A stretch of DNA of 64,000 nt from Bacteroidia bacterium (GTDB lineage: Bacteria; Bacteroidota; Bacteroidia; Flavobacteriales_D; Crocinitomicaceae): positions 62,001 through 126,000 of the forward strand of contig JAUICI010000001.1 in NCBI GenBank assembly GCA_030427935.1, in the 5' to 3' direction. This document shows, in pieces, positions 1-64,000 of this stretch (its first letter is position 1; every line of letters starts with the position of its first letter). The position numbers and the translations under genes were made by a program. The notes below the pieces were generated by a model, which was not told where the DNA came from, ran no database searches, and saw only the letters and a list, made by a program, of their open reading frames with translations.

Positions 1-1272
1 AGTCGTCACTGCAGGGAAAGTATTCCAAACATAAGAATAGGGTGTTGTTCCTCCACCCACAACAGTTGTTATGGAACCATCAGTTAAACCAAAATCCGTT
101 GGGTCTGTGGGTGTAGTAGCAAGTGTTAAGGATGTTGGCTCCGTTAAAATCACTGCTGGAGGTGTCAATGAACATCCATTCGCATCTCGAACAACAACAT
201 CATATGTGCCATCACATAGTGAGTCTAGCAAACTTCCTGACTGGAAAGTCGCTCCATTATCGTCACTATATTCATAAGGTGAAGTACCTCCTGACATGGT
301 AACCAATATAGATCCATCACATTCACCATTACAGCTAATGGTGTCTTGAATTAAAGTGGAAACCAAAATGATGGATGGTTGATCAATCACGTAATTTTGA
401 GTAAAAAAACAATTGGTGTCTCCAGCATCGGAAACTCTGACCCAGTAATTTCCAGGAGCAAGCGATCCATTTGTACTGGTAACGACATTTTCATCTATTG
501 TGGCATCACTCCAGGCGAAATCAAAATTTCCGGAAGACCCGCTAACGTCAATTTGAATACTACCGTTTCCTTGACCAAAACAGGTAACATCTGTGACCAC
601 TTCAGCATCTATTGTAAAGTCCGTTGATAAATCTCCAACTGTAATTACGTCTATTGTATCATAACACCCTTTGAAATCTCGAATGATCAGGTCGTCATAA
701 GTACCAGGAGATAAGCCTGAAAAAGTTGCATTTGATTGCCAACTTGCAGAGCTATCGATAGAAAAGGTATATGGCGCAGATCCAAAACCGGCTCCATTTA
801 AAGTGATCGAACCATTATGTTGCGTAAAACAAGTGACATCAGATGGAGTTGCATTTCCTCCTTCATACAATCCTTGAAAATTCATTTCAAAACCTGCTTC
901 ATTAACACCCGCATCAGAATTAAAAATAATGATGATGGTGTCATTTGGAATCACTAAAGGTGGAGGAGAGGCTGTAGCATAATGTCCAATTAAACTTGGA
1001 ATTCCTACAATTCCACTATAAAAAGAGACTGTGTCATAATTATCAACTTCCATATCCCAAAAAGGGAAAGTAATGTGAACTTCAGTAACATAATCTGGAA
1101 AGATTAGCATCATCGTGTCTGTGGTGTTGTCGGAGTAATTTCCAGAAGGTCCTCCTTCGTCAAAAAGAATCTCACTACAACTGACTTGAAATATTCCTTG
1201 TTGGTGGTTGAGTTGTGAGTACGAGAATGTCGCAAATGACAAAATCGTGAAAGCGAATATAAGTAGTCTCAT
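1..1272 (-). CDS. Secreted CUB + SprB-repeat surface protein (partial, C-terminus beyond left edge)
   Basis: Open for 424 codons from an ATG at 1272 to the window edge, so the C-terminus is missing. Residues 1-20 form a signal peptide ending in a Tyr-Ser-Gln cleavage region. Residues ~33-140 read like a CUB domain: a Cys, then FDEGGPSGNYSDN, a hydrophobic strand ending VHITFPFWDME, D-x-V-SFYSG, and IIIIFNSDAG followed by GFEM. From ~150 on there are SprB-type repeats with the signature Cys-x-G-x-x-x-GSI ... SGNFDFAW or GGTSPYEYS. Known: SprB-repeat proteins are T9SS-exported surface adhesins. It follows the lipoprotein gene on the same strand by 65 bp and may be the last member of the phosphatase/STAND cluster. 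A sorting domain is expected past the edge but cannot be seen. Confidence 0.85.
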   Translation of the reverse strand, partial: MRLLIFAFTILSFATFSYSQLNHQQGIFQVSCSEILFDEGGPSGNYSDNTTDTMMLIFPDYVTEVHITFPFWDMEVDNYDTVSFYSGIVGIPSLIGHYATASPPPLVIPNDTIIIIFNSDAGVNEAGFEMNFQGLYEGGNATPSDVTCFTQHNGSITLNGAGFGSAPYTFSIDSSASWQSNATFSGLSPGTYDDLIIRDFKGCYDTIDVITVGDLSTDFTIDAEVVTDVTCFGQGNGSIQIDVSGSSGNFDFAWSDATIDENVVTSTNGSLAPGNYWVRVSDAGDTNCFFTQNYVIDQPSIILVSTLIQDTISCNGECDGSILVTMSGGTSPYEYSDDNGATFQSGSLLDSLCDGTYDVVVRDANGCSLTPPAVILTEPTSLTLATTPTDPTDFGLTDGSITTVVGGGTTPYSYVWNTFPAVTT

Positions 1273-1287
1273 TACTAGTAATTTATA

Positions 1288-1306
1288 ACGTCACTAATAG
1301 TGACGT
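1288..1306. promoter_or_regulatory. Perfect inverted repeat upstream of the CUB/SprB gene
   Basis: ACGTCACT-aat-AGTGACGT is an exact 8-bp inverted repeat with a 3-bp spacer, 16 bp before the ATG at 1272. No clear TAnnTTTG box was found next to it and no strong T-tract follows, so an operator or mRNA hairpin is more likely than a terminator. Function is inferred. Confidence 0.4.
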
Positions 1307-1337
1307 AAATAATCTAACAAAGTTGGTTAATTTAAGC

Positions 1338-2549
1338 TTAGAGTTCAACATTTTCGTTGACTTTTATCAAAACAGCCTTTTGGTTGTTCTTCCAGAGTGA
1401 GGCTCCAGTTATCAGGAAACCTCCATTTGAAGCGGGAATAAGGTTTCTTCCATAAGCCCCTTCCTCGTATCCAAGTTCGAAATTCAATTCATCCAAATAA
1501 TCGGAACCATTGATCTTAAAAACACACATTTTATCAATTCCATCAGGAGTTGTTGTAAAACCACTTGCGCAAATAGACCCATCTGTTTGCTGTTGAACAT
1601 CATAAAATTCTTCAGCTCCGTTGGAGTTATAGGTTCTTACATTTAAGGTATCTCGAATATTTGTGATGTTTAGGTTGAATACCATCCCTTGTTTTGCCCC
1701 GCCAATTGTTTCATATGACCCGGCAATCATCAAGTTTCCATTATTGTCTAAACTGATCGAATGCGCCGTTTGATTTTGATTATCACCATGAGTCAAAGCA
1801 TCATCTTCAAGTAGCTGATTACTTAAAACTAACATATAGATCAACTTATTTTGATGGTTCGGGTAATAGGCTCCATCGAAACTCTCTGTAGTACCAACAA
1901 TTAAATATTGACTTCCTTGAAAAGGGATTAAGTCAGACCCAATATCGCGATCAAAACCACCAAATTGGTTAGCAGCAACACTATCGCCTAATTCATCAAT
2001 TTTTACTACCAAAACGTCGAATTCTCCAGCTGGATTTGTATTCCCCGCATTTGCAAGTGTCGTACTTCCAACTAAAACATATCCGCCATCATTTGCAGAT
2101 ACAATTTGAGTGGCTTCTTGATTCTCAAGACCCCCAAAAGTATTTTCCCATATTAAAGCACCATCAAAAGAAAATTTCGCTACTAAAATATCGGATGAAC
2201 CTGTGGTATCGGTATATTTTCCGCAAACGACAATACTTCCATCATTTCCAAGTGTGATTCCATTGAATTCGTAATCACCAAAATTTGGGGTTAAGTAATA
2301 ATCCCATTGCGTATTGCCGTATTCATTTGTTCGAAAAATCATTCCAGAGGTTTGAGTCTCAATTTGATTCGAATAACCTGCAACAAAATAGTCGGTATTG
2401 ATTTCTATGACATCATTTGCAGAATTGTGGTATTGTGAACCATAGAACTTAACAAATGAGTCTTTCTGGGCTTGATCAAAATCTACTTTTTGACAAGAAA
2501 AAAGAACCAGAATTCCCAATACTGATATGTAGAAAGTCTTATTTTTCAT
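1338..2549 (-). CDS. Propeller-like repeat lipoprotein
   Basis: A 403-residue protein with a lipoprotein signal: the hydrophobic stretch LGILVLF is followed by lipobox LFSC with Cys19. The mature part carries repeated ~50-residue units of the form 'GGYVLVGST ... VVKIDELGDSV', with variants GSIVVCGKYTD, GNLMIAGSYET, GSICASGFTTT and GGFLITGAS. This suggests a beta-propeller-like fold, as in many Bacteroidota lipoproteins. Its start overlaps the end of the upstream barrel gene by 11 bp, which implies translational coupling. No catalytic motif is visible. A role as a surface or periplasmic scaffold of the cluster is inference. Confidence 0.75.
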   Translation of the reverse strand: MKNKTFYISVLGILVLFSCQKVDFDQAQKDSFVKFYGSQYHNSANDVIEINTDYFVAGYSNQIETQTSGMIFRTNEYGNTQWDYYLTPNFGDYEFNGITLGNDGSIVVCGKYTDTTGSSDILVAKFSFDGALIWENTFGGLENQEATQIVSANDGGYVLVGSTTLANAGNTNPAGEFDVLVVKIDELGDSVAANQFGGFDRDIGSDLIPFQGSQYLIVGTTESFDGAYYPNHQNKLIYMLVLSNQLLEDDALTHGDNQNQTAHSISLDNNGNLMIAGSYETIGGAKQGMVFNLNITNIRDTLNVRTYNSNGAEEFYDVQQQTDGSICASGFTTTPDGIDKMCVFKINGSDYLDELNFELGYEEGAYGRNLIPASNGGFLITGASLWKNNQKAVLIKVNENVEL

Positions 2550-3720
2550 CTTTTATTTTCCTATTTCCCTCCACTTTTGAATCCTTGTCTGCATTGGATT
2601 TTTTCTCTCGAAACTGTTTCTTTTTCTTCGGGATGTAGAAATTGAAATTATACCCAATTTTTAAGTAGAAATTATTCAAACCGAAATCATTTGTTACATA
2701 GTTGTACCTAAACAATAATTCATTGGTTCTTTCATTACTCAAATTAAAACGTTCATCTGGATTCGAAATGCTGTAAAGATTGTAATCATAGCCAAACTCC
2801 ATTAAGATATTTCCCTTAGGAATTTTAATTTTCAATCCAATCATGGCAGTTGCCCAAGAATTCCATCTATTCCTAAGGTGTGCGGCATTTACAATTGCTC
2901 CTTTATCTGTAAACTGAGATCCATCCACAATCGATCTTGAAATGTCCAGATTTGAAGAAAATAAGAATCCGCCTCGAATTCCAACTCCAATGTATGGAAC
3001 AACTTTAGCCTTCACTGATTTACGGATCATGAATTTGTAACCCAATGAAAGGTTCAAAGAGTTGACGGACTCGGTATAATTGTATTCCGATCTCGGTGTT
3101 CCACCATCCGGAGGGGTACCATCAGCATATTCAAAAAGGGTCGATGTTTCTTCAAATTTGTAACCTGAATATCCCAAATCCAAGAAAATTTCACCATCCC
3201 GATGAGGATGATAAGCCCCGAATAATTCTGCTGAAAACCCTGGTTTAACTTTGTAGGATGTACTCAAACTCTGATCTTCTGTATTGTGCACCCCATACTC
3301 ATTGAAAACGGTTAATTGACTTAATCCAATTCCACCTTTTATTCCAAATGCAAAAATTGGGTAATTTCTATAAGATTCATGTAGGTCAATAAATTCTCTT
3401 CGATCTGTTTGTTCCGAAATTTCATATTCCGGATTGAATTTCAAAAACTTTACCATATAGGAGTTGGCACTGTCCTTGAAGCCTTGAAAAATATAGGAAT
3501 CGATCAGTAACTTGTAGGCTTTTGTACGATTCTCTTTTTTCAGACCATTATTGTCCAAACAATCGCGAACCAATGAAGAAATAATTTCCACATTTCCACC
3601 TTCATAGGCCACCTCTGCTTTGTCAAGATTCACGAGGCAGGGATCAGTTTCCGCCTCGATAATCTGACCAAAAGAATGCCATGTAAGCAAAATGAATACT
3701 ATGGATAGAATTTTATTCAT
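2539..3720 (-). CDS. Outer-membrane beta-barrel protein with N-terminal helical region
   Basis: 393 residues. Residues 1-19 are a signal peptide ending in SFGQ. Residues ~25-115 are charged and helical, resembling a TPR-like segment (LDKAEVAYEGGNVEIISSLV, KAYKLLIDSYIFQGFKDSAN). From ~120 to 365 there are alternating amphipathic strands (FAFGIKGGIGLSQLTVF, EIFLDLGYSGYKFEE, KVVPYIGVGIRGGFLFSS, NFYLKIGYNFNFYIP) typical of the PF13568-type barrels of Bacteroidota. The C-terminal 28 residues are strongly basic/charged, which is odd for a barrel that should end in a strand. It overlaps the STAND gene by 8 bp upstream and the lipoprotein gene by 11 bp downstream, so a single mRNA is likely. The ligand is unknown. 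Confidence 0.8.
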   Translation of the reverse strand: MNKILSIVFILLTWHSFGQIIEAETDPCLVNLDKAEVAYEGGNVEIISSLVRDCLDNNGLKKENRTKAYKLLIDSYIFQGFKDSANSYMVKFLKFNPEYEISEQTDRREFIDLHESYRNYPIFAFGIKGGIGLSQLTVFNEYGVHNTEDQSLSTSYKVKPGFSAELFGAYHPHRDGEIFLDLGYSGYKFEETSTLFEYADGTPPDGGTPRSEYNYTESVNSLNLSLGYKFMIRKSVKAKVVPYIGVGIRGGFLFSSNLDISRSIVDGSQFTDKGAIVNAAHLRNRWNSWATAMIGLKIKIPKGNILMEFGYDYNLYSISNPDERFNLSNERTNELLFRYNYVTNDFGLNNFYLKIGYNFNFYIPKKKKQFREKKSNADKDSKVEGNRKIKDEK

Positions 3721-6700
3721 TTAAATTTTCACAAGTTTTACGGTATGGAATATCCGATGCAACAAATCGTTTCCATTCCTTTTCTGTCATGTTTCTTTTA
3801 ATCATCGTGCATAAATCCTTTGCCAAAGTTTTAGTCCTAGTTGGATATCTGGCAATTTTACCTGATGCAGATCCGCAATACAATTCCTCTCCATCAGGAG
3901 AAAAAGCGAGTGACCAAACCCAGTCATCTAAGTCTCTAAGTACAATTGGTTCAAGGTCTTGCTCCAGTTTTTGCATTTTAAAACTAAACAATCTTACGGA
4001 ACCATCGAAACTCGCAGTTGCTAAAAACTCATCGTTTGGACTTAATTCCAGATCAGACACCCTTGCGGTATGACCAATCAAGTCAATGGTCTTTTCACCC
4101 GTCTTGGCGTTGTAAATGGAGATATGTCCTTCCATGTCTCCACAAACGAGATATTTACCATCCGAGTTGAAAATAATTTTTGTAATTCCTACTCCACCGG
4201 TATAACCAACACTGTTTTGTCTAAATTGATTTCCAATATCTACACTCATGATTTCACCCACATTTGAACCTCCAATAACCATATTGGTAGCTGGGGAATA
4301 ATCGATGGTTTTCAATTCTGAAAGAAGTTCCAAAGACTTGATGTGTTCACCCGTTTTGAAGTTCCACATTTCCAAAGACGAGTTGGCGTGTGATACAAAC
4401 AGAGCATCATTGTAAGCAACCATATCCCAGATACGACTATCGTTTTTTCGAATACTTTTGGATTCCCCATCTGGTCCGATGACAACAATTTTTCCGTTAT
4501 TTCCTGATGCGATGATATGTCCATTCAAATGGAGAATTTCTGTAGGTGTAATCAAGGTATTTTCAGTTCCATCAGTAAAAACAAACTTGTTACTACTCAT
4601 CACATTCATGTCCCCATCCCATTTTTTCATGGTTCGGTCAGACCCTAAAGTAATCAGCTGCTGAGTCGCTGGGTCCATCATAATATCTCGAATTCCCCCA
4701 CGGTGACCTTGTGTGTGGTTATATCCTTTTTTATTGATTGCAACTAGAGTTGAGTATAATCCAGCATAGACATCTCCATGATGTTCCTCACCTTCATACT
4801 CCTCCACATACTGATAGGCCTGGAAAGCAAGTAATCCTTTTTGGTCGATGTCTTTATTCGGCTGCTGCGCTTTTACGGCCATGGACTGTGCAATCGAAAG
4901 CATTCTTAATCGATCTGCTCTGTCAGCTGCTTTATCTGCATTTTCTTTCTGTAGTAGTGCTTCATTCGCACTCTTTTTTGCCTTATCCGCATTTTCATTG
5001 GCTTTACGCTCATTTTCAAAGGCAAGAGTCAGGTTGGATTTTGCAATACCTGCTTGCTTCTCTGCTCTTAGTCTTTGTTTTTCGGCCTCTTTTAAGTTAT
5101 CAAGTGCCTTTTGTCTTTCATTTTCAGCTAGTGCCGCATTTCTGTTGGCTTCCTTCTTGGCTTCTTCGGCCTGACCTAAAGCAATTCGGGCTTTTTCCGC
5201 TTCCAATCGAGCTTGTTCCTCACTTTCTTTTGCTGAAGCTCTTTGCTTATCCGCTTCCACTTTAAGGGTGAATGACCAAATCATCATACCCATTGCAAAA
5301 AGTGCTGCTAGACCGACAACCAAAGCAAATAACCGAGTTCTTCTCAGTGTCTTTTTCTGAAGTCGAACCTTATTCTTCTCCTCTTCCAAATATTCTTCCT
5401 CAGAGGAATCCAGATAAACAATAGCTCTTTCAAAAGCTGGATCATTACGAACGGCCCAAGCTTTTGTCGGGTGGTTTTTATCTCTCCAGTTGATTGCCAG
5501 CTGCAAATCTGGTGGTTTCAACAAACCGGTTTCTCCTTTCTGATACATCAAAGAGGACTCACAAAGTCTCAGGTAAAGTTCAACCGAATGGGTTTCTTCT
5601 TCTACCCAAAGAATCAGTTTATCCCAAATCCTCATTAAGGACTCATGGGAAATATCGAGGATGGTTTCTTTATTTTTATTTTCATCGGAATAGTTCAGGA
5701 ATGTTCTACCATTACTCTGAAATATTCTTGTGATTTGATCGATCTTTTTAATATCACACCCAAGAATTTCTTTGATTTCTCCCAATGAGGACGGCCTACG
5801 AATTCCCCTGTTGTCATCTCCTTTTTCCGTCAAGGATTTGAACATCTTTTCACAAAGGATTCGATCATCATTGTCCAATTCATCAAATGCTTCATTCGCG
5901 TGAATAGACAAAGCAAACTCCATGGTTCCAATGGCTTCATAGTGAGCCACATCAATCGGTTCTTTTGTCGAATGGTGTCTTTCCCAGTTGTCCCAAGAAC
6001 GCATTAAGGAGTGCTGCAAAATAGGTAATTGGTCATTCTTATCACCAACTTCATTTAGTAATCGGTGCAATAATCTCTTGGAAATATTCCCGCCTGCCAC
6101 GGCAATTGGACCTTGAATCGCCTGAGCCAAATCATCTCGAGTCATCTGTGGAATTAGATAATGCGAGTTATTGATCAGACTTGTCAATTCTTGGTATTGC
6201 GAACAATCTCCGATAAAATCGGAACGCATGGTCATCACGAAATACAAAGGAAAATCTTCTTGTTTGACCGCATTTAAAATCAGCTTGATATAAGCTAAGG
6301 TTTCATTGGCGTTGTATTCACTTGTTTTATTGAATCTAAACAACTCCTCGAATTGATCAAGCAGAATTAAGATGTTCTTGGTTCGCCCAAATATTTTATA
6401 AACTTCACTAATTCCATTACTCGATCTTTTGAGGATGGAGTAAATTAATTTCGCTGTTCTGTTGTTTTGTTCTTCTGGCGCATAAACCGAGGCCATGTTA
6501 AGAGCCAAATTCCAAACAGGGTTGTTACCGGGTCTGGTTTTCACGATTTCCCAATCGGTTCCGGCCTTTGCAATGAAACCACCATGCAGAATTGGAATGA
6601 TTCCACAAAACATTAATGATGACTTACCAGAACCAGAAGCTCCAAGCACGGCCACAAACTTATTGTTCGCCAGTTTGGCCAATACCTCCTCACTTTGTCC

Positions 6701-6817
6701 CTCTCTTCCAAAGAACAAATGACTCTCATCCGTTGTAAACGGACGCAGCCCTGGGAATGGATTAATGATCCTTTTATCCCTAGAATTGGTTTTGATATTT
6801 TGTTTAGTCTCGGGCAT
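3713..6817 (-). CDS. nSTAND1 NTPase with transmembrane segment, coiled coil and WD40 repeats
   Basis: 1034 residues. The N-terminus has the nSTAND1 hallmark NPFPGLRPFTTDESHLFFGR (19-38), Walker A GASGSGKSS (59-67), Walker B ILILLDQFEELF (149-160) and a late ISHESLMRIWDKL motif (~389-401). One transmembrane helix lies at ~495-517, followed by a long Ala/Glu/Lys-rich coiled coil (~520-645). WD40-like repeats at ~700-1005 carry HRGGIRDI, SDRTMKKWD, HTARVSDLELSPNDEFLATASFDGSVRLFS and DWVWSLAFSPDGEELYCGS. Known: STAND NTPases are signal-gated oligomerising switches used in signalling and defence. It overlaps the TIR-like gene by 14 bp. Membrane anchoring between the NTPase and the WD40 sensor is notable, because it would place the two on opposite faces unless the helix re-enters. 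Confidence 0.9.
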   Translation of the reverse strand: MPETKQNIKTNSRDKRIINPFPGLRPFTTDESHLFFGREGQSEEVLAKLANNKFVAVLGASGSGKSSLMFCGIIPILHGGFIAKAGTDWEIVKTRPGNNPVWNLALNMASVYAPEEQNNRTAKLIYSILKRSSNGISEVYKIFGRTKNILILLDQFEELFRFNKTSEYNANETLAYIKLILNAVKQEDFPLYFVMTMRSDFIGDCSQYQELTSLINNSHYLIPQMTRDDLAQAIQGPIAVAGGNISKRLLHRLLNEVGDKNDQLPILQHSLMRSWDNWERHHSTKEPIDVAHYEAIGTMEFALSIHANEAFDELDNDDRILCEKMFKSLTEKGDDNRGIRRPSSLGEIKEILGCDIKKIDQITRIFQSNGRTFLNYSDENKNKETILDISHESLMRIWDKLILWVEEETHSVELYLRLCESSLMYQKGETGLLKPPDLQLAINWRDKNHPTKAWAVRNDPAFERAIVYLDSSEEEYLEEEKNKVRLQKKTLRRTRLFALVVGLAALFAMGMMIWSFTLKVEADKQRASAKESEEQARLEAEKARIALGQAEEAKKEANRNAALAENERQKALDNLKEAEKQRLRAEKQAGIAKSNLTLAFENERKANENADKAKKSANEALLQKENADKAADRADRLRMLSIAQSMAVKAQQPNKDIDQKGLLAFQAYQYVEEYEGEEHHGDVYAGLYSTLVAINKKGYNHTQGHRGGIRDIMMDPATQQLITLGSDRTMKKWDGDMNVMSSNKFVFTDGTENTLITPTEILHLNGHIIASGNNGKIVVIGPDGESKSIRKNDSRIWDMVAYNDALFVSHANSSLEMWNFKTGEHIKSLELLSELKTIDYSPATNMVIGGSNVGEIMSVDIGNQFRQNSVGYTGGVGITKIIFNSDGKYLVCGDMEGHISIYNAKTGEKTIDLIGHTARVSDLELSPNDEFLATASFDGSVRLFSFKMQKLEQDLEPIVLRDLDDWVWSLAFSPDGEELYCGSASGKIARYPTRTKTLAKDLCTMIKRNMTEKEWKRFVASDIPYRKTCENLNE

Positions 6818-8057
6818 CTTTTACCGCCTTCAAAAAGGCTTTTACATTCTCTGCACTTGGATTGCTTGGGTCATCTTCTATTTCCATGAACTGAATCAAT
6901 TCAAGTTGAGAAAAGTATTGTAGTTTATTTTTGGTTATTACGCCTACTAAATCAAATGGTCTTTGTTTACCTAGTCCATATGATTTCAAAATATCGTCTA
7001 ACATGGACGACATCCAATGATTATTCTCTTCTGTATTAATGATTAAAACAGAACTTGCCATAAGCAAATTCTTTTTATGCTGATGTAAGAAATCCAATGA
7101 GTCGTCGAAACTATCAATGGCGACCAAATCAATACTTACATCTTCCAATTTTTTTCGAATGGCTTTGGTTTCAGTTTTGAAGTTTATTCCATTTATAATG
7201 TAGATGAGGTTTCCATGCATGTCAACCACATCATCTTTTCGATCCTTGCGATCTATTTTCTGAAATAGCTCCGATTTGAATTTTTCAATACCGCATTCAA
7301 TAATTTCGGCCCCTATCAAATTATCTGGCTTCCGTTTTACCTTTTCAATTTTGATTTGTTGCCCTTTGGGTGGGTTTATATTGGATGGGATATAAATATA
7401 TCTCTGAAAATCTTTGTTTTTTGAGCTGTAAGAAGAAGCAAGCTCATTTTGATAAAAGACTAAATCTTTCTCTCCATCTTCCAATGGTGTCTCCTTTTCA
7501 CCAATAATGTGAATCGAAAAATCAGCTTTCCCTAAAAACGAATCGACTTCTTTTTTCACTTCTGTGCCAATCGAATGATCGGGTAATATTTCAAAACCTT
7601 TCTGTTCAAGTTCTCGAACAATAGATCTTCTATTTTCCATTTGGTCAAGCGACGTTTCGGCTACATAAACCACTTTTCCGTTTTTCTTCCCGTGATCATC
7701 TTCAAGCTGAAAAAGAACATCCGTAATGGTGTTCCAATAGTGCTTGTCGAATAACTCATCGTCTGTCAGCTTTTTCTTTGAAGAAAGATCGTAATAGAAT
7801 CGATTTCTAATGGGTTCTTGATTCGGCTCAAAATTGACATAAAAATTTTTCGAATCCGGTTGAATTTTTTCCGTTTTCTTCCCTTCGGGAATAATAAAAA
7901 TCTTGATATCTGAATCAGATTCTTGCTCTGAAACAGCCACTTGATCTGCGCTGAATTTAAGACCCATCGAATACTTAAGATCCTCCGCAAAGTCTTTATT
8001 TACAGCATTCCCACTTCCTGAACCAGGAATAGTTGATATGAATATCTTCTTTATCAA
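6804..8057 (-). CDS. TIR/DUF4062-like protein of a STAND cluster
   Basis: 417 residues, TTG start. No signal peptide, so cytoplasmic. The best-recognised part is ~127-190: KVVYVAETS, RRSIVRELEQKGFEILPD and FLGKADFSIHIIGE. This is the pattern of the TIR-like/DUF4062 domains often found with nSTAND NTPases. Residues 1-120 (KKIFISTIPG, DIKIFIIPEG) and ~282-395 (GNLIYIINGI, ASSVLIINTEENNHW, FDLVGVIT) look like two further alpha/beta Rossmann-like units, so the protein may be three tandem TIR-like modules. I cannot assign an NADase catalytic Glu with confidence. It lies 13 bp after the phosphatase gene and overlaps the STAND gene by 14 bp. Acting as adaptor or effector for the STAND protein is inference. 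Confidence 0.65.
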   Translation of the reverse strand: MIKKIFISTIPGSGSGNAVNKDFAEDLKYSMGLKFSADQVAVSEQESDSDIKIFIIPEGKKTEKIQPDSKNFYVNFEPNQEPIRNRFYYDLSSKKKLTDDELFDKHYWNTITDVLFQLEDDHGKKNGKVVYVAETSLDQMENRRSIVRELEQKGFEILPDHSIGTEVKKEVDSFLGKADFSIHIIGEKETPLEDGEKDLVFYQNELASSYSSKNKDFQRYIYIPSNINPPKGQQIKIEKVKRKPDNLIGAEIIECGIEKFKSELFQKIDRKDRKDDVVDMHGNLIYIINGINFKTETKAIRKKLEDVSIDLVAIDSFDDSLDFLHQHKKNLLMASSVLIINTEENNHWMSSMLDDILKSYGLGKQRPFDLVGVITKNKLQYFSQLELIQFMEIEDDPSNPSAENVKAFLKAVKDARD

Positions 8058-8070
8058 ATATTTAGAACCA

Positions 8071-10047
8071 TTAGATTCGTATTCCTATTACGAGAATATC
8101 ATCTAATTGTTCCAAATTTCCGATCCAATCTTTAAGAACTTTATCGATTTCTTGCTTTTGATCGGTCATGGAAAGACCCTGAATTGAGAGCAGTAAGTTT
8201 TTAAAGTTTTTGTATTTGAATTTCTTCCCTTTTGGTCCTCCAAATTGATCTGGGAATCCATCTGAGAAGATGTATATGGTATCACCTGTTTGTATGTCTA
8301 TTTTATGGTTTTCAAATTTGTGAAGATCCTCACCATAAAAGCCTCCAATTGCATTTCTATCAGCTTGATATTCCAATAATTCACCGTTTCTAATTAGGTA
8401 TAGGTTGTTATTGGCTCCAGCATATTCCAATACTTTATTTTCCTTATCGATCCCGATTAAAGAAATATCCATTCCATCACGCACACTTGTTTCGCCCTGT
8501 TCCTGACGCAAAGTTTGAGTTACCCCATCATTCAAAGCATTCAAGATTTCATTTGGATGCTGAGATTTTCGAACATTTAGAGCATAATGTAGTTGGTCGT
8601 TTCCTACGATGGACATAAATGCACCCGGAACTCCATGACCTGTACAATCAACAGCGGCTATATACTTGTAGTTTTCATTGTCGCTTGCCCAGTAGAAATC
8701 TCCTGAAACTATATCTTTTGGGATATAGAATATAAAGTGATCTTCAAACAATTCTTTTACATAATTGTCTGGCGGAAGAATGGCTGTTTGGATTCGTTTT
8801 GCATATCGAATACTATCTTCAATATCTTTTTTCTGAGCCATGATAGCTTCTTTCTGCTTTTCGATTTCCGCAGTTCTTTCTTCTACTTTACGCTCCAAGC
8901 TTTGGTAATAATCTTCCAATCTCTCCACCATCAAGTTGAATTGCTTTGAGAGTTTCGTGATTTCATTATTTCCCTCGATTTGAGCCCTTTCGTAGAAGTT
9001 TCCATCCGTAACTTTAGAAACGTGATCCACCAATTTTTTAATCGGGTTGGTGATCACTTTCGTTTTTCTGAAAATAAGGAGGATTACAATCAAAATAGTG
9101 ATAACAAAGACTACTACATTTTTGATCAAAGACCATCTTCTAGCATGGATGTATTCTGAATTATCAGAAATAATACGAATTACGGCTACATCGTAAAGAT
9201 CCGAGTTTTCGCGTTTAATTGGGATATAATCAAAACGCATGAATTTGCCGTCAATGGATTTTTCTACCATTTTAGCTTCATCAGAGTTGAATAGACCCGA
9301 AATCAAATCTTTGTCTTCAAAAAACTCTTCTTTTCTGTTCAGCGAGTAGTATTGATCATTGTCGCCGAAAAAGAAATCCACCGCGTGTAAACCGGATTTG
9401 TTTTCATAAAAATTATTCAGAAGGTCTTGGGTGTTTTTCTGAATTTGATTGGCTTTGTCATTATATACACCAATCTGTACCACATATTTATGATCTTTTG
9501 TTGCCTGATAAGTATACTTTCTAAGCTTTTTCGTGGTCATCTCCACCGTGAAACTCTCCGGGCGAAATTCAAAATCTTCTCGGGTGGAAGTTATGAAGTC
9601 TTTCAATGTTTCACTGATATCGAAAAGGTTCCGATTCAAATCTTGCTCATAGGTTGTGTTTACAATAAAACCTTCAGCATTGATGATGTAAATCTCTTCT
9701 TTCGTGGGATCCATGCCCAGTTTAATCCGAACGGAATCCAAATTTGCAGTTTCGATACTGTCTGTATTCTCAAAGATATTTCCAACAAGGTACTCAGATA
9801 AGATTTCTAACTGACCATCAACTTCTACTTCCACTTGTCTTAACTGTCTATCTTGAGACTCAAGAACGGTTTCAATATTTGCTCGAAGTTCTTTATTGGA
9901 TTGTTCGGTGTGTGTTTGGTAGATGTCTGAAACTTCCCAGAAGTTAATCAGTGCTAGGGTAATCAAGGCAACAACAACAGGCAAAATAATATTCAGGATT
10001 AACTGCCTGAATATAGTTGTAGTTTTTTGTCTGTAGTTCTTAGTCAT
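8071..10047 (-). CDS. Membrane sensor SpoIIE/RsbU-type serine phosphatase
   Basis: 658 residues. TM helices at ~14-36 and ~306-326 enclose a ~270-residue periplasmic sensor region (Cache-like by layout: helical start, then IYIINAEGFIVNTTYEQDL). A HAMP domain (~327-380; NPIKKLVDHVSKVTDGNF) and coiled coil (~380-415) follow, then a PPM/SpoIIE phosphatase. Metal-binding motifs are intact: VSGDFYW (~448-453), AVDCTGHGVPGAF (~465-477), IFSDGFPDQFGG and a final DDILVIG. Known: such enzymes dephosphorylate Ser/Thr of partner-switch proteins. No anti-sigma or STAS partner is visible here; instead the next genes are TIR-like and STAND. First gene of the cluster, with a palindrome at its promoter. Confidence 0.9.
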   Translation of the reverse strand: MTKNYRQKTTTIFRQLILNIILPVVVALITLALINFWEVSDIYQTHTEQSNKELRANIETVLESQDRQLRQVEVEVDGQLEILSEYLVGNIFENTDSIETANLDSVRIKLGMDPTKEEIYIINAEGFIVNTTYEQDLNRNLFDISETLKDFITSTREDFEFRPESFTVEMTTKKLRKYTYQATKDHKYVVQIGVYNDKANQIQKNTQDLLNNFYENKSGLHAVDFFFGDNDQYYSLNRKEEFFEDKDLISGLFNSDEAKMVEKSIDGKFMRFDYIPIKRENSDLYDVAVIRIISDNSEYIHARRWSLIKNVVVFVITILIVILLIFRKTKVITNPIKKLVDHVSKVTDGNFYERAQIEGNNEITKLSKQFNLMVERLEDYYQSLERKVEERTAEIEKQKEAIMAQKKDIEDSIRYAKRIQTAILPPDNYVKELFEDHFIFYIPKDIVSGDFYWASDNENYKYIAAVDCTGHGVPGAFMSIVGNDQLHYALNVRKSQHPNEILNALNDGVTQTLRQEQGETSVRDGMDISLIGIDKENKVLEYAGANNNLYLIRNGELLEYQADRNAIGGFYGEDLHKFENHKIDIQTGDTIYIFSDGFPDQFGGPKGKKFKYKNFKNLLLSIQGLSMTDQKQEIDKVLKDWIGNLEQLDDILVIGIRI

Positions 10048-10049
10048 GG

Positions 10050-10065
10050 GTACACTTAAGTGTAC
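10050..10065. promoter_or_regulatory. Perfect 16-bp palindrome, probable operator of the phosphatase/STAND cluster
   Basis: GTACACTTAAGTGTAC reads the same on both strands. It starts at the last base of the TATATTTG box and ends 2 bp before the ATG at 10047. It therefore covers the expected transcription start, a position typical of a repressor site. No regulator gene is adjacent, so the binding protein is unknown. Confidence 0.6.
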
Positions 10066-10072
10066 AAATATA
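10065..10072 (-). promoter_or_regulatory. -7 box TATATTTG upstream of the SpoIIE phosphatase gene
   Basis: Exact match to the Bacteroidota -7 consensus TAnnTTTG on the minus strand, 17 bp before the ATG. No good TTG at the -33 spacing was found, which would fit a regulated promoter. Confidence 0.6.
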
Positions 10073-10101
10073 AGAGAATTTTGGTAGGAAAAATATTTCG
10101 C

Positions 10102-12954
10102 TTATGCCAAGCTCTCATTTGAAAGCAAAAACTTCAAAAATTGCTGATCGCCAGCGAGTTCGAATAAATTTTTTCGATCCAAAGAAAAACTGTGAATGAC
10201 TTTTTCTTGGGTAATTTCTTCAGCCGGTATTACAGCATCATTTTCAAAGTCAAAATACACTTCGATGTTTTCGACATATCGGTTGTTGACATGAGCGGAT
10301 AAGATCCCAAAATGATCGAAATCCAATCCTTCAAGAATCTCCATTTCCATTAATTTGGAGAATTTATAGGAAACGAGCTCGGTAATATCAGATGGCACAT
10401 TGATGTAAAACATTTTCTTCTCATTGGCGCGCATCCGTTTTACAAGTTCATTATAATGTTCGGTAAAGTAGTTGTAAAGAATAAAATGAATGGTTTCCCG
10501 AATCGAATAAGTCGGATTATAAAAATGCGCTTTCAATAAGGCTACATTTGATAAACTTCCAAAATGATTCAAAATGGCAAATGCGATGATATTGTGATTT
10601 AAAAAGCGAATATCACGCTTGCTAATCATGTCAATCACATTTTCCTCATTGATGTTTTCTAGAGGAAAATAATCGGCAATTCGGTTGATTTTTTCTTTTG
10701 GGCTGTATTCCTCAAAATATACGGTCACCAATGGCTTTATCGAATCCTCCAGTAGCATATCCATTAACTCGAGGGACATTTCAGTTCCTTCAAGTGTATT
10801 CAAGTCAAAGTTCTCTTGGGCTCTTTTGAGCATAGATCGTTCATAAATCAGACTTAGAATATCAAAAATTACGATTCGATCATTGGCGATCTGCTTTTCA
10901 AAGATTTTGTAAAGTTCTTTATGCTCGGTTTTATTTAAGTTTAATTGCACGACCAAATTCCAACAAGCAATTTCCAGTCGTTCTTTTACGATACGAACTA
11001 AGGTATCTTTGTCTTTTTCTTCTTGATGACCAAGAGCAGAAAGTTTAGAAATGGCGATATCAACAAGCCTTGGATTCGTTCTGTGATAAACACCTCTTAA
11101 GAAGTCAATGGCATCAGGACTTTTAATTTTTGCAGCCAATTCAATTAAATCTCTTTGATAGTCAAATGTCGATGAAGAAGCATCGAATTGATATTGTATT
11201 TGAGGAACGGTATTTAATTTACGATCGCCAAGAATACTGAATATAATCTGTTTGAATTTGGCGTGCTTGAGGTTCTCAACCAACAAAGCATTAATAGCAG
11301 GGTCGTCGTATTTCTTAGCAACCAAAATAGCTTGAAATTTAATCTCATCTGAAGGTGATTTGATTAAGTTCAAAAGTAAAGGAATGAAGTCATTGTTTTT
11401 GTGATAATCGATATACTGCAGAGCTCCATGGATTTGATCATCATCGAATGAGTTAATCATATCACTCAAAACGTTATAGGAATAATTGGCCAATCGAATT
11501 TTTTCTTCAGTTTGTTTCTTTTTAGATAAAAATAAAGGATTCACGGTTTGAATGATTCGACTAAAAAAGGGGCTCAAGGATCCCGATCGGTCTTGGATCA
11601 TGGATTCTACTGTTTGAACATCATCTTGAAGCTTTAATTCCACATCTGATTGTGCAAGCGCATTTCGGTAGTGCTTGTATAAGTAGAAAGTTACGATGAT
11701 CCATAAGCCTAAGATCCCAACCAGAACATAAACAAAGTGAATGGGCTCTGTAAAGATTAATGCGAGTCCGGTTAACAACAAACCGGAACATACAGCCGAA
11801 ATTTCATTCACAACACCATCAATTCGAGCTTGAGCATCGTACTTAATGTTTGTATCCAAGGAGTGATATAATAATTTAAATGCCGGAACTTCCAATCCCG
11901 ATTTCAATGCATTTGAAAGTAATCTTCCCAGGGCAATCAAAATAAAGAATAACATGAACCCGGATGATTCAACTTCTGATACATTGGTGGTGTAGGAAAG
12001 AATATTAACACCAACCAGAATGGCAATCAAAAGGAAAGGAAGAATCAGTAAAGTCACCTTCAGACCATACGTTTTGATCAATCTGTTGTAGACGAATGTT
12101 TTAATCACCAAAGTCACAATCATCATGGCCAAAGTGAATTGAGCGAAGAACAAAGCAAAATCGGCACTGGATTCGTATTGTTTCTCAGTAGTAGCAAGGA
12201 AAATAAACTGAACGAAAAAGGCTACAACCATCGACAGTCCTACAAATAAGGACATGAAAAGAAGGTATTTATTTCGAACTAAATTAACCTTTTTCGATTT
12301 CGATTTTTTCGATTTTATTGGTGCTAAATTGGCATTCGTAACTACTTTAAGTCTGAGAATTCTAAATTGAATTAAGGTAGCTAAAAAGACAAAAGCTCCT
12401 GAAACCGTAACCAAATCTTTTACTTTCGGTGTAAAACCAAAAACAGCTGGAATAATTGGAATTGCAGCTGAAGAAAGAATGACGCCGATAATCAAACCAG
12501 AATCGATAATACCAAATAGTCTTTTTCCTTGTCTTAATGTAAAAATTCGATTTGCCAATCCCCAGAAACCGAGAATTGCTAGAATATTCAAAGGACCAAA
12601 GAAGATAAACAAAGTATAAATGGCAACTGGATCTGTCGAGAATTCAAATAATAATCGAATAGAAACGGTTGCAATACTGATGAAAATCAGATTCAATACG
12701 GATAGACTGGAAAACTTTAGATATTTCTGAAGTTGGGAATAAATAAAAGTTGTCGCAATACCAAGAAGCCCTGAAAACACATAAGCTTGTGGAATGAGCT
12801 TGTCCCCAAACTCCTCGATAAATAAGGAGTGTGCCGCAACATCATAGGTTCCTACAAAGATACCAAGGAAGACCGACTGGAAAATAAGCCAGAATACAAT
12901 CCTCACCTCACTTGGTGAGACATTGAATAATGTTATGAACAATTTCCTAATCAA
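10102..12954 (-). CDS. MFS/ATP-ADP-translocase-like membrane protein fused to HEAT-like repeats
   Basis: 950 residues, TTG start. The first ~425 residues hold about 12 hydrophobic helices. Motifs such as FIFFGPLNILAILGFWGLAN, FTLRQGKRLFGIIDSG and a cytoplasmic KSKKSKSKK loop resemble the MFS/TLC nucleotide-translocase-like proteins seen in Bacteroidota and cyanobacteria. The remaining ~520 residues are soluble, with HEAT-like helical pairs (DDQIHGALQYIDYHKNNDFIPLLLNL, DEIKFQAILVAKKYDDPAINALL). Homologues often end in a cyclic-nucleotide-binding domain, but I cannot confirm one here. The substrate is unknown. It ends 55 bp before the phosphatase ATG on the same strand, so read-through into that cluster is possible. 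It diverges from the transporter gene at 13066. Confidence 0.7.
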   Translation of the reverse strand: MIRKLFITLFNVSPSEVRIVFWLIFQSVFLGIFVGTYDVAAHSLFIEEFGDKLIPQAYVFSGLLGIATTFIYSQLQKYLKFSSLSVLNLIFISIATVSIRLLFEFSTDPVAIYTLFIFFGPLNILAILGFWGLANRIFTLRQGKRLFGIIDSGLIIGVILSSAAIPIIPAVFGFTPKVKDLVTVSGAFVFLATLIQFRILRLKVVTNANLAPIKSKKSKSKKVNLVRNKYLLFMSLFVGLSMVVAFFVQFIFLATTEKQYESSADFALFFAQFTLAMMIVTLVIKTFVYNRLIKTYGLKVTLLILPFLLIAILVGVNILSYTTNVSEVESSGFMLFFILIALGRLLSNALKSGLEVPAFKLLYHSLDTNIKYDAQARIDGVVNEISAVCSGLLLTGLALIFTEPIHFVYVLVGILGLWIIVTFYLYKHYRNALAQSDVELKLQDDVQTVESMIQDRSGSLSPFFSRIIQTVNPLFLSKKKQTEEKIRLANYSYNVLSDMINSFDDDQIHGALQYIDYHKNNDFIPLLLNLIKSPSDEIKFQAILVAKKYDDPAINALLVENLKHAKFKQIIFSILGDRKLNTVPQIQYQFDASSSTFDYQRDLIELAAKIKSPDAIDFLRGVYHRTNPRLVDIAISKLSALGHQEEKDKDTLVRIVKERLEIACWNLVVQLNLNKTEHKELYKIFEKQIANDRIVIFDILSLIYERSMLKRAQENFDLNTLEGTEMSLELMDMLLEDSIKPLVTVYFEEYSPKEKINRIADYFPLENINEENVIDMISKRDIRFLNHNIIAFAILNHFGSLSNVALLKAHFYNPTYSIRETIHFILYNYFTEHYNELVKRMRANEKKMFYINVPSDITELVSYKFSKLMEMEILEGLDFDHFGILSAHVNNRYVENIEVYFDFENDAVIPAEEITQEKVIHSFSLDRKNLFELAGDQQFLKFLLSNESLA

Positions 12955-13006
12955 CTCTTTATTAGTTTATCAGCATAAGAATACGAGAAAAATAAAAAAA
13001 AGATAT

Positions 13007-13029
13007 ATGAAACCTTATTTTAGTTTCAT
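13007..13029. promoter_or_regulatory. Inverted repeat in the divergent region 12955-13065
   Basis: ATGAAAC-N9-GTTTCAT is an exact 7-bp inverted repeat roughly in the middle of the 111-bp region between two divergent genes. It could be an operator for either gene. No consensus TAnnTTTG box was found on either strand here. Confidence 0.3.
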
Positions 13030-13065
13030 CGTTCTAATAATCTCAAGTCCTTCAAAGACTTATAT

Positions 13066-13908
13066 ATGTTTATAGAAGAGTCAAATAATAGACCCGAAAT
13101 CATGAAAAGACGTGAACGCGTCTTTTTAATTATGGCTGGAATTTTTCTGGGATCGCTTACGATGCTGAATATTCTGGGTACTTCTAAGTTTATCGACTTT
13201 TCTTTTCCAGTAGGAGATCTTCAAATCCCATTCATCTTTGCAATTGGGGTTTTGCCTTATCCAATTACTTTCTTGTGTACCGATTTGATTTCAGAATTAT
13301 ATGGGCATAAACGGGCCAACCTGGTTGTTTGGGTTGGATTGTTTTTGAACTTATGGGTGTTCTTTATCATGTGGGTTGGTGGTGTCATGGATCAACCGGT
13401 TGATTTAAATGAACATGGATTAATCCCCGTAAGTGCGGAAGAAGTTGGGAGAGTAGAAGTGCCGCAACAATATGCCTTTTATTATATCCGAAGTTTGACG
13501 AGGGTTTCCGTTTTTGCGTCCATGATTGCTTATTTGTTGGCTCAATTTACGGATGTTAAAGTCTTTCACTTTTTTAAAGATTTGACAAAAGGAAAGCATT
13601 TGTGGTTGAGAAATAATGCTTCTACAATGGTGTCGCAAATGGTCGATTCTTTAGCCGTAATTTTCATCACCTATGCGTGGGCTTCTTATGCTTTACCTTT
13701 GGATTATAATCAACCCATATTCGGACAATTACTGACCTTGGTTTTTAGTTCTTATGTGTTTAAGTTAGTTGTTGCTCTTTTAGATACGATTCCATTCTAT
13801 CTGCTTACAAAATGGCTAAGTAAATATCTGGAGATCAATCCGAATGCTAACTATACGGAACAGTCTAAGGAGATTGAAGAACAAGAAGAAACGAAGAGCC
13901 TGGAATAG
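13066..13908 (+). CDS. Queuosine precursor transporter (YhhQ/VUT family)
   Basis: 280 residues with about six membrane helices (~19-39, 52-76, 85-105, 144-166, 189-209, 219-248). Family motifs are present: LNILGTSKFID (~34-44), FAIGVLPYPITFLCTDLISE (~58-77) followed by LYG, WLRNNASTMVSQMVDS (~180-195) and VVALLDTIPFYL (~235-246). Known: YhhQ imports queuosine precursors (preQ0/preQ1) for tRNA modification. The loop at ~108-135 is long and the C-terminus acidic. An ATG at 13102 (MKRRERVF) is an alternative start. It stands alone and no queuosine synthesis genes are nearby. Confidence 0.85.
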   Translation: MFIEESNNRPEIMKRRERVFLIMAGIFLGSLTMLNILGTSKFIDFSFPVGDLQIPFIFAIGVLPYPITFLCTDLISELYGHKRANLVVWVGLFLNLWVFFIMWVGGVMDQPVDLNEHGLIPVSAEEVGRVEVPQQYAFYYIRSLTRVSVFASMIAYLLAQFTDVKVFHFFKDLTKGKHLWLRNNASTMVSQMVDSLAVIFITYAWASYALPLDYNQPIFGQLLTLVFSSYVFKLVVALLDTIPFYLLTKWLSKYLEINPNANYTEQSKEIEEQEETKSLE

Positions 13909-13910
13909 CC

Positions 13911-13945
13911 AAAAGAAATCAGAAAACAGACTTCAAGTTTGTCTG
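13911..13945 (-). terminator. Weak terminator downstream of the orphan exbD
   Basis: On the minus strand CAGAC-N9-GTCTG (13927-13945) is followed by a T-rich stretch TTTTCTGATTTCTTTT. The stem is only 5 bp, so this is a weak call. Confidence 0.35.
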
Positions 13946-13978
13946 AAATCTGCTATCTGAGTTCTTACAATCTCTAAA

Positions 13979-14560
13979 TCAATCCACTTTCGAATCGATA
14001 ATTCTGATTGGTGCAAGGCTTTTTAGAATATGGATTTTTTCATATTCTTTTTCCTTGTGCTCGATTAAATAATCATAGGAAGTTCCGAAATAGTGAAAAG
14101 CCAATTCATTTCGAATTTCGTGAACGACTTCCTGAATATCCGACTGAATCTCCACATAGGGCCCATATTCCGTTTTGAGTTCCGCATCAATCTTGATCAC
14201 AGCGCTTGAATCCAAGCACAGATAATTTGGGTATTTCTCGCTGTTGATCCATGAAGGATGAAGATTGGAAGCCTTCCCCATGGGAGAATTGGATAAATAG
14301 AATTTGCGCAATTCCTGCTTCAACATTTCATGATCGGAAGCGGATCCCTCAACCATCAGTTGATTGTCATTGTTGAGGTGGATAAAGAAGACGTCTTTAT
14401 CGGGAACAGCCCTATTTTTTATCCCTTCCACTTTCGCTGGTAGGTTTCTCAAATAACCTTTATCTTTTTCTATGGTGGTACTCACCAGAAAAAAGATCAG
14501 TAACAAAAAGGCAATATCTGCCATGGACCCCGCATTGAGGTCGAAATTTTTACGATTCAT
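13979..14560 (-). CDS. Orphan ExbD/TolR-type biopolymer transport protein
   Basis: 193 residues from the ATG at 14560 (MNRKNFDLNAG). An ATG at 14599 exists in frame, but its extra 13 residues do not fit the family. The N-terminus carries NAGSMADIAFLLLIFFLVST with Asp15 in the single membrane helix (~15-34), the proton-path residue of ExbD. The periplasmic part is ~160 residues. Known: ExbD works with ExbB to transmit proton-motive force to outer-membrane proteins. There is no ExbB next to it; the nearest is at 61972. It lies downstream of five tandem barrel genes on the same strand, so service to those barrels is a reasonable inference. Confidence 0.85.
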   Translation of the reverse strand: MNRKNFDLNAGSMADIAFLLLIFFLVSTTIEKDKGYLRNLPAKVEGIKNRAVPDKDVFFIHLNNDNQLMVEGSASDHEMLKQELRKFYLSNSPMGKASNLHPSWINSEKYPNYLCLDSSAVIKIDAELKTEYGPYVEIQSDIQEVVHEIRNELAFHYFGTSYDYLIEHKEKEYEKIHILKSLAPIRIIDSKVD

Positions 14561-14641
14561 AATAACAAATTTTAAATAATAACATTTGTTAGAATGCAAA
14601 CCTTGTGCCGAAGATTTTGTGACTGTATTTAGTAGTTCATT

Positions 14642-15385
14642 TTAATAGACTCCTTTCAGTGCTCGAGGAGGAAATTGGAAGCATTTGCCCTTGAAAACAT
14701 AATAAATGGAGATTTGAGTGCTGATATTTTGAAATCCTATATTATTGTGAAATACTTCAAATCCGTCTTGAACCTTTGGGTTATCAAGGCGAAAGAAACT
14801 ATAATGATACCCTACAGTGAGCATCAATTTAATCCCAGGCTGACAAAAGCGATAAGCCATTCCAATTTCAGCTTGCCCTCCGAGGTCCAACTTAAACATG
14901 TCTTCCGTGGTGTTATGATTTCTTTGGCCAAGATATGAGACATCCGCTTTATAATCTATACGCATGTTTGAATTCAAGAGAAATGCAAAAGCAATATTTA
15001 GATTAATAAATCCAGTTAAGCCGTGTTTTCGATCACCAAGAATAAATGAATTTTTGAAGGGGACAGTTAAATAATTATAGTTGTAATAATAGCTCGCATA
15101 ACAGTTGCCGTAGGCTAAATTCCCATTAAGGTCTTTAAGTATCGCATCATTAATATTTCCGTGGGATCGCTTTTCATACAAAAGATCCAATCCAAAAGCA
15201 TAGAATTTTTTGGGTTGATACCAATAGGATAGTCCAATATGAAAGCACTGACCCGGCTCCCGTTGTCCGGTACCACTCATGCGATTCATATTGTAGTTAT
15301 AACCGCAACGAATACCGATCATTTGTCTTTGTCCAAAAAGCAAAATAGGGAAAAATAGAAGCAAAAAGGCAAATCGTTTCAGCAT
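14642..15385 (-). CDS. Outer-membrane beta-barrel protein, array member 5
   Basis: 247 residues. The signal peptide is ~1-18 (MLKRFAFLLLFFPILLFG), followed at once by the first strand RQMIGIRCGYNYN, which aligns with the same position in its four upstream neighbours. Further strands include YAFGLDLLYEKRS, GLTGFINLNIAFAFLL and IKLMLTVGYHYSFFRLDN. The C-terminus lacks the charged Lys/Glu tail of some of its paralogues. PF13568-type barrel by pattern. The fifth and last gene of a minus-strand array; no ligand can be inferred. Confidence 0.75.
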   Translation of the reverse strand: MLKRFAFLLLFFPILLFGQRQMIGIRCGYNYNMNRMSGTGQREPGQCFHIGLSYWYQPKKFYAFGLDLLYEKRSHGNINDAILKDLNGNLAYGNCYASYYYNYNYLTVPFKNSFILGDRKHGLTGFINLNIAFAFLLNSNMRIDYKADVSYLGQRNHNTTEDMFKLDLGGQAEIGMAYRFCQPGIKLMLTVGYHYSFFRLDNPKVQDGFEVFHNNIGFQNISTQISIYYVFKGKCFQFPPRALKGVY

Positions 15386-15427
15386 AAGTTAGGTCTTTAC
15401 ACTAAAACAAAGGAAAGGAAGTAAAAG

Positions 15428-16174
15428 TTACTTTTCCTTAAGAATTATACCTGTTTTGTTCTCTTTCTTCATCATTTTAATTCCGTATTGAAAACTCAAA
15501 CCAAAAACGGGTCCGTAGAAGTATGTTCTTCTTTCTTCAAAATGATACTGATAATGAGCATACGAACGGTAAATATTTGGAATAATGTCATGGAAAAATT
15601 TGAAATAAACCCCTAGTTTAAATTGGTCTTTTATAAATCCTCCGAAACCTAATTCTCCTTGCGCGTAAATATTAAATCGACTTTCATCATTAGTGGTTTC
15701 AACCAAAACGACTTCTTTCGGAAATTGATCTGCTTTGTACTCTTTCGTATATCTGTGATTAGCATTAACTAATAGTTCTGGCGTTACTCCAAGTTTAATA
15801 TGGAAATAGAATTTATTCCCCCAACTTAGACCTAAATTTAAAGGAATGCCAATGAAATTTCGATTATTTCGACTTTTGATATAAGTGTCTTGATTAATAT
15901 CGTGGTCATAGCGAAGATAGTTACTTTGTCGACCTTTATTCATATACATGAGACCCGTGTTAAAGAATAAGATTTTCTTGGTCTGATAGGTATAACTTAG
16001 ACCAATTTCAAGACCACTTCTTTTGTATGGATTATCACTGGCACTACTTGTATTCGGGAAAGAAAGAACATAACCACTTTGAACTTCCAATAAATGATCT
16101 TGGGTTTTTGCTGAATTTGTATAAATCAGAACCAAAATCAAAACGCAAAAAAACTTCAAAAGGTACATAGGCAT
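15428..16174 (-). CDS. Outer-membrane beta-barrel protein, array member 4
   Basis: 248 residues from the ATG at 16174 (MPMYLLKFFCVL); a TTG four codons upstream is also possible. Signal peptide to about the Lys-Thr-Gln at residue 25, then DHLLEVQSGYVLSF as first strand. Barrel strands include IGLSYTYQTKKILFFNTGLMY, FIGIPLNLGLSWGNKFYFHIKLGVTPELLV and YGPVFGLSFQYGIK. The most divergent member at its N-terminus. It lies 14 bp or more downstream of array member 3, in the same direction. Confidence 0.75.
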   Translation of the reverse strand: MPMYLLKFFCVLILVLIYTNSAKTQDHLLEVQSGYVLSFPNTSSASDNPYKRSGLEIGLSYTYQTKKILFFNTGLMYMNKGRQSNYLRYDHDINQDTYIKSRNNRNFIGIPLNLGLSWGNKFYFHIKLGVTPELLVNANHRYTKEYKADQFPKEVVLVETTNDESRFNIYAQGELGFGGFIKDQFKLGVYFKFFHDIIPNIYRSYAHYQYHFEERRTYFYGPVFGLSFQYGIKMMKKENKTGIILKEK

Positions 16175-16200
16175 GTTTAGAAGCAAAAATTTCCTGCAAG

Positions 16201-17004
16201 TTACTCTTCTTTCAGATACAATTCCTCATAAATATCTTCCTTTTGTTCTAGTTCTTTCTTTTTCTTTTTGAATTCATTGATGGGTTTTTTCGACAAAGCG
16301 ACTTTAAAACCAAAACTAAATTGGAATCCCCAACCCCCAATTGCCGTGGTACTTGAATAATTTGGATTGTCAAATTCAGCCTCTAAAATGGGGCTTTTAA
16401 AATGTTGATAGATCAAAGCTGAAGCATAAAGGAGGAATCGTTTTTTGATGATATATCTCATTCCCATTTCAAGTTGACCCATAATCCCAACGCCTTTTCC
16501 TTTTTGAACTTTAAGCTGATATCTTTCGTGATTTGGATTGACAACCAAATGACGATAATAAGCATTGCCTCCCAATGCAAATGTTGGCCCAAGTCCACCG
16601 ATTATGAAGCCTCTGAACTTTTTTCCAAAATGCCAACCAAATTTGAAAGGAAGAGAAATGAAGTGAATATTGTAATCTGCAGTATGTTCTTGAGTAACAA
16701 AATAGGGGGTTCCAGACGGATATGTAATGGTATCTGGAATAGTTCGATTACTATCTCCTCGGATATAGGCAAAATTATTCTGATATGAGGTGTTATTATA
16801 TAAAATGTCGAAACCAAAAATGGCTACATTTCGGTAGTTCCATTCATAGTTTAGGCCTGCTGCAAAACTCGGCATTCTCTCATATCGGACGAATTCAGAT
16901 TTTGGAAACCCCATAAAATTATAAGCACCCTGAATGCCTACCCAATGGTTTTGACCGAATGAAAGTAATGGAATAAAAAGGTATATAAACAGGTGTTTTC
17001 TCAT
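16201..17004 (-). CDS. Outer-membrane beta-barrel protein, array member 3
   Basis: 267 residues. Signal peptide ~1-17 ending SFGQ, first strand HWVGIQGAYNF. It contains the shared central motif HFISLPFKFGWHFGKKFRGF followed by IIGGLGPTF, corresponding to 'lSIPVKVGINVGERYF..' and 'VGVPIKVGFRLGGKFF..' in members 2 and 1. The C-terminus after the last strand (FQFSFGFKVAL) is a Lys/Glu-rich tail of ~30 residues, presumably periplasmic. Its ATG overlaps the stop of member 2 by 4 bp (ATGA), so the two are translationally coupled. Confidence 0.8.
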   Translation of the reverse strand: MRKHLFIYLFIPLLSFGQNHWVGIQGAYNFMGFPKSEFVRYERMPSFAAGLNYEWNYRNVAIFGFDILYNNTSYQNNFAYIRGDSNRTIPDTITYPSGTPYFVTQEHTADYNIHFISLPFKFGWHFGKKFRGFIIGGLGPTFALGGNAYYRHLVVNPNHERYQLKVQKGKGVGIMGQLEMGMRYIIKKRFLLYASALIYQHFKSPILEAEFDNPNYSSTTAIGGWGFQFSFGFKVALSKKPINEFKKKKKELEQKEDIYEELYLKEE

Positions 17005-17735
17005 TCTTCTTCTAGTTCAGGTTCTTTAAATTTCTTCTTTGGTTTCAGCTTAGACCAATTATTTTCAATATTGAAAGAAAGGCCAACTAAAACCGACGCA
17101 TATTCATATCCAATCGTCATTGGAATATCATTTTGGTTTGTTGGCAAATCCAAAGTAAATTGATGTTTCAAAAAAGAACGATCATAATTGACCGATAAGA
17201 AAAGTCGTATTTGATCCTTAAAACAGTAACCTGTTCGGGCTTCGGCATTCATTCCGACATCAAAAGGCATTTTCACTTTTGGTTTTAAAATGTGATTTGT
17301 AGCATTCAATTCATATATAAATTTACTTGAAAGAAATACGGTTGCGGAAAAACCAAATAAGAACTGAGCAAAGTATCTTTCACCTACATTAATTCCGACT
17401 TTAACCGGAATTGATAAATGATCCGTGTTGAAAGCCATATTTACTTTGGTATTTGGATCTAAAAGAACCGAGTATAGGTATCCGCCCTTACTCACAAAAA
17501 TTAGATCCGAGTTTACAATCAAACTATTGTTGCGCATGTAGGTGTAACTTAATTCCATAGAATATGAAGTCATACCTCGAGCAGGATCGGGTATAAAAGA
17601 GGACAAATTTTGTTCAGGTAACGAAACTCCTGCAAAACTAAAAGCAACTCCTCCATGAGCTCCAAACCAGTGCTTATGCGTTTGCCCAAAACATTGGCTT
17701 AGAATAAGTAAAAAGATTAGGTAAATAATTTTCAT
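17001..17735 (-). CDS. Outer-membrane beta-barrel protein, array member 2
   Basis: 244 residues. Signal peptide ~1-18 (IIYLIFLLILSQCFGQ), first strand HWFGAHGGVAFSF, central motif HLSIPVKVGINVGERYFAQF, last strand YASVLVGLSFNIE and a charged tail (KLKPKKKFKEPELEEE). The tail resembles that of member 3 and suggests a common contact on the periplasmic side. Upstream lies a short inverted repeat (17743-17757). Confidence 0.8.
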   Translation of the reverse strand: MKIIYLIFLLILSQCFGQTHKHWFGAHGGVAFSFAGVSLPEQNLSSFIPDPARGMTSYSMELSYTYMRNNSLIVNSDLIFVSKGGYLYSVLLDPNTKVNMAFNTDHLSIPVKVGINVGERYFAQFLFGFSATVFLSSKFIYELNATNHILKPKVKMPFDVGMNAEARTGYCFKDQIRLFLSVNYDRSFLKHQFTLDLPTNQNDIPMTIGYEYASVLVGLSFNIENNWSKLKPKKKFKEPELEEE

Positions 17736-17742
17736 CGTTCAA

Positions 17743-17757
17743 AATAGGTCTCCTATT
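17743..17757. promoter_or_regulatory. Short inverted repeat before barrel array member 2
   Basis: AATAGG-tct-CCTATT is an exact 6-bp inverted repeat 8 bp before the ATG at 17735. It could hinder or control initiation on the polycistronic mRNA. Short enough to be chance. Confidence 0.25.
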
Positions 17758-17806
17758 CTAAACAACGAAAAGTCAAAAAAATTACATTTTTTGCTAAAAA
17801 AGAAGT

Positions 17807-18553
17807 CTAATTCGTCGAAGGACTATACTTCTCCAATTGCTTTTTCTTGATTTTTTTATGCAGTCTGAAGGACAAGCCTATGGCTCCATGAATCCCTTTA
17901 AATCTTGCCGTTCGATAGCCCTCGGTTGGTGTACCGTTTTCGATGGTTTGCATGGGGAGTAAGTGTTTGGTTAAGCTTTGAGAATAACCAGCGGTGAAGG
18001 TGAGCAATACATTTTCTCCTAACTGCCCCCCAATCCCAATTTCACCAATCCAAGCCAATTCAAAGTTTTTAATATTTGTCCAATTATCCCATGATGAGGC
18101 CTCAATACCGTTTCCTTGTAGATTTGGCGTCCAATCAGCTCGATTGATAATCGAATAGGATGGGATGAGTCCAGCGGCCATTACAAAGAAGAATTTGCCA
18201 CCTAGTCGAAAACCAACTTTAATTGGGACACCCACTTTATGAAAATCATAGGAATAATTGCCAGTTGTATCACTATTTGCAGTGGCATCATTGGCGTTGA
18301 TTAAGATCGGTTCATTATTCAGTCCAAACCCTTTTCGATCATAGCGCAATCCAATATTGAAATAAAACCACTTTTCCGGAAAGTACTGATAATTCAATTC
18401 ACCAAAATACAAATGTTGTGGATCCATTTCTCCTGAAGTTCCACTTAAAATATTGGCGCTAGAATAGGTATAACCACCATTGAAGCCAAAATAATGTCCT
18501 TGCCCAAAAGCAAAGACCGACAAAAAGGCGAATAAGAAAAGTAGCTTTTTCAT
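17807..18553 (-). CDS. Outer-membrane beta-barrel protein, array member 1
   Basis: 248 residues from the ATG at 18553 (MKKLLFLFAFLSVFAFGQ, a clean signal peptide). An in-frame start at 18619 would add 22 residues in front of the signal peptide and lies within the predicted promoter, so I reject it. First strand HYFGFNGGYTYSS, central motif KVGVPIKVGFRLGGKFFFVM followed by AAGLIPSYSI, last strand HGAIGLSFRL, then a basic tail (HKKIKKKQLEK). First gene of the five-barrel array. Confidence 0.8.
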   Translation of the reverse strand: MKKLLFLFAFLSVFAFGQGHYFGFNGGYTYSSANILSGTSGEMDPQHLYFGELNYQYFPEKWFYFNIGLRYDRKGFGLNNEPILINANDATANSDTTGNYSYDFHKVGVPIKVGFRLGGKFFFVMAAGLIPSYSIINRADWTPNLQGNGIEASSWDNWTNIKNFELAWIGEIGIGGQLGENVLLTFTAGYSQSLTKHLLPMQTIENGTPTEGYRTARFKGIHGAIGLSFRLHKKIKKKQLEKYSPSTN

Positions 18554-18589
18554 AATCAAGTAAATAATCGAATTACAAGTAGTAAAGCG

Positions 18590-18619
18590 GAAATTTACGA
18601 GTTTCTTGTTCAAAAGCAA
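18590..18619 (-). promoter_or_regulatory. Promoter of the five-barrel array
   Basis: On the minus strand TTG (18617-18619), 19 bp, then TAAATTTC (18590-18597), one mismatch to TAnnTTTG. The predicted start of transcription is ~30 nt before the ATG at 18553, which supports that start. Confidence 0.5.
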
Positions 18620-18670
18620 AACGGTTGCATGTTGGTTCCGATTTGCAATCGGGCACCCATTTGCACACCT

Positions 18671-18709
18671 AAAAGAAAAAAGGTAGCTCTACGCTTAGAA
18701 CCACCTTTT
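18671..18709 (-). terminator. Rho-independent terminator of asd
   Basis: On the minus strand a 14-bp stem (AAAAGGTGGTTCTA pairing with TAGAGCTACCTTTT, two G-T wobbles) with a 4-base AGCG loop is followed by TTTTTCTTTT. It lies 74 bp after the asd stop and separates asd from the barrel array promoter. Confidence 0.85.
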
Positions 18710-18782
18710 AAAATTATACACGAAAAAAACTACTCTGACTAACTAAATGCCAAAAGCGTGCCAAAAATTGGAAACCCCCTGT

Positions 18783-19769
18783 TTATACGAGTTTGTTCGT
18801 GATTAAATATTGTGCTATTTGTACCGCGTTTGTTGCAGCTCCCTTTCTTAAATTATCGGCTACAATCCACATGTTTACCGTATTTGGATTTGTAAAGTCT
18901 TCTCGAATTCGTCCTACAAAGACTTCATTCTTTCCTTTCGCATATTTAGGCATCGGATAGGTGTTGGTATCCGGATTATCCTGCACAACCACGCCTTCTG
19001 TTTCATGCAAAAGCTTTCGAATTTCTCCCAAATCTGGTGTCGAAGCGAATTCAATATTCACAGCTTCCGAATGTCCACCTGAAACCGGAACTCTAACAGC
19101 CGTTGCCGAAACATTGATGCTTTCATCTACGATCTTTTTTGTTTCTTTTGTCAACTTCATTTCCTCTTTGGTGTATCCATTATCCTGAAATACATCACAA
19201 TGAGGCAAACAATTCATGTCGATATCATAAGGATAAACTTTCTCGGCATTCTGACCAGCCCTTTCTGCCTCCATTTGATCAATAGCCGCTTTTCCCGTTC
19301 CCGAAACCGATTGATAAGTCGAAACAATGACTCTTTTTACGCCATATTTCTTATGAAGTGGAGCCAAACACATCACCAATTGAATCGTGGAACAATTTGG
19401 GTTGGCAATAATCTTATCTTCTTTCGTTAATAATGAACCATTAATCTCAGGAACAATCAATTTCTTATCTGGATCCATTCTCCAAGCGGAAGAATTATCA
19501 ACCACAGTGCAGCCTACTTCTGCAAATTTTGGTGCCCACTCCAAGGAAGTAGATCCACCTGCTGAGAATATGGCAATATTCGGTTTCATGTCTACTGCAG
19601 TTTGCATGCTTACAATTGGGTATTCCTTGCCACGATAGCTAACCATTTTCCCTACACTTCTCTCTGAAGCTACAGGAATCAATTCTGAAATTGCTACTTG
19701 ATATTCTTCCAGAACTTTCAACATTTCTGTTCCGACCATTCCGGTCGCACCAACTACAGCTATTCTCAT
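18783..19769 (-). CDS. asd: Aspartate-semialdehyde dehydrogenase
   Basis: 328 residues, the usual length. It reduces aspartyl phosphate to aspartate semialdehyde with NADPH, the branch point to lysine/diaminopimelate, threonine and methionine. NADP-binding GATGMVG is at 8-14, catalytic Cys126 in NPNCST, the STYQSVSGTGKAA segment at 150-162, Arg226 in TAVRVPV and catalytic His233 in SGGHSEAVNIEF. It is monocistronic, with its own -7 box and a strong terminator. Confidence 0.97.
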   Translation of the reverse strand: MRIAVVGATGMVGTEMLKVLEEYQVAISELIPVASERSVGKMVSYRGKEYPIVSMQTAVDMKPNIAIFSAGGSTSLEWAPKFAEVGCTVVDNSSAWRMDPDKKLIVPEINGSLLTKEDKIIANPNCSTIQLVMCLAPLHKKYGVKRVIVSTYQSVSGTGKAAIDQMEAERAGQNAEKVYPYDIDMNCLPHCDVFQDNGYTKEEMKLTKETKKIVDESINVSATAVRVPVSGGHSEAVNIEFASTPDLGEIRKLLHETEGVVVQDNPDTNTYPMPKYAKGKNEVFVGRIREDFTNPNTVNMWIVADNLRKGAATNAVQIAQYLITNKLV

Positions 19770-19784
19770 CTTTTAAAATTTTGT

Positions 19785-19792
19785 CAAAAATA
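19785..19792 (-). promoter_or_regulatory. -7 box of asd
   Basis: TATTTTTG on the minus strand matches TAnnTTTG exactly, 15 bp before the asd ATG. No TTG lies at the expected 17-23 bp spacing (found at 12 and 25 bp). Confidence 0.4.
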
Positions 19793-19822
19793 TTATATTT
19801 CTAACAACCATTTAAATCAACC

Positions 19823-22351
19823 ATGCGAATATTCATCACACTGATCTGCGGATTGGTTATAAATTTCACTTGGACTCAGCTTCAAGATGATTTTAGTTCA
19901 AATGCTACATTCCCCAGTTCATGGGGTGGGCAGACAGCAGATTTTCAAATTCAAAACGAAAGTTTGCAATTAAATGCGGCTTCTGCTGGAAATTCGACAA
20001 TCTATTTAGCGCCTTCATTTTTTTATTATTCGGAAACGGAAATTCGATTAAAAATTGATTTATCCTTTTCTCCATCCGGTAATAATCGCTTAAATCTGTT
20101 TATTTTTTCTGATTCGGTTAATGTTCTGAATGCGCAGAATGCCTTTTATGTTCAATTCGGTGAATCGGGTTCGAATGATGCTGTTAGTCTAAGAGGAATT
20201 TTTGATGGTCAGGATTTGGAATTGATACGTGGATTAGACGGGCGAATCAGCTCATCTTTTGAATTGGATTTGAAACTTATCTGGTCCGATTCTTTGATCC
20301 AAGCAGAACTTTGGAATTCCTCTTCAAACTCCTACGAAACCGAATGGACTTATATCGATACCAATTATAGAGAGCCGAATATTCTGAGTTTAAACTGTAA
20401 TTACACAAGCTCAAATAGCAACAATTTTGCCTTCGATGATCTTTATTTAGGCCCGATCGAATACGACACGATTCCACCAGCTATTTCAGGTATAGAGACC
20501 ATGGACAGCACAACAATTCGAGTTTATTTTGACGAGCCGATTGATACGACAAATTTCAATTTGAGTTGGATTGATTTGAATAATCCTAATCAACAAGAAC
20601 CCATCCACTATTTCTACGAAAATGGCGCACTAGATCTTACTTTTCCCCAATCATTTTCAAATGCTACATGGTCGACAATTCAATTTGACACCATAAAGGA
20701 TTTGGAGGGAAATTCAATTGATTTGGATACCACATTTCATTTGATTTATGGGGAAACAGCCACTTATCAGGATATTGAAATTACTGAAATCATGTCAGAT
20801 CCCAGTCCACCTCAATTTTTACCGGAATGCGAATATGTGGAGATTTACAATGCATCCTCTAAGATTATCAATTTGAAGGGTCTTCATTTTGCGGATGCCG
20901 GAGACACCAACTTAATCGATTCCAATGTTTTTCTCTTCCCAGAAACTTATTTTTTATTAGTTGATCCGGCTTATTTGGATTCATTTTCGATTCAAAATAA
21001 ATTGGGAATCGACTTGCCTTCACTCAATAATTCTGCTGATTGGATTGCTTTGCTTTCCATGGATTCAAGTTTAATCGATTCCGTGAATTATGCCAGTAGT
21101 TGGCATGAAAGCACTAAAGACGATGGAGGGTTTTCCTTAGAAAAGGCGGAATTGGGATTTAGTTGTGGGTCATCAAATTGGTTGTCAAGTCAAGATAGTT
21201 CAGGTGGCACTCCGGGACTACCCAATTCCATTTATCAATCTGATTGGAATACGTCTTTCCAACTAGTGGATTGGGAGGTTCCACATGGCAATCAAATCCA
21301 ACTGTTTTTCAACAAAAACATTGAAGACGCCCTCCAAGGAGCACAAATGAGTTGCAATTTTTATTTGGTATCCTATTCAGCTTCCAATAATGAATTGAAC
21401 TTGAATATTGGACAAGAAGCATTTGCCGGTGATCTGGTGGAAGTTGAACTTATGAATTTAATCGATTGTTTTGGAAATCAATTAGACACCAATATTCAAT
21501 TTGAAGTTCCTTTTTCAGCGGGGATAAGCGAACTTTTGATAAACGAAATCTTGTTCGACCCAGAATCGGGCGGGTCTGATTTTGTGGAATTGTACAATTC
21601 AACCGAGAAAACAATTGATCTGAGTGGACTTATTCTTGCAAATCGAGAAAATGATACCATTGCAAATAGAAAATCTCTCGTGTTCCATAAGTTTTTGCTC
21701 CAACCTGAAGAATACTGCGTAATTTCGAAAGATTCAAATTGGCTTAAAAACGTTTTTGAAACGGATATAGGTCGTAAATTTATTCAGATTTCTTCACTTC
21801 CTTCTTTTCCAAATGATTTTGGCTCAGTCTTATTAGTTAATGATCAGGATGACATTATTGATGAGGTCAATTATACTCAAAACATGCACTATCCATTGCT
21901 AGAAGATTTCGAGAATAAATCTTTGGAACGAATCACCTTTTCCGCCCCATCTCTTGATGCAAATAACTGGAACACGGCAAGTGGCAATACTAATTTTGGA
22001 ACTCCGGGTTATCAAAACTCTCAATTCATTGACTCCACCTATTCAGGTAGTCTTAGTTTAAGTTCGGATCATTTTTCCCCTAATAATGATGGCTTGAATG
22101 ACAATCTGAGTATTGGATTGGAGGTTTACATGTCATCAATCGTACATCTGAAAGTCTTTAATATGCTAGGACAAGAAATTATTAAGCTTATTGATGCAGA
22201 ATACCTTAGTGGCAATTATTCTACTGTTTGGGATGGGAAGGACTCAAACGGTAATCTGTGTAATTCTGGGATTTATATTTTTCACCTTCTATTAATTTCA
22301 GATGGTGGAAGAAAATCTAGTAAAAGAAAAACGGCCTACCTAAAAAGATAG
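19823..22351 (+). CDS. Secreted lamin-tail-domain protein with FlgD-like/T9SS C-terminal domain
   Basis: 842 residues. Signal peptide ~1-18. Residues ~20-215 form a beta-rich lectin/jelly-roll-like domain (DDFSSNATFPSSWGGQTADF). Two lamin-tail domains follow: one at ~316 (ITEIMSDPSPP ... EYVEIYNASSKIINLKGLHF) and one at ~570 (LLINEILFDPESGGSDFVEL, then YNSTEKTIDLSGLIL). The end (~750-842) has DHFSPNNDGLNDNL, VFNMLGQEI, GNYSTVWDGKDSNG and NSGIYIFHL, an FlgD-Ig-like sorting domain. Known: such proteins are exported by T9SS to the surface or medium. Role unknown. Its 3' end carries part of the neighbour's terminator. Confidence 0.85.
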   Translation: MRIFITLICGLVINFTWTQLQDDFSSNATFPSSWGGQTADFQIQNESLQLNAASAGNSTIYLAPSFFYYSETEIRLKIDLSFSPSGNNRLNLFIFSDSVNVLNAQNAFYVQFGESGSNDAVSLRGIFDGQDLELIRGLDGRISSSFELDLKLIWSDSLIQAELWNSSSNSYETEWTYIDTNYREPNILSLNCNYTSSNSNNFAFDDLYLGPIEYDTIPPAISGIETMDSTTIRVYFDEPIDTTNFNLSWIDLNNPNQQEPIHYFYENGALDLTFPQSFSNATWSTIQFDTIKDLEGNSIDLDTTFHLIYGETATYQDIEITEIMSDPSPPQFLPECEYVEIYNASSKIINLKGLHFADAGDTNLIDSNVFLFPETYFLLVDPAYLDSFSIQNKLGIDLPSLNNSADWIALLSMDSSLIDSVNYASSWHESTKDDGGFSLEKAELGFSCGSSNWLSSQDSSGGTPGLPNSIYQSDWNTSFQLVDWEVPHGNQIQLFFNKNIEDALQGAQMSCNFYLVSYSASNNELNLNIGQEAFAGDLVEVELMNLIDCFGNQLDTNIQFEVPFSAGISELLINEILFDPESGGSDFVELYNSTEKTIDLSGLILANRENDTIANRKSLVFHKFLLQPEEYCVISKDSNWLKNVFETDIGRKFIQISSLPSFPNDFGSVLLVNDQDDIIDEVNYTQNMHYPLLEDFENKSLERITFSAPSLDANNWNTASGNTNFGTPGYQNSQFIDSTYSGSLSLSSDHFSPNNDGLNDNLSIGLEVYMSSIVHLKVFNMLGQEIIKLIDAEYLSGNYSTVWDGKDSNGNLCNSGIYIFHLLLISDGGRKSSKRKTAYLKR

Positions 22352-22357
22352 ACCGTT
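22320..22357 (-). terminator. Terminator of the Ig-repeat gene, inside the end of the convergent gene
   Basis: Stem AACGG-(mismatch)-CTA paired with TAG-(mismatch)-CCGTT at 22330-22357; on the minus strand it is followed by TTTTTCTTTTA. It overlaps the last codons and stop of the plus-strand gene. Confidence 0.55.
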
Positions 22358-22362
22358 CATTT

Positions 22363-25300
22363 CTATTTTAGTTTCATTCCCGAACTATTCGGGTTATTGG
22401 TTTTTACATTCTTCGTTGGCTTTGTACCACCGGAATTCTTCGGAGTTATGGTTTTATTCTGAACGGGCTTATTATTGGATTTATTCCCACCGGAATTGTT
22501 TCCTTTTCCACCAGAATTATTCAATTTATAATCATTGCTTTTTCCTTTGTTATTTCCTCCACTTTTTCCGCCGTTATTTCCTGGAGGTAATCCCATTGGA
22601 TTCGAACCAAGGTCATATTGAACGATTCTAAAGTCGGAATGTGTTCCAGCTTGATTCGTTCCCGTAACATGAACATTATAAACGCTATTAGCATTGCTTA
22701 AACTTAATGGTAAGCTGAAATCCATTTTACCATTTCCAAAGTTTCTTTGGTAATTTGTGATTGTTTGACCATTTACCTTAAAGATAACTTGATTTGCATT
22801 GGTTACATTTCTTACAAAACCTTTCACCACATATCCTTTTCCGGCTACAAGTTTTGGACTTGAAGTTGGACTTGTAAACACTACTTGAGGTGGGTTTACA
22901 GTTACCGGTGGATTGTAAATGATGATAGCTTTATCCATGTCACTTCCATCTTGATTCACGGCTGTAATACGCACATTATTGTTACCTGGAACTAAACCAG
23001 TGTAGAAAGTCAAGATTCCAGAAGATGGGCTATAATTGAAATTCGAAATCGTACTTCCGTTAAACAATACCGTAATTTGAGAAGCAGAAGCGACATTATC
23101 AATAATCGCCTTGATGGTCATTCCACTATTTGCCGTATTGTAAGGCGAATTGTTTGGATTTGTTATGTCCACTTCCGGTGGGTTGGACTGCTGAATCGGA
23201 TTGTAAGTCACGTTAAATGTTTTCGTGTCTGACCCACATTGATTCTGAACAATCATTTCAAAATTGTTAACACCACTGCTTAAATTCACTGTGGAATTAA
23301 ACGAGTTGGTAACAGCATTGTAAATAAAGTTGATGTTCTGTCCGTTCTTTTTAAACTGAATATTATTAGAATTCTGAATGTCGGATATCGATGCACTCAC
23401 AACAAAATTCGGATTGGTCACCGTTGATGAAACCAAAGTCGGATTGTTCATCGTGATTATCGGATTCTGACATGGACTATGATATATATTCCAAGTATAA
23501 GTCGCATTACCACAGTTATTATTTGCTGAAACAATGACTGAATTGTTACCAGTGTTTAGCGTTAAACTACCAATCAACATTTTTGTTGCATTATCAAAAG
23601 TGAAATTCACATTCTGACCATTCAACTTCAATGTCATATTTGATGAATTGGTGACATGCGCAATACTGGCCTTTACAGTTATGTATTTGCTTACACTTGA
23701 GAAAGTTCCAATACTTGGATTGATTGGAGCAATCGTTGGAGGGAAACAAGGATCATTCGGCTGATTGTAAATGATGAAAGTCGTTGCGGATGATCCACCA
23801 CATGAATTGGTTGCTTCAATTTGTACAACATTGGTTCCTGGATTCAAACTAATGGATTTCGTCAGAATTTTAGTTGAGGTGTTGAAGCTGAATGAATTTA
23901 TCGGCACACCATTCACTCTTAAGGTAATGTATTGTGAATTCGCAACATTCAATAATTGAGCTTTCAAACTGTAAGTGGAAGCATTGGTTACGAAATTGCT
24001 TGTTGCCGGATTCTGGAAAGAAATGACAGGCTTATTACATGGTGTAACAACTGGATTGTAAACAATCATAGCTGTTTTCATGTCGCTTCCAAATTGATTC
24101 GCAGCAGAAATTTCAAAGATATTATTGCCTTGATTCAAAGTGGCATTCATAGTCAATTGCTTGGTACTCGTATTGAAAGAATACAAGAATGGACTCACCA
24201 CCATACCATTTTTCCTCACCTGAACTTGTGACTTACTATCTACATTAAGTATGGTAGCCGTTACGAAGTGATGATTAACATTTACACTATATGGTGAATT
24301 GAAAGGACTTGTAATCGTTACCACAGGAGGGTTTCCTTGCATCAATTGCTCATAATTGATGATGGTCTGCTCTGTATCGGTTCCAGCACTATTAGTCCCT
24401 TTCACTTGGATTACATTATTTCCTAATGCCAAAGTAATTGGGAAAGTGATGACCTTCGTGATCGAATTAAAATTAAAATTCGGATATGGATTTCCATTAA
24501 CTGTCACTTGGATCTGACTGGAATTGTCAACATTTAATACCGATCCTGCTACATTAAATACATTGGTATGCACCGTCAATGGATTTATACTTGGATTTGA
24601 ATAATTCACAACTGGTGGAGCTGCGGAATTAATTTCTTTCAAGATGATTGTTGTGTTTTTCGAATCTTGACCTGCATTATTTGTAGCAGTAATCTCGAAG
24701 ATATTTGCCCCATTAATCAAAGTTGAAGAGAATGTCATCAATTTCGAAGAAGGAACGAATGTAAAGTTTGTTGTCGTAACGCCATTTATCTTCAGCACAA
24801 TCTGACTACTCGATTGAACATTTTCAACCCGTGCAATTAGATTGTAATTTGGAGCAAAAACGGTTTCTGGATTCGTATTAGGATCAATGAAGTTAACTAC
24901 AGGAGGTAACTCAACTTGAGGATTGCTCTTGATGATTACAGTTGATTTTGCATCATAACCAGCCTGATTCGTACCAGATACTTCTATTACATTATTTCCA
25001 TTGTTCAGATTAACTGCAAGATCAACCGTGTTCGTAGCACTATTCCAATTAAAGTTGGTTGTGATTTGACCATTCACTTTAACTCCAATATCAGATTTTT
25101 CATCTACGTTCAACACAGTTGCAGAAACATTCATGCTGGCATCCTGAGTCGTATAAGGATTCAATCCAGGCACGATGAAATTCACGATAGGAGGAAGCGC
25201 TTGTTCAACTAATTCATAGACAATAATAGTTTCCTTAGAATCTGTTCCAACTTCATTCGTTCCAGTTACTTTAACTGTATTTGGACCTCCATTTAATGTA

Positions 25301-26694
25301 AGTGGACAAGTTAGAATATCTGTGGTCGGATTGAAATTGAAATTTGTCAAAGTCTGACCATTCAATTCAACTGTTACATTATTTGGATCCTCTACATTCA
25401 AGATAGTAGCAGACATCTGGAAATTACCATTATTGACCGTATATGGAGAATAAGACGGATTGTTGAAATTCACAATCGGTGGTTGTTTTTCTTCCGATTC
25501 TAAAATGATAATTCGGTTTTCAGCATCAGTACCTGCCGAATTGGTTCCTCTAACTTCAAAGACATTCTGACCCGGATTCAATGTAACCGTCGACTCAAAT
25601 CGATGTGTTGAAGGGTCAAACGTAAAGTTATTGTTGACTGTTCCATTTTGTTTGAAACTTACCTGTGATCGATCATCCACATTAAGTACAACCGCCTTTA
25701 TTGTGAATGTTGGAAAATCAGTCGTATAAGGATTGTCAGCAGGATCAAAAATATCTACCTCCGGTTTGATCGGATTGGCTGTAAAATTATCAATCTGATC
25801 CAGTGAGTTTGTTTCCTCCTTAATTCTTGATTTCCCTCTCTTAAAGTGGAAGCGTACAAATACACCCGTATAGTGGTAGAGGTCATTATTCGAAGACTCA
25901 ACTCCACCAACACTATTTTTCTCAAATCGATTTCCATCAAATAAATCATGCAAAGTGAAGGTTGTTCTATGCTCAGCTCCAATCGCAATTCTCGGTGCGA
26001 CTTGATAACTAAACCCTGCCCCAATACTCGGAGTAAATCTAGAATTGATTTTAGCCAAAGTAGAACCCTCCAAAGCAGATTCCCATGAATCGTCTAAAAA
26101 GCTTTTTACGTTTGACTTATTGAATTGCTGACCATTACTATTATAAAGTGAATCATAATCATACATTTGATAAGATTGACTTGAAATATCGAATTGAGTC
26201 AAATTTCCAAGAGTTCGGTAAAATGAAAACCCAACAGAACCGAAAATGAAGAAGTTCCATCCGGTTCTTTCCCTTAATTTATTTGTGTTCAATTGGAATT
26301 CAAGAGACAGGTCATGTACCGTTGATCTGAAATTCATCAAAGAATACCCAGGATAAGCCCAATAATTTATAGAGTCATGCTTAATACCATTCAAAGCGAT
26401 ATTTTCTGAAATACCTGAATTCGCATCATAATCTTGACCTTCATAAATCCCTGTCAAATATCTTAAACCAATATCAAGAGAAAGCGGACTTCCAGGTTTC
26501 ATGAAAAGTGAATATCCGATTTCTCCGGTAAATCCGAATTTGATTTTAGTCTTCACATCAGTTGTATGCCAAGCTGCACCTCCACCAACGCTAAAGAACC
26601 AGCGGGAATCAGAGCCATAAACAACTTTTGAGTTCTGCGACAAGACAGAGTTCAGACAAATAAGAGTGAGAAAAAAGAGTAATGATCGTTTCAT
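22363..26694 (-). CDS. Giant barrel + 11 Ig-like-repeat protein
   Basis: 1443 residues from the ATG at 26694 (MKRSLLFFLTLICLNSVLSQ signal peptide). An upstream in-frame start at 26724 falls about 10 nt after the predicted -7 box and would spoil the signal peptide. Residues ~25-290 look like an outer-membrane barrel (WFFSVGGGAAWHTT, IKFGFTGEIGYSLFM, PSIGAGFSYQVAPRIAIGAE, YHYTGVFVRFHFKRG). Residues ~305-1365 hold 11 tandem ~96-residue Ig-like units with pattern PPVVNF-xxP-xxNPxTV, xxAxVLNV, QVxVKxNGxxxxNFxF, NNVIEVxGTNxAGxD. Units 7-9 carry extra Cys residues (NSCGG, NNCGN, NQCGS). The tail is Gly/Asn/Lys/Ser-rich and low complexity. No T9SS domain is seen. A cell-envelope adhesin or peptidoglycan-spanning role is inference. 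Confidence 0.85.
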   Translation of the reverse strand: MKRSLLFFLTLICLNSVLSQNSKVVYGSDSRWFFSVGGGAAWHTTDVKTKIKFGFTGEIGYSLFMKPGSPLSLDIGLRYLTGIYEGQDYDANSGISENIALNGIKHDSINYWAYPGYSLMNFRSTVHDLSLEFQLNTNKLRERTGWNFFIFGSVGFSFYRTLGNLTQFDISSQSYQMYDYDSLYNSNGQQFNKSNVKSFLDDSWESALEGSTLAKINSRFTPSIGAGFSYQVAPRIAIGAEHRTTFTLHDLFDGNRFEKNSVGGVESSNNDLYHYTGVFVRFHFKRGKSRIKEETNSLDQIDNFTANPIKPEVDIFDPADNPYTTDFPTFTIKAVVLNVDDRSQVSFKQNGTVNNNFTFDPSTHRFESTVTLNPGQNVFEVRGTNSAGTDAENRIIILESEEKQPPIVNFNNPSYSPYTVNNGNFQMSATILNVEDPNNVTVELNGQTLTNFNFNPTTDILTCPLTLNGGPNTVKVTGTNEVGTDSKETIIVYELVEQALPPIVNFIVPGLNPYTTQDASMNVSATVLNVDEKSDIGVKVNGQITTNFNWNSATNTVDLAVNLNNGNNVIEVSGTNQAGYDAKSTVIIKSNPQVELPPVVNFIDPNTNPETVFAPNYNLIARVENVQSSSQIVLKINGVTTTNFTFVPSSKLMTFSSTLINGANIFEITATNNAGQDSKNTTIILKEINSAAPPVVNYSNPSINPLTVHTNVFNVAGSVLNVDNSSQIQVTVNGNPYPNFNFNSITKVITFPITLALGNNVIQVKGTNSAGTDTEQTIINYEQLMQGNPPVVTITSPFNSPYSVNVNHHFVTATILNVDSKSQVQVRKNGMVVSPFLYSFNTSTKQLTMNATLNQGNNIFEISAANQFGSDMKTAMIVYNPVVTPCNKPVISFQNPATSNFVTNASTYSLKAQLLNVANSQYITLRVNGVPINSFSFNTSTKILTKSISLNPGTNVVQIEATNSCGGSSATTFIIYNQPNDPCFPPTIAPINPSIGTFSSVSKYITVKASIAHVTNSSNMTLKLNGQNVNFTFDNATKMLIGSLTLNTGNNSVIVSANNNCGNATYTWNIYHSPCQNPIITMNNPTLVSSTVTNPNFVVSASISDIQNSNNIQFKKNGQNINFIYNAVTNSFNSTVNLSSGVNNFEMIVQNQCGSDTKTFNVTYNPIQQSNPPEVDITNPNNSPYNTANSGMTIKAIIDNVASASQITVLFNGSTISNFNYSPSSGILTFYTGLVPGNNNVRITAVNQDGSDMDKAIIIYNPPVTVNPPQVVFTSPTSSPKLVAGKGYVVKGFVRNVTNANQVIFKVNGQTITNYQRNFGNGKMDFSLPLSLSNANSVYNVHVTGTNQAGTHSDFRIVQYDLGSNPMGLPPGNNGGKSGGNNKGKSNDYKLNNSGGKGNNSGGNKSNNKPVQNKTITPKNSGGTKPTKNVKTNNPNSSGMKLK
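22595..25775 (-). repeat. Eleven tandem Ig-like repeats (~288 bp unit) inside the barrel/Ig gene
   Basis: Units are clear at protein level (each starts with a [KPN]P-V/I/T-[VI] motif and ends before the next) but diverged at DNA level. Counted by hand: 11 units of 92-100 residues. Confidence 0.85.
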
Positions 26695-26733
26695 AATCAA
26701 TAGTTTATAGACTTTGAGGAGCATTTATCATAC

Positions 26734-26741
26734 CAAACTTA
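26734..26741 (-). promoter_or_regulatory. -7 box of the barrel/Ig-repeat gene
   Basis: TAAGTTTG on the minus strand, an exact TAnnTTTG, 39 bp before the chosen ATG at 26694. The -33 element is poor. Confidence 0.45.
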
Positions 26742-26811
26742 GGAAAAAGTTATCAAAATATAAGTTTTAACAAATAATTAAGAATTTCAAAGACACATTT
26801 CGATTTGAAAT

Positions 26812-26819
26812 TAGCTTTG
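26812..26819 (+). promoter_or_regulatory. -7 box of the first cargo/PorP module
   Basis: TAGCTTTG, an exact TAnnTTTG, 28 bp before the ATG at 26848. No TTG at optimal spacing. It diverges from the box at 26734-26741. Confidence 0.5.
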
Positions 26820-26847
26820 CTTATATTAGAGGGGACTTACATAAGAA

Positions 26848-28152
26848 ATGAGGTACTTTTTTTCTGCTATTATTTTGTTGTTCAGTGGCTTATTACTGGC
26901 TCAACCCGCAAATGATAATTGTGCGGATGCAGAATTCCTTTGTCCAAATGTAACGGTTTCAGGGACTAATGTTGATGCAACTGTTCAAATGTGTGCAGGT
27001 TGCGAAGATTTATTTACGGGTTGTGATATTCATCAAAATACAGTTTGGTATAAATTCAGAACCAACAGTACAGGAGGAATCGTTACAGTTGACTTAGCCA
27101 ATATTGTTTATGTTGTTGAACCAGGGAGAACAGAAGACCTCTATCTATTCGTTTATTCTTTTACGACTGAATGTATTCCGAGTACATACGGAGTCGTATT
27201 CGATTGTTCGATTCCGAATTTTGCTTCAATCGGCGGAGCGAATGCTTTTTCTCTAAATACGGATCCTTTGAATCCGGACACAGAATACTACATAGTAATT
27301 AGCGGTGCAATTGGAGCACTTCCAGGTGAAGCTACTTATGACATTACGGTTTCTGGTCCAGCTGTTGAACGACCAAACCCTACGATTGAAATTACGGCGA
27401 ATGATACTACAATATGTAAAGGAGACTTGGTAACACTTCAAGCGTCGAAAACAGATTGTGTAGTGGATTCCACTTTCATTTGGACCATTAATGGCTCAAT
27501 AGTAGCTACAACTACTGTCGATACATTTCAAACAAACGCCATTAACGACGGCGAATTCGTTGGAGTCTATTCGGTTTGTGATACGATCTGCCAATTAGCA
27601 GTGCCGATTGATTCCATTCAATTCGATGTCTTGGAATTGACTCTGGACGCAGGGGTAGATGAGACGATTTTAGCTGGAGAGTCGGTCATTTTAAGTGGAA
27701 GTACAAACAGCACCAATTTTACTGTTGATTGGGTCCCTGGATCTACTTTAAGTAATTCGACCATACTGGGTCCTGTTGCAACCCCTTCTACTACTACGAC
27801 TTACTTCATGACTATTAACGATACTGTAAACGGTTGTTCGGATTCCGACAGTGTAACAATAACCGTAGACCCAGTTTTGAAAATCCCAGACACCTTTACA
27901 CCGAATGGAGATGGAATTAACGATACATGGGAAATTATAAAAATTGAAGAATATCCAAACTGTGAGATCTTTATATACAATAGATGGGGAAGCGTGGTGT
28001 ACAAAACCATCGGTTATCCTCAGTCTAAATGGTGGAACGGAACAAGTAAAAACGGTAAAGAACTGAGTCCAGGAGCTTACTTTTATTATATAGATTTGAA
28101 AGACCCGGAACATCCTGAACCTTATAGAGGAACAATTAACTTGGTTAGATAG
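26848..28152 (+). CDS. T9SS type-B cargo protein (gliding motility-associated C-terminal domain)
   Basis: 434 residues. Signal peptide ~1-19, then PANDNCADAEFLC and a Cys-rich N-terminal domain (~20-170) with VWYKFRTNSTGG, typical of secreted Bacteroidota proteins. Ig/PKD-like segments follow (~175-340; TICKGDLVTLQAS, AGVDETILAGESVILSGST). The end (~345-434) is a gliding-motility-associated C-terminal domain: IPDTFTPNGDGINDTWEI, EIFIYNRWGSVVYK, W-x-G-TSKNGKELSPGAYFY. Known: this domain directs export by T9SS. Its TAG stop overlaps the GTG start of the next PorP/SprF gene by one base, so the two are surely co-translated. Confidence 0.92.
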   Translation: MRYFFSAIILLFSGLLLAQPANDNCADAEFLCPNVTVSGTNVDATVQMCAGCEDLFTGCDIHQNTVWYKFRTNSTGGIVTVDLANIVYVVEPGRTEDLYLFVYSFTTECIPSTYGVVFDCSIPNFASIGGANAFSLNTDPLNPDTEYYIVISGAIGALPGEATYDITVSGPAVERPNPTIEITANDTTICKGDLVTLQASKTDCVVDSTFIWTINGSIVATTTVDTFQTNAINDGEFVGVYSVCDTICQLAVPIDSIQFDVLELTLDAGVDETILAGESVILSGSTNSTNFTVDWVPGSTLSNSTILGPVATPSTTTTYFMTINDTVNGCSDSDSVTITVDPVLKIPDTFTPNGDGINDTWEIIKIEEYPNCEIFIYNRWGSVVYKTIGYPQSKWWNGTSKNGKELSPGAYFYYIDLKDPEHPEPYRGTINLVR

Positions 28153-29090
28153 TGAAAAAAAGTATACTACTCATAGCATTGATTTCATTATTTGTCTCGA
28201 ACTCCAATTCGCAGCAACTAACTCAGTATTCCCAAACGGTATTTAATCAGTTTAGTTTGAACCCTGCCACCGCGGGTATTAAAAGGTGTATTGATGCCAA
28301 TGTTTCATATAGATTTCAATGGATCGGAATAAGTGGAGCACCTATGAGTGGTTACTTGTCATTCTCCTCAGGGATAAAAACAAAGAATAAAAAATACCTC
28401 GGAGTTAAACACGGAATTGGGGGAATTGTGGAAAGAGATGATATCGGCCATTTTGCTCAAACCAGTTTTAGTGTCGCTTATAGTTTCCAATACAATTTTA
28501 CTAGAGAGTTAAAATTAGCACTGGGATTATCGATGGGAGCTTTCATTTTTGAATTTGACGGAAGCAATGCTAGCACAATAGTAGCTGACCCAAGTATATT
28601 TGGTAAATCAAATAAATTTTATGTTCCGGATGCAGTTTTTGGAATCTGGATGAGTGGAAGAAACTTTTATTTTGGAGCAACCATGAGAAATCTAATCCGA
28701 AATAAGTGGAAAGAAGTCGGGTTCAACTCCAGAATGTTGATGCATTATACAATCAATGGAGGATACAACGCACGCTTTGCTAGCGATCAAATGTCAATTG
28801 TTCCGTCTGTGCTTCTTAGAATCCCACCAAAAGGACCTCTTACAGTGGAATTAAATGTTATGTACAACTATAAGAATTTGTTCAGCGTTGGCCTGCTTTA
28901 TAGATCAATTGATGCCATTGGTGCGATGTTTAGATTCAGGTTTTTGAATTATATGTCCATATCCTATTCTTTTGATTTTGTAACCTCCAAAATGGGGCCA
29001 AATACGGCTTTTACGCATGAGTTTGGAATTGGGTTCTCTACCTGTAAGAGCAAATCCGAAGATCCGTCCGCTTGCCCAACCTTTGAGTAA
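28152..29090 (+). CDS. PorP/SprF family T9SS partner protein
   Basis: 312 residues, GTG start (28152) coupled to the previous stop. Signal peptide ~1-20, then the family hallmark QYSQTVFNQFSLNPATAGI and SYRFQWIGISGAP. Strands through the body (KLALGLSMGAFIFEF, NFYFGATMRNLI, NLFSVGLLYRSIDAIGAMFRF) indicate an outer-membrane barrel. Known: SprF is needed for surface display of SprB, and PorP/SprF proteins bind the C-terminal domains of type-B cargo. It most likely serves the cargo encoded immediately upstream. Confidence 0.93.
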   Translation: MKKSILLIALISLFVSNSNSQQLTQYSQTVFNQFSLNPATAGIKRCIDANVSYRFQWIGISGAPMSGYLSFSSGIKTKNKKYLGVKHGIGGIVERDDIGHFAQTSFSVAYSFQYNFTRELKLALGLSMGAFIFEFDGSNASTIVADPSIFGKSNKFYVPDAVFGIWMSGRNFYFGATMRNLIRNKWKEVGFNSRMLMHYTINGGYNARFASDQMSIVPSVLLRIPPKGPLTVELNVMYNYKNLFSVGLLYRSIDAIGAMFRFRFLNYMSISYSFDFVTSKMGPNTAFTHEFGIGFSTCKSKSEDPSACPTFE

Positions 29091-29243
29091 ATACAACCAT
29101 TTTCTTTCATTTTCCGTATTAATATTGTAAATTACTTTCAAATCAGACATTGTACACAACGTGATGTAAATAATTATCTGTATTAGGAAGAACACTGTTG
29201 CTTGAATAATATAAATTTAACTTACAAACTATTTAAGACCCTA

Positions 29244-32200
29244 ATGAAGAACTCTTTGCTTGCATTATTCTCACTCATTTTTTTCGGTGCTACATACGCT
29301 GGGGAATTTTATTGGGTAGGTAAAAATGGCAACTTCAATAATCCCGAAAACTGGTCGAACACGAGAGGTGGTCAAGGCGGAATTGGTGTTCCTGGAGCTT
29401 CAGATGAAGTATATATTTATTCTTTTCACACCGATCAAATCGAAATTTCAATCTCTTCCAATACTCAAATCGGAGAACTTCATGTTTACGGAAGAAACAA
29501 AATTCATTTTTCGGGGAACAAGACCCTTAAAATCAACAATAAACTGGATATTCACTCCGATATTTCTGGTACAGCAAAAATTTCCCTAGTAGGTTCCAAT
29601 ACACAAGTTGATTTTCATGCGCATAAATTCGAGGCACCTTTTTTCATAAAGGGAAAGGTGACTGTCAATCGAGACATGAACATTGGAAGTGAGGAGTTGA
29701 AAATTGAAAATGGCGGAGAATTAATTGCCAATGGAGTTACAGTGTCTGCTGGAACCATGGAAATTTCTTCAAATTCCTCAGGGCTTGAATTACATCAATC
29801 AACCTTAAACATTTACAATTCATTTGTGGCGACTAATTCATCCCTAATTGATGAATCTGCTAGTTTGATCATGGTACCTGATGGACTAATCCCCCAATTA
29901 ACGACACTTTTTGATGACAGTGATATTTTCTCTTTAACCTTTCCTTGTAGTGGAGGTACAATTACGGCAACGGTTACTTCAGATTACAATGGAAGTCAAA
30001 TTAGTTGTAATGGTGCCTCAGATGGAGAAATTACGGTAACTCTTGCAGGAGTTCCAGGAGGGCCATTTTTATACGATATCTCGCCACCATTAACAACAGA
30101 TTTGGTCGCTGGAAACGTATTTACAGGTTTACCTGCGGGATCTTACTCTTTTAGACTTTTTAATGCTGCTGACTCATCCTTGATTTGTGTAGGTCAAGAA
30201 ATTTTGACAGAACCATTTGTAATTGACCCTCTATTGTTTGAGACAAAACAGGCACTTTGTTATGACTCCTGTAATGCAGAAGTCACGTATCAAATTGTCG
30301 GAGGTACAGCAGGTTTTAATATTGATTTCCCTTTTAGTGGTCAAAATTACCAAGTGGGTGCTACAGTTTTTGGTACGGTTGGAGGTTTGTGTGCAGGTGA
30401 CAATCCATTTACTATCACTGATACAAATGGCTGTTCTTTTTCTGGAAATGTAATTATTACACAACCGGATTCAATTTCAACAACATTTACTTCTCAAGAC
30501 CCTCTTTGTAATGGTGATTGTAATGGTTGGATTGCAACGCAGCCTTCAGGAGGTAATGGATCTAATTATACATTTGACTGGACACCGGGTAACCCAATCG
30601 GTGATGGAACAGATTCGATTTCATCTCTTTGTGCAGGAACTTATACAGTTCGAATCGAGGATGACTCTACTTGTTTTAATATATTTTCGCATACCATTAA
30701 TAACCCACCGATTTTTCAGGCTCAAACGACCAACCCAGTAGACATTTTATGTTTTGGTGCATGTGATGGTTCAATTACCGCTCTACCACTAAATGGAACA
30801 GGCCCTTATTCTTTTGAATGGATTGATGCCACAAATAACCCAATCGGAAATACAGACTCCATTGCTACAGGTTTATGTCCGGGAGATTATCGAGTGGTTG
30901 TCACCGATGCCAATGGATGTGTGGATACGACTTCTGTGGTTACCTTAACTGAGCCAACAGATTTAAATGTAACTGCAACCGAAAACCAACCTTCTTGTTA
31001 TGGTATTTTTGATGGATCAGCAATTGCAAACCCAACAGGAGGAACAACTCCTTATACATTTCAATGGGTAAATGATGGAACAGGCGCTCAAATAGGCGCA
31101 AATCAAACGATCAATGGTTTAGGCCCAGGAGATTATTATGTTATTGTTACGGATTCAAATAATTGTCAAGATTCTTCTGCAATTTTCACTTTAATTTGGC
31201 CAGATTCCATTGTAATTACACTTACTCCTTATGATCCCACTTGTTATGATATTTGCAATGGTTCTGTAGGAGCCGTGGTAACAGGAGGAACAGGACCTTA
31301 TACTTTTACTTGGTCTCCAGGCAATCCTGCAGGTCAGGGAACAGATTCCATTACCAATTTATGTCCGGGTTCTTATGACTTATTAATAGAAGACTTTAAT
31401 AATTGTACCGAAACTGAATCAGCAACAGTTAATCCTGTAGCCCAATATGATTTAACAATTAATTCAAGTGACCTTACGTGTAACGGTGCAGCTGATGGAA
31501 CTATTGATGTTACAGTAAATTCCGGAGCAGATGGCGGTCCTTACACCATTACATGGGTACCTGTTCCACCAGCCGGACAGCAAGGAAACTTTAACTTAAC
31601 TGGATTGTCAGCCGGAACTTGGGTTGCAACAATTGAGGATGGTTTGGCTTGTGACACGACAATTCAAATTGTATTAAATCAACCAAACTCTATTGATGTA
31701 ACGGCTTCTGTAAGTTCAAATGCTACTTGTAATGGGGATTGCAATGGTTCAGCCACATCAGTGGTTACTGGTGGTCAAGGAACTGTTCTTTATTCATGGG
31801 ACGATCCTCTTAATCAGACAACACCTGGTGTTAATGGACTTTGTGCCGGACAATACATTGTAACCGTTACGGATTCCGCATTGTGTACAGATAGTGATAC
31901 AATTCTTATCACAGAACCTAATCAAATTACATTCGATACATCTTCAACTGTTGTTTCATGTTGGAATATCTGTGATGCAACTGCAACAGTTTCAAATTTA
32001 AATGGAGGGACAGGAGCATTATCGGTTCAATGGATGGACCCTCTATTACAAAATACTCCAACTGCGACAGGACTCTGCACAGGGCCAGTTGATGTAACAA
32101 TTTCAGATTTAAATGCCTGTGATACGACGATTACAATTTTAATCCCAACGCCAACTGCAATTCTTGCACCAATAAGCAATAATGCTGGTGCTTGTTTTGG

Positions 32201-35200
32201 GACTTGTACAGGTGAAGGCTACTTGGATATTTCTGGTGGTATTCCCGGTTATACCGTAAATTGGTTCAATGCAGGAAATGGTGTAAACCTAGGTGTAAAT
32301 AACGACACAATAACAGGTCTATGCCCAGGAGATTATACTGCTACAGTGGAAGATGCTGCTGGCTGTATTTTAGATGCAGACACCATTACAATAATTGAAT
32401 TACCAGATCTTACGATTACATTAAACTCTTCAGTGGATGCCACATGCGGACTGTGTGATGGTCAAGCTGATGTATCTGCTGCAGGGGGAACAGGACCACT
32501 TGTGATTACATGGTCTCCGGCTCCCGCGAGTGGACCAAACGGGAATACTAAGAATGATTTATGTGAAGGAATTTATACAGTTACGGTAACTGATTCGGCA
32601 GGTTGTACAGATTTTGTAACAGTTACGATCAACGGAATTGCAAATGAGAATATTACGATGGACTCAACCGCAACTTCTTGTTATAACACTTGCGATGGAA
32701 CCGCAACTGCAAATTATGCATGTATTGTCCCACCTTGTACAATTACTTGGTTTGATGATATGGGAGCTCCAATTGGTCAGACAGGCGATGTAGCTTCCAA
32801 TCTATGCCCAGGAACCTACACAGCACAACTTGAAAACGGAGGTGGTTGTTTTGCTTTTCAAACGGTAACTATTGATGCACCTGATACAATTAATGTTTCA
32901 GTTAACACATTCTCGAATCCAACGTGTAATGGTATTTGCGATGGTGAAATTGACCTTACTCAAACCGGAGGAGTAGCTCCTCTTACAACTACGTGGACAC
33001 CTGCTCCTTTAGCTGGACAAGGAACAAGTCATGCTCAAGGATTGTGTGCAGGTTGGAATGTATATGTTGTGGAAGATGTTAATGGTTGTCAGTATATTGA
33101 TAGCCTTGAGTTAATTGATAACCCGCCTCTAGATGTAAGTAATTTTAATACTGCCGATATTTCTTGCTTCGGGGCTAATGACGGACAAGCTTCTGTCGCT
33201 CCTGTTGGAGGGGTACCTAATTATACAATTGAGTGGTTTACTTGTGCGGGTGTAAATACTGGAGTTACTGGTCCTCTTGCAAATGGATTACCTGCAGGAA
33301 GTTATTATGCCCAGGTTACGGATGCTGCCGGTTGTGTTCAATTAACGCCATGTGATAGTGTAAGGGATAAAACTCCACTTACTCTTACAATTGATTCCAA
33401 TAGTGTGAGTTGTTCAGGTAACTGTGATGGACAATTAATGGCATCAATTTCCGGAGGAACACCGAATTATTTCTATCAATGGCTAGATCAAAACCAAGAC
33501 ACAATTCCGGGAGAAACAAATGACACCTTATTTAATATTTGTTCAGGAACTTTCTTTTTAAGAGTATCTGATCAAAATGCATGTGATACGACCTATGGGC
33601 CATTTACGCTGCAAGCACCAACTCCATGGGATGTTACGATTACATCAGATTCAGCAACTTGTAATGGAATTCCAGATGGTTCAGGAACGGTAACTGTAAA
33701 TGCGGGGAATACAGGGCCTTACACTTATGCTTGGGTTCCTGGAGGGTTTAGTAATCCAACTGCTGCGCCTATTGCTGCTGGAGTTTACGATGTGACAATA
33801 ACCGATGCTTCAGGAGTTTGTGATACAACCGTTCAGGTTGAAATTCTTGAACCGGATCCTTTAATGTTTAATCCAAATATTACCCAAATTTCTTGTTTCG
33901 ACCAATGTGACGGAGAGATTGATTTAAGTGCTGTCACTGGAGGAACACCAAGTTACACTTACTTATGGGATGGGTTGCCAGGTGGAAATACCTTATCTAA
34001 CCAATGTGCCGACACTTTCAATATTAGAGTGATTGATGGGAATGCGTGTTTTAAGGATACGACTATCATATTAGATGAGCCATCTGAGATTCTTGCAAAT
34101 TTACTCACAAACATGGCTACATGTAATGTTTGTAACGGATCGGCATCTGCCAATCCAACTGGTGGATCAGGAAATTATAATTACGCTTGGAGTCCAGCTC
34201 CAATTACCGGACAAGGAACTCAAAATGTTACGGATTTATGTCCAAATGTATATTCTGTAATTGTTACTGATGACAATGGTTGTGCGGATACTAGTTCCTT
34301 TATTATTGACAACGTCAACGCAGACACATTAACTATGTCGGCAGATTCAGCATCTTGTTTTGGAGTGTGTGACGGTCAGGCTTATGTGTCTTTTAATTGT
34401 TCTGTTCCGAACTGTACTGTCGATTGGTTCTTCAATAATACTTTCAATAACTTAGGAATCCCTGATACCACGGTTCAAAATGCATGTGCTGGAGTTTATT
34501 TCGCAGTAGTTACAAATGGAGCAGGATGTGTTAGTATTGACAGCGTTTCTGTGTTTGAACCAGACGAAATTTTATCAAACGACTCGATAACACCACCAAC
34601 TTGTTTTAATGGTTCAGACGGACAAATTATTGTTAGCCCTTCTGGAGGTTCGGGAGCGGGATACAATTTTAACTGGACACCTGCACCTGGAGGAGGCCAA
34701 GGTACCGATACCGCAACAGGCTTGACTCCTGGAGACTGGATAGTGGACATTACAGACTCGGATGGCTGTACAGAAACGGATACGATAACAGTTCCAAATT
34801 CAATTGAAATTTTGTTCACCATGTCTTCAACGAATGTTTCTTGTAATGGTGCATGTGATGGGACAGGAACTGTAAGTGCCACAGGTATTGCTCCTTTAAC
34901 TTATCAATGGTATAATGGAGGGGTTTTAATGCCAGGAGAAACTAACCCGAATATTTTTGGTCTATGTCCTGGAACTTACTACGTTGAAATAACGGATGAT
35001 GCTGGTTGTACAATTCAATCTACAGATATTATCATAACTGAACCAAATATATTGTCTGATGCATTAGACTCTCTAAGAGAGCCTCTTTGTAATGGTGATT
35101 GTAATGGGATGATCGACATTTCAATCTCTGGAGGAACTTCACCATATACAATTAATTGGTTTGATGGAGGTGGTGGCTTAATAGGTCAGTCGGATACAGT

Positions 35201-38168
35201 TGCGACAGGACTATGTGCAGGAGATTACTATGCTGAAATTACGGATAGTAATGGATGTATGATTACGACACCAATATATACACTAAATGAACCAACACCA
35301 TTAGTAGTTAGTTTGACGGCAGAACCGAATTCTTGTTTTGGAACATGTGATGGTTATATTGTTGCCACAACATCAGGAGGGACAACACCTTATGCGTGGA
35401 CGTTTACAGATACTTTGAACAATCTACTTCCTAATACTATTAACGACAGTACTTTTAATCTGTGTACAGGGACTTATAATTTAGAAGTTACTGATTCGAA
35501 TGGATGTACCTTCGGACCACAACAGGTGTTCCTACAATCTCCAAGTGAGATTACGGCAAACACCTATTCGAATGATGCTACTTGTGGTTTAGCTGATGGA
35601 GACGCCACAGTTCAAATGGTAACAGGTGACGCACCGTTTGTTTACCAATGGATGGATGCCACATTTACACCATTGGCTGGAGAGGATTCATCTACGATTT
35701 TGAACGTTGGAGCAGGAACATTTTATGTGGAAGTAACGGATAGTAATGGATGTACGGAACAATTTTCAGTGAATGTTTCAAACCCAGTTGCAACAACTTT
35801 AGTATGGGACAGCTTAGTTACACCTACTTGTAATGGAGATTGCAATGGTTCAATTTCAATTACTGCAACAGCTGTTACTCCACCTTTAGCCTATCTATGG
35901 AATCCTGGAGGAATTACGGATGAGGATCCAACGGGATTATGTGCAGGTAATTATACCGTTCAATTAACAGATGGAGCGGGTTGTATTAATTTCTACGATA
36001 CGACACTTGTTGACCCACCAGTCATTCAAAATAACTTTAATATCACGGCTCCTACTTGTGGACTTTGTGATGGAGACATTGTGTCTAATGTAACGGGTGG
36101 AATAGCTCCTTTGAATCTTTCTTGGTCCAACGGTGACTCAGGAATTAGCACGGATTCAATTTGTGCGGGAGTTTATGATTTGGTTGTTGTAGATGCCATA
36201 GGTTGTCAGCAGACTTTTAACGCAACCGTTTCCAATCCAAATGGTTTAGTTGGCATGAATGAAACGATTACTCCTGAGACTTGTTTTGGAACTTGCGATG
36301 GATCAATTACAATTTCTCCAACTGGCACAGCAACACCTTATACAGTATTTTGGCTTCATGATGGAAGTAGCTCTTCAACGCTATCTAATTTATGTGCAGG
36401 GGATTATTTTGTGCAGGTTTCCGATACGAACAACTGTACAGAAACACAGATGTTTAGCGTTTCTTCTCCAACTGAGATTGTAGCAACAGCTGACATCATC
36501 CCACCAACGTGTGGTAATTCAGATGGATCAATCACTATTAATTCCAGTGGTGGTGCACTACCGCATATGTATTCTTGGAATTCAGGTGAGTTGACGCAAG
36601 GAATTATCAATAAGGCTGCAGGTATTTATATCTGTACAATTACAGATGATAATGGATGTACAGATTCAATTACAGTTCCACTTGCAAATGGAGATGGCCC
36701 ATCAGTTGAAGTAGATTCTTCATCGATCTCTTGTTTTGGTGATTGTGATGGACAATTAAATGCAACAGCTTCTAATGGTAACCCAGCATACAGTTATATA
36801 TGGTATGATGAATTTGGTGCACCAATTGGTCAAACGGATTCTTTTGCTCTAAACCTTTGTGAGGGCAACTATATTGTTGAAGTAACAGATGCTTCTGGAT
36901 GTATTGGATTTGGGGCCTCTGTTGTAGAAGATGTTGACACACTTATTGCAAGTTTGCCAGTAGTTTCTGATATATCTTGTTTTGGATCATGTGACGGTCA
37001 AATTAACTATATCGTTTCAGGAGGAACTCAACCATATGCTTATAGTTGGAATGATCCAGGGAACTCAACAGATTTAAATGCAGATAGTCTCTGTGCTGGA
37101 ACGTATACGGTAGTTATAACAGATGCAAATGGATGTACCATTACTGACTCAGCTACTGTAGTAGAGCCAACTGAAATTGTAATCACTCTTGATTCAACAG
37201 TGATTGCTACCTGTGTGAATTCTCCTGATGGGGAGATTTACATCAGCGTTTCTGGAGGAACTCCAGGTTATACTTATTTATGGAATTCAGAAGACCTCTC
37301 TTTCACTGATACAACTGAAGATTTGACCGGATTATTCCCAATGAATTATTACCTTGAAGTAACAGATGCGAGCGGTTGTACGGTTTATGATACAATCGCA
37401 GTAGACACCAATCTAGTTTTGATTGCAAATGCCGGAAACGATACAATTATTTGTGATCAATCTCAAATTCAATTAACAGGTTCAGTTACTGCAACCGGAC
37501 CAGTTACAGTAGAATGGACAGATAGTTTGGGAACTATTTTATCTGATAGTTTAATTATGATCGATAACCCTTCAGTTGGTGTTACGATGTATATCTTCAC
37601 AGTTTCTCAAGGCGTATGTACCTCGACAGACACTGTATATGTTACTGTTGCAGCGCCATTTACTGTCGATGCAGGTGCAGATCAGCAAATTTTACTTGGC
37701 CAATCAACAACTATTGGAGGCTCACCAACAGGCCCAGATAGTACAACGATTGCATGGACGCCAACAATATTCTTGACAGACTCTACGGCAAGTAATCCAA
37801 ATGTATTCGAACCGCAACAAACTACGCAATATGTCGTATATGTAACTGATACTAATGGATGTGTCTATTCGGATTCTGTAATTGTTGAAGTGGTACCGGA
37901 CATCATTATCATTAATGGGTTTACACCAAATGGTGATGGGGTAAATGATGTTTGGGAACTAGACTTCGCTATTTACTTTCCGGATATTGAGGTATTTGTT
38001 TACAACCGATGGGGTGAAGAATTATTCAGATCTTCAGGGTATGCGGTACCTTGGGATGGAAAGTATAAAGGTAAAGATTTACCGGTTGGAACCTATTACT
38101 ATATAATACAACTAAATGATGTCAACTATCCTGATCCATTTGCAGGACCGGTTACAATTATGAGATAA
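29244..38168 (+). CDS. Giant SprB-like adhesin with 31 SprB repeats and T9SS type-B domain
   Basis: ~2974 residues from the ATG at 29244 (MKNSLLALFSLIFFGATYAG signal peptide); a TTG at 29202 gives a longer but unlikely start. Residues ~20-245 carry FYWVGKNGNFNNPENWSNTRGG and a beta-helix-like stretch. Residues ~250-2720 hold 31 repeats of ~80 residues (Cys-x-G-x-Cys-D/N-G ... GGT-x-PY-x-x-x-W ... LCPGxYxVxVTDxNGC). PKD-like segments lie at ~2720-2885. The last ~90 residues are the gliding-motility C-terminal domain (INGFTPNGDGVNDVWEL, VFVYNRWGEELF, PVGTYYYII). Known: SprB is the mobile adhesin of gliding flavobacteria. Followed after 1 bp by a PorP/SprF gene. Confidence 0.95.
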   Translation: MKNSLLALFSLIFFGATYAGEFYWVGKNGNFNNPENWSNTRGGQGGIGVPGASDEVYIYSFHTDQIEISISSNTQIGELHVYGRNKIHFSGNKTLKINNKLDIHSDISGTAKISLVGSNTQVDFHAHKFEAPFFIKGKVTVNRDMNIGSEELKIENGGELIANGVTVSAGTMEISSNSSGLELHQSTLNIYNSFVATNSSLIDESASLIMVPDGLIPQLTTLFDDSDIFSLTFPCSGGTITATVTSDYNGSQISCNGASDGEITVTLAGVPGGPFLYDISPPLTTDLVAGNVFTGLPAGSYSFRLFNAADSSLICVGQEILTEPFVIDPLLFETKQALCYDSCNAEVTYQIVGGTAGFNIDFPFSGQNYQVGATVFGTVGGLCAGDNPFTITDTNGCSFSGNVIITQPDSISTTFTSQDPLCNGDCNGWIATQPSGGNGSNYTFDWTPGNPIGDGTDSISSLCAGTYTVRIEDDSTCFNIFSHTINNPPIFQAQTTNPVDILCFGACDGSITALPLNGTGPYSFEWIDATNNPIGNTDSIATGLCPGDYRVVVTDANGCVDTTSVVTLTEPTDLNVTATENQPSCYGIFDGSAIANPTGGTTPYTFQWVNDGTGAQIGANQTINGLGPGDYYVIVTDSNNCQDSSAIFTLIWPDSIVITLTPYDPTCYDICNGSVGAVVTGGTGPYTFTWSPGNPAGQGTDSITNLCPGSYDLLIEDFNNCTETESATVNPVAQYDLTINSSDLTCNGAADGTIDVTVNSGADGGPYTITWVPVPPAGQQGNFNLTGLSAGTWVATIEDGLACDTTIQIVLNQPNSIDVTASVSSNATCNGDCNGSATSVVTGGQGTVLYSWDDPLNQTTPGVNGLCAGQYIVTVTDSALCTDSDTILITEPNQITFDTSSTVVSCWNICDATATVSNLNGGTGALSVQWMDPLLQNTPTATGLCTGPVDVTISDLNACDTTITILIPTPTAILAPISNNAGACFGTCTGEGYLDISGGIPGYTVNWFNAGNGVNLGVNNDTITGLCPGDYTATVEDAAGCILDADTITIIELPDLTITLNSSVDATCGLCDGQADVSAAGGTGPLVITWSPAPASGPNGNTKNDLCEGIYTVTVTDSAGCTDFVTVTINGIANENITMDSTATSCYNTCDGTATANYACIVPPCTITWFDDMGAPIGQTGDVASNLCPGTYTAQLENGGGCFAFQTVTIDAPDTINVSVNTFSNPTCNGICDGEIDLTQTGGVAPLTTTWTPAPLAGQGTSHAQGLCAGWNVYVVEDVNGCQYIDSLELIDNPPLDVSNFNTADISCFGANDGQASVAPVGGVPNYTIEWFTCAGVNTGVTGPLANGLPAGSYYAQVTDAAGCVQLTPCDSVRDKTPLTLTIDSNSVSCSGNCDGQLMASISGGTPNYFYQWLDQNQDTIPGETNDTLFNICSGTFFLRVSDQNACDTTYGPFTLQAPTPWDVTITSDSATCNGIPDGSGTVTVNAGNTGPYTYAWVPGGFSNPTAAPIAAGVYDVTITDASGVCDTTVQVEILEPDPLMFNPNITQISCFDQCDGEIDLSAVTGGTPSYTYLWDGLPGGNTLSNQCADTFNIRVIDGNACFKDTTIILDEPSEILANLLTNMATCNVCNGSASANPTGGSGNYNYAWSPAPITGQGTQNVTDLCPNVYSVIVTDDNGCADTSSFIIDNVNADTLTMSADSASCFGVCDGQAYVSFNCSVPNCTVDWFFNNTFNNLGIPDTTVQNACAGVYFAVVTNGAGCVSIDSVSVFEPDEILSNDSITPPTCFNGSDGQIIVSPSGGSGAGYNFNWTPAPGGGQGTDTATGLTPGDWIVDITDSDGCTETDTITVPNSIEILFTMSSTNVSCNGACDGTGTVSATGIAPLTYQWYNGGVLMPGETNPNIFGLCPGTYYVEITDDAGCTIQSTDIIITEPNILSDALDSLREPLCNGDCNGMIDISISGGTSPYTINWFDGGGGLIGQSDTVATGLCAGDYYAEITDSNGCMITTPIYTLNEPTPLVVSLTAEPNSCFGTCDGYIVATTSGGTTPYAWTFTDTLNNLLPNTINDSTFNLCTGTYNLEVTDSNGCTFGPQQVFLQSPSEITANTYSNDATCGLADGDATVQMVTGDAPFVYQWMDATFTPLAGEDSSTILNVGAGTFYVEVTDSNGCTEQFSVNVSNPVATTLVWDSLVTPTCNGDCNGSISITATAVTPPLAYLWNPGGITDEDPTGLCAGNYTVQLTDGAGCINFYDTTLVDPPVIQNNFNITAPTCGLCDGDIVSNVTGGIAPLNLSWSNGDSGISTDSICAGVYDLVVVDAIGCQQTFNATVSNPNGLVGMNETITPETCFGTCDGSITISPTGTATPYTVFWLHDGSSSSTLSNLCAGDYFVQVSDTNNCTETQMFSVSSPTEIVATADIIPPTCGNSDGSITINSSGGALPHMYSWNSGELTQGIINKAAGIYICTITDDNGCTDSITVPLANGDGPSVEVDSSSISCFGDCDGQLNATASNGNPAYSYIWYDEFGAPIGQTDSFALNLCEGNYIVEVTDASGCIGFGASVVEDVDTLIASLPVVSDISCFGSCDGQINYIVSGGTQPYAYSWNDPGNSTDLNADSLCAGTYTVVITDANGCTITDSATVVEPTEIVITLDSTVIATCVNSPDGEIYISVSGGTPGYTYLWNSEDLSFTDTTEDLTGLFPMNYYLEVTDASGCTVYDTIAVDTNLVLIANAGNDTIICDQSQIQLTGSVTATGPVTVEWTDSLGTILSDSLIMIDNPSVGVTMYIFTVSQGVCTSTDTVYVTVAAPFTVDAGADQQILLGQSTTIGGSPTGPDSTTIAWTPTIFLTDSTASNPNVFEPQQTTQYVVYVTDTNGCVYSDSVIVEVVPDIIIINGFTPNGDGVNDVWELDFAIYFPDIEVFVYNRWGEELFRSSGYAVPWDGKYKGKDLPVGTYYYIIQLNDVNYPDPFAGPVTIMR
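30000..37400 (+). repeat. 31 SprB repeats (~240 bp unit) in the giant adhesin
   Basis: Manual count from the Cys-x-x-x-C/x-D/N-G signatures: 31 units with a mean spacing of ~80 residues. DNA identity between units is low, so the array is old rather than a recent expansion. Some units have a single Cys (CGLCDG, CGNSDG) or lack the second Cys (CFGANDG, CNGIPDG). Confidence 0.85.
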
Positions 38169-38169
38169 A

Positions 38170-39093
38170 ATGAAGAGGCTTTTAATTATCATATTACTTG
38201 TTATTGCTGGGAAGTCACATTCTCAACAACTGCCTCAGTATACGCAATATTTATTCAATCTATATGCGATCAATCCTGCATTCGGAGGGTTTAAACCACA
38301 TTGGTCTGCAACATTTAATCAAAGATACCAATGGTCTGGTGTAACCGATGCACCACGTACTTTTACTTTTACGGCAGAAGGACCTTTCAAAAAGCTCAAC
38401 ATGGGTATGGGTGGACTTGTATTTGCAGATATGGTTGGACCCACAAGAAGAATCGGCGCGCAGGTATCTTACGCTTATCATTTCAAACTACACGAAAAAG
38501 TAAAACTTTCACTTGGGATTTCCTTAGGCTTTTCACAATGGGTAGTAGACGGAGATAAGATTACTATAAAAGATCCTAATGATCCACTGCTGAATAGTGG
38601 TAGAATTTCCTCAAATAATTTTGATGGAAAGGCTGGGTTAGTTCTCTATGGGGATAATTGGTATTTCGGGTTTTCAGCACCTCAATTGTTTCAAAACACG
38701 ATGAGGTTTTGGCAAGACTCTTCCAAAACTCTCTCAGTCATGGAGGATCACTATTTCTTTAATGGAGCTTACGCTTTTAGATTACATGAAGATTGGGAAT
38801 TGGAACCCTCCTTTATGTTAAAGCTAGCGGTACCGGCTCCAATTAGGCTTGACGTTTTTGCAAGAGCCATTTGGAAAAATCAATTGTGGTTCGGTGTTGG
38901 TTACAGAATGAAACATGCTTGGACAGCTATGGTCGGTTACAACATTAAAGAGCGAATCGCGATAGGCTATTCCTATGATTATGATTTCAACGATTTGAAA
39001 CGGGTGAGCTCAGGCACACATGAAATCATGCTCAAAGTTCAGTTTGCCAAATACAAGCAAACATCTGAAACCAATGCCAAATTAGACCAATAG
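38170..39093 (+). CDS. PorP/SprF family T9SS partner of the giant adhesin
   Basis: 307 residues. Signal peptide ~1-18 (LLIIILLVIAGKSHSQ), then the hallmark QLPQYTQYLFNLYAINPAFGG and NQRYQWSGVTDAPRTF. Barrel strands include KLSLGISLGFSQWVVD, NWYFGFSAPQLFQN and LWFGVGYRMKHAWTAMVGYN. It starts one base after the adhesin stop. In flavobacteria the sprB-sprF pair has the same order, so surface display of the adhesin is the likely job. Confidence 0.93.
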   Translation: MKRLLIIILLVIAGKSHSQQLPQYTQYLFNLYAINPAFGGFKPHWSATFNQRYQWSGVTDAPRTFTFTAEGPFKKLNMGMGGLVFADMVGPTRRIGAQVSYAYHFKLHEKVKLSLGISLGFSQWVVDGDKITIKDPNDPLLNSGRISSNNFDGKAGLVLYGDNWYFGFSAPQLFQNTMRFWQDSSKTLSVMEDHYFFNGAYAFRLHEDWELEPSFMLKLAVPAPIRLDVFARAIWKNQLWFGVGYRMKHAWTAMVGYNIKERIAIGYSYDYDFNDLKRVSSGTHEIMLKVQFAKYKQTSETNAKLDQ

Positions 39094-39095
39094 GA

Positions 39096-39356
39096 CTATT
39101 CGCATGCTTCAACTTTTTTAAAATAATCCTTTAAATTTTGTTCATTCTTAATAGACGAGGTGTATTCTTGGAATCTTGAACAAATGACATCAAATTCATG
39201 CATTTCAATTTCAATTGATTTTTTCTCCTGTATTGAATTTGATTGATCATAGGATTGAATTATATCTTCTCTCCATTCATAGTAAAAGCAAAAATGATCT
39301 TCTTGACAAGAGTACAGTAAAGGAAACACAACGATTATACATAAAAAGGACCTCAT
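39096..39356 (-). CDS. Small hypothetical lipoprotein
   Basis: 86 residues. Hydrophobic start and lipobox LLYSC with Cys17, then a short acidic, mostly helical mature part with three further Cys (residues ~23, 59, 85). Not recognised. It is convergent with the PorP/SprF gene (2 bp apart) and divergent from the aminotransferase gene. The lipobox makes it credible as a real gene despite its size. Confidence 0.55.
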   Translation of the reverse strand: MRSFLCIIVVFPLLYSCQEDHFCFYYEWREDIIQSYDQSNSIQEKKSIEIEMHEFDVICSRFQEYTSSIKNEQNLKDYFKKVEACE

Positions 39357-39410
39357 ACAACTAAAATTACAAAAATTAACTCCATATTTATTTAGTCATA
39401 ATGAGATAAA

Positions 39411-40523
39411 ATGGAAAAGAAAGAAACAATATTCACAACAATCACACGTCTTTCGAATCAGCATAATGCGATTAATTTAGGACAAGGATTCCCGAATTTC
39501 GATCCAGACCCAAGAATGGTTGAAATCATGCACAACTTGTCCGCTTTAAATGTACATCAGTATGCACCAATGAAAGGTAATCTTGAGTTGATAGAGAGAA
39601 TCATTGAGATGACAACGCATTTTTATCAAAGAGCTATTGGACAAGAGAACGTTTTGGTAACAGCCGGAGCTACACAAGCAATATTCACCACAATTACGGC
39701 TCTAGTTGATCAAGGAGATGAAGTTATTTTGTTTGATCCAGCTTATGATTGTTATGAGACTCCAGTTTTACTCCGAAAAGCCAAATCCATTCGAGTTAAT
39801 CTAGATTTCCCTTCTTACCAGATTGATTGGGAAAAAGTGGAATCGATGATTACAAAGAATACAAGAATGATCATATTAAATAATCCTCATAATCCTTCTG
39901 GAGCCACTTTTACAGGTCACGATATTGAACGATTAAAGGATTTAGTGCAAAAACACCCCCGAATTGTGATTTTGTCGGACGAAGTTTATGAATATATTTC
40001 CTTTGAAAAACATGAGAGTTTGAATTTACATGAGGAGCTTTATAATCGCTCGGTTATTATTTCATCATTTGGTAAAACACTTCATTTAACTGGGTGGAAA
40101 ATTGGTTACTTGATTGCCCCGAAGCATTTAATGGACGAAGTTGTTAGTGTTCATCAATACAATGTTTTTTCAGTAAATAGTTTTTCGCAATCTGTCCTAG
40201 CAAAATTCATCGATCTTAAAGACATCGAAAGTCTAGGAACCTTTTTTGAAAAAAAGAAAAAGATCTTTCTCGACCAAATTAAAGCATCGCGTTTTAAAAT
40301 ATTGGATACAGGAGGCACCTATTTTCAGCTTCTTGATTACTCAGAAATAAGTGATGACTCAGACAATGAAATGGCCTTGAAAATGATTTCGGAGTTTGGA
40401 ATTGCTTCAATACCTGTTTCCGGCTTTTACAAAGACGGCTCAGATAATAAAGTTTTGAGATTTTGTTTTGGTAAGGATGACGATACTTTAATTAAAGCAG
40501 CGAATATTTTATGTCAGATTTAA
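39411..40523 (+). CDS. Methionine aminotransferase (class I/II PLP aminotransferase)
   Basis: 370 residues. Fold-type I aminotransferase of the YbdL/kynurenine-aminotransferase type: INLGQGFPNFDPD (21-33), TAGATQAIF (84-92), NNPHNPSG (157-164), DEVYEYISF (190-198) and the PLP lysine Lys222 in SSFGKTLHLTGWKIGYL. A C-terminal Arg in KVLRFCFGKDD fits carboxylate binding. Known: these enzymes regenerate methionine from its keto acid, often using glutamine. It overlaps the omega-amidase gene by 13 bp, which strongly supports a glutamine-dependent transaminase/omega-amidase pathway. Confidence 0.9.
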   Translation: MEKKETIFTTITRLSNQHNAINLGQGFPNFDPDPRMVEIMHNLSALNVHQYAPMKGNLELIERIIEMTTHFYQRAIGQENVLVTAGATQAIFTTITALVDQGDEVILFDPAYDCYETPVLLRKAKSIRVNLDFPSYQIDWEKVESMITKNTRMIILNNPHNPSGATFTGHDIERLKDLVQKHPRIVILSDEVYEYISFEKHESLNLHEELYNRSVIISSFGKTLHLTGWKIGYLIAPKHLMDEVVSVHQYNVFSVNSFSQSVLAKFIDLKDIESLGTFFEKKKKIFLDQIKASRFKILDTGGTYFQLLDYSEISDDSDNEMALKMISEFGIASIPVSGFYKDGSDNKVLRFCFGKDDDTLIKAANILCQI

Positions 40524-41293
40524 CTTTATACCTAGGACAAGTAAATCAGTTCTGGGAGGACCCTGAAAGAAACCAAGAACATTTAGAAAAACTCATTTCT
40601 GAGTGTAATCCCGAAAAAGGGTCATTGCTAGTATTACCGGAGATGTTTAACACCTCATTTACAACAAATCCCGAATCAAATTATCAAGATTGGGAAAATT
40701 CTTCTTCCATTAATTGGCTGAGAAATCAATCTCTTAAATACGAAATTGCCATCACCACTTCTCTTATTATCAAAGAGTCAGATAACTATTACAATCGCTT
40801 AGTTTTCATTGACAATGGAGAAATCAAAGGCCATTACAATAAAAACTACTTGTTTTCACTTGCAAAGGAGAATGAAAAATTCACTGCCGGCACTAATAAT
40901 CTTATTCTAAACTACAGAGGATGGAAAATTGCTCCGCTAATATGCTACGATTTAAGGTTTCCAGAACTATCTAGAATCAATAATAAAAAGGAAAGCCTTA
41001 AATACGATTTACTTATTTATGTAGCAAATTGGCCCATGAAACGAATTCAGCATTGGGAAAAATTACTGCATGCAAGAGCAATCGAAAATTTGACTTATTG
41101 TATTGGAGTAAATCGAGTTGGCAAAGATGGGAACGATATTGAATACAACGGCAAGTCAAAAGTAATTGATCCAATAGGCAACCCTATTTTGGAATTCCAA
41201 GATTTTGAAGAATCTTTTAAACGAATAGTCCTTGCTAAATCAGAAGTTGATCAAATCAGGCAGAGATTTGGATTTCTTAACGATATCAAGTGA
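40511..41293 (+). CDS. Omega-amidase (Nit2/YafV-like nitrilase-family hydrolase)
   Basis: 260 residues, standard for the family. Catalytic triad visible: Glu44 in LVLPEMFNTSF, Lys111 in GHYNKNYLF, Cys145 in APLICYDLRFPELSR. NRVGKDG and a C-terminal EVDQIRQRFGFLNDIK match YafV-like proteins. It hydrolyses 2-oxoglutaramate or 2-oxosuccinamate, the keto products when glutamine or asparagine donate amino groups, and so pulls the preceding transamination forward. Cytoplasmic. Coupled to the aminotransferase gene. Confidence 0.92.
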   Translation: MSDLTLYLGQVNQFWEDPERNQEHLEKLISECNPEKGSLLVLPEMFNTSFTTNPESNYQDWENSSSINWLRNQSLKYEIAITTSLIIKESDNYYNRLVFIDNGEIKGHYNKNYLFSLAKENEKFTAGTNNLILNYRGWKIAPLICYDLRFPELSRINNKKESLKYDLLIYVANWPMKRIQHWEKLLHARAIENLTYCIGVNRVGKDGNDIEYNGKSKVIDPIGNPILEFQDFEESFKRIVLAKSEVDQIRQRFGFLNDIK

Positions 41294-41360
41294 AATGAGA
41301 AAATATTAACAGAAAATAAATAAATGGTGCACTTAAATCAATGGCAGGTGCATTTTGTTA

Positions 41361-41389
41361 TTGTTTTACTGAAAATTTTCATATATTGC
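41361..41389 (+). promoter_or_regulatory. Possible promoter of the first T9SS type-A gene
   Basis: TTG (41361-41363), 18 bp, then TATATTGC (41382-41389), an imperfect -7 box. About 33 nt of leader would follow to the ATG at 41423. Confidence 0.3.
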
Positions 41390-41422
41390 GTCGGTTAAAA
41401 ATTAATTAAATTCTGTATCATT

Positions 41423-43303
41423 ATGAAAAAAGGTTACTTATTATTGCCTGCTTTTCTTATCGGTACTGCTTTTGCTCAACAAAATGTTGATGGACCAGCA
41501 GTTCTAGGAGAGAAGAAAGCATTATCTAAGACTGAATTCATGCCAAGATCGGCTTTCAATTCAGGAAACAGAGCACCTGGTGATGTTATTACTGGTACTG
41601 CTGAATCATTCTCATCGATTGGTTCATGGACTACAAGTGGAGACGGATCTTCAGGGGGAACTTATAACCCAGCAGCTCTTTGGTTACACGATACTGATGG
41701 ACCAAACGGATATTATTCAAGCACTCAGGACATCATCAATTCACCAACTCAAAATGATGGATTCATGATTCTTGATGGAGATTATTTTAATGGTCTTGGT
41801 GGACCTCCTGCTTCGGTAGAGGATTACAATGCCAATTTGGTTTCTCCAGTATATGATTTGTCTACTTACTCGAATGTTACATTGACATTCTGGCATTCAT
41901 ATAGATTATGTTGTTCTTCTGCAGAACCACAACTATGGGTTGATGTTTCTACAGATAACTTCTCAAACATTCTTGCGACTTATGATGTAACTTATTCTGA
42001 TGCTCCAATTAACGTTGCATCTGGAACAAGACAACACTACATCAATATTACAAACGCTATTGCAGCTGGTACTCCAGCAACAGCGCAGTTCAGATTTAGA
42101 TGGGGAACTAGTGGTTCTACAAACAATGCTTCTCACTATTACTGGCAAATTGATGATGTAGCTCTTTTAGAGTCATACACAAACCACGGACAGTTGGATA
42201 CATTGAACTGGTCTGCTGATGTTACTAACTTTGGTAACTTCGGAGGATTCCAAAAAATTCCTTCGTATGCTGCTGGTGCAACAACACTGACTTGGTCAGG
42301 ATACATGAACAACATTGGTGCAGGTAACTGGACGAATGCACAGTTGAAAGTTGATCAAAACGGTTCTGCTTTTGCTACTTCTACTGGAGAAGCAGTGAAC
42401 GGTGGTTCTATGTCAACTCTTCACGAAGCTGGAGCAACTATGCCAACAGCTACTGGAGTTTACACTTACGATATCTATGGAATTGCGGATCAAACAATGG
42501 ATTTGATGGATACTGCGACTTTCCAAATCGAAGTTACGGATAATGAGTATTCTACTGGTGGATCTGTACAAACAGGTATCCAATCAGGAACTAACTGGGT
42601 ATGGAACACTCCTCCAGTAAGAGTAGGTTTCGGTGGTGAAGTTATCATGACTGCTGCTAACGAAGTAATCAACGGTGTAAGTACTGTATTCCAAGATACT
42701 TCTTTGAACGCTTTCGCGCCAATGGAAGTTGTAATCCTTGTTAACGGAACTGAAGTTGCTACTAAGCAATTTACTGTTGACGGAGCAAACATGGGAACTC
42801 CACAAGTAGTTTATTTAGATAACCAAGTTCAGCTTCAAGCTGGAGACGTTGTTGACTACTTAGTAGTGGATTCAGATGCTGAAGGAAGATTCGTTGAGTC
42901 TGGAACTGACGCTTACCACATTGGTCTTTTGGTTACTTATGATGGATCTAACGTAATGTCTGGTCCTTTCTTAGAAGCACCAGCAATGATGTCTATGATC
43001 ACAGCTGAAGGTTTTGTTTCTGTTGATGAGAACGAAGGTTCAATCAACACTTTAGCTCAAAACTGGCCAAACCCATTCGATAACAACACAATGATCAAAT
43101 TTACTTTGGCGAACAACGAAATGTGTTCTTTCGAAGTTGTTGATGTAACTGGTAAAGTTGTGAAGTCTATCGATCTTGGATCAAGAGGAGCTGGACAGCA
43201 CCAAATCGAATTGAATGCAAATGAGTTTAACAAAGGAATTTATTTCTATACTCTTACTGCAGGAGATTCTAAAATGACTAAGAAAATGGTTGTTACTAAG
43301 TAA
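41423..43303 (+). CDS. T9SS type-A secreted protein, paralogue 1 (codon-biased, likely abundant)
   Basis: 626 residues. Signal peptide ~1-18 ending TAFAQQ. Residues ~50-260 form a jelly-roll/MAM-like domain: DGSSGGTY, LWLHDTDGPNGYYSS, DGFMILDGDYFNGLGG, LVSPVYDLS and YRLCCSS with a Cys-Cys pair, ending in HYYWQIDDVALLE. A second beta-rich region (~370-515) has TGIQSGTNWVWNTPPVRVGF. The last ~80 residues are a type-A sorting domain: NWPNPFDNNTMIKF, VVDVTGKVVKSIDLG, GIYFYTLTAGDSKMTKKMVV. It uses C-ending codons (AAC, TTC, TAC) far more than its two paralogues. Function unknown; probably secreted and abundant. Confidence 0.9.
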   Translation: MKKGYLLLPAFLIGTAFAQQNVDGPAVLGEKKALSKTEFMPRSAFNSGNRAPGDVITGTAESFSSIGSWTTSGDGSSGGTYNPAALWLHDTDGPNGYYSSTQDIINSPTQNDGFMILDGDYFNGLGGPPASVEDYNANLVSPVYDLSTYSNVTLTFWHSYRLCCSSAEPQLWVDVSTDNFSNILATYDVTYSDAPINVASGTRQHYINITNAIAAGTPATAQFRFRWGTSGSTNNASHYYWQIDDVALLESYTNHGQLDTLNWSADVTNFGNFGGFQKIPSYAAGATTLTWSGYMNNIGAGNWTNAQLKVDQNGSAFATSTGEAVNGGSMSTLHEAGATMPTATGVYTYDIYGIADQTMDLMDTATFQIEVTDNEYSTGGSVQTGIQSGTNWVWNTPPVRVGFGGEVIMTAANEVINGVSTVFQDTSLNAFAPMEVVILVNGTEVATKQFTVDGANMGTPQVVYLDNQVQLQAGDVVDYLVVDSDAEGRFVESGTDAYHIGLLVTYDGSNVMSGPFLEAPAMMSMITAEGFVSVDENEGSINTLAQNWPNPFDNNTMIKFTLANNEMCSFEVVDVTGKVVKSIDLGSRGAGQHQIELNANEFNKGIYFYTLTAGDSKMTKKMVVTK

Positions 43304-43325
43304 GAACTATTTCTCTATAATTTTT

Positions 43326-43356
43326 AAAACCCTGGCGTTTTCGTCAGGGTTTTTTT
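43326..43356 (+). terminator. Terminator of T9SS paralogue 1, abutting the DedA start codon
   Basis: AAAACCCTG pairs with CAGGGTTTT around a small loop and is followed by a run of T ending at 43356. The ATG of the next gene is at 43357. Confidence 0.9.
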
Positions 43357-43794
43357 ATGGACTGGATTGAACTCGGATATATCGGATTGTTCTTAGGCAC
43401 ATTGCTAGCTGCAACAATACTGCCCTTTTCTTCAGAGTTTATTCTCACCGGTTTACTTATTGCTGGTTTTGAACCTTTCCTATGTTTTCTCGTGGCTACC
43501 TCTGGAAACACCTTAGGGTCCACAATCACTTATGGAATGGGCAGATTAATAAAATACGAAGAAGCCCTACAAAAACTTAAGATCAAACAATCAAGTATTG
43601 ATCGTTCCATGCATTTTTTTAATAAGTACGGGGTTTGGATAGCATTGTTTTCATGGGTGCCTATTCTCGGGGATGCGGGAACATTCCTTTTGGGGTCCAA
43701 CAAAGTCAATTTTATTAAAACCATGACCTTAGTCCTCATCGGCAAAGCCATTCGTTTTGCCATAGTCATCTTTATATTTCTATGGTTTGCTTAG
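43357..43794 (+). CDS. YqaA/DedA-family membrane protein
   Basis: 145 residues with four or so hydrophobic helices. LFLGTLLAATILPFSSEFIL (12-31), SGNTLGSTITYGMGRLI (49-65), FFNKYGVWIALFSWVPILGD and a polar residue cluster before the last helix match the short YqaA-type VTT/DedA proteins. Known: DedA-family proteins are linked to lipid carrier flipping and membrane homeostasis; the substrate is not predictable for this one. Its ATG touches the T-tract of the preceding terminator, so it must rely on terminator read-through or a near-leaderless start. Confidence 0.85.
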   Translation: MDWIELGYIGLFLGTLLAATILPFSSEFILTGLLIAGFEPFLCFLVATSGNTLGSTITYGMGRLIKYEEALQKLKIKQSSIDRSMHFFNKYGVWIALFSWVPILGDAGTFLLGSNKVNFIKTMTLVLIGKAIRFAIVIFIFLWFA

Positions 43795-43886
43795 AGTTGT
43801 ATAAAATTATGCAAGACTAGGAAAAACCCTTCTATTTTAAGAGGTCTGAATTCATACCTTTCAGGAAACAGTTAAAACTACTTAGT

Positions 43887-45782
43887 ATGAGAAAGATCTA
43901 CTTATTGGTGGCAGCTTGTCTGTCACTGGGAGCCGTCCAAGCCCAACAAAATCAAGATGGACCAACAAAGCAAAATTTTAAACTAAATCCTAACCGATCC
44001 ATTCATCAGTTAAGAAATTTATCCTTCGGAGGATCCAGGTGCACGCAGAATGTTTTAGAATCTGAAACATTTGCAAACCCGTTTTCAAATGGATGGACAA
44101 CGGATGGAGCAGGTTCTTCAGGCGGAACTTATTCTGCGGCTGATCTCTGGCTATATGATACTGACGGGCCAAATGGATTTTTTTCCCTCCCACAGGAAAT
44201 CATAACATCTTCTTCAGCTAGTGATGGATTTATGATTCTGGATGCCGATTATTTTAATGGTTTAGGTGGTTTTCCGGCAACAGTGGAAAGCTATCATGCG
44301 GAATTAATTTCGCCGGTTTATGACCTTTCATCGGTATCAAATGTGACCATTTCATTTGAACATGCCTACCGATTGTGTTGTGATCCAAGCCAGGAGAACT
44401 TATTTGTAGAAGTGTCTACAGATGGTTTTTCAAATGTACATGGATCTTGGGTTGTTTCTAATGATGTTCCTATGAACGATGCTCCAGGAACTATCAAGAA
44501 ATACATCAATATTACTAATGCAATTCAAGGAAACCCATCCAATGTACAAATCCGTTTTCGTTTCGGAATTGAAAACTCAACTGGAAATGCTTCCCATTAT
44601 TGGTGGCAATTGGATGATTTGACCATCTTTGAGTCCTATGAGCATCACGCTGAATTGGATACGGTAGCTTGGTCAGATAATGCTTCAGGATACGGCACAT
44701 TCGGAGGTTTTGGAAAAATTCCAGCTCATGATGCTGCGGTTACTACATTGGATTGGTCAGGATACCTTAAAAACTTAGGTTCATCGAACTGGACAGATGC
44801 TAAACTTGAGGTTCTTGAGAATGGAAACCCGTTTGCTCAGAGTGCAAGTCAAAATGTACCTGTTGATTCGTATTCAAATATATTCATAGCTTCTGCACAG
44901 ATGGCATCAACAATTGGAACCAATACTTATTCTATTTTTGGAACAGACACGGCTCAAATGTGTGTAATGGATACGGCTACTTATGAAATTGAAGTTACAC
45001 AAGATGCCTGGTCTGCTGGCGGATCGACCATTACTGGAATTCAATCTGGAAGCAATTGGGATTGGAATACTCCACCTGTAAGAGTTGGGTTTGGTGGAGA
45101 AGTGAATATTATCACACCTTCCACGGAATATATTGTAGGAGCACGATGGGCAATGCAAGACACTTCTTTAAATGATTTTGCACCAATAGAGATCATCATT
45201 TTGGTTAATGGGACTGAAGTGCAATCAACCAATGTTAATGTAGACCCTTCGTTGTATGGAGGCTACCAACATGTTTCATTTTCAACTCCAATTCCTGTTC
45301 AATCTGATGATGTTGTAGATTATCTAGCAGTGGATAGTGACGGGGAAGCTCGATTTTACGCTGCAGGTTCGTCAAACGAACAAATTGGATTATTAGTGAC
45401 TTTTGATGGTGCAAATGTAATGTCAGGACCATTTTTGGAATCACCAATTTTAATGGAAATCATCGTATGTGAGGATACAGCACAATGTGCAACCCTGTCT
45501 ATTGAAGAGAATCATCAATCAATCGGATCCTTAGACCAAAACTACCCAAACCCATTCGATCAAAACACGGTCATAAATTTCAACTTGAAATCAAATGAAA
45601 CTTGTTTATTCGAAGTGAGAGATGTAACAGGTAAGCTTGTTAAAAGCTTAGATTTAGGTATTCAAAGTGCAGGTCAGCACCAAATCGAATTGAACTCAAA
45701 CGAATTTGGTGAAGGAATCTATTTCTATACTTTGTATGCAGGAGAGACTTCCATGACCAAGAAAATGATTGTACTCAAATAA
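43887..45782 (+). CDS. T9SS type-A secreted protein, paralogue 2
   Basis: 631 residues. Signal peptide ~1-19 ending VQAQQ. Same domain order as paralogue 1: jelly-roll/MAM-like domain with AGSSGGTY, LWLYDTDGPNGFF, YRLCCDPS and HYWWQLDDLTIFE; then TGIQSGSNWDWNTPPVRVGF; then the type-A sorting domain (NYPNPFDQNTVINFNL, GKLVKSLDLG, GEGIYFYTLYAG). The final ~240 bp are almost identical in DNA to paralogue 3. It carries a Cys pair shortly before the sorting domain (IIVCEDTAQCATLS) that the others lack. Confidence 0.9.
   Translation: MRKIYLLVAACLSLGAVQAQQNQDGPTKQNFKLNPNRSIHQLRNLSFGGSRCTQNVLESETFANPFSNGWTTDGAGSSGGTYSAADLWLYDTDGPNGFFSLPQEIITSSSASDGFMILDADYFNGLGGFPATVESYHAELISPVYDLSSVSNVTISFEHAYRLCCDPSQENLFVEVSTDGFSNVHGSWVVSNDVPMNDAPGTIKKYINITNAIQGNPSNVQIRFRFGIENSTGNASHYWWQLDDLTIFESYEHHAELDTVAWSDNASGYGTFGGFGKIPAHDAAVTTLDWSGYLKNLGSSNWTDAKLEVLENGNPFAQSASQNVPVDSYSNIFIASAQMASTIGTNTYSIFGTDTAQMCVMDTATYEIEVTQDAWSAGGSTITGIQSGSNWDWNTPPVRVGFGGEVNIITPSTEYIVGARWAMQDTSLNDFAPIEIIILVNGTEVQSTNVNVDPSLYGGYQHVSFSTPIPVQSDDVVDYLAVDSDGEARFYAAGSSNEQIGLLVTFDGANVMSGPFLESPILMEIIVCEDTAQCATLSIEENHQSIGSLDQNYPNPFDQNTVINFNLKSNETCLFEVRDVTGKLVKSLDLGIQSAGQHQIELNSNEFGEGIYFYTLYAGETSMTKKMIVLK
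45651..45773 (+). repeat. 123-bp exact repeat in a T9SS sorting domain, copy 1
   Basis: Identical to 47663-47785 over 123 bp. Around it, identity stays high (about ten differences over the final ~240 bp) and then falls sharply upstream. Confidence 0.9.
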
Positions 45783-45807
45783 ATAAACGATAAACCTAAT
45801 CTATTTT

Positions 45808-45844
45808 TAGCCCCGTTTTACTAAGGTAGAATGGGGCTATTTTT
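45808..45844 (+). terminator. Terminator of T9SS paralogue 2
   Basis: TAGCCCCGTTTTAC pairs with GTAGAATGGGGCTA (two G-T wobbles) around a TAAG loop, followed by TTTTT. Confidence 0.9.
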
Positions 45845-45907
45845 ACTGATTCGTATTTTTATGAATAATACTTAAATTAGCATTGATTTACCTTTAAAAT
45901 ATATTGT

Positions 45908-47794
45908 ATGAAAAAAATCTACTTTTTATTCTCAGCCCTTTTATGTGTTGGTACTCTTTTTTCTCAATTTCAAGAAGAAGGACTGGTTCATCACAAACTT
46001 GAAGGAAGCCTACACAAATCTTATTATCAGCCACGAAATCAAATTCAAGCAGGCTCAAGGTGTATTCAAAATATTCACTATTCGGAAACATTTGCAAATC
46101 CTTTTTCTAATGGTTGGACAAGAACAGGAGATGGTTCGTCAGGTGGGACTTATCTTCCTGTGGATATTTGGTCGCATGATTTTAATGGTCCAAACGGCTA
46201 TTATTCATCTCCTTTTGAAATGATCAACTCGCCATCTCAATCAGATGGATTCATGATTCTTGATGCGGATTTTTTAAACGGACAAGGAAGCCAACCAACA
46301 ATGCCAGAAACATTTCAGGCAGAATTAGTTTCCCCAGTTTATGATTTATCAGGAATTTCAAGTGTTTCAATCTCTTTTTATCACATGTATCGATTGTGTT
46401 GTGGACTTGGACAGGATCATTTGTATTTCGAGGTGTCAACAGATGGTTTTGTGAATGTAGCTGCTACTTATATTCTAGACGATCCTTTTATTCCCATAAA
46501 CGCTGGATCAGGTACGATCCAAGAATTTTTTAATATAACAGATGATATCGTTGGAGACCCTTCAAATGTCCAATTTAGATTCAGATGGGGGATAGGTGGA
46601 TCAACCAATAATAATTCACACTATTATTGGCAAATTGATGATATGGTCCTGTATGACTCTTATTCTCATCATGCTTTAATTGATTCTTTAGGGTGGACAC
46701 CTTCTTTGGCTGCATATGGTCCATACAACGGGTTTCAGCAAATGCCATCATATATGGCAGCAACGACCAATTTGGCTTTTACGCTATCTGCTTCAAATAT
46801 TGGATACGCTGATTGGACAAATGCGCAAATAAATCTTGCCGAAAATGGTCAAGTTATTGCCCAAAGTGCATCTACTTTTGTTCCTTCAGGTGGTTCTGCT
46901 CAGTTCACAGTTTCTTCTTTGATGAACTCACAAATAGGCACATATTTGTACGAACTTTACGGGACAGACACTGCCACTTTTTGCAATGCTGACACCGTGC
47001 AAACAATAATTGAGATTACCCCTGATTATTACTCCGCAGGAGGAACAATTCCTACAGGAATTCAAGCGGCTTCCAATTGGAACTGGGTAAATTATCCTGC
47101 AAGAATTGGGTTTGGAGGTAAACTATATAACACTTACACAGGGTCTATACCCAAATATATCACCGGTGTTCGCGTAGCATTTGAGGACACCACTACCAAT
47201 GATTTTGCACAAATGGAAGCACAGATTTTTATCAATGGAAATCTAATTGCTTCTGAAAACTTTGTTGTTGATGTAAATGCCTATGGAACTTTGCAACAAG
47301 TTGATTTTGCCTCACCAATTGGCGTGTCAAATGGGGATGTAATTGATTATTTAATATTTGACAATAATGCACAAGTAAGATTTATTGATGCGGGAGATGT
47401 GTTTTTTCATCGTGGATTAATGGTCACTTTTGATGGAGGAGGTCAGATGTCTGGTCCGTATTTAGAAAGCCCAATAATGGCTGGTATCATTTTAAATGAA
47501 GGGGCGAATATAAATTCAATTGATGAAACTACAATCCACACCTTTGACCAAAACTATCCAAATCCATTCGATCAAAACACGGTCATAAATTTCAACTTGA
47601 AATCAAATGAAGCTTGTTTATTCGAAGTGAGGGATGTAAAGGGTAAGCTTGTTAAAAGCATGGATTTAGGTATTCAAAGTGCAGGTCAGCACCAAATCGA
47701 ATTGAACTCAAACGAATTTGGTGAAGGAATCTATTTCTATACTTTGTATGCAGGAGAGACTTCCATGACCAAGAAAATGATTGTATTGAAATAA
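45908..47794 (+). CDS. T9SS type-A secreted protein, paralogue 3
   Basis: 628 residues. Signal peptide ~1-19 (FLFSALLCVGTLFSQ). Jelly-roll/MAM-like domain with GDGSSGGTYLPVDIW, GPNGYYSSPFEMINSP, YRLCCGLG and HYYWQIDDMVLYD; second region TGIQAASNWNWVNYPARIGFG (reduced similarity: the NTPPVR of the others is NYPAR); then a sorting domain almost identical to paralogue 2. AT-ending codons dominate, unlike paralogue 1. It has its own terminator. Function unknown. Confidence 0.9.
   Translation: MKKIYFLFSALLCVGTLFSQFQEEGLVHHKLEGSLHKSYYQPRNQIQAGSRCIQNIHYSETFANPFSNGWTRTGDGSSGGTYLPVDIWSHDFNGPNGYYSSPFEMINSPSQSDGFMILDADFLNGQGSQPTMPETFQAELVSPVYDLSGISSVSISFYHMYRLCCGLGQDHLYFEVSTDGFVNVAATYILDDPFIPINAGSGTIQEFFNITDDIVGDPSNVQFRFRWGIGGSTNNNSHYYWQIDDMVLYDSYSHHALIDSLGWTPSLAAYGPYNGFQQMPSYMAATTNLAFTLSASNIGYADWTNAQINLAENGQVIAQSASTFVPSGGSAQFTVSSLMNSQIGTYLYELYGTDTATFCNADTVQTIIEITPDYYSAGGTIPTGIQAASNWNWVNYPARIGFGGKLYNTYTGSIPKYITGVRVAFEDTTTNDFAQMEAQIFINGNLIASENFVVDVNAYGTLQQVDFASPIGVSNGDVIDYLIFDNNAQVRFIDAGDVFFHRGLMVTFDGGGQMSGPYLESPIMAGIILNEGANINSIDETTIHTFDQNYPNPFDQNTVINFNLKSNEACLFEVRDVKGKLVKSMDLGIQSAGQHQIELNSNEFGEGIYFYTLYAGETSMTKKMIVLK
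47663..47785 (+). repeat. 123-bp exact repeat in a T9SS sorting domain, copy 2
   Basis: Identical to 45651-45773. See that entry. Confidence 0.9.
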
Positions 47795-47814
47795 GCTTAT
47801 TTTATAAATTGTCC

Positions 47815-47850
47815 AAGCCCTATTTCATTCGTTTGATGTAGGGCTTTTTT
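47815..47850 (+). terminator. Terminator of T9SS paralogue 3
   Basis: AAGCCCTA-N16-TAGGGCTT followed by TTTT. Confidence 0.88.
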
Positions 47851-47901
47851 AGTTAATTATTGTTAAGCCTGCGAATCCCAATAATAAGGAAGGTCAGACA
47901 A

Positions 47902-47931
47902 TTGTTTTTATTTGAGAATTTCGTAAATTTG
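47902..47931 (+). promoter_or_regulatory. Promoter of the tatA-gatA-mltD operon
   Basis: TTG (47902-47904), 19 bp, then TAAATTTG (47924-47931): a full match to the Bacteroidota promoter consensus, 23 bp before the tatA ATG. Confidence 0.75.
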
Positions 47932-47954
47932 CGGTTCAATTAATAAATGAAATT

Positions 47955-48131
47955 ATGATACTAGGAGTTTTTGGTCCTTGGCAGGTGATCTTGATCGTAG
48001 CGATCGTTTTGCTTCTTTTTGGAGGTAGAAAGATCCCTGAACTAATGAAAGGCCTTGGAAAAGGCGTGAAAGAATTTAAGGATGCTTCTAAAGGAGAAGA
48101 GGAAGCTTCTGAGGAAAATAAATCTAAGTAA
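47955..48131 (+). CDS. tatA: Sec-independent translocase subunit TatA
   Basis: 58 residues. The N-terminal membrane helix (~5-22; [18 protein letters not shown]) is followed by the TatA hinge [20 protein letters not shown], an amphipathic helix, and an acidic/Ser-rich tail. It forms the pore element of the twin-arginine pathway. No tatC is in the window. The stop lies 2 bp before the gatA TTG start, so it is the first gene of a four-gene operon. Confidence 0.93.
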
Positions 48132-48133
48132 GC

Positions 48134-49558
48134 TTGGTTGAAAATAGTTCTTTTTCAAGTCAAAAGGAGTTATTTGACAAGGGAACATTGTCAGTAGAGG
48201 AGTGCGTCAACTCCTTTCTCAATAAAATTAATGAGCGTAATAATCTAAATGCTTTTTTAGAGGTCTACTCTGAGGAAGCCATTCGACGCGCAAAAGAAAT
48301 TGATCAAAAGATCAAGGCAGGGAATCAAGGACGATTGGCCGGAATGGTCATTGGTCTCAAAGATAATATCGCCTTCAAAGGGCATAAGTTTTCTGCCTCT
48401 TCGAAAATATTGGAAGGATTCGAATCCCAATTTTCAGCAACAGCGGTTGAAAGACTGCTAAACGAAGATGCCATCATCATCGGACGATTGAATTGTGATG
48501 AATTTGCTATGGGTTCTTCCAATGAAAACTCGGCTTATGGTCCGGTTTCGAATCATTTGAATGAAGATTACGTCCCAGGTGGTTCTTCAGGAGGATCAAC
48601 AGTTGCAGTAGGTGCAGGAATGTGCCACGTAGCACTTGGTTCGGATACAGGTGGTTCTATTCGACAACCAGCTTCCTTTACCGGAACGGTTGGATTTAAA
48701 CCAACTTATGGAAGAATCTCAAGATATGGCTTAATCGCCTATGCTTCTTCTTTTGATCAAATTGGCCCTTTTTCCAATTCTATTGAAGATGCCGCTTTGG
48801 TTTCTGAAATCATGATGGGAAAAGACGAGTTTGATAGCACTTTATCGAATAAAGAAGTTCCAAACTTATCTGATCTAAATACGCATTCGGTTAAAAGAAT
48901 TGCCTACATCAAAGAAATTTTTGAAGATGATGGTTTGGATCAAGAGATCAAAAATCAATGCAATCAATTGATTGAAAAACTTAAATCAGAAGGCTTCGAA
49001 GTAGAGGAAGTTTCATTTCCGTATTTAGATAAATTAGTCCCGGCTTATTATGTTTTGACTACCGCTGAAGCATCATCTAATCTTTCACGATTTGATGGGG
49101 TGCATTACGGACATCAATCCAAAAACGCCGAAGGAATAGATGAAATTTATAAGCTATCGAGATCGGAAGGATTTGGTCCAGAAGTGAAAAGAAGAATCAT
49201 GACGGGAACTTTTGTTCTTTCTCACGGATTCTACGATGCCTATTATTCACAAGGGCAAAAAGTAAGAAGGGTAATTCGAGACAAAACCAATGAGATCTTT
49301 CAATCTTATGATATGATCATTGGTCCAACTACACCCACTACAGCATTCAAGAAAAATGCGGTGAAAGATCCTATTACCATGTACTTACAAGATATCTACA
49401 CAGTACATTCGAATTTATCTGGTAACCCATCCATTTCTATTCCGTTTAAGAATCATAGTGAAAATAACATGCCTTATGGCATTCAATTAATGGCAGATCA
49501 TTTTGAAGAAAAAGATTTATTGGCTTTCTCCAAATACTTGTCAACAATTATAGACTAA
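48134..49558 (+). CDS. gatA: Asp-tRNA(Asn)/Glu-tRNA(Gln) amidotransferase subunit A
   Basis: 474 residues, TTG start directly after tatA. The amidase signature is intact: Lys76 (VIGLKDNIA), cis-Ser151 in PGGSSGGSTVAVGAG, nucleophile Ser175 in GSDTGGSIRQPA, then GTVGFKPTYGRISRYGLIAY. GatA releases ammonia from glutamine for the GatB transamidation of mischarged tRNA. gatB and gatC are not in the window. An alternative is another amidase-family enzyme, but length and the GFKPTYGR block favour GatA strongly. Confidence 0.95.
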   Translation: MVENSSFSSQKELFDKGTLSVEECVNSFLNKINERNNLNAFLEVYSEEAIRRAKEIDQKIKAGNQGRLAGMVIGLKDNIAFKGHKFSASSKILEGFESQFSATAVERLLNEDAIIIGRLNCDEFAMGSSNENSAYGPVSNHLNEDYVPGGSSGGSTVAVGAGMCHVALGSDTGGSIRQPASFTGTVGFKPTYGRISRYGLIAYASSFDQIGPFSNSIEDAALVSEIMMGKDEFDSTLSNKEVPNLSDLNTHSVKRIAYIKEIFEDDGLDQEIKNQCNQLIEKLKSEGFEVEEVSFPYLDKLVPAYYVLTTAEASSNLSRFDGVHYGHQSKNAEGIDEIYKLSRSEGFGPEVKRRIMTGTFVLSHGFYDAYYSQGQKVRRVIRDKTNEIFQSYDMIIGPTTPTTAFKKNAVKDPITMYLQDIYTVHSNLSGNPSISIPFKNHSENNMPYGIQLMADHFEEKDLLAFSKYLSTIID

Positions 49559-49560
49559 AA

Positions 49561-51087
49561 GTGAAATATTTAATTTCTATATGTGCGCTATTGTTAACAT
49601 TAGTGGTTTCTGCTGGTGTTGAAGACAGTCTTGCTACATCTAAAGATTCAGTAAAGAAGGATGAAGGTTTTGAGCAATACAAAATCATGCTTGAAATGAT
49701 TGATTCGTCCATTTATCATTCCTACAAAGAATATTATGGAAAATCAAAAGCGGATTCCATTATTAAAGCCCTGAATTATAAAGAGGGTCATGTGCCTGAG
49801 TTTCCAGACTCCATTTACAAAAGAAGAATACAGCAGATAGATGCATTGACGCCCTTTCAATTAGGATGGAATGAAGATGTTATAAAAGCGGTGAAATATT
49901 TTTCAAAAAAGAGAAGAAGATTTACAGCTTTAGCCCTTGGTAGATCCAAATTGTATTTCCCTATGTACGAGGAAATGCTCGATAAATATGATCTCCCATT
50001 AGAATTAAAATACCTTTCGATTATTGAATCTGGATTAAGACCTACAATTCGTTCAAGAGCTGGAGCTGTTGGATTATGGCAATTTATGTATCGAACGGGA
50101 AAGGCATTTGGTTTGACAGAAAACTCTTACATCGATGAGAGAATGGATCCTTATAAAGCCACAGATGCTGCTTGTCGATATTTGAAATTTCTTCATAATA
50201 TGTATCATGACTGGTCACTAGCTTTAGCAGCCTATAATGCTGGACCAGGAAATGTGAATAAAGCTATTCGAAGATCTGGAGGTAAAACAACTTATTGGGA
50301 AATCAGACCTTACCTTCCAAAGGAGACTCAGGGATATGTGCCAGGATTCATTGCCATGACCTATATGATGACCTACCATGCGGAGCACAATATTAAGCCT
50401 ACAAAAGCAAGAGTTTACGAGTATGAAGTAGATACTGTTTGCTTAAAAGCAGCTTTGAGATTCAAAACTTTGGACACTCTGTTAAATGTAAAAATGGATG
50501 ATCTTGAGTATTTGAATCCGCAATACAAGAAGTACTACGTGCCGCATACTTTTGATGAAACTTTCTGCATAGTCTTACCAAAGACTGTAGTGCCGAAGTT
50601 CATTGAGATGGAAGACAGCATATATAGATTCGATAGTTTGGTGATCAAACAATATATTGAGTCTAATCCTACGGTTATCAATAAACCAAAAGCAGGATCT
50701 TCTCAGTACCATTATGTTAGGTCTGGTGAAAGCCTTGGGGTAATTGCCCAGAGATATGGAGTTTCGGTCAGAAATATAATGGATTGGAATAATCTAAAAT
50801 CAACCCGAATCAATATTGGTCAGAAATTAATTGTTTATGGAAAAAAGAAGTCAACTTCTACCACCAAAAAAACAACTTCAAATACTACAAACACTTCAAA
50901 TACAAATAAAGCACCAAGCAATTACAAGCCAAAAGCCGGGACCCCTTCTTATTATTCTTTGAGGTCAGGTGAAAGTTTGTGGACTGTTAGTCAAAAATTC
51001 GGCATACCATTTGATGTTCTAAAGAGACTGAATCCGAATATCAACCCGAAAAAAATGCAACCGGGTGATCGCATAAAATTGAAATAA
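49561..51087 (+). CDS. MltD-like lytic transglycosylase with two LysM domains
   Basis: 508 residues, GTG start 2 bp after gatA. Signal peptide ~1-18. The SLT domain spans ~135-270 with catalytic Glu156 in LKYLSIIESGLRP, AVGLWQFMYRTGKAFGL, and LAAYNAGPGNVNKAIRRSGG. Two LysM domains lie at ~383-427 (YHYVRSGESLGVIAQRYGVS) and ~463-507 (YYSLRSGESLWTVSQKFGIP), joined by a Thr/Ser/Asn-rich linker. It cleaves peptidoglycan with 1,6-anhydro product and binds it through LysM. Periplasmic. Confidence 0.93.
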   Translation: MKYLISICALLLTLVVSAGVEDSLATSKDSVKKDEGFEQYKIMLEMIDSSIYHSYKEYYGKSKADSIIKALNYKEGHVPEFPDSIYKRRIQQIDALTPFQLGWNEDVIKAVKYFSKKRRRFTALALGRSKLYFPMYEEMLDKYDLPLELKYLSIIESGLRPTIRSRAGAVGLWQFMYRTGKAFGLTENSYIDERMDPYKATDAACRYLKFLHNMYHDWSLALAAYNAGPGNVNKAIRRSGGKTTYWEIRPYLPKETQGYVPGFIAMTYMMTYHAEHNIKPTKARVYEYEVDTVCLKAALRFKTLDTLLNVKMDDLEYLNPQYKKYYVPHTFDETFCIVLPKTVVPKFIEMEDSIYRFDSLVIKQYIESNPTVINKPKAGSSQYHYVRSGESLGVIAQRYGVSVRNIMDWNNLKSTRINIGQKLIVYGKKKSTSTTKKTTSNTTNTSNTNKAPSNYKPKAGTPSYYSLRSGESLWTVSQKFGIPFDVLKRLNPNINPKKMQPGDRIKLK

Positions 51088-51088
51088 C

Positions 51089-52117
51089 ATGAAAAATCTG
51101 CTGTCATTAGTCTCGCTTCTATTTTTACTCACGAACTGTGGATATGACCCCGACCAATTAAAACCTGAATCCTTTGGAGAAGTTGGATCGGTTACCATCA
51201 TTTTAAACACAAGTATTCTAGATACAGATGTTGGAAAGCATTTGAAAGAAAAAATGGGTCAAAAAATTCATGGAATCTATCCTTATGAGAAAGTTCACAA
51301 AACCTATTTTGTAAGTGAAGACGCCAGAAGCAATGCCACGAATAGACAAACGGAATTGGTAGTGCTTAAAATTGTTCCAGAAGACAAATATGCAAGGCCA
51401 CACATCGACATTAAATACAATTTGTATGTGACCAATCAAATCATCATTACGGTTACTGTAAATAATCTTACAACATTAGATAATTTCCTTACGGAAGGGT
51501 GGGATTACGATGTTCTGGTTCCATTGGCGAATTATGAAATGGATTATATTAATAATAGAACGAAATCTAAAAGACATAAATCCAGCCAGAAAGCGACGGA
51601 AGATCGATTTGGAATAGATTTAATTTTACCAAATGATTTTGCATTGAATGAAAACGAGAAAGACTTCATTTGGATGACGCGTAAAGAGACTCGAAAAACA
51701 CAAGAGAACTTTACTGTATGGGTGCAACAAGGTATTCTGATATGGCAAGTGGATTATGTAAACGAATCCCAATTTAAACCGGAGAACCTTTTAGTTCAGA
51801 GAGATTCCATCTTGAAAAAAATGGTTCCATATGAAGACGGTGAAGGCTGGATGGCAACTGAGTACATGGAAGGATTTGCTCCAAGAGAAAAAGTGTATGA
51901 GAAAGATGGTACTTATTTCGTAGACTTGCAAGGTATGTGGAAAGTTGATGGGGATCCTGCAATTCACATGGGAGGACCATTTTACCAAACATCTTTCTAC
52001 AATAAGAAAACTGGAAAAATGGTAACAGTTTGCGCCTATACGCATGCAGCTGGTTTATCAAAGCGTAAGTTTCACCTAAATATGCGCGCCTGGATCAATT
52101 CGGTTTCGCTTTATTAG
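51089..52117 (+). CDS. DUF4837 family lipoprotein
   Basis: 342 residues. Lipobox LLTNC with Cys17. The body matches the Bacteroidota-specific DUF4837 pattern: an N-terminal GSVTIILNTSILDTDVGKHL, a TYFVSEDARSNATNRQTELV-like middle, and WKVDGDPAIHMGGPFYQTSF near the end. Function not established; conserved next to cell-wall enzymes in this phylum as far as I recall. It starts one base after mltD, so a role at the envelope is plausible. Confidence 0.8.
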   Translation: MKNLLSLVSLLFLLTNCGYDPDQLKPESFGEVGSVTIILNTSILDTDVGKHLKEKMGQKIHGIYPYEKVHKTYFVSEDARSNATNRQTELVVLKIVPEDKYARPHIDIKYNLYVTNQIIITVTVNNLTTLDNFLTEGWDYDVLVPLANYEMDYINNRTKSKRHKSSQKATEDRFGIDLILPNDFALNENEKDFIWMTRKETRKTQENFTVWVQQGILIWQVDYVNESQFKPENLLVQRDSILKKMVPYEDGEGWMATEYMEGFAPREKVYEKDGTYFVDLQGMWKVDGDPAIHMGGPFYQTSFYNKKTGKMVTVCAYTHAAGLSKRKFHLNMRAWINSVSLY

Positions 52118-52158
52118 CATCCATCTAAATTTGAATTCCAAATTTTGAATTAAAAGCT

Positions 52159-52166
52159 TATTTTTG
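52159..52166 (+). promoter_or_regulatory. -7 box of pgk
   Basis: TATTTTTG is an exact TAnnTTTG located 15 bp before the ATG at 52182. The TTG at 52164 is part of this box, so it cannot be the start of translation if the promoter is used. Confidence 0.5.
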
Positions 52167-52181
52167 CCCAAAATTTCAGAC

Positions 52182-53375
52182 ATGGCAGGCATTGATAACT
52201 ACAATTTCTCAGGCAAAAGAGCCCTAATTCGAGTTGATTTTAATGTACCCTTAGATAAAGAAACGCTGAAGGTAACAGATGATACTCGTATAAAAGCTGC
52301 GCTCAAAACAATCAATAAAGTACTTTCGGATGGAGGCGCTGTAGTTTTGATGTCGCATTTGGGAAGACCAAAAAGTGGACCAGAGGAAAAATTCTCTTTG
52401 TCTAATATTGTCTATAAAATCGAAGAATTACTTGGTCAAAATATACTATTTGCGGATGATTGCATTAGCGATACAGCTTTTGAAATGACAGGTAATCTTG
52501 AAGCAGGAAAAGTGGTTCTTTTGGAAAATTTAAGATTCTACCCGCAAGAAAAAGAGGGAAATGAGTCCTTTGCAAAATCACTTTCCAATCATGGAGATGT
52601 TTATATCAATGATGCCTTTGGTACTGCCCACAGAGCACATGCGTCTACAGCAGTTATTGCCAAGTTTTTTCCAAATGACAAAATGTTTGGTTATCTAATC
52701 GAAAGAGAAATCGAATCGGTGGACAAAGTTTTGAATTCAGACGAAAAGCCGCTTACGGCGATCGTTGGGGGAGCGAAGGTATCTTCGAAAATCACGATTA
52801 TTGAACAACTCTTAGAGAAAGTAGATAATATCATTATTGGTGGAGGAATGGCTTTTACTTTTATCAAAGCTCAAGGTGGAAAAGTAGGAAGTTCTTTGGT
52901 TGAGGACGATTTTCTGAACACCGCAAATGATATTTTATCCAAATCAAAAGAGAAAGGTGTCAATGTCTACTTACCCACTGACGCCGTGGTAGCGGATAAA
53001 TTTGCTGAAGATGCCCAAAAGAAAACGACAGATATCTTTACTATAGAAGAAGGTTGGATGGGATTGGATATAGGTCCTGACTCAACAAAAGCATTTGAAA
53101 AAGTCATTTTGGAATCGAAATTGATTTTATTTAACGGACCAATGGGAGTTTTTGAAATGGACAGTTTCCAAGATGGAACAAAAGCGATTTCAAATGCAAT
53201 CGCCAAATCGACTTCAAATGGCGCGTTCTCTGCTGTAGGTGGCGGTGATTCGGTTGCAGCGATTAATAAGTACAATTTGAAAGATCAGGTTTCCTTTGTT
53301 TCTACGGGAGGTGGCGCAATGCTAGAATATTTGGAAGGAAAAGAATTGCCTGGAATAGCAGCAATCAGAAACTAG
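52182..53375 (+). CDS. pgk: Phosphoglycerate kinase
   Basis: 397 residues from the ATG at 52182 (MAGIDNYNFSGKRAL). It transfers phosphate from 1,3-bisphosphoglycerate to ADP in glycolysis. Motifs: RVDFNVPLD, LMSHLGRPKSGP, VLLENLRFYPQE, INDAFGTAHRAHAS, GGAKVSSKI, FNGPMGVFE, and the C-terminal STGGGAMLEYLEGKELPG. A TTG six codons upstream extends the frame but lies in the promoter box. It follows the tatA operon in the same direction with its own promoter. Confidence 0.97.
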   Translation: MAGIDNYNFSGKRALIRVDFNVPLDKETLKVTDDTRIKAALKTINKVLSDGGAVVLMSHLGRPKSGPEEKFSLSNIVYKIEELLGQNILFADDCISDTAFEMTGNLEAGKVVLLENLRFYPQEKEGNESFAKSLSNHGDVYINDAFGTAHRAHASTAVIAKFFPNDKMFGYLIEREIESVDKVLNSDEKPLTAIVGGAKVSSKITIIEQLLEKVDNIIIGGGMAFTFIKAQGGKVGSSLVEDDFLNTANDILSKSKEKGVNVYLPTDAVVADKFAEDAQKKTTDIFTIEEGWMGLDIGPDSTKAFEKVILESKLILFNGPMGVFEMDSFQDGTKAISNAIAKSTSNGAFSAVGGGDSVAAINKYNLKDQVSFVSTGGGAMLEYLEGKELPGIAAIRN

Positions 53376-53397
53376 TTTTTTTTACGAGGTGAATTGA

Positions 53398-54078
53398 TTA
53401 CTCTTCTTCTCGAATAAAGACATTTTCCAATTGAAAATATTTTTGAACTCCAGGAAAATCAAAAAATTCAGGGTCTTTTATGCGGATTGACTTTACCATT
53501 GTTGTTTCATCTACCTGAAGAAACTGAGAAGAAAGCGTATCGTTCTTAATGTTGAATCGGTATTGGTCAAAACTGTAATATTCGATGGATTTTTCGTTTA
53601 GATACAATTGCGATAATTGAAATGTGGAATCTGTTAAATCTTTGGACGATAGAAGAAATGTATGTTCATCCATTTGTTTTAATGCATATTCCCCATTAAA
53701 AGAGAACACTTCATTTTTATATGGATAGGCGAAATGATAAATGCCCGATTCTAAAACTACAGGCAAGGAATCATTTTCTTTTACTCCAAAAATATGCTTA
53801 TTTCGAATCGAATACTTTTCGCTTTTTTCAATCTTTTCTTTTTCCATTTGCATCATGACTGCAGTAATTTTGAATATACCGCGACTATTGATTTCCATCC
53901 AAGCTAAATTGCTCGTATCCCGATAGCGACCATGCCAGTCTTTTTTGATTTTTTTGATGGAGTTTTTTGATTCTGGTTGCGAATGTAGGAATAGGATCGT
54001 TGTATCTTGTTGAGTAAGAATCGTGTTTGAAAGTATGAGAAAACTTCCAAAAAGAAGAATTTTAACTAGGTTTGACAT
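53398..54078 (-). CDS. Hypothetical secreted protein
   Basis: 226 residues with a signal peptide (~1-22; ILLFGSFLILSNTILTQ). Not recognised. The mature part is beta-rich and charged, without Cys: KKDWHGRYRDTSNLAWMEIN, IFKITAVMMQMEKEK, VVLESGIYHFAYPYKNEVF. It resembles small periplasmic proteins common in Bacteroidota but I cannot name a family. Convergent with pgk (22 bp apart) and divergent from recJ (24 bp between start codons). Confidence 0.65.
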   Translation of the reverse strand: MSNLVKILLFGSFLILSNTILTQQDTTILFLHSQPESKNSIKKIKKDWHGRYRDTSNLAWMEINSRGIFKITAVMMQMEKEKIEKSEKYSIRNKHIFGVKENDSLPVVLESGIYHFAYPYKNEVFSFNGEYALKQMDEHTFLLSSKDLTDSTFQLSQLYLNEKSIEYYSFDQYRFNIKNDTLSSQFLQVDETTMVKSIRIKDPEFFDFPGVQKYFQLENVFIREEE

Positions 54079-54102
54079 AGTCTAACAATTTAAACCTAAA
54101 TT

Positions 54103-55824
54103 ATGCATAAAAGATGGATATTCAAAAAGGAGCCAGACCCCAAACTTCTTGATCAACTAACCAATGATCTTAAAGGGGACCAAGTCGTGGCTCGATTATT
54201 ATTGAATAGAGGAATTACGAATTACGAAGAAGCCAAATCATTCTTTAATCCGACCTTGGATGATCTTCATGACCCTTTTCTTATGAAGGACATGAAAGAA
54301 GCAGTTGAAAGACTGGATCAAGCTATTGATAATGAGGAAAAAATCATGGTCTACGGGGATTATGACGTGGATGGCACCACTTCTGTAGCCCTTGTATATT
54401 CTTTCTTAAATCAAGTCTATGAAAACCTGGAATTCTATATTCCGGATCGATACGAAGAAGGGTATGGGATTTCTTTTAAGGGAATTGATCAAGCCAAAGA
54501 ATCCGGTAGCACCTTGATTATTGCACTTGACTGCGGAATTCGTGCAATTGATAAAGTCGAATACGCAAAAGAGAAAGGAATTGATATCATCGTATGTGAT
54601 CACCATACCCCTGGAGAATCCATTCCAGATTGTATTGTTTTAAATCCAAAACGGAAGGATTGTGAGTACCCATATAAATATCTGTCAGGTTGCGGTGTTG
54701 GATTCAAGTTCATGCAAGCTTTTTGTCAGACCAATTTAATGGATGAGTCCTTACTGTTTCAATTTTTAGATCTTTTATGTATTTCCATAGCCGCCGATAT
54801 TGTTCCCATCACCGGAGAAAACAGAGTTTTGGCACATTTTGGTCTAGGGCATCTGAATGAGTATAAAAGAGCAGGTATATTCCAACTTTTGAGAACGGGT
54901 TCGAAAGAGAATCAGGATTTGACCATAGAAGATATTGTATTTACAATTGCACCCAGAATCAATGCTGCCGGAAGAATTTCTTCAGGAAAAGAAGCGGTAG
55001 AATTATTGACAACTGAAGACGAGCAATTCGCCTATGAGATGGCTGTTCAAATTGATGCTTACAACCAGGAAAGAAGGGAAATCGAAAAGGATATTACAGC
55101 TGAAGCCATTTTGAAATTGGAGGAAGACGATCATAAATTCACCAATGTTGTGGCAGACTCCAATTGGCATAAAGGAGTGGTTGGAATCGTAGCTTCAAAG
55201 ATTATCGAAAGGTATCGATACAGACCTACAATCGTTTTTGCTGAAGTAGACGGAATGTTTGTTGGATCTGCCCGATCCGTGGATAAATATTCTGTATATG
55301 ATGCTTTATTGGAATGTGATGATTTAATTGAAAAATGGGGTGGTCATGCAGCAGCAGCCGGACTTTCCGTTAGCAAAGATAATTTTCAGGCCTTTCGCCA
55401 GCGATTTGAAGAAGTGGTAAAGGCCACAATAACCGAGGATCAATTAGTCCCCGAAGTTGAAATCGAAATGAATTTAGATTTTGCAGAATTGAATAAAGGA
55501 ATGGATTCGGACGGACGGACCAAGCTTATGCGAATCATATCTAGAATGGAACCCTTCGGACCAGACAACATGAAACCGATTTTTAGGACAGGAAATGTTT
55601 TGGATACAGGATCTCGATTGGTTGGGGATGATCAAAACCATCTAAAACTCGATTTGTTTCAAGAAGGTGATATGGCTAATAAAGTTGGTGGGATAGGTTT
55701 TTTCATGGGACAAGAGTATTTAGAAAAGATCCAAAAAGGTCCTTCCGAGATCGTTTATACCTTAGAAGAAAACCACTGGAACAATAAGGTTTACCTTCAA
55801 GTAAATGTTAAGGACATCAAGTAA
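54103..55824 (+). CDS. recJ: Single-stranded-DNA-specific 5'-3' exonuclease RecJ
   Basis: 573 residues, the usual size. DHH phosphoesterase motifs: YGDYDVDGTTS (84-94), ALDCGIR (~141-147), CDHHTPGE (165-172), SIAADIVPI. The DHHA1 part has GGHAAAAGLS, and a C-terminal OB-like domain follows. RecJ degrades single-stranded DNA in recombination and mismatch repair. The start ATG is the first in frame and lies just 24 bp from the divergent neighbour. Confidence 0.96.
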   Translation: MHKRWIFKKEPDPKLLDQLTNDLKGDQVVARLLLNRGITNYEEAKSFFNPTLDDLHDPFLMKDMKEAVERLDQAIDNEEKIMVYGDYDVDGTTSVALVYSFLNQVYENLEFYIPDRYEEGYGISFKGIDQAKESGSTLIIALDCGIRAIDKVEYAKEKGIDIIVCDHHTPGESIPDCIVLNPKRKDCEYPYKYLSGCGVGFKFMQAFCQTNLMDESLLFQFLDLLCISIAADIVPITGENRVLAHFGLGHLNEYKRAGIFQLLRTGSKENQDLTIEDIVFTIAPRINAAGRISSGKEAVELLTTEDEQFAYEMAVQIDAYNQERREIEKDITAEAILKLEEDDHKFTNVVADSNWHKGVVGIVASKIIERYRYRPTIVFAEVDGMFVGSARSVDKYSVYDALLECDDLIEKWGGHAAAAGLSVSKDNFQAFRQRFEEVVKATITEDQLVPEVEIEMNLDFAELNKGMDSDGRTKLMRIISRMEPFGPDNMKPIFRTGNVLDTGSRLVGDDQNHLKLDLFQEGDMANKVGGIGFFMGQEYLEKIQKGPSEIVYTLEENHWNNKVYLQVNVKDIK

Positions 55825-55828
55825 ATTT

Positions 55829-55945
55829 GAATTACGTCCCGATAGCTATCGGGATACGAATTACGAATTACGAACCGAGCCGTAGGCGAGCTGCGCCACC
55901 GCTAAAGCTATAGCGCACGCGGTCATCGACCGATAGGGAGATAAT
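55829..55945. repeat. GC-rich palindromic intergenic element
   Basis: The 18-bp perfect palindrome TCCCGATAGCTATCGGGA (55837-55854) sits inside a tract of GAATTACG/ACGAATT direct repeats (to ~55873). A much more GC-rich stretch follows, with inverted repeats such as ACCGC...GCGGT (55898-55923) enclosing GCTA...TAGC. No open frame of significance. It looks like a dispersed intergenic repeat (REP/MITE-like), but copies elsewhere in the genome cannot be tested here. Confidence 0.55.
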
Positions 55946-56030
55946 TATGAATTAGTCAGTTTTATTCTTAATCCAATTATTTGAAAATGAGTTTGATATT
56001 TCTTTGTTTGGTTTTCAAATGACTTAAACT

Positions 56031-56055
56031 AAAAAAGCCTCGCGTAAAGCGAGGC
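56031..56055 (-). terminator. Terminator of the acyl-CoA dehydrogenase gene
   Basis: On the minus strand GCCTCGC-tttac-GCGAGGC is followed by TTTTTT, 66 bp after the stop. Confidence 0.9.
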
Positions 56056-56087
56056 CTCTATTTCTTTTCCTATATTCTATTATCCTA

Positions 56088-56105
56088 TCCCAATAGCTAA
56101 AGGGA
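56088..56105. repeat. Degenerate copy of the 18-bp palindrome
   Basis: TCCCAATAGCTAAAGGGA differs from the palindrome at 55837-55854 at only three positions. Distance between the copies is 251 bp. Confidence 0.4.
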
Positions 56106-56120
56106 CTGCAATTTGAGTTC

Positions 56121-57308
56121 CTATAGTTCTCTTTTGAATGCTGGAATTCCAGTGATATCCATACCCGTGATCAACAAGTGGATATCGTGCGTTCCTTCAT
56201 AAGTCACAACAGACTCCAAATTCGCCATATGTCTCATGATCGAGTATTCGTTTGTAATACCCATGGCTCCATGAATTTGTCTAGCCTCTCTTGCGATCTT
56301 CAAGGCGATTTCTACATTATTTCTTTTGGCCATCGAAATTTGAGCTGAAGTTGCTTTTCCTTCATTTCTCATCTGACCTAATCTTAGAGTCAACAATTGT
56401 GCTTTTGTGATTTCTGTAATCATTTCAGCCAATTTCTTTTGAGTTAACTGGAATGAGGCAATTGGCACATCAAACTGCGTTCTTTCCAAAGAATATCTTA
56501 AAGCAGAATCATAACAATCCATTGCAGCACCAAGAGCTCCCCAAGCAATTCCAAATCTTGCAGAATCCAAGCAGCTGAGTGGCGCTCCAAGTCCAGATCT
56601 TCCAGGCATCAAATTCTCTTTTGGAACTTTTACATTATCGAAAATTAATTCCCCAGTAATTGAAGCTCTTAATGAGTGTTTTCCATGCATTTCAGGTGCA
56701 GAAAAACCTTCCATTCCTTTTTCAACCAAAAGACCCCAAATTCTTCCTTCTTCATTTTTCGCCCAAACAACAGCAACATCTGCTATCGGCGCATTTGAAA
56801 TCCACATTTTAGCGCCATTCAGTAAATAATGGTCACCCATGTCTTTAAAATTGGTAATCATTCCTCCCGGGTTTGATCCATGATCTGGTTCAGTTAAACC
56901 AAAACATCCAATCGCTTCGCCTGTTGCCATTTTAGGCAACCACTTTTGTTTTTGCTCTTCTGATCCGTATCTCCAAATCGGATACATAACTAAAGAAGAT
57001 TGAACCGATGCGGTAGATCTTAAACCAGAATCACATCTTTCCAATTCCTGCATGATTAAACCATATGAAATTTGATCTAATTCCGGACCACCATATTCAG
57101 CTGGGATATAAGGACCGAAAGCTCCTATTTCACCTAAGCCTTTGATAACTTGATTCGGGAATTCAGCTCTCTCATAATAATCTTCAATGATTGGAGATAC
57201 TTCTTTTTTGATCCAGTTTCTAGCGGATTCTCGGATTAATTTATGCTCTTCAGTAAGCATTTCATCCATATTGTAATAATCAGGATGCACGTATTGATCT
57301 GTAGCCAT
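56121..57308 (-). CDS. Glutaryl-CoA dehydrogenase-like acyl-CoA dehydrogenase
   Basis: 395 residues. FAD-dependent acyl-CoA dehydrogenase with the glutaryl-CoA subfamily signatures: ERCDSGLRSTASVQSSLVM with Arg97, which corresponds to the glutaryl-carboxylate-binding Arg of GCDH; GCFGLTEPDHGSNPGGM; SCLDSARFGIAWGALGAAMD; and catalytic base Glu371 in TYEGTHDIHLLITG. GCDH oxidises and decarboxylates glutaryl-CoA to crotonyl-CoA in lysine/tryptophan breakdown. The soluble enzyme is monocistronic, with its own -7 box and terminator. Another short-chain dicarboxyl-CoA substrate cannot be excluded. Confidence 0.9.
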   Translation of the reverse strand: MATDQYVHPDYYNMDEMLTEEHKLIRESARNWIKKEVSPIIEDYYERAEFPNQVIKGLGEIGAFGPYIPAEYGGPELDQISYGLIMQELERCDSGLRSTASVQSSLVMYPIWRYGSEEQKQKWLPKMATGEAIGCFGLTEPDHGSNPGGMITNFKDMGDHYLLNGAKMWISNAPIADVAVVWAKNEEGRIWGLLVEKGMEGFSAPEMHGKHSLRASITGELIFDNVKVPKENLMPGRSGLGAPLSCLDSARFGIAWGALGAAMDCYDSALRYSLERTQFDVPIASFQLTQKKLAEMITEITKAQLLTLRLGQMRNEGKATSAQISMAKRNNVEIALKIAREARQIHGAMGITNEYSIMRHMANLESVVTYEGTHDIHLLITGMDITGIPAFKREL

Positions 57309-57328
57309 CTGTTTTAATTTTAAAGCAA

Positions 57329-57336
57329 CAAATTTA
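57329..57336 (-). promoter_or_regulatory. -7 box of the acyl-CoA dehydrogenase gene
   Basis: TAAATTTG on the minus strand, an exact TAnnTTTG, 20 bp before the ATG. Confidence 0.55.
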
Positions 57337-57402
57337 GCTTTTTTTGTTAAAATTCATTCTTTATAGCTAACAATCTGGGCGAACTAAAGTTTACAGTTTT
57401 CG

Positions 57403-57410
57403 TATCTTTG
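57403..57410 (+). promoter_or_regulatory. -7 box of the DUF4271-hemD operon
   Basis: TATCTTTG, exact TAnnTTTG, only 7 bp before the ATG at 57418, which implies a very short 5' leader. Confidence 0.5.
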
Positions 57411-57417
57411 ATAAGAA

Positions 57418-58104
57418 ATGCCGTATCCAGTATTAGATATAGTTCAGGAACCAAGAGTAACGAATCATTTAGAGGTATTATTCTGGCCTCTGGTTTTAAC
57501 AATGATTGTCATTGCTCTGGTTCGGTTTCAATCAATTAAAACCTTGGACTCCATTTTTCGAATTGCGGCTAATAACGGGCACATGCACCTGTATTTGAGA
57601 GAAGGATTTAGTCTCAACAGCATATCTTCTATTTTATTGCAAATCAACTTCTTTATTGTACTCGGAATTATAAGTTATTCGATTTACGATCACTTCTCGG
57701 GAATGCAAGAAATACGATGGGATATATTTCTAATTTGTTTAACCGCACCTTCTGTCTTTTATCTTATAAAATTTATTTTAGTCCAGTTTTTAAGTTTTCT
57801 TTCGGATACTCAGAATGGATTTTTTGAATATTTGACTAACTACAAAGTCTTTTTCCAAATTCAAGGAATTGTACTATTACCAATTGCTTTGGCCTTAATT
57901 TTTGTGGATCACCAAATGCAATATTATTTGGTGCTCATAGCAATTGTTATTATTGGATTAATCAGTGTCTTCAGAACCGTTCTCTCTTTGCTCTATGCAT
58001 TTCGTTATGGTTTTTTTGTTCTATACATTTTTTTGTATCTTTGCACCCTCGAAATTTTGCCGTTGGTCGTATTTTTTAAGTTATTCGACGACAGAATTTT
58101 ATGA
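57418..58104 (+). CDS. DUF4271 integral membrane protein
   Basis: 228 residues with about six hydrophobic helices (among them ~22-40, 66-90, 146-166, 173-198, 203-222). Tryptophan and Tyr/Phe are common near the N-terminus (EVLFWPLVLTM) and the last third is very hydrophobic. It matches the Bacteroidota-specific DUF4271 family in layout and position: this gene commonly precedes hemD in Flavobacteriales. Molecular function unknown; a link to heme synthesis rests on the neighbour only. Confidence 0.75.
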   Translation: MPYPVLDIVQEPRVTNHLEVLFWPLVLTMIVIALVRFQSIKTLDSIFRIAANNGHMHLYLREGFSLNSISSILLQINFFIVLGIISYSIYDHFSGMQEIRWDIFLICLTAPSVFYLIKFILVQFLSFLSDTQNGFFEYLTNYKVFFQIQGIVLLPIALALIFVDHQMQYYLVLIAIVIIGLISVFRTVLSLLYAFRYGFFVLYIFLYLCTLEILPLVVFFKLFDDRIL

Positions 58105-58141
58105 GATAGCGAAAGTTTTAGACAATTAAATTCTACAGAAA

Positions 58142-58879
58142 TTGAGTATTAAAACAATTTTGGTATCGCAACCCAAGCCAGAGGGAGAAAAATCACCTTA
58201 TTTTGATTTAGCGGATAAATGTGGATTGCAAATAGATTTCAGATCTTTCATCCACGTTGAGGGGGTTGATGTGCAGGAGTTCAGAAAGCAAAGAGTAGAC
58301 TTCAAGGATTTCACGGCTGTAATTTTTACAAGTAGAACTGCGGTTGACCATTTCTTTAGAATGGCCAAGGAAGTTCGATTTACAGTGCCCGACACCATGA
58401 AGTACTTTTGTCTTTCAGAATCTACAGCTTACTACTTACAGAAATATGTAGTGTATAGAAAAAGAAAGATTTTCTTTGGTAAAAGAACGATTTTAGATCT
58501 CATCGATGCACTTAAGAAAAACAAAGACGAGAAGTTCTTACTTCCATGTTCAGATATTCTAAGACAAAGAATTCCTGACTGCTTGGAAGAACATAATATC
58601 CAATTTACAAAAGCGGAATTGTACAGAACCGTGGCTAGTGATCTTTCGGATCTTGCAGATATTAAATATGACATGCTTGTATTTTTTAGTCCATCAGGAA
58701 TTGAATCTTTATTTAAAAATTTCCCTGATTTCAAGCAAAATGACACGAAAATTGCAGCATTTGGTCCGACTACAGCTAAAGCAATCAAAGAGCGAAATTT
58801 AAGATTGGATGTGCATGCTCCACAACCTCAGTTTCCCAGTATGACTATGGCAATTGAGAATTTTGTGAAGAACGCTTAG
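58142..58879 (+). CDS. hemD: Uroporphyrinogen-III synthase
   Basis: 245 residues, TTG start 37 bp after DUF4271. Bilobed HemD pattern: ILVSQPKPEGEKSPYFDLAD at the N-terminus, AVIFTSRTAVDHFF (~60-73), KFLLPCSDILRQRIPDCLEE (~125-144), DMLVFFSPSGIESLF (~175-189) and AAFGPTTAKAIKERNL. It closes and inverts ring D of hydroxymethylbilane. Sequence conservation is low in this family, so the call relies on the whole pattern and context. Its last 35 bp overlap the convergent GT9 gene. Confidence 0.88.
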   Translation: MSIKTILVSQPKPEGEKSPYFDLADKCGLQIDFRSFIHVEGVDVQEFRKQRVDFKDFTAVIFTSRTAVDHFFRMAKEVRFTVPDTMKYFCLSESTAYYLQKYVVYRKRKIFFGKRTILDLIDALKKNKDEKFLLPCSDILRQRIPDCLEEHNIQFTKAELYRTVASDLSDLADIKYDMLVFFSPSGIESLFKNFPDFKQNDTKIAAFGPTTAKAIKERNLRLDVHAPQPQFPSMTMAIENFVKNA

Positions 58880-59852
58880 CCCAAAACTCAGAAACTTTTT
58901 CTTTTATTTCAGGGACACTTTGTTCTTGCATGCAATTGAAGTGCTTTTTCGGACATTCTTGATAACCAATTTTCGAACATGGTCTGCAGTTCAGATCATC
59001 CACTTCATGGATGGAAAATTTGTTTTGAGGCAGGTAGGGGTACATTCCAAAATCCGGAACAGTATTTCCCCAAATTGAAACAATTTGACATCCAAATGCA
59101 GCTGCAATATGCATTAATCCGGTGTCGTTACATACCACAACTTTGGATTTTTGCAATAAGTAAGCTGAATCAAGTAAATTGATTTTCCCACAGAGTGAAT
59201 GCACATGTTCAAACTCTTGAGAAATCTCATTTCCTTCTTCCTCTTCTTCAGGCCCTCCTAATAAAAGAATGGGCTGATCTATTTGTTGGCATAATTCCAA
59301 CAGTTTGTCTTTTGGAAACCTTTTGGTATTGAATTTAGCCCCAATTACAAGAGCAACATATTCAGATGGAATTGGAAAATCATTGAAATGGAAAGCATAA
59401 TTGTCTGGAAAATGAAAATCCAAACCTTTTTGATCATTTTGAATACCGAAATCATCAAGTGTTTCCAGATAACGATCAACTACATGCTTTTCTGGCAACC
59501 GATTTTTCTTGAAGTTAACGAGTACCCACTTTTCAATATTGAGTTTTTTAAACGAATAGGATTTTACACCCAAAGCTTTTTTTACCCTTATGGTTCTTAA
59601 ATTATTGTGAAGATCAATGATGTAATCAAAGTTTACCTTCTTCAATTCTTCAATTGTATCTTTTGTAGAATCCTCCAGGACATGCACTTGATCCACGTTC
59701 GGATTGTATTGAACTAAATCAAGATAAGCTTTCTTCGTTAAGTAGTGGATTTCAAGCGCTTCCGAAAATTGGGCTTTCAGGCATCTCAGTACCGGACTTG
59801 TAAGCACGATATCACCGATTGAACTAAACCTTATGACAAGAAATTTCACCAC
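58845..59852 (-). CDS. Glycosyltransferase family 9 (heptosyltransferase-like)
   Basis: 335 residues, GTG start. GT-B fold: FSSIGDIVLTSPVLRCLKAQ (9-28), DYIIDLHNNLRT, VALVIGAKFNTKRFPKDKL and the donor-site CNDTGLMHIAAAFGCQIVSI followed by WGNTVPDFG. Known: GT9 enzymes transfer ADP-heptose or related sugars to lipopolysaccharide core. A Cys-rich C-terminus (NCRPCSKIGYQECPKKHFNC) is typical of the Bacteroidota members. No other LPS genes nearby. It overlaps hemD by 35 bp tail to tail. Confidence 0.92.
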   Translation of the reverse strand: MVKFLVIRFSSIGDIVLTSPVLRCLKAQFSEALEIHYLTKKAYLDLVQYNPNVDQVHVLEDSTKDTIEELKKVNFDYIIDLHNNLRTIRVKKALGVKSYSFKKLNIEKWVLVNFKKNRLPEKHVVDRYLETLDDFGIQNDQKGLDFHFPDNYAFHFNDFPIPSEYVALVIGAKFNTKRFPKDKLLELCQQIDQPILLLGGPEEEEEGNEISQEFEHVHSLCGKINLLDSAYLLQKSKVVVCNDTGLMHIAAAFGCQIVSIWGNTVPDFGMYPYLPQNKFSIHEVDDLNCRPCSKIGYQECPKKHFNCMQEQSVPEIKEKVSEFWAKRSSQNSQLP

Positions 59853-59858
59853 TCACTA

Positions 59859-59866
59859 CAAATATA
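59859..59866 (-). promoter_or_regulatory. -7 box of the GT9 gene
   Basis: TATATTTG on the minus strand, exact TAnnTTTG, with only 6 bp to the GTG start at 59852. Confidence 0.6.
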
Positions 59867-59874
59867 AAATATTG

Positions 59875-59905
59875 TTGAAATCTAGTAGCAGCACTCGTAT
59901 ATTTG
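59875..59905 (+). promoter_or_regulatory. Promoter of tatD
   Basis: TTG (59875-59877), 20 bp, then TATATTTG (59898-59905), a full consensus promoter. Only 4 bp separate the box from the ATG at 59910. Confidence 0.75.
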
Positions 59906-59909
59906 CGCC

Positions 59910-60680
59910 ATGGAAATAATCGATACACATTGCCATTTATATTCAGACCAGTTTAAGGAAGATTTGGATGAGGTGATCTCAAGAGCGAAGCAAAATAAGC
60001 TTACACAAATCATCCTCCCCAATATTGATGAGGATTCTTTTGAAGCCATGCATGGATTATATGCGAAAGATCCCACATTCTTTTCAATGGGAATCGGAAT
60101 TCATCCTTGTTCGGTAAAGAAAGAATTCCAAGGCCAAATGGATTTCGTTCGCAAAGAGCTTGAAACGGGGAAATATATTTCCGTCGGTGAAATAGGTATT
60201 GATTTGTATTGGGATCAAACGCTTGTGGAAGAGCAAAAACAAGCTTTTCGTGAACAAATTCAGATGGCTAAAGAATTCGATTTACCCATCATTATCCATG
60301 CACGTGATTCCATGAAGGAAATTTTCGAGGTCCTGGATTCTGAAATTGATGAGAGCCTGAGAGGTGTTTTTCATTGTTTTATTGGAGAAGAGGAGGAAAT
60401 CAAGAAAGTCGATTCCTATAAAACCTTCATGTATGGTTTAGGAGGTGTATTGACTTTTAAAAATAGTAGTTTAAAAAATTTCATTGATTTAATTCCAAAT
60501 GATAAAATGCTTTTGGAAACCGATGCACCTTATTTAGCACCAGTTCCATATAGAGGGAAAAGAAACGAACCTTCTTATACAAAAAATGTTGCCCAATTTT
60601 TGGCAGACCTCCAATTAATGGAATTAGATGAGGTGGCGGAATTAACGACCAATAATGCACGAAGATTATTCCGTTTGTAG
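59910..60680 (+). CDS. tatD: TatD-family metal-dependent hydrolase
   Basis: 256 residues. Metal-binding DTHCHL with His7 and His9, Glu in VGEIGIDLYWD (~89-99), His in IIIHARDSM, His in GVFHCFIGEEEE, and Asp in LETDAPYLAPVPYRGKRNEP. TIM-barrel nuclease of the TatD/YcfH group, active as DNase in known members; true cell role is uncertain. A near-leaderless transcript is likely from the promoter position. Confidence 0.93.
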   Translation: MEIIDTHCHLYSDQFKEDLDEVISRAKQNKLTQIILPNIDEDSFEAMHGLYAKDPTFFSMGIGIHPCSVKKEFQGQMDFVRKELETGKYISVGEIGIDLYWDQTLVEEQKQAFREQIQMAKEFDLPIIIHARDSMKEIFEVLDSEIDESLRGVFHCFIGEEEEIKKVDSYKTFMYGLGGVLTFKNSSLKNFIDLIPNDKMLLETDAPYLAPVPYRGKRNEPSYTKNVAQFLADLQLMELDEVAELTTNNARRLFRL

Positions 60681-60720
60681 CTGTTTAATCAATGATAGGG
60701 TCAGATTAGTACTTCATTTC

Positions 60721-60750
60721 TTGTTTTGTAAAATTATTGACGTAGATTTG
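60721..60750 (+). promoter_or_regulatory. Promoter of ansA
   Basis: TTG (60721-60723), 19 bp, then TAGATTTG (60743-60750), full consensus, 29 bp before the ATG at 60780. Confidence 0.75.
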
Positions 60751-60779
60751 AGTTCATACTTCAGACAAAAGTAGTTTCA

Positions 60780-61814
60780 ATGCAGGATACAGCCAGTGTT
60801 TTATTGATTTATACAGGTGGAACAATCGGGATGATTCAAAGTCCAGATTCGAATTCTTATGTTCCTTTCAATTTTGAAAACCTGTACAAACACGTTCCTG
60901 AATTATCTAGATTTGAATATCAGATTGATTGCATTGAATTTGAAAACCCATTAGATTCCTCCGAAATGAGAATCTCAGATTGGAATCGAATTGGGGATAT
61001 CATACATGAAAATTATCAAAAGTACGATGGCTTTGTTGTTCTACATGGCTCAGACACCATGGCCTACACCGCTTCTGCATTGAGTTTCATGCTGAAAGGT
61101 TTAGATAAACCCGTTATTTTGACAGGATCTCAACTTCCAATTGGGGTCATTCGAACAGATGGAAAAGAGAACTTAATAACGGCTATAGAAATCGCAGGAG
61201 CAAAAGATGAAAAGGGCGAATCACATATAAAAGAAGTATGTATTTATTTTGAATATAGATTGTATAGAGGTAATCGTACAACCAAATATTCCGCTAGTCA
61301 TTTTGAAGCTTTCGAGTCACCAAATTTTCAAATTTTAGCAGAAGCCGGTGTGGAAATTGAGTACCACATTGCATCTACTATACAGGATCATGAAAGTGAA
61401 GGATTGAAATTGGAAAAAAACTGGAACGATCGTGTTTTGACTATTCGACCATTTCCAGGAATGAATCCAAAGTATATTCTTTCAGCTATTGAAAATCCGG
61501 AATTAGAAGGGATTGTCATGGAAACATTCGGAAATGGAAATATGTTTAAGAATGAAGAACTGCAAAACACATTGAAGTCCTTTGTAGACAAGGGGGGCGT
61601 TTTGTTAAATATCACGCAATGTCTCAACGGTCATGTAACAGCTGGTTTATACGAATCGGGCTTGTGGTTGAAGGAAATAGGCGCTATTTCTGGAAAAGAC
61701 TTAACTTTTGAGGCCGCCGTTTGTAAAATGATGTATGTGCTCGGGAAGGAGCAAGATATAGATAAAAGAAAGGGGCTTTTGGGGCAAAATTTAGTAGGGG
61801 AAATGTCAATTTAA
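60780..61814 (+). CDS. ansA: Type I L-asparaginase
   Basis: 344 residues. YTGGTIGM (11-18) with nucleophile Thr15, and VVLHGSDTMAYTASALSFML with the second Thr-Asp pair. GSQLPIGVIRTDGKENL and VVETFGNGN-like GIVMETFGNGNMF support the asparaginase fold. It converts asparagine to aspartate and ammonia. No signal peptide, so cytoplasmic (type I). Alone under its own promoter. Confidence 0.95.
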   Translation: MQDTASVLLIYTGGTIGMIQSPDSNSYVPFNFENLYKHVPELSRFEYQIDCIEFENPLDSSEMRISDWNRIGDIIHENYQKYDGFVVLHGSDTMAYTASALSFMLKGLDKPVILTGSQLPIGVIRTDGKENLITAIEIAGAKDEKGESHIKEVCIYFEYRLYRGNRTTKYSASHFEAFESPNFQILAEAGVEIEYHIASTIQDHESEGLKLEKNWNDRVLTIRPFPGMNPKYILSAIENPELEGIVMETFGNGNMFKNEELQNTLKSFVDKGGVLLNITQCLNGHVTAGLYESGLWLKEIGAISGKDLTFEAAVCKMMYVLGKEQDIDKRKGLLGQNLVGEMSI

Positions 61815-61846
61815 TATTAATTTTTTGACCTCTATTGTTTGTTTTA

Positions 61847-61875
61847 TTGTTAGTAACAAAATTTTTGTACTTTAG
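61847..61875 (+). promoter_or_regulatory. Possible promoter of the exbB operon
   Basis: TTG (61847-61849), 18 bp, then TACTTTAG (61868-61875), one mismatch to TAnnTTTG. It would give an unusually long ~90-nt leader to the ATG at 61972; the rest of the 157-bp intergenic stretch holds nothing else I recognise. Confidence 0.4.
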
Positions 61876-61971
61876 TGCCTTATTACTTTGGGGATGTAGT
61901 GTAAAACCTCAATTTTTTAGTGTAAATAAATTAAATAAATAAAAGTTAAAAGTTAAACTAATCAGAAGATT

Positions 61972-62838
61972 ATGAAAAAGTTAATTGCTTCGTTAGCTAT
62001 TACCGGAATGGTATTTTTCGGAACTAGTAATGTTTATGCAGATGAAGATTCAACAGCGGTAGATGCTGGAAACGACACAACTATGGTCGATGAGAATGCC
62101 GGAGGAGATGATTCAGGAGCTGCCGATAATGGAAATGCTGCTGCAGATGACAACAATGGAAACACAAAAAAGGCTGAAGAGCCAGCTCCAGAAGTTGAGA
62201 AAAGCTTCACAAATACATTAAAGACTAAATTCATCGAAGGTGGTGCCGGATTCATGGGAATCGTATTGGTATGTTTGATTTTCGGTTTGGCTTTAGTAAT
62301 TGAAAGAATCATTTATTTGAATCTTTCTTCAATCAACACTAAAAAATTCATTCAAGAGATTGATGAGGCTCTTGCAAATGGAGGTGTTGAAGCAGCAAAA
62401 GAAATTGCAAAAAACACAAGAGGTCCTATCGCTTCAATCTACTATCAAGGGTTGGACAGAGCTGACGAAGGTTTAGAAATGGTTGAGAAATCAGTTGTTT
62501 CTTACGGAGGAGTTCAAATGGGTCTATTAGATAAAGGAGTTTCTTGGGTAACCTTATTTATCGCACTTGCACCAATGCTTGGGTTTATGGGTACGGTAAT
62601 CGGGATGATCCAAGCCTTTGATAAAATTGCAGAAGCAGGTACAGTATCGCCATCACTTGTAGCGGACGGTATTAAAGTAGCACTTTTGACAACAGTATTC
62701 GGTTTGATCGTAGCGATCATTCTTCAGATTTTTTATAACGTAATCGTAGCGAAAATTGAAGGTCTTGTAAACGAAATGGAAGATTCTTCAATCACGCTTG
62801 TAGATTTATTGATCAAGCACAACGCAGTAAAAAGATAA
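61972..62838 (+). CDS. ExbB/MotA/TolQ proton channel protein with acidic N-terminal extension
   Basis: 288 residues. Signal-peptide-like start (1-23), then a ~50-residue acidic Asp/Asn/Ala/Gly-rich linker, then the ExbB core with helices ~94-116 (FMGIVLVCLIFGLALVIERI), ~192-214 (WVTLFIALAPMLGFMGTVIG) and ~236-262 (IKVALLTTVFGLIVAIILQI). The core is complete. With ExbD it converts proton-motive force into mechanical work on periplasmic or outer-membrane partners. First gene of an ExbB/X/ExbD set, 3 bp from the next gene. Confidence 0.93.
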   Translation: MKKLIASLAITGMVFFGTSNVYADEDSTAVDAGNDTTMVDENAGGDDSGAADNGNAAADDNNGNTKKAEEPAPEVEKSFTNTLKTKFIEGGAGFMGIVLVCLIFGLALVIERIIYLNLSSINTKKFIQEIDEALANGGVEAAKEIAKNTRGPIASIYYQGLDRADEGLEMVEKSVVSYGGVQMGLLDKGVSWVTLFIALAPMLGFMGTVIGMIQAFDKIAEAGTVSPSLVADGIKVALLTTVFGLIVAIILQIFYNVIVAKIEGLVNEMEDSSITLVDLLIKHNAVKR

Positions 62839-62841
62839 AAA

Positions 62842-63324
62842 ATGGATAGTAAAACATTAAACACAGTAAAAACAGCTGTCGTTTGGTTGCTAGCCATTGT
62901 AGGTGTGGTATTATCCATTTACCTTTTTGCAAACTTAGCACCAGACGCTGCTGAGAATCCGACCCAAGAACAGTTGGGTGCGGAGAGAGACGCAGTATCG
63001 GTGATCTTAGACTTTACATTATGGGGACTAATCGTAGTGGTTTTGGCTCTTATTGTAGTGTTCTTGGTCATTTCGATAGTAACGAATTTCCATAAGAATA
63101 AAAAATCCCTGATCACAGCTGGTATCATGGGAGTTTTGGTAGCAATTTTCTACAGTATGAATACAGGTTCAACTGTTTCAAAAGCCCTTGCAGAAAAAGG
63201 TGCAACTGATTCAGATGCTGTATTGGCAAGTTCAGGAATTGCACTTACAATCTTCATGATCACAGTGGCGTGGCTTCTGTGGATGTTCATGGGATTAATT
63301 ATGAAATATGTAATTAAGAAATAA
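62842..63324 (+). CDS. Membrane protein of unknown function between exbB and exbD
   Basis: 160 residues with four helices (~11-30, 55-82, 89-106, 130-155). Two loops, ~31-54 (PDAAENPTQEQLGAERD) and ~107-129 (MNTGSTVSKALAEKGATDSD), are probably periplasmic. Not recognised as a named family. Its constant position between the two proton-motor genes suggests that it is a subunit or assembly factor; that is inference. 3 bp after exbB and 7 bp before exbD. Confidence 0.8.
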   Translation: MDSKTLNTVKTAVVWLLAIVGVVLSIYLFANLAPDAAENPTQEQLGAERDAVSVILDFTLWGLIVVVLALIVVFLVISIVTNFHKNKKSLITAGIMGVLVAIFYSMNTGSTVSKALAEKGATDSDAVLASSGIALTIFMITVAWLLWMFMGLIMKYVIKK

Positions 63325-63331
63325 GTTTAAG

Positions 63332-64000
63332 ATGGCAAAGAAAAGAGGAATTCCAGAAATAAATGCAGGGTCCATGGCGGATATCGCTTTCCTGCTTTTG
63401 ATCTTCTTCCTGGTAACAACTACCATGGATAAGGATAAGGGAATCATCAGAAACATGCCGCAAAAACTTGAGAACAATAAGCAAGATATCATTGTAAAGC
63501 AAAGAAACATCTTGAACGTAATGGCCAATAATGACGATTTATTATTGGTTAGAAATGAATACGTTGATGTGGAAGACATTTACGATCTTGCTCGTGAGTT
63601 TTATGAAAAGAACAAAGGGGGAGTGGAAAGAGATGGAAACTACCCAAGATGGTTATTCTATGATCTAAATACGGTTAAGCAAAAGATTGCTGAGTTTGAA
63701 GGTCAGTTAAAAGAATCACCAGACAATAAGTTCATTGAAAAGGAGCTGGATAACTGGAAAGATAGAGAAGAGATTATCATGAATGTACCTTCTATAAGAG
63801 CAAAAGGAGGATACTACGAAATCTCTAAGTTCGCAACGATCTCTTTATCGAACCAAATCAAGACTTCTTACGGATTGTATTTTGAAGTTCAAGATCAATT
63901 GCAAAGAGCTATCGATGACATGAGAAATGAAGCGTCGAGAGAGCTATTTGATGGACAAGTCTTCACAGAAATTGACGCTAAAGACGAAAGAGCGAAAACG
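63332..64000 (+). CDS. ExbD/TolR-type biopolymer transport protein (partial, runs off right edge)
   Basis: Open for 223 codons from the ATG at 63332 to the last base. N-terminus MAKKRGIPEINAGSMADIAF with Asp17 at the start of the membrane helix (~17-36), the proton-path Asp. The periplasmic part is already ~185 residues long and contains a helical, charged stretch (YDLNTVKQKIAEFEGQLKES), longer than in enterobacterial ExbD (~140 total). It is a paralogue of the orphan ExbD at 13979-14560, sharing NAGSMADIAFLLLIFFLV. Bacteroidota often have two ExbD genes in tandem; whether a second follows is outside the window. Confidence 0.92.
   Translation, partial: MAKKRGIPEINAGSMADIAFLLLIFFLVTTTMDKDKGIIRNMPQKLENNKQDIIVKQRNILNVMANNDDLLLVRNEYVDVEDIYDLAREFYEKNKGGVERDGNYPRWLFYDLNTVKQKIAEFEGQLKESPDNKFIEKELDNWKDREEIIMNVPSIRAKGGYYEISKFATISLSNQIKTSYGLYFEVQDQLQRAIDDMRNEASRELFDGQVFTEIDAKDERAKT

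Follow-up and report, generated by a model that had tools for sequence, protein, structure and literature searches.

We found that two neighbouring genes for predicted T9SS cargo proteins, here called B and C, carry an almost identical C-terminal sorting domain on strongly diverged bodies, and gene conversion between them confined to this domain is well supported. B and C are very probably old tandem paralogues between which, after the silent sites of their bodies had saturated and after the split from a sister species, about 222 bp of sorting-domain DNA were copied, in one direction or the other, by gene conversion without crossover, presumably of the RecA type.

Gene layout and predicted products

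The window, the 64,000-nucleotide stretch of DNA analysed here, contains three genes, A, B and C (Table 1), that are homologous over their full length. Judged from their sequences, they are tandem paralogues, each with a predicted C-terminal T9SS type A sorting domain (CTD; TIGR04183 / PF18962, Por_Secre_tail). B and C both score 39.3 bits against PF18962 (cut-off 27), and they score 43.1 and 41.9 bits, respectively, against TIGR04183 (cut-off 23); their products are predicted to be secreted surface proteins. A search for a solved relative of the gene body found none. With a mean pLDDT of 44.5, the structure model of C is of low quality as a whole, and from it we used the CTD strands at residues 558–626 and the preceding low-confidence stretch at residues 531–555 only. 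In this poor model the strands start at residue 558, and the converted tract appears to coincide with the CTD.

The whole genome G000 (3.9 Mb) has more than 110 stretches above the PF18962 cut-off, one of which (C288) contains an internal stop. Elsewhere in the window, positions 29187–39093 contain an adhesin-like gene and, behind it, a gene of the PorP/SprF family (TIGR03519). The adhesin-like product has 2988 aa and a T9SS type B sorting domain (TIGR04131). Another PorP/SprF gene (28149–29090) lies immediately upstream of the adhesin-like gene. By their predicted domains, the adhesin-like gene and PorP/SprF represent the known pairing of a type B cargo with its shuttle.

Table 1 Coordinates in the window of the three cargo genes and of the segments shared among them
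Feature	Position	Strand	Remarks
Gene A, first T9SS type A cargo paralogue (predicted)	41423..43303	+	PF18962 47.1 bits; CTD outside converted tract
Gene B, second T9SS type A cargo paralogue (predicted)	43887..45782	+	Orthologue present in G001, the sister species
Gene C, third T9SS type A cargo paralogue (predicted)	45908..47794	+	Missing from the sister-species locus
Likely converted tract in B	45552..45773	+	222 bp, six mismatches to C
Counterpart of this tract in C	47564..47785	+	
123-bp run identical in B and C, B copy	45651..45773	+	
123-bp run identical in B and C, C copy	47663..47785	+	
CAGCACCAAATCGAATTGAA, 20 bp common to A, B and C inside the CTD	45675..45694	+	Possible recombination anchor
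CCAAACCCATTCGAT, 15 bp (PNPFD codons) common to A and B at the 5' border of the tract	45546..45560	+	

A near-identical tail on diverged bodies

Over their final 249 nt, B and C show ten differences (45545, 45551, 45600, 45620, 45628, 45629, 45648, 45650, 45774 and 45776 in B coordinates), and the two CTDs are 95.6% identical in DNA. Besides the 123-bp run there is a second identical run, of 48 bp, at 45552–45599. The original prediction had described a near-identical final stretch of about 240 bp, with some ten differences and 123 bp exact, behind clearly diverged upstream parts, and had set the third paralogue apart by its tail DNA; each of these descriptions was borne out. Upstream of the CTD, the DNA identity of B and C is 52–68% per block of 40 codons, and their bodies show about 58% DNA identity, with saturation at silent sites, and 48% amino acid identity. 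Gene A is 68–70% identical to B and to C in the tail region. The six mismatches inside the tract fall within 51 bp, a clustering that has P = 0.002 when counted per base and is weak (P = 0.03) when counted per codon; it may mark a mosaic, or a second and older tract.

At silent sites, 119 of 249 codons are identical between B and C in the body (0.48) and 73 of 77 in the CTD (0.95), and the surplus in the CTD has a Fisher P of 1.1e-15. Identical four-fold sites number 42 of 127 upstream and 23 of 24 in the CTD. A permutation scan located 68 identical silent codons out of 69 between codons −76 and −3 from the end, at P = 0.002, which is the floor of 500 permutations. Synonymous divergence is thus decisively unequal along the pair. 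This step, together with the sister-species comparison below, supports the recent gene conversion that had been proposed from the letters of the sequence: silent identity is high within a sharply bounded tract, outside which the paralogues have diverged.

Borders of the tract

The similarity begins, on its 5' side, at the codons for PNPFD, which include the PNPF motif characteristic of this type A CTD, and the linker upstream of the CTD differs between the two genes. It ends two codons before the stop, at a leucine encoded by CTC in B and by TTG in C, and the 60 nt 3' of the genes are unlike (21/60 identical). Each gene therefore keeps its own flanks on both sides of the tract, which is the mark of an exchange without crossover.

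An unequal crossing-over or a partial tandem duplication within the array could have produced C as a hybrid with the tail of B. The two genes are direct repeats about 2 kb apart, which suits such an event, and in a related pair from another genome (L238) the similarity continues beyond the stop codon (58/60), as expected of one. A single crossover, however, would have carried the 3' spacer of B along, and the spacers of B and C are dissimilar; moreover, the tract stops before the stop codon. As C has its own sequence on either side of the tract, it is better explained by a two-sided exchange without crossover than by unequal crossing-over, which we consider very unlikely here.

Comparison with the sister species

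The locus in the sister species is syntenic and consists of orthologues of A (81% amino acid identity), of the small membrane protein and of B (62%) and then the amidase, without C. Over the body, B is closer to its orthologue than to C (60% versus 48% amino acid identity). Within the tract this is reversed, and the paralogues B and C are closer than the orthologues (0.956 versus 0.687 nucleotide identity). The CTD of the B orthologue is 68.7% identical in DNA to B and 68.3% to C, and the CTDs of B and C are thus equally far from it, as they are from A. Since the CTDs of B and C agree so much better than those of B and its orthologue, while the bodies show the opposite order, the copying is younger than the species split. 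Body and CTD trees leave the order of B, its orthologue and C unsettled, with formal clade tests below significance, and a scan of genome contigs for close relatives gave distant matches only.

Gene A and its orthologue (L081) are unusually alike at silent sites, with a silent identity of 0.70 in the body and 0.85 in the CTD (p = 0.007 for CTD versus body), other genes being near 0.5. High expression or exchange between species is perhaps the cause of this likeness, and some local constraint may act on the CTD of A.

Purifying selection that extends to silent sites, through RNA structure or codon use, might keep the CTDs of B and C alike without any exchange. The CTD is a predicted functional export signal, and the raised silent identity in the CTD of A versus its orthologue would agree with such selection. 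Against this, the CTD of B is saturated relative to its own orthologue (5 of 16 four-fold sites identical), and the silent sites of the CTD are saturated likewise between C and that orthologue and between A and B. Between the genome of the window and the sister species, 26 pairs of CTD genes are reciprocal best hits. Their four-fold sites have an identity of 0.48 in the CTD versus 0.40 in the body, and in protein sequence the CTD is often less similar than the body. As the CTD is not specially conserved across these pairs, a general silent constraint does not explain B and C. In addition, point mutations in the CTD of RgpB revealed no side chain indispensable for export (cited in PMC11285876), so that the identity of the B and C CTDs need not be selected and the swap between them may be neutral. 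Selection in place of exchange is, on this evidence, highly improbable.

We give as little credence to an artefact of assembly or strain mixture. The genome is a draft of 289 contigs and was judged from the assembled sequence, but B and C lie on one 127-kb contig with ten differences between their tails and unique flanks on both sides of both copies, and comparable cases occur in further assemblies, one of which (G004, with L235) consists of a single contig.

Exchange of CTDs is local in this genome

With the tail of B as a DNA query, the whole assembly returned A, B and C alone. We also compared the CTDs of 106 ORFs in this genome. The 5,515 non-neighbour pairs reach a nucleotide identity of at most 0.586 (mean 0.454), and the 17 neighbour pairs include identities of 0.96 (B/C), 0.88 and 0.83. 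As CTDs that are not neighbours are never alike, and the tail of B occurs nowhere beyond the three genes, CTD exchange in this genome is local, with homogenised CTDs between tandem neighbours only. The cassette-like replacement that had been suggested as an alternative to gene conversion hence holds locally, between tandem neighbours, and fails as a dispersed cassette. Insertion of a dispersed mobile CTD cassette behind both genes, of which two neighbour pairs elsewhere with shared CTDs and no detectable body homology (L235 and L249) are reminiscent, is extremely improbable given that A, B and C are homologous along their full length and that the tail is absent from the rest of the genome; it was rejected for this genome, where no near-identical copies stand behind unrelated genes.

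A candidate mechanism

In the gene conversion that we favour, B and C would have arisen as tandem paralogues whose bodies then diverged until their silent sites were saturated. Later than this, and later than the species split, about 222 bp of CTD DNA would have been copied between them by homologous recombination without crossover, presumably dependent on RecA. Short identical stretches encoding the CTD motifs PNPFD and AGQHQIEL probably seeded the exchange as anchors, since the diverged bodies retain almost no longer identity: in B and C, the longest identical run there is at most 14 bp, whereas all three genes have 20 bp in common inside the CTD. Conserved motifs may thus be almost the sole start points for strand exchange between diverged neighbours, although A and C do have one common run of 22 bp in the body. 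Recurrent conversion between neighbouring cargo genes would lead to concerted evolution of their CTDs while the bodies diversify.

Homogenised CTDs at other loci

We examined 101 same-strand neighbouring CTD gene pairs, taken from CTD-rich clusters in related genomes and hence not a random sample, some of them plain recent duplicates. In 13 of these the DNA identity of the CTDs is 80% or more, and several of the 13 have bodies that have diverged strongly. One pair from the same genome as B and C (L113) has bodies with 45% amino acid identity and CTDs with 85% amino acid and 86% nucleotide identity; compared with its sister orthologue, the body is at 56% and the CTD at 44%, the same conflict as in B and C. 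In other genomes of the order, tracts at the 3' end were also seen in L224 (60/67 silent codons identical, bodies 36%), in L239 (42/43 silent codons) and in L238, where all 69 silent codons agree and the bodies are 25% identical in amino acids. The continuation of the L238 similarity past the stop codon suggests a different and larger event than that in B and C. The two L238 genes (G049:C66, 6267–8927 and 11634–14603) share 227 nt of CTD at 99.6%. The homogenised tract is not always the CTD: in L124 and in L082, a recent duplicate with 222/222 silent codons identical, it extends further upstream, and in L086 and L252 it peaks upstream of the CTD or lies partly outside it.

There are 43 pairs without detectable body homology, and two of them have CTDs that are at least 70% identical (83% and 75%) together with raised silent identity, namely L235 (silent 48/58) and L249 (silent 38/56). 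In L235 (G004:C1:394300-400800) the adjacent ORFs 3996–5258 (420 codons) and 5305–6003 (232 codons) share 182 nt of CTD at 93%, and capture of the CTD through a partial duplication is possible.

The recurrence was seen at other loci and in other genomes, and not at the B/C locus, where the sister species lacks C. A general, CTD-focused process is plausible. More tentatively, and with somewhat less than even confidence, we suggest that, throughout the order, neighbouring T9SS cargo genes undergo concerted evolution of their CTDs. The tag would be repeatedly overwritten, sometimes between unrelated bodies, and each locus would thereby retain a common tag while its bodies diversify or are replaced. 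Each genome of this group has roughly a hundred cargo genes with a CTD. Should the tags of neighbours be overwritten again and again, CTD similarity would be unusable for the history of a cargo or of its pairing with a shuttle, and conversion would be a simple way for a new body to gain a working export tag. The recurrence and the two neighbour pairs without body homology make a systematic survey worthwhile.

Relation to known systems

The B/C tract is real and the conversion behind it recent; conversion of this kind is known, and its occurrence in a T9SS sorting domain is apparently new. Our search of the open literature, outside which most subscription journals lie, for T9SS together with gene conversion, concerted evolution or domain shuffling found no conversion of a CTD. 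Among T9SS cargo genes, rgpA, kgp and hagA of Porphyromonas gingivalis have identical repeat segments and exchange domains (PMC5266723). The exchange reported for them involves domains of the adhesin and catalytic type as well as alleles from different strains, whereas in B and C a CTD is exchanged between neighbours; in the passages of that source that we consulted, a CTD-confined conversion between diverged neighbours was not found for the gingipain and HagA genes.

Exchange of segments between tandem paralogues, as in B and C, is known from the T7SS immunity genes esaG and tipC, which swap segments via short conserved blocks, one of them at the 3' end (PMC9484751). Those are immunity genes of Firmicutes, compared over many strains and with frequent changes in copy number, and the exchange in B and C is two-sided. 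The babA/babB and homA/homB genes of Helicobacter pylori are, like B and C, paralogous surface-protein genes; they show concerted evolution at the 3' end, their 3' segments being more alike within than between strains while the 5' or middle parts diverge (PMC3960876). The shared part in H. pylori belongs to the outer-membrane protein itself, whereas in B and C it is a separate T9SS sorting domain, and, unlike babA/babB, two of the related CTD cases join this shared domain to bodies without detectable homology.
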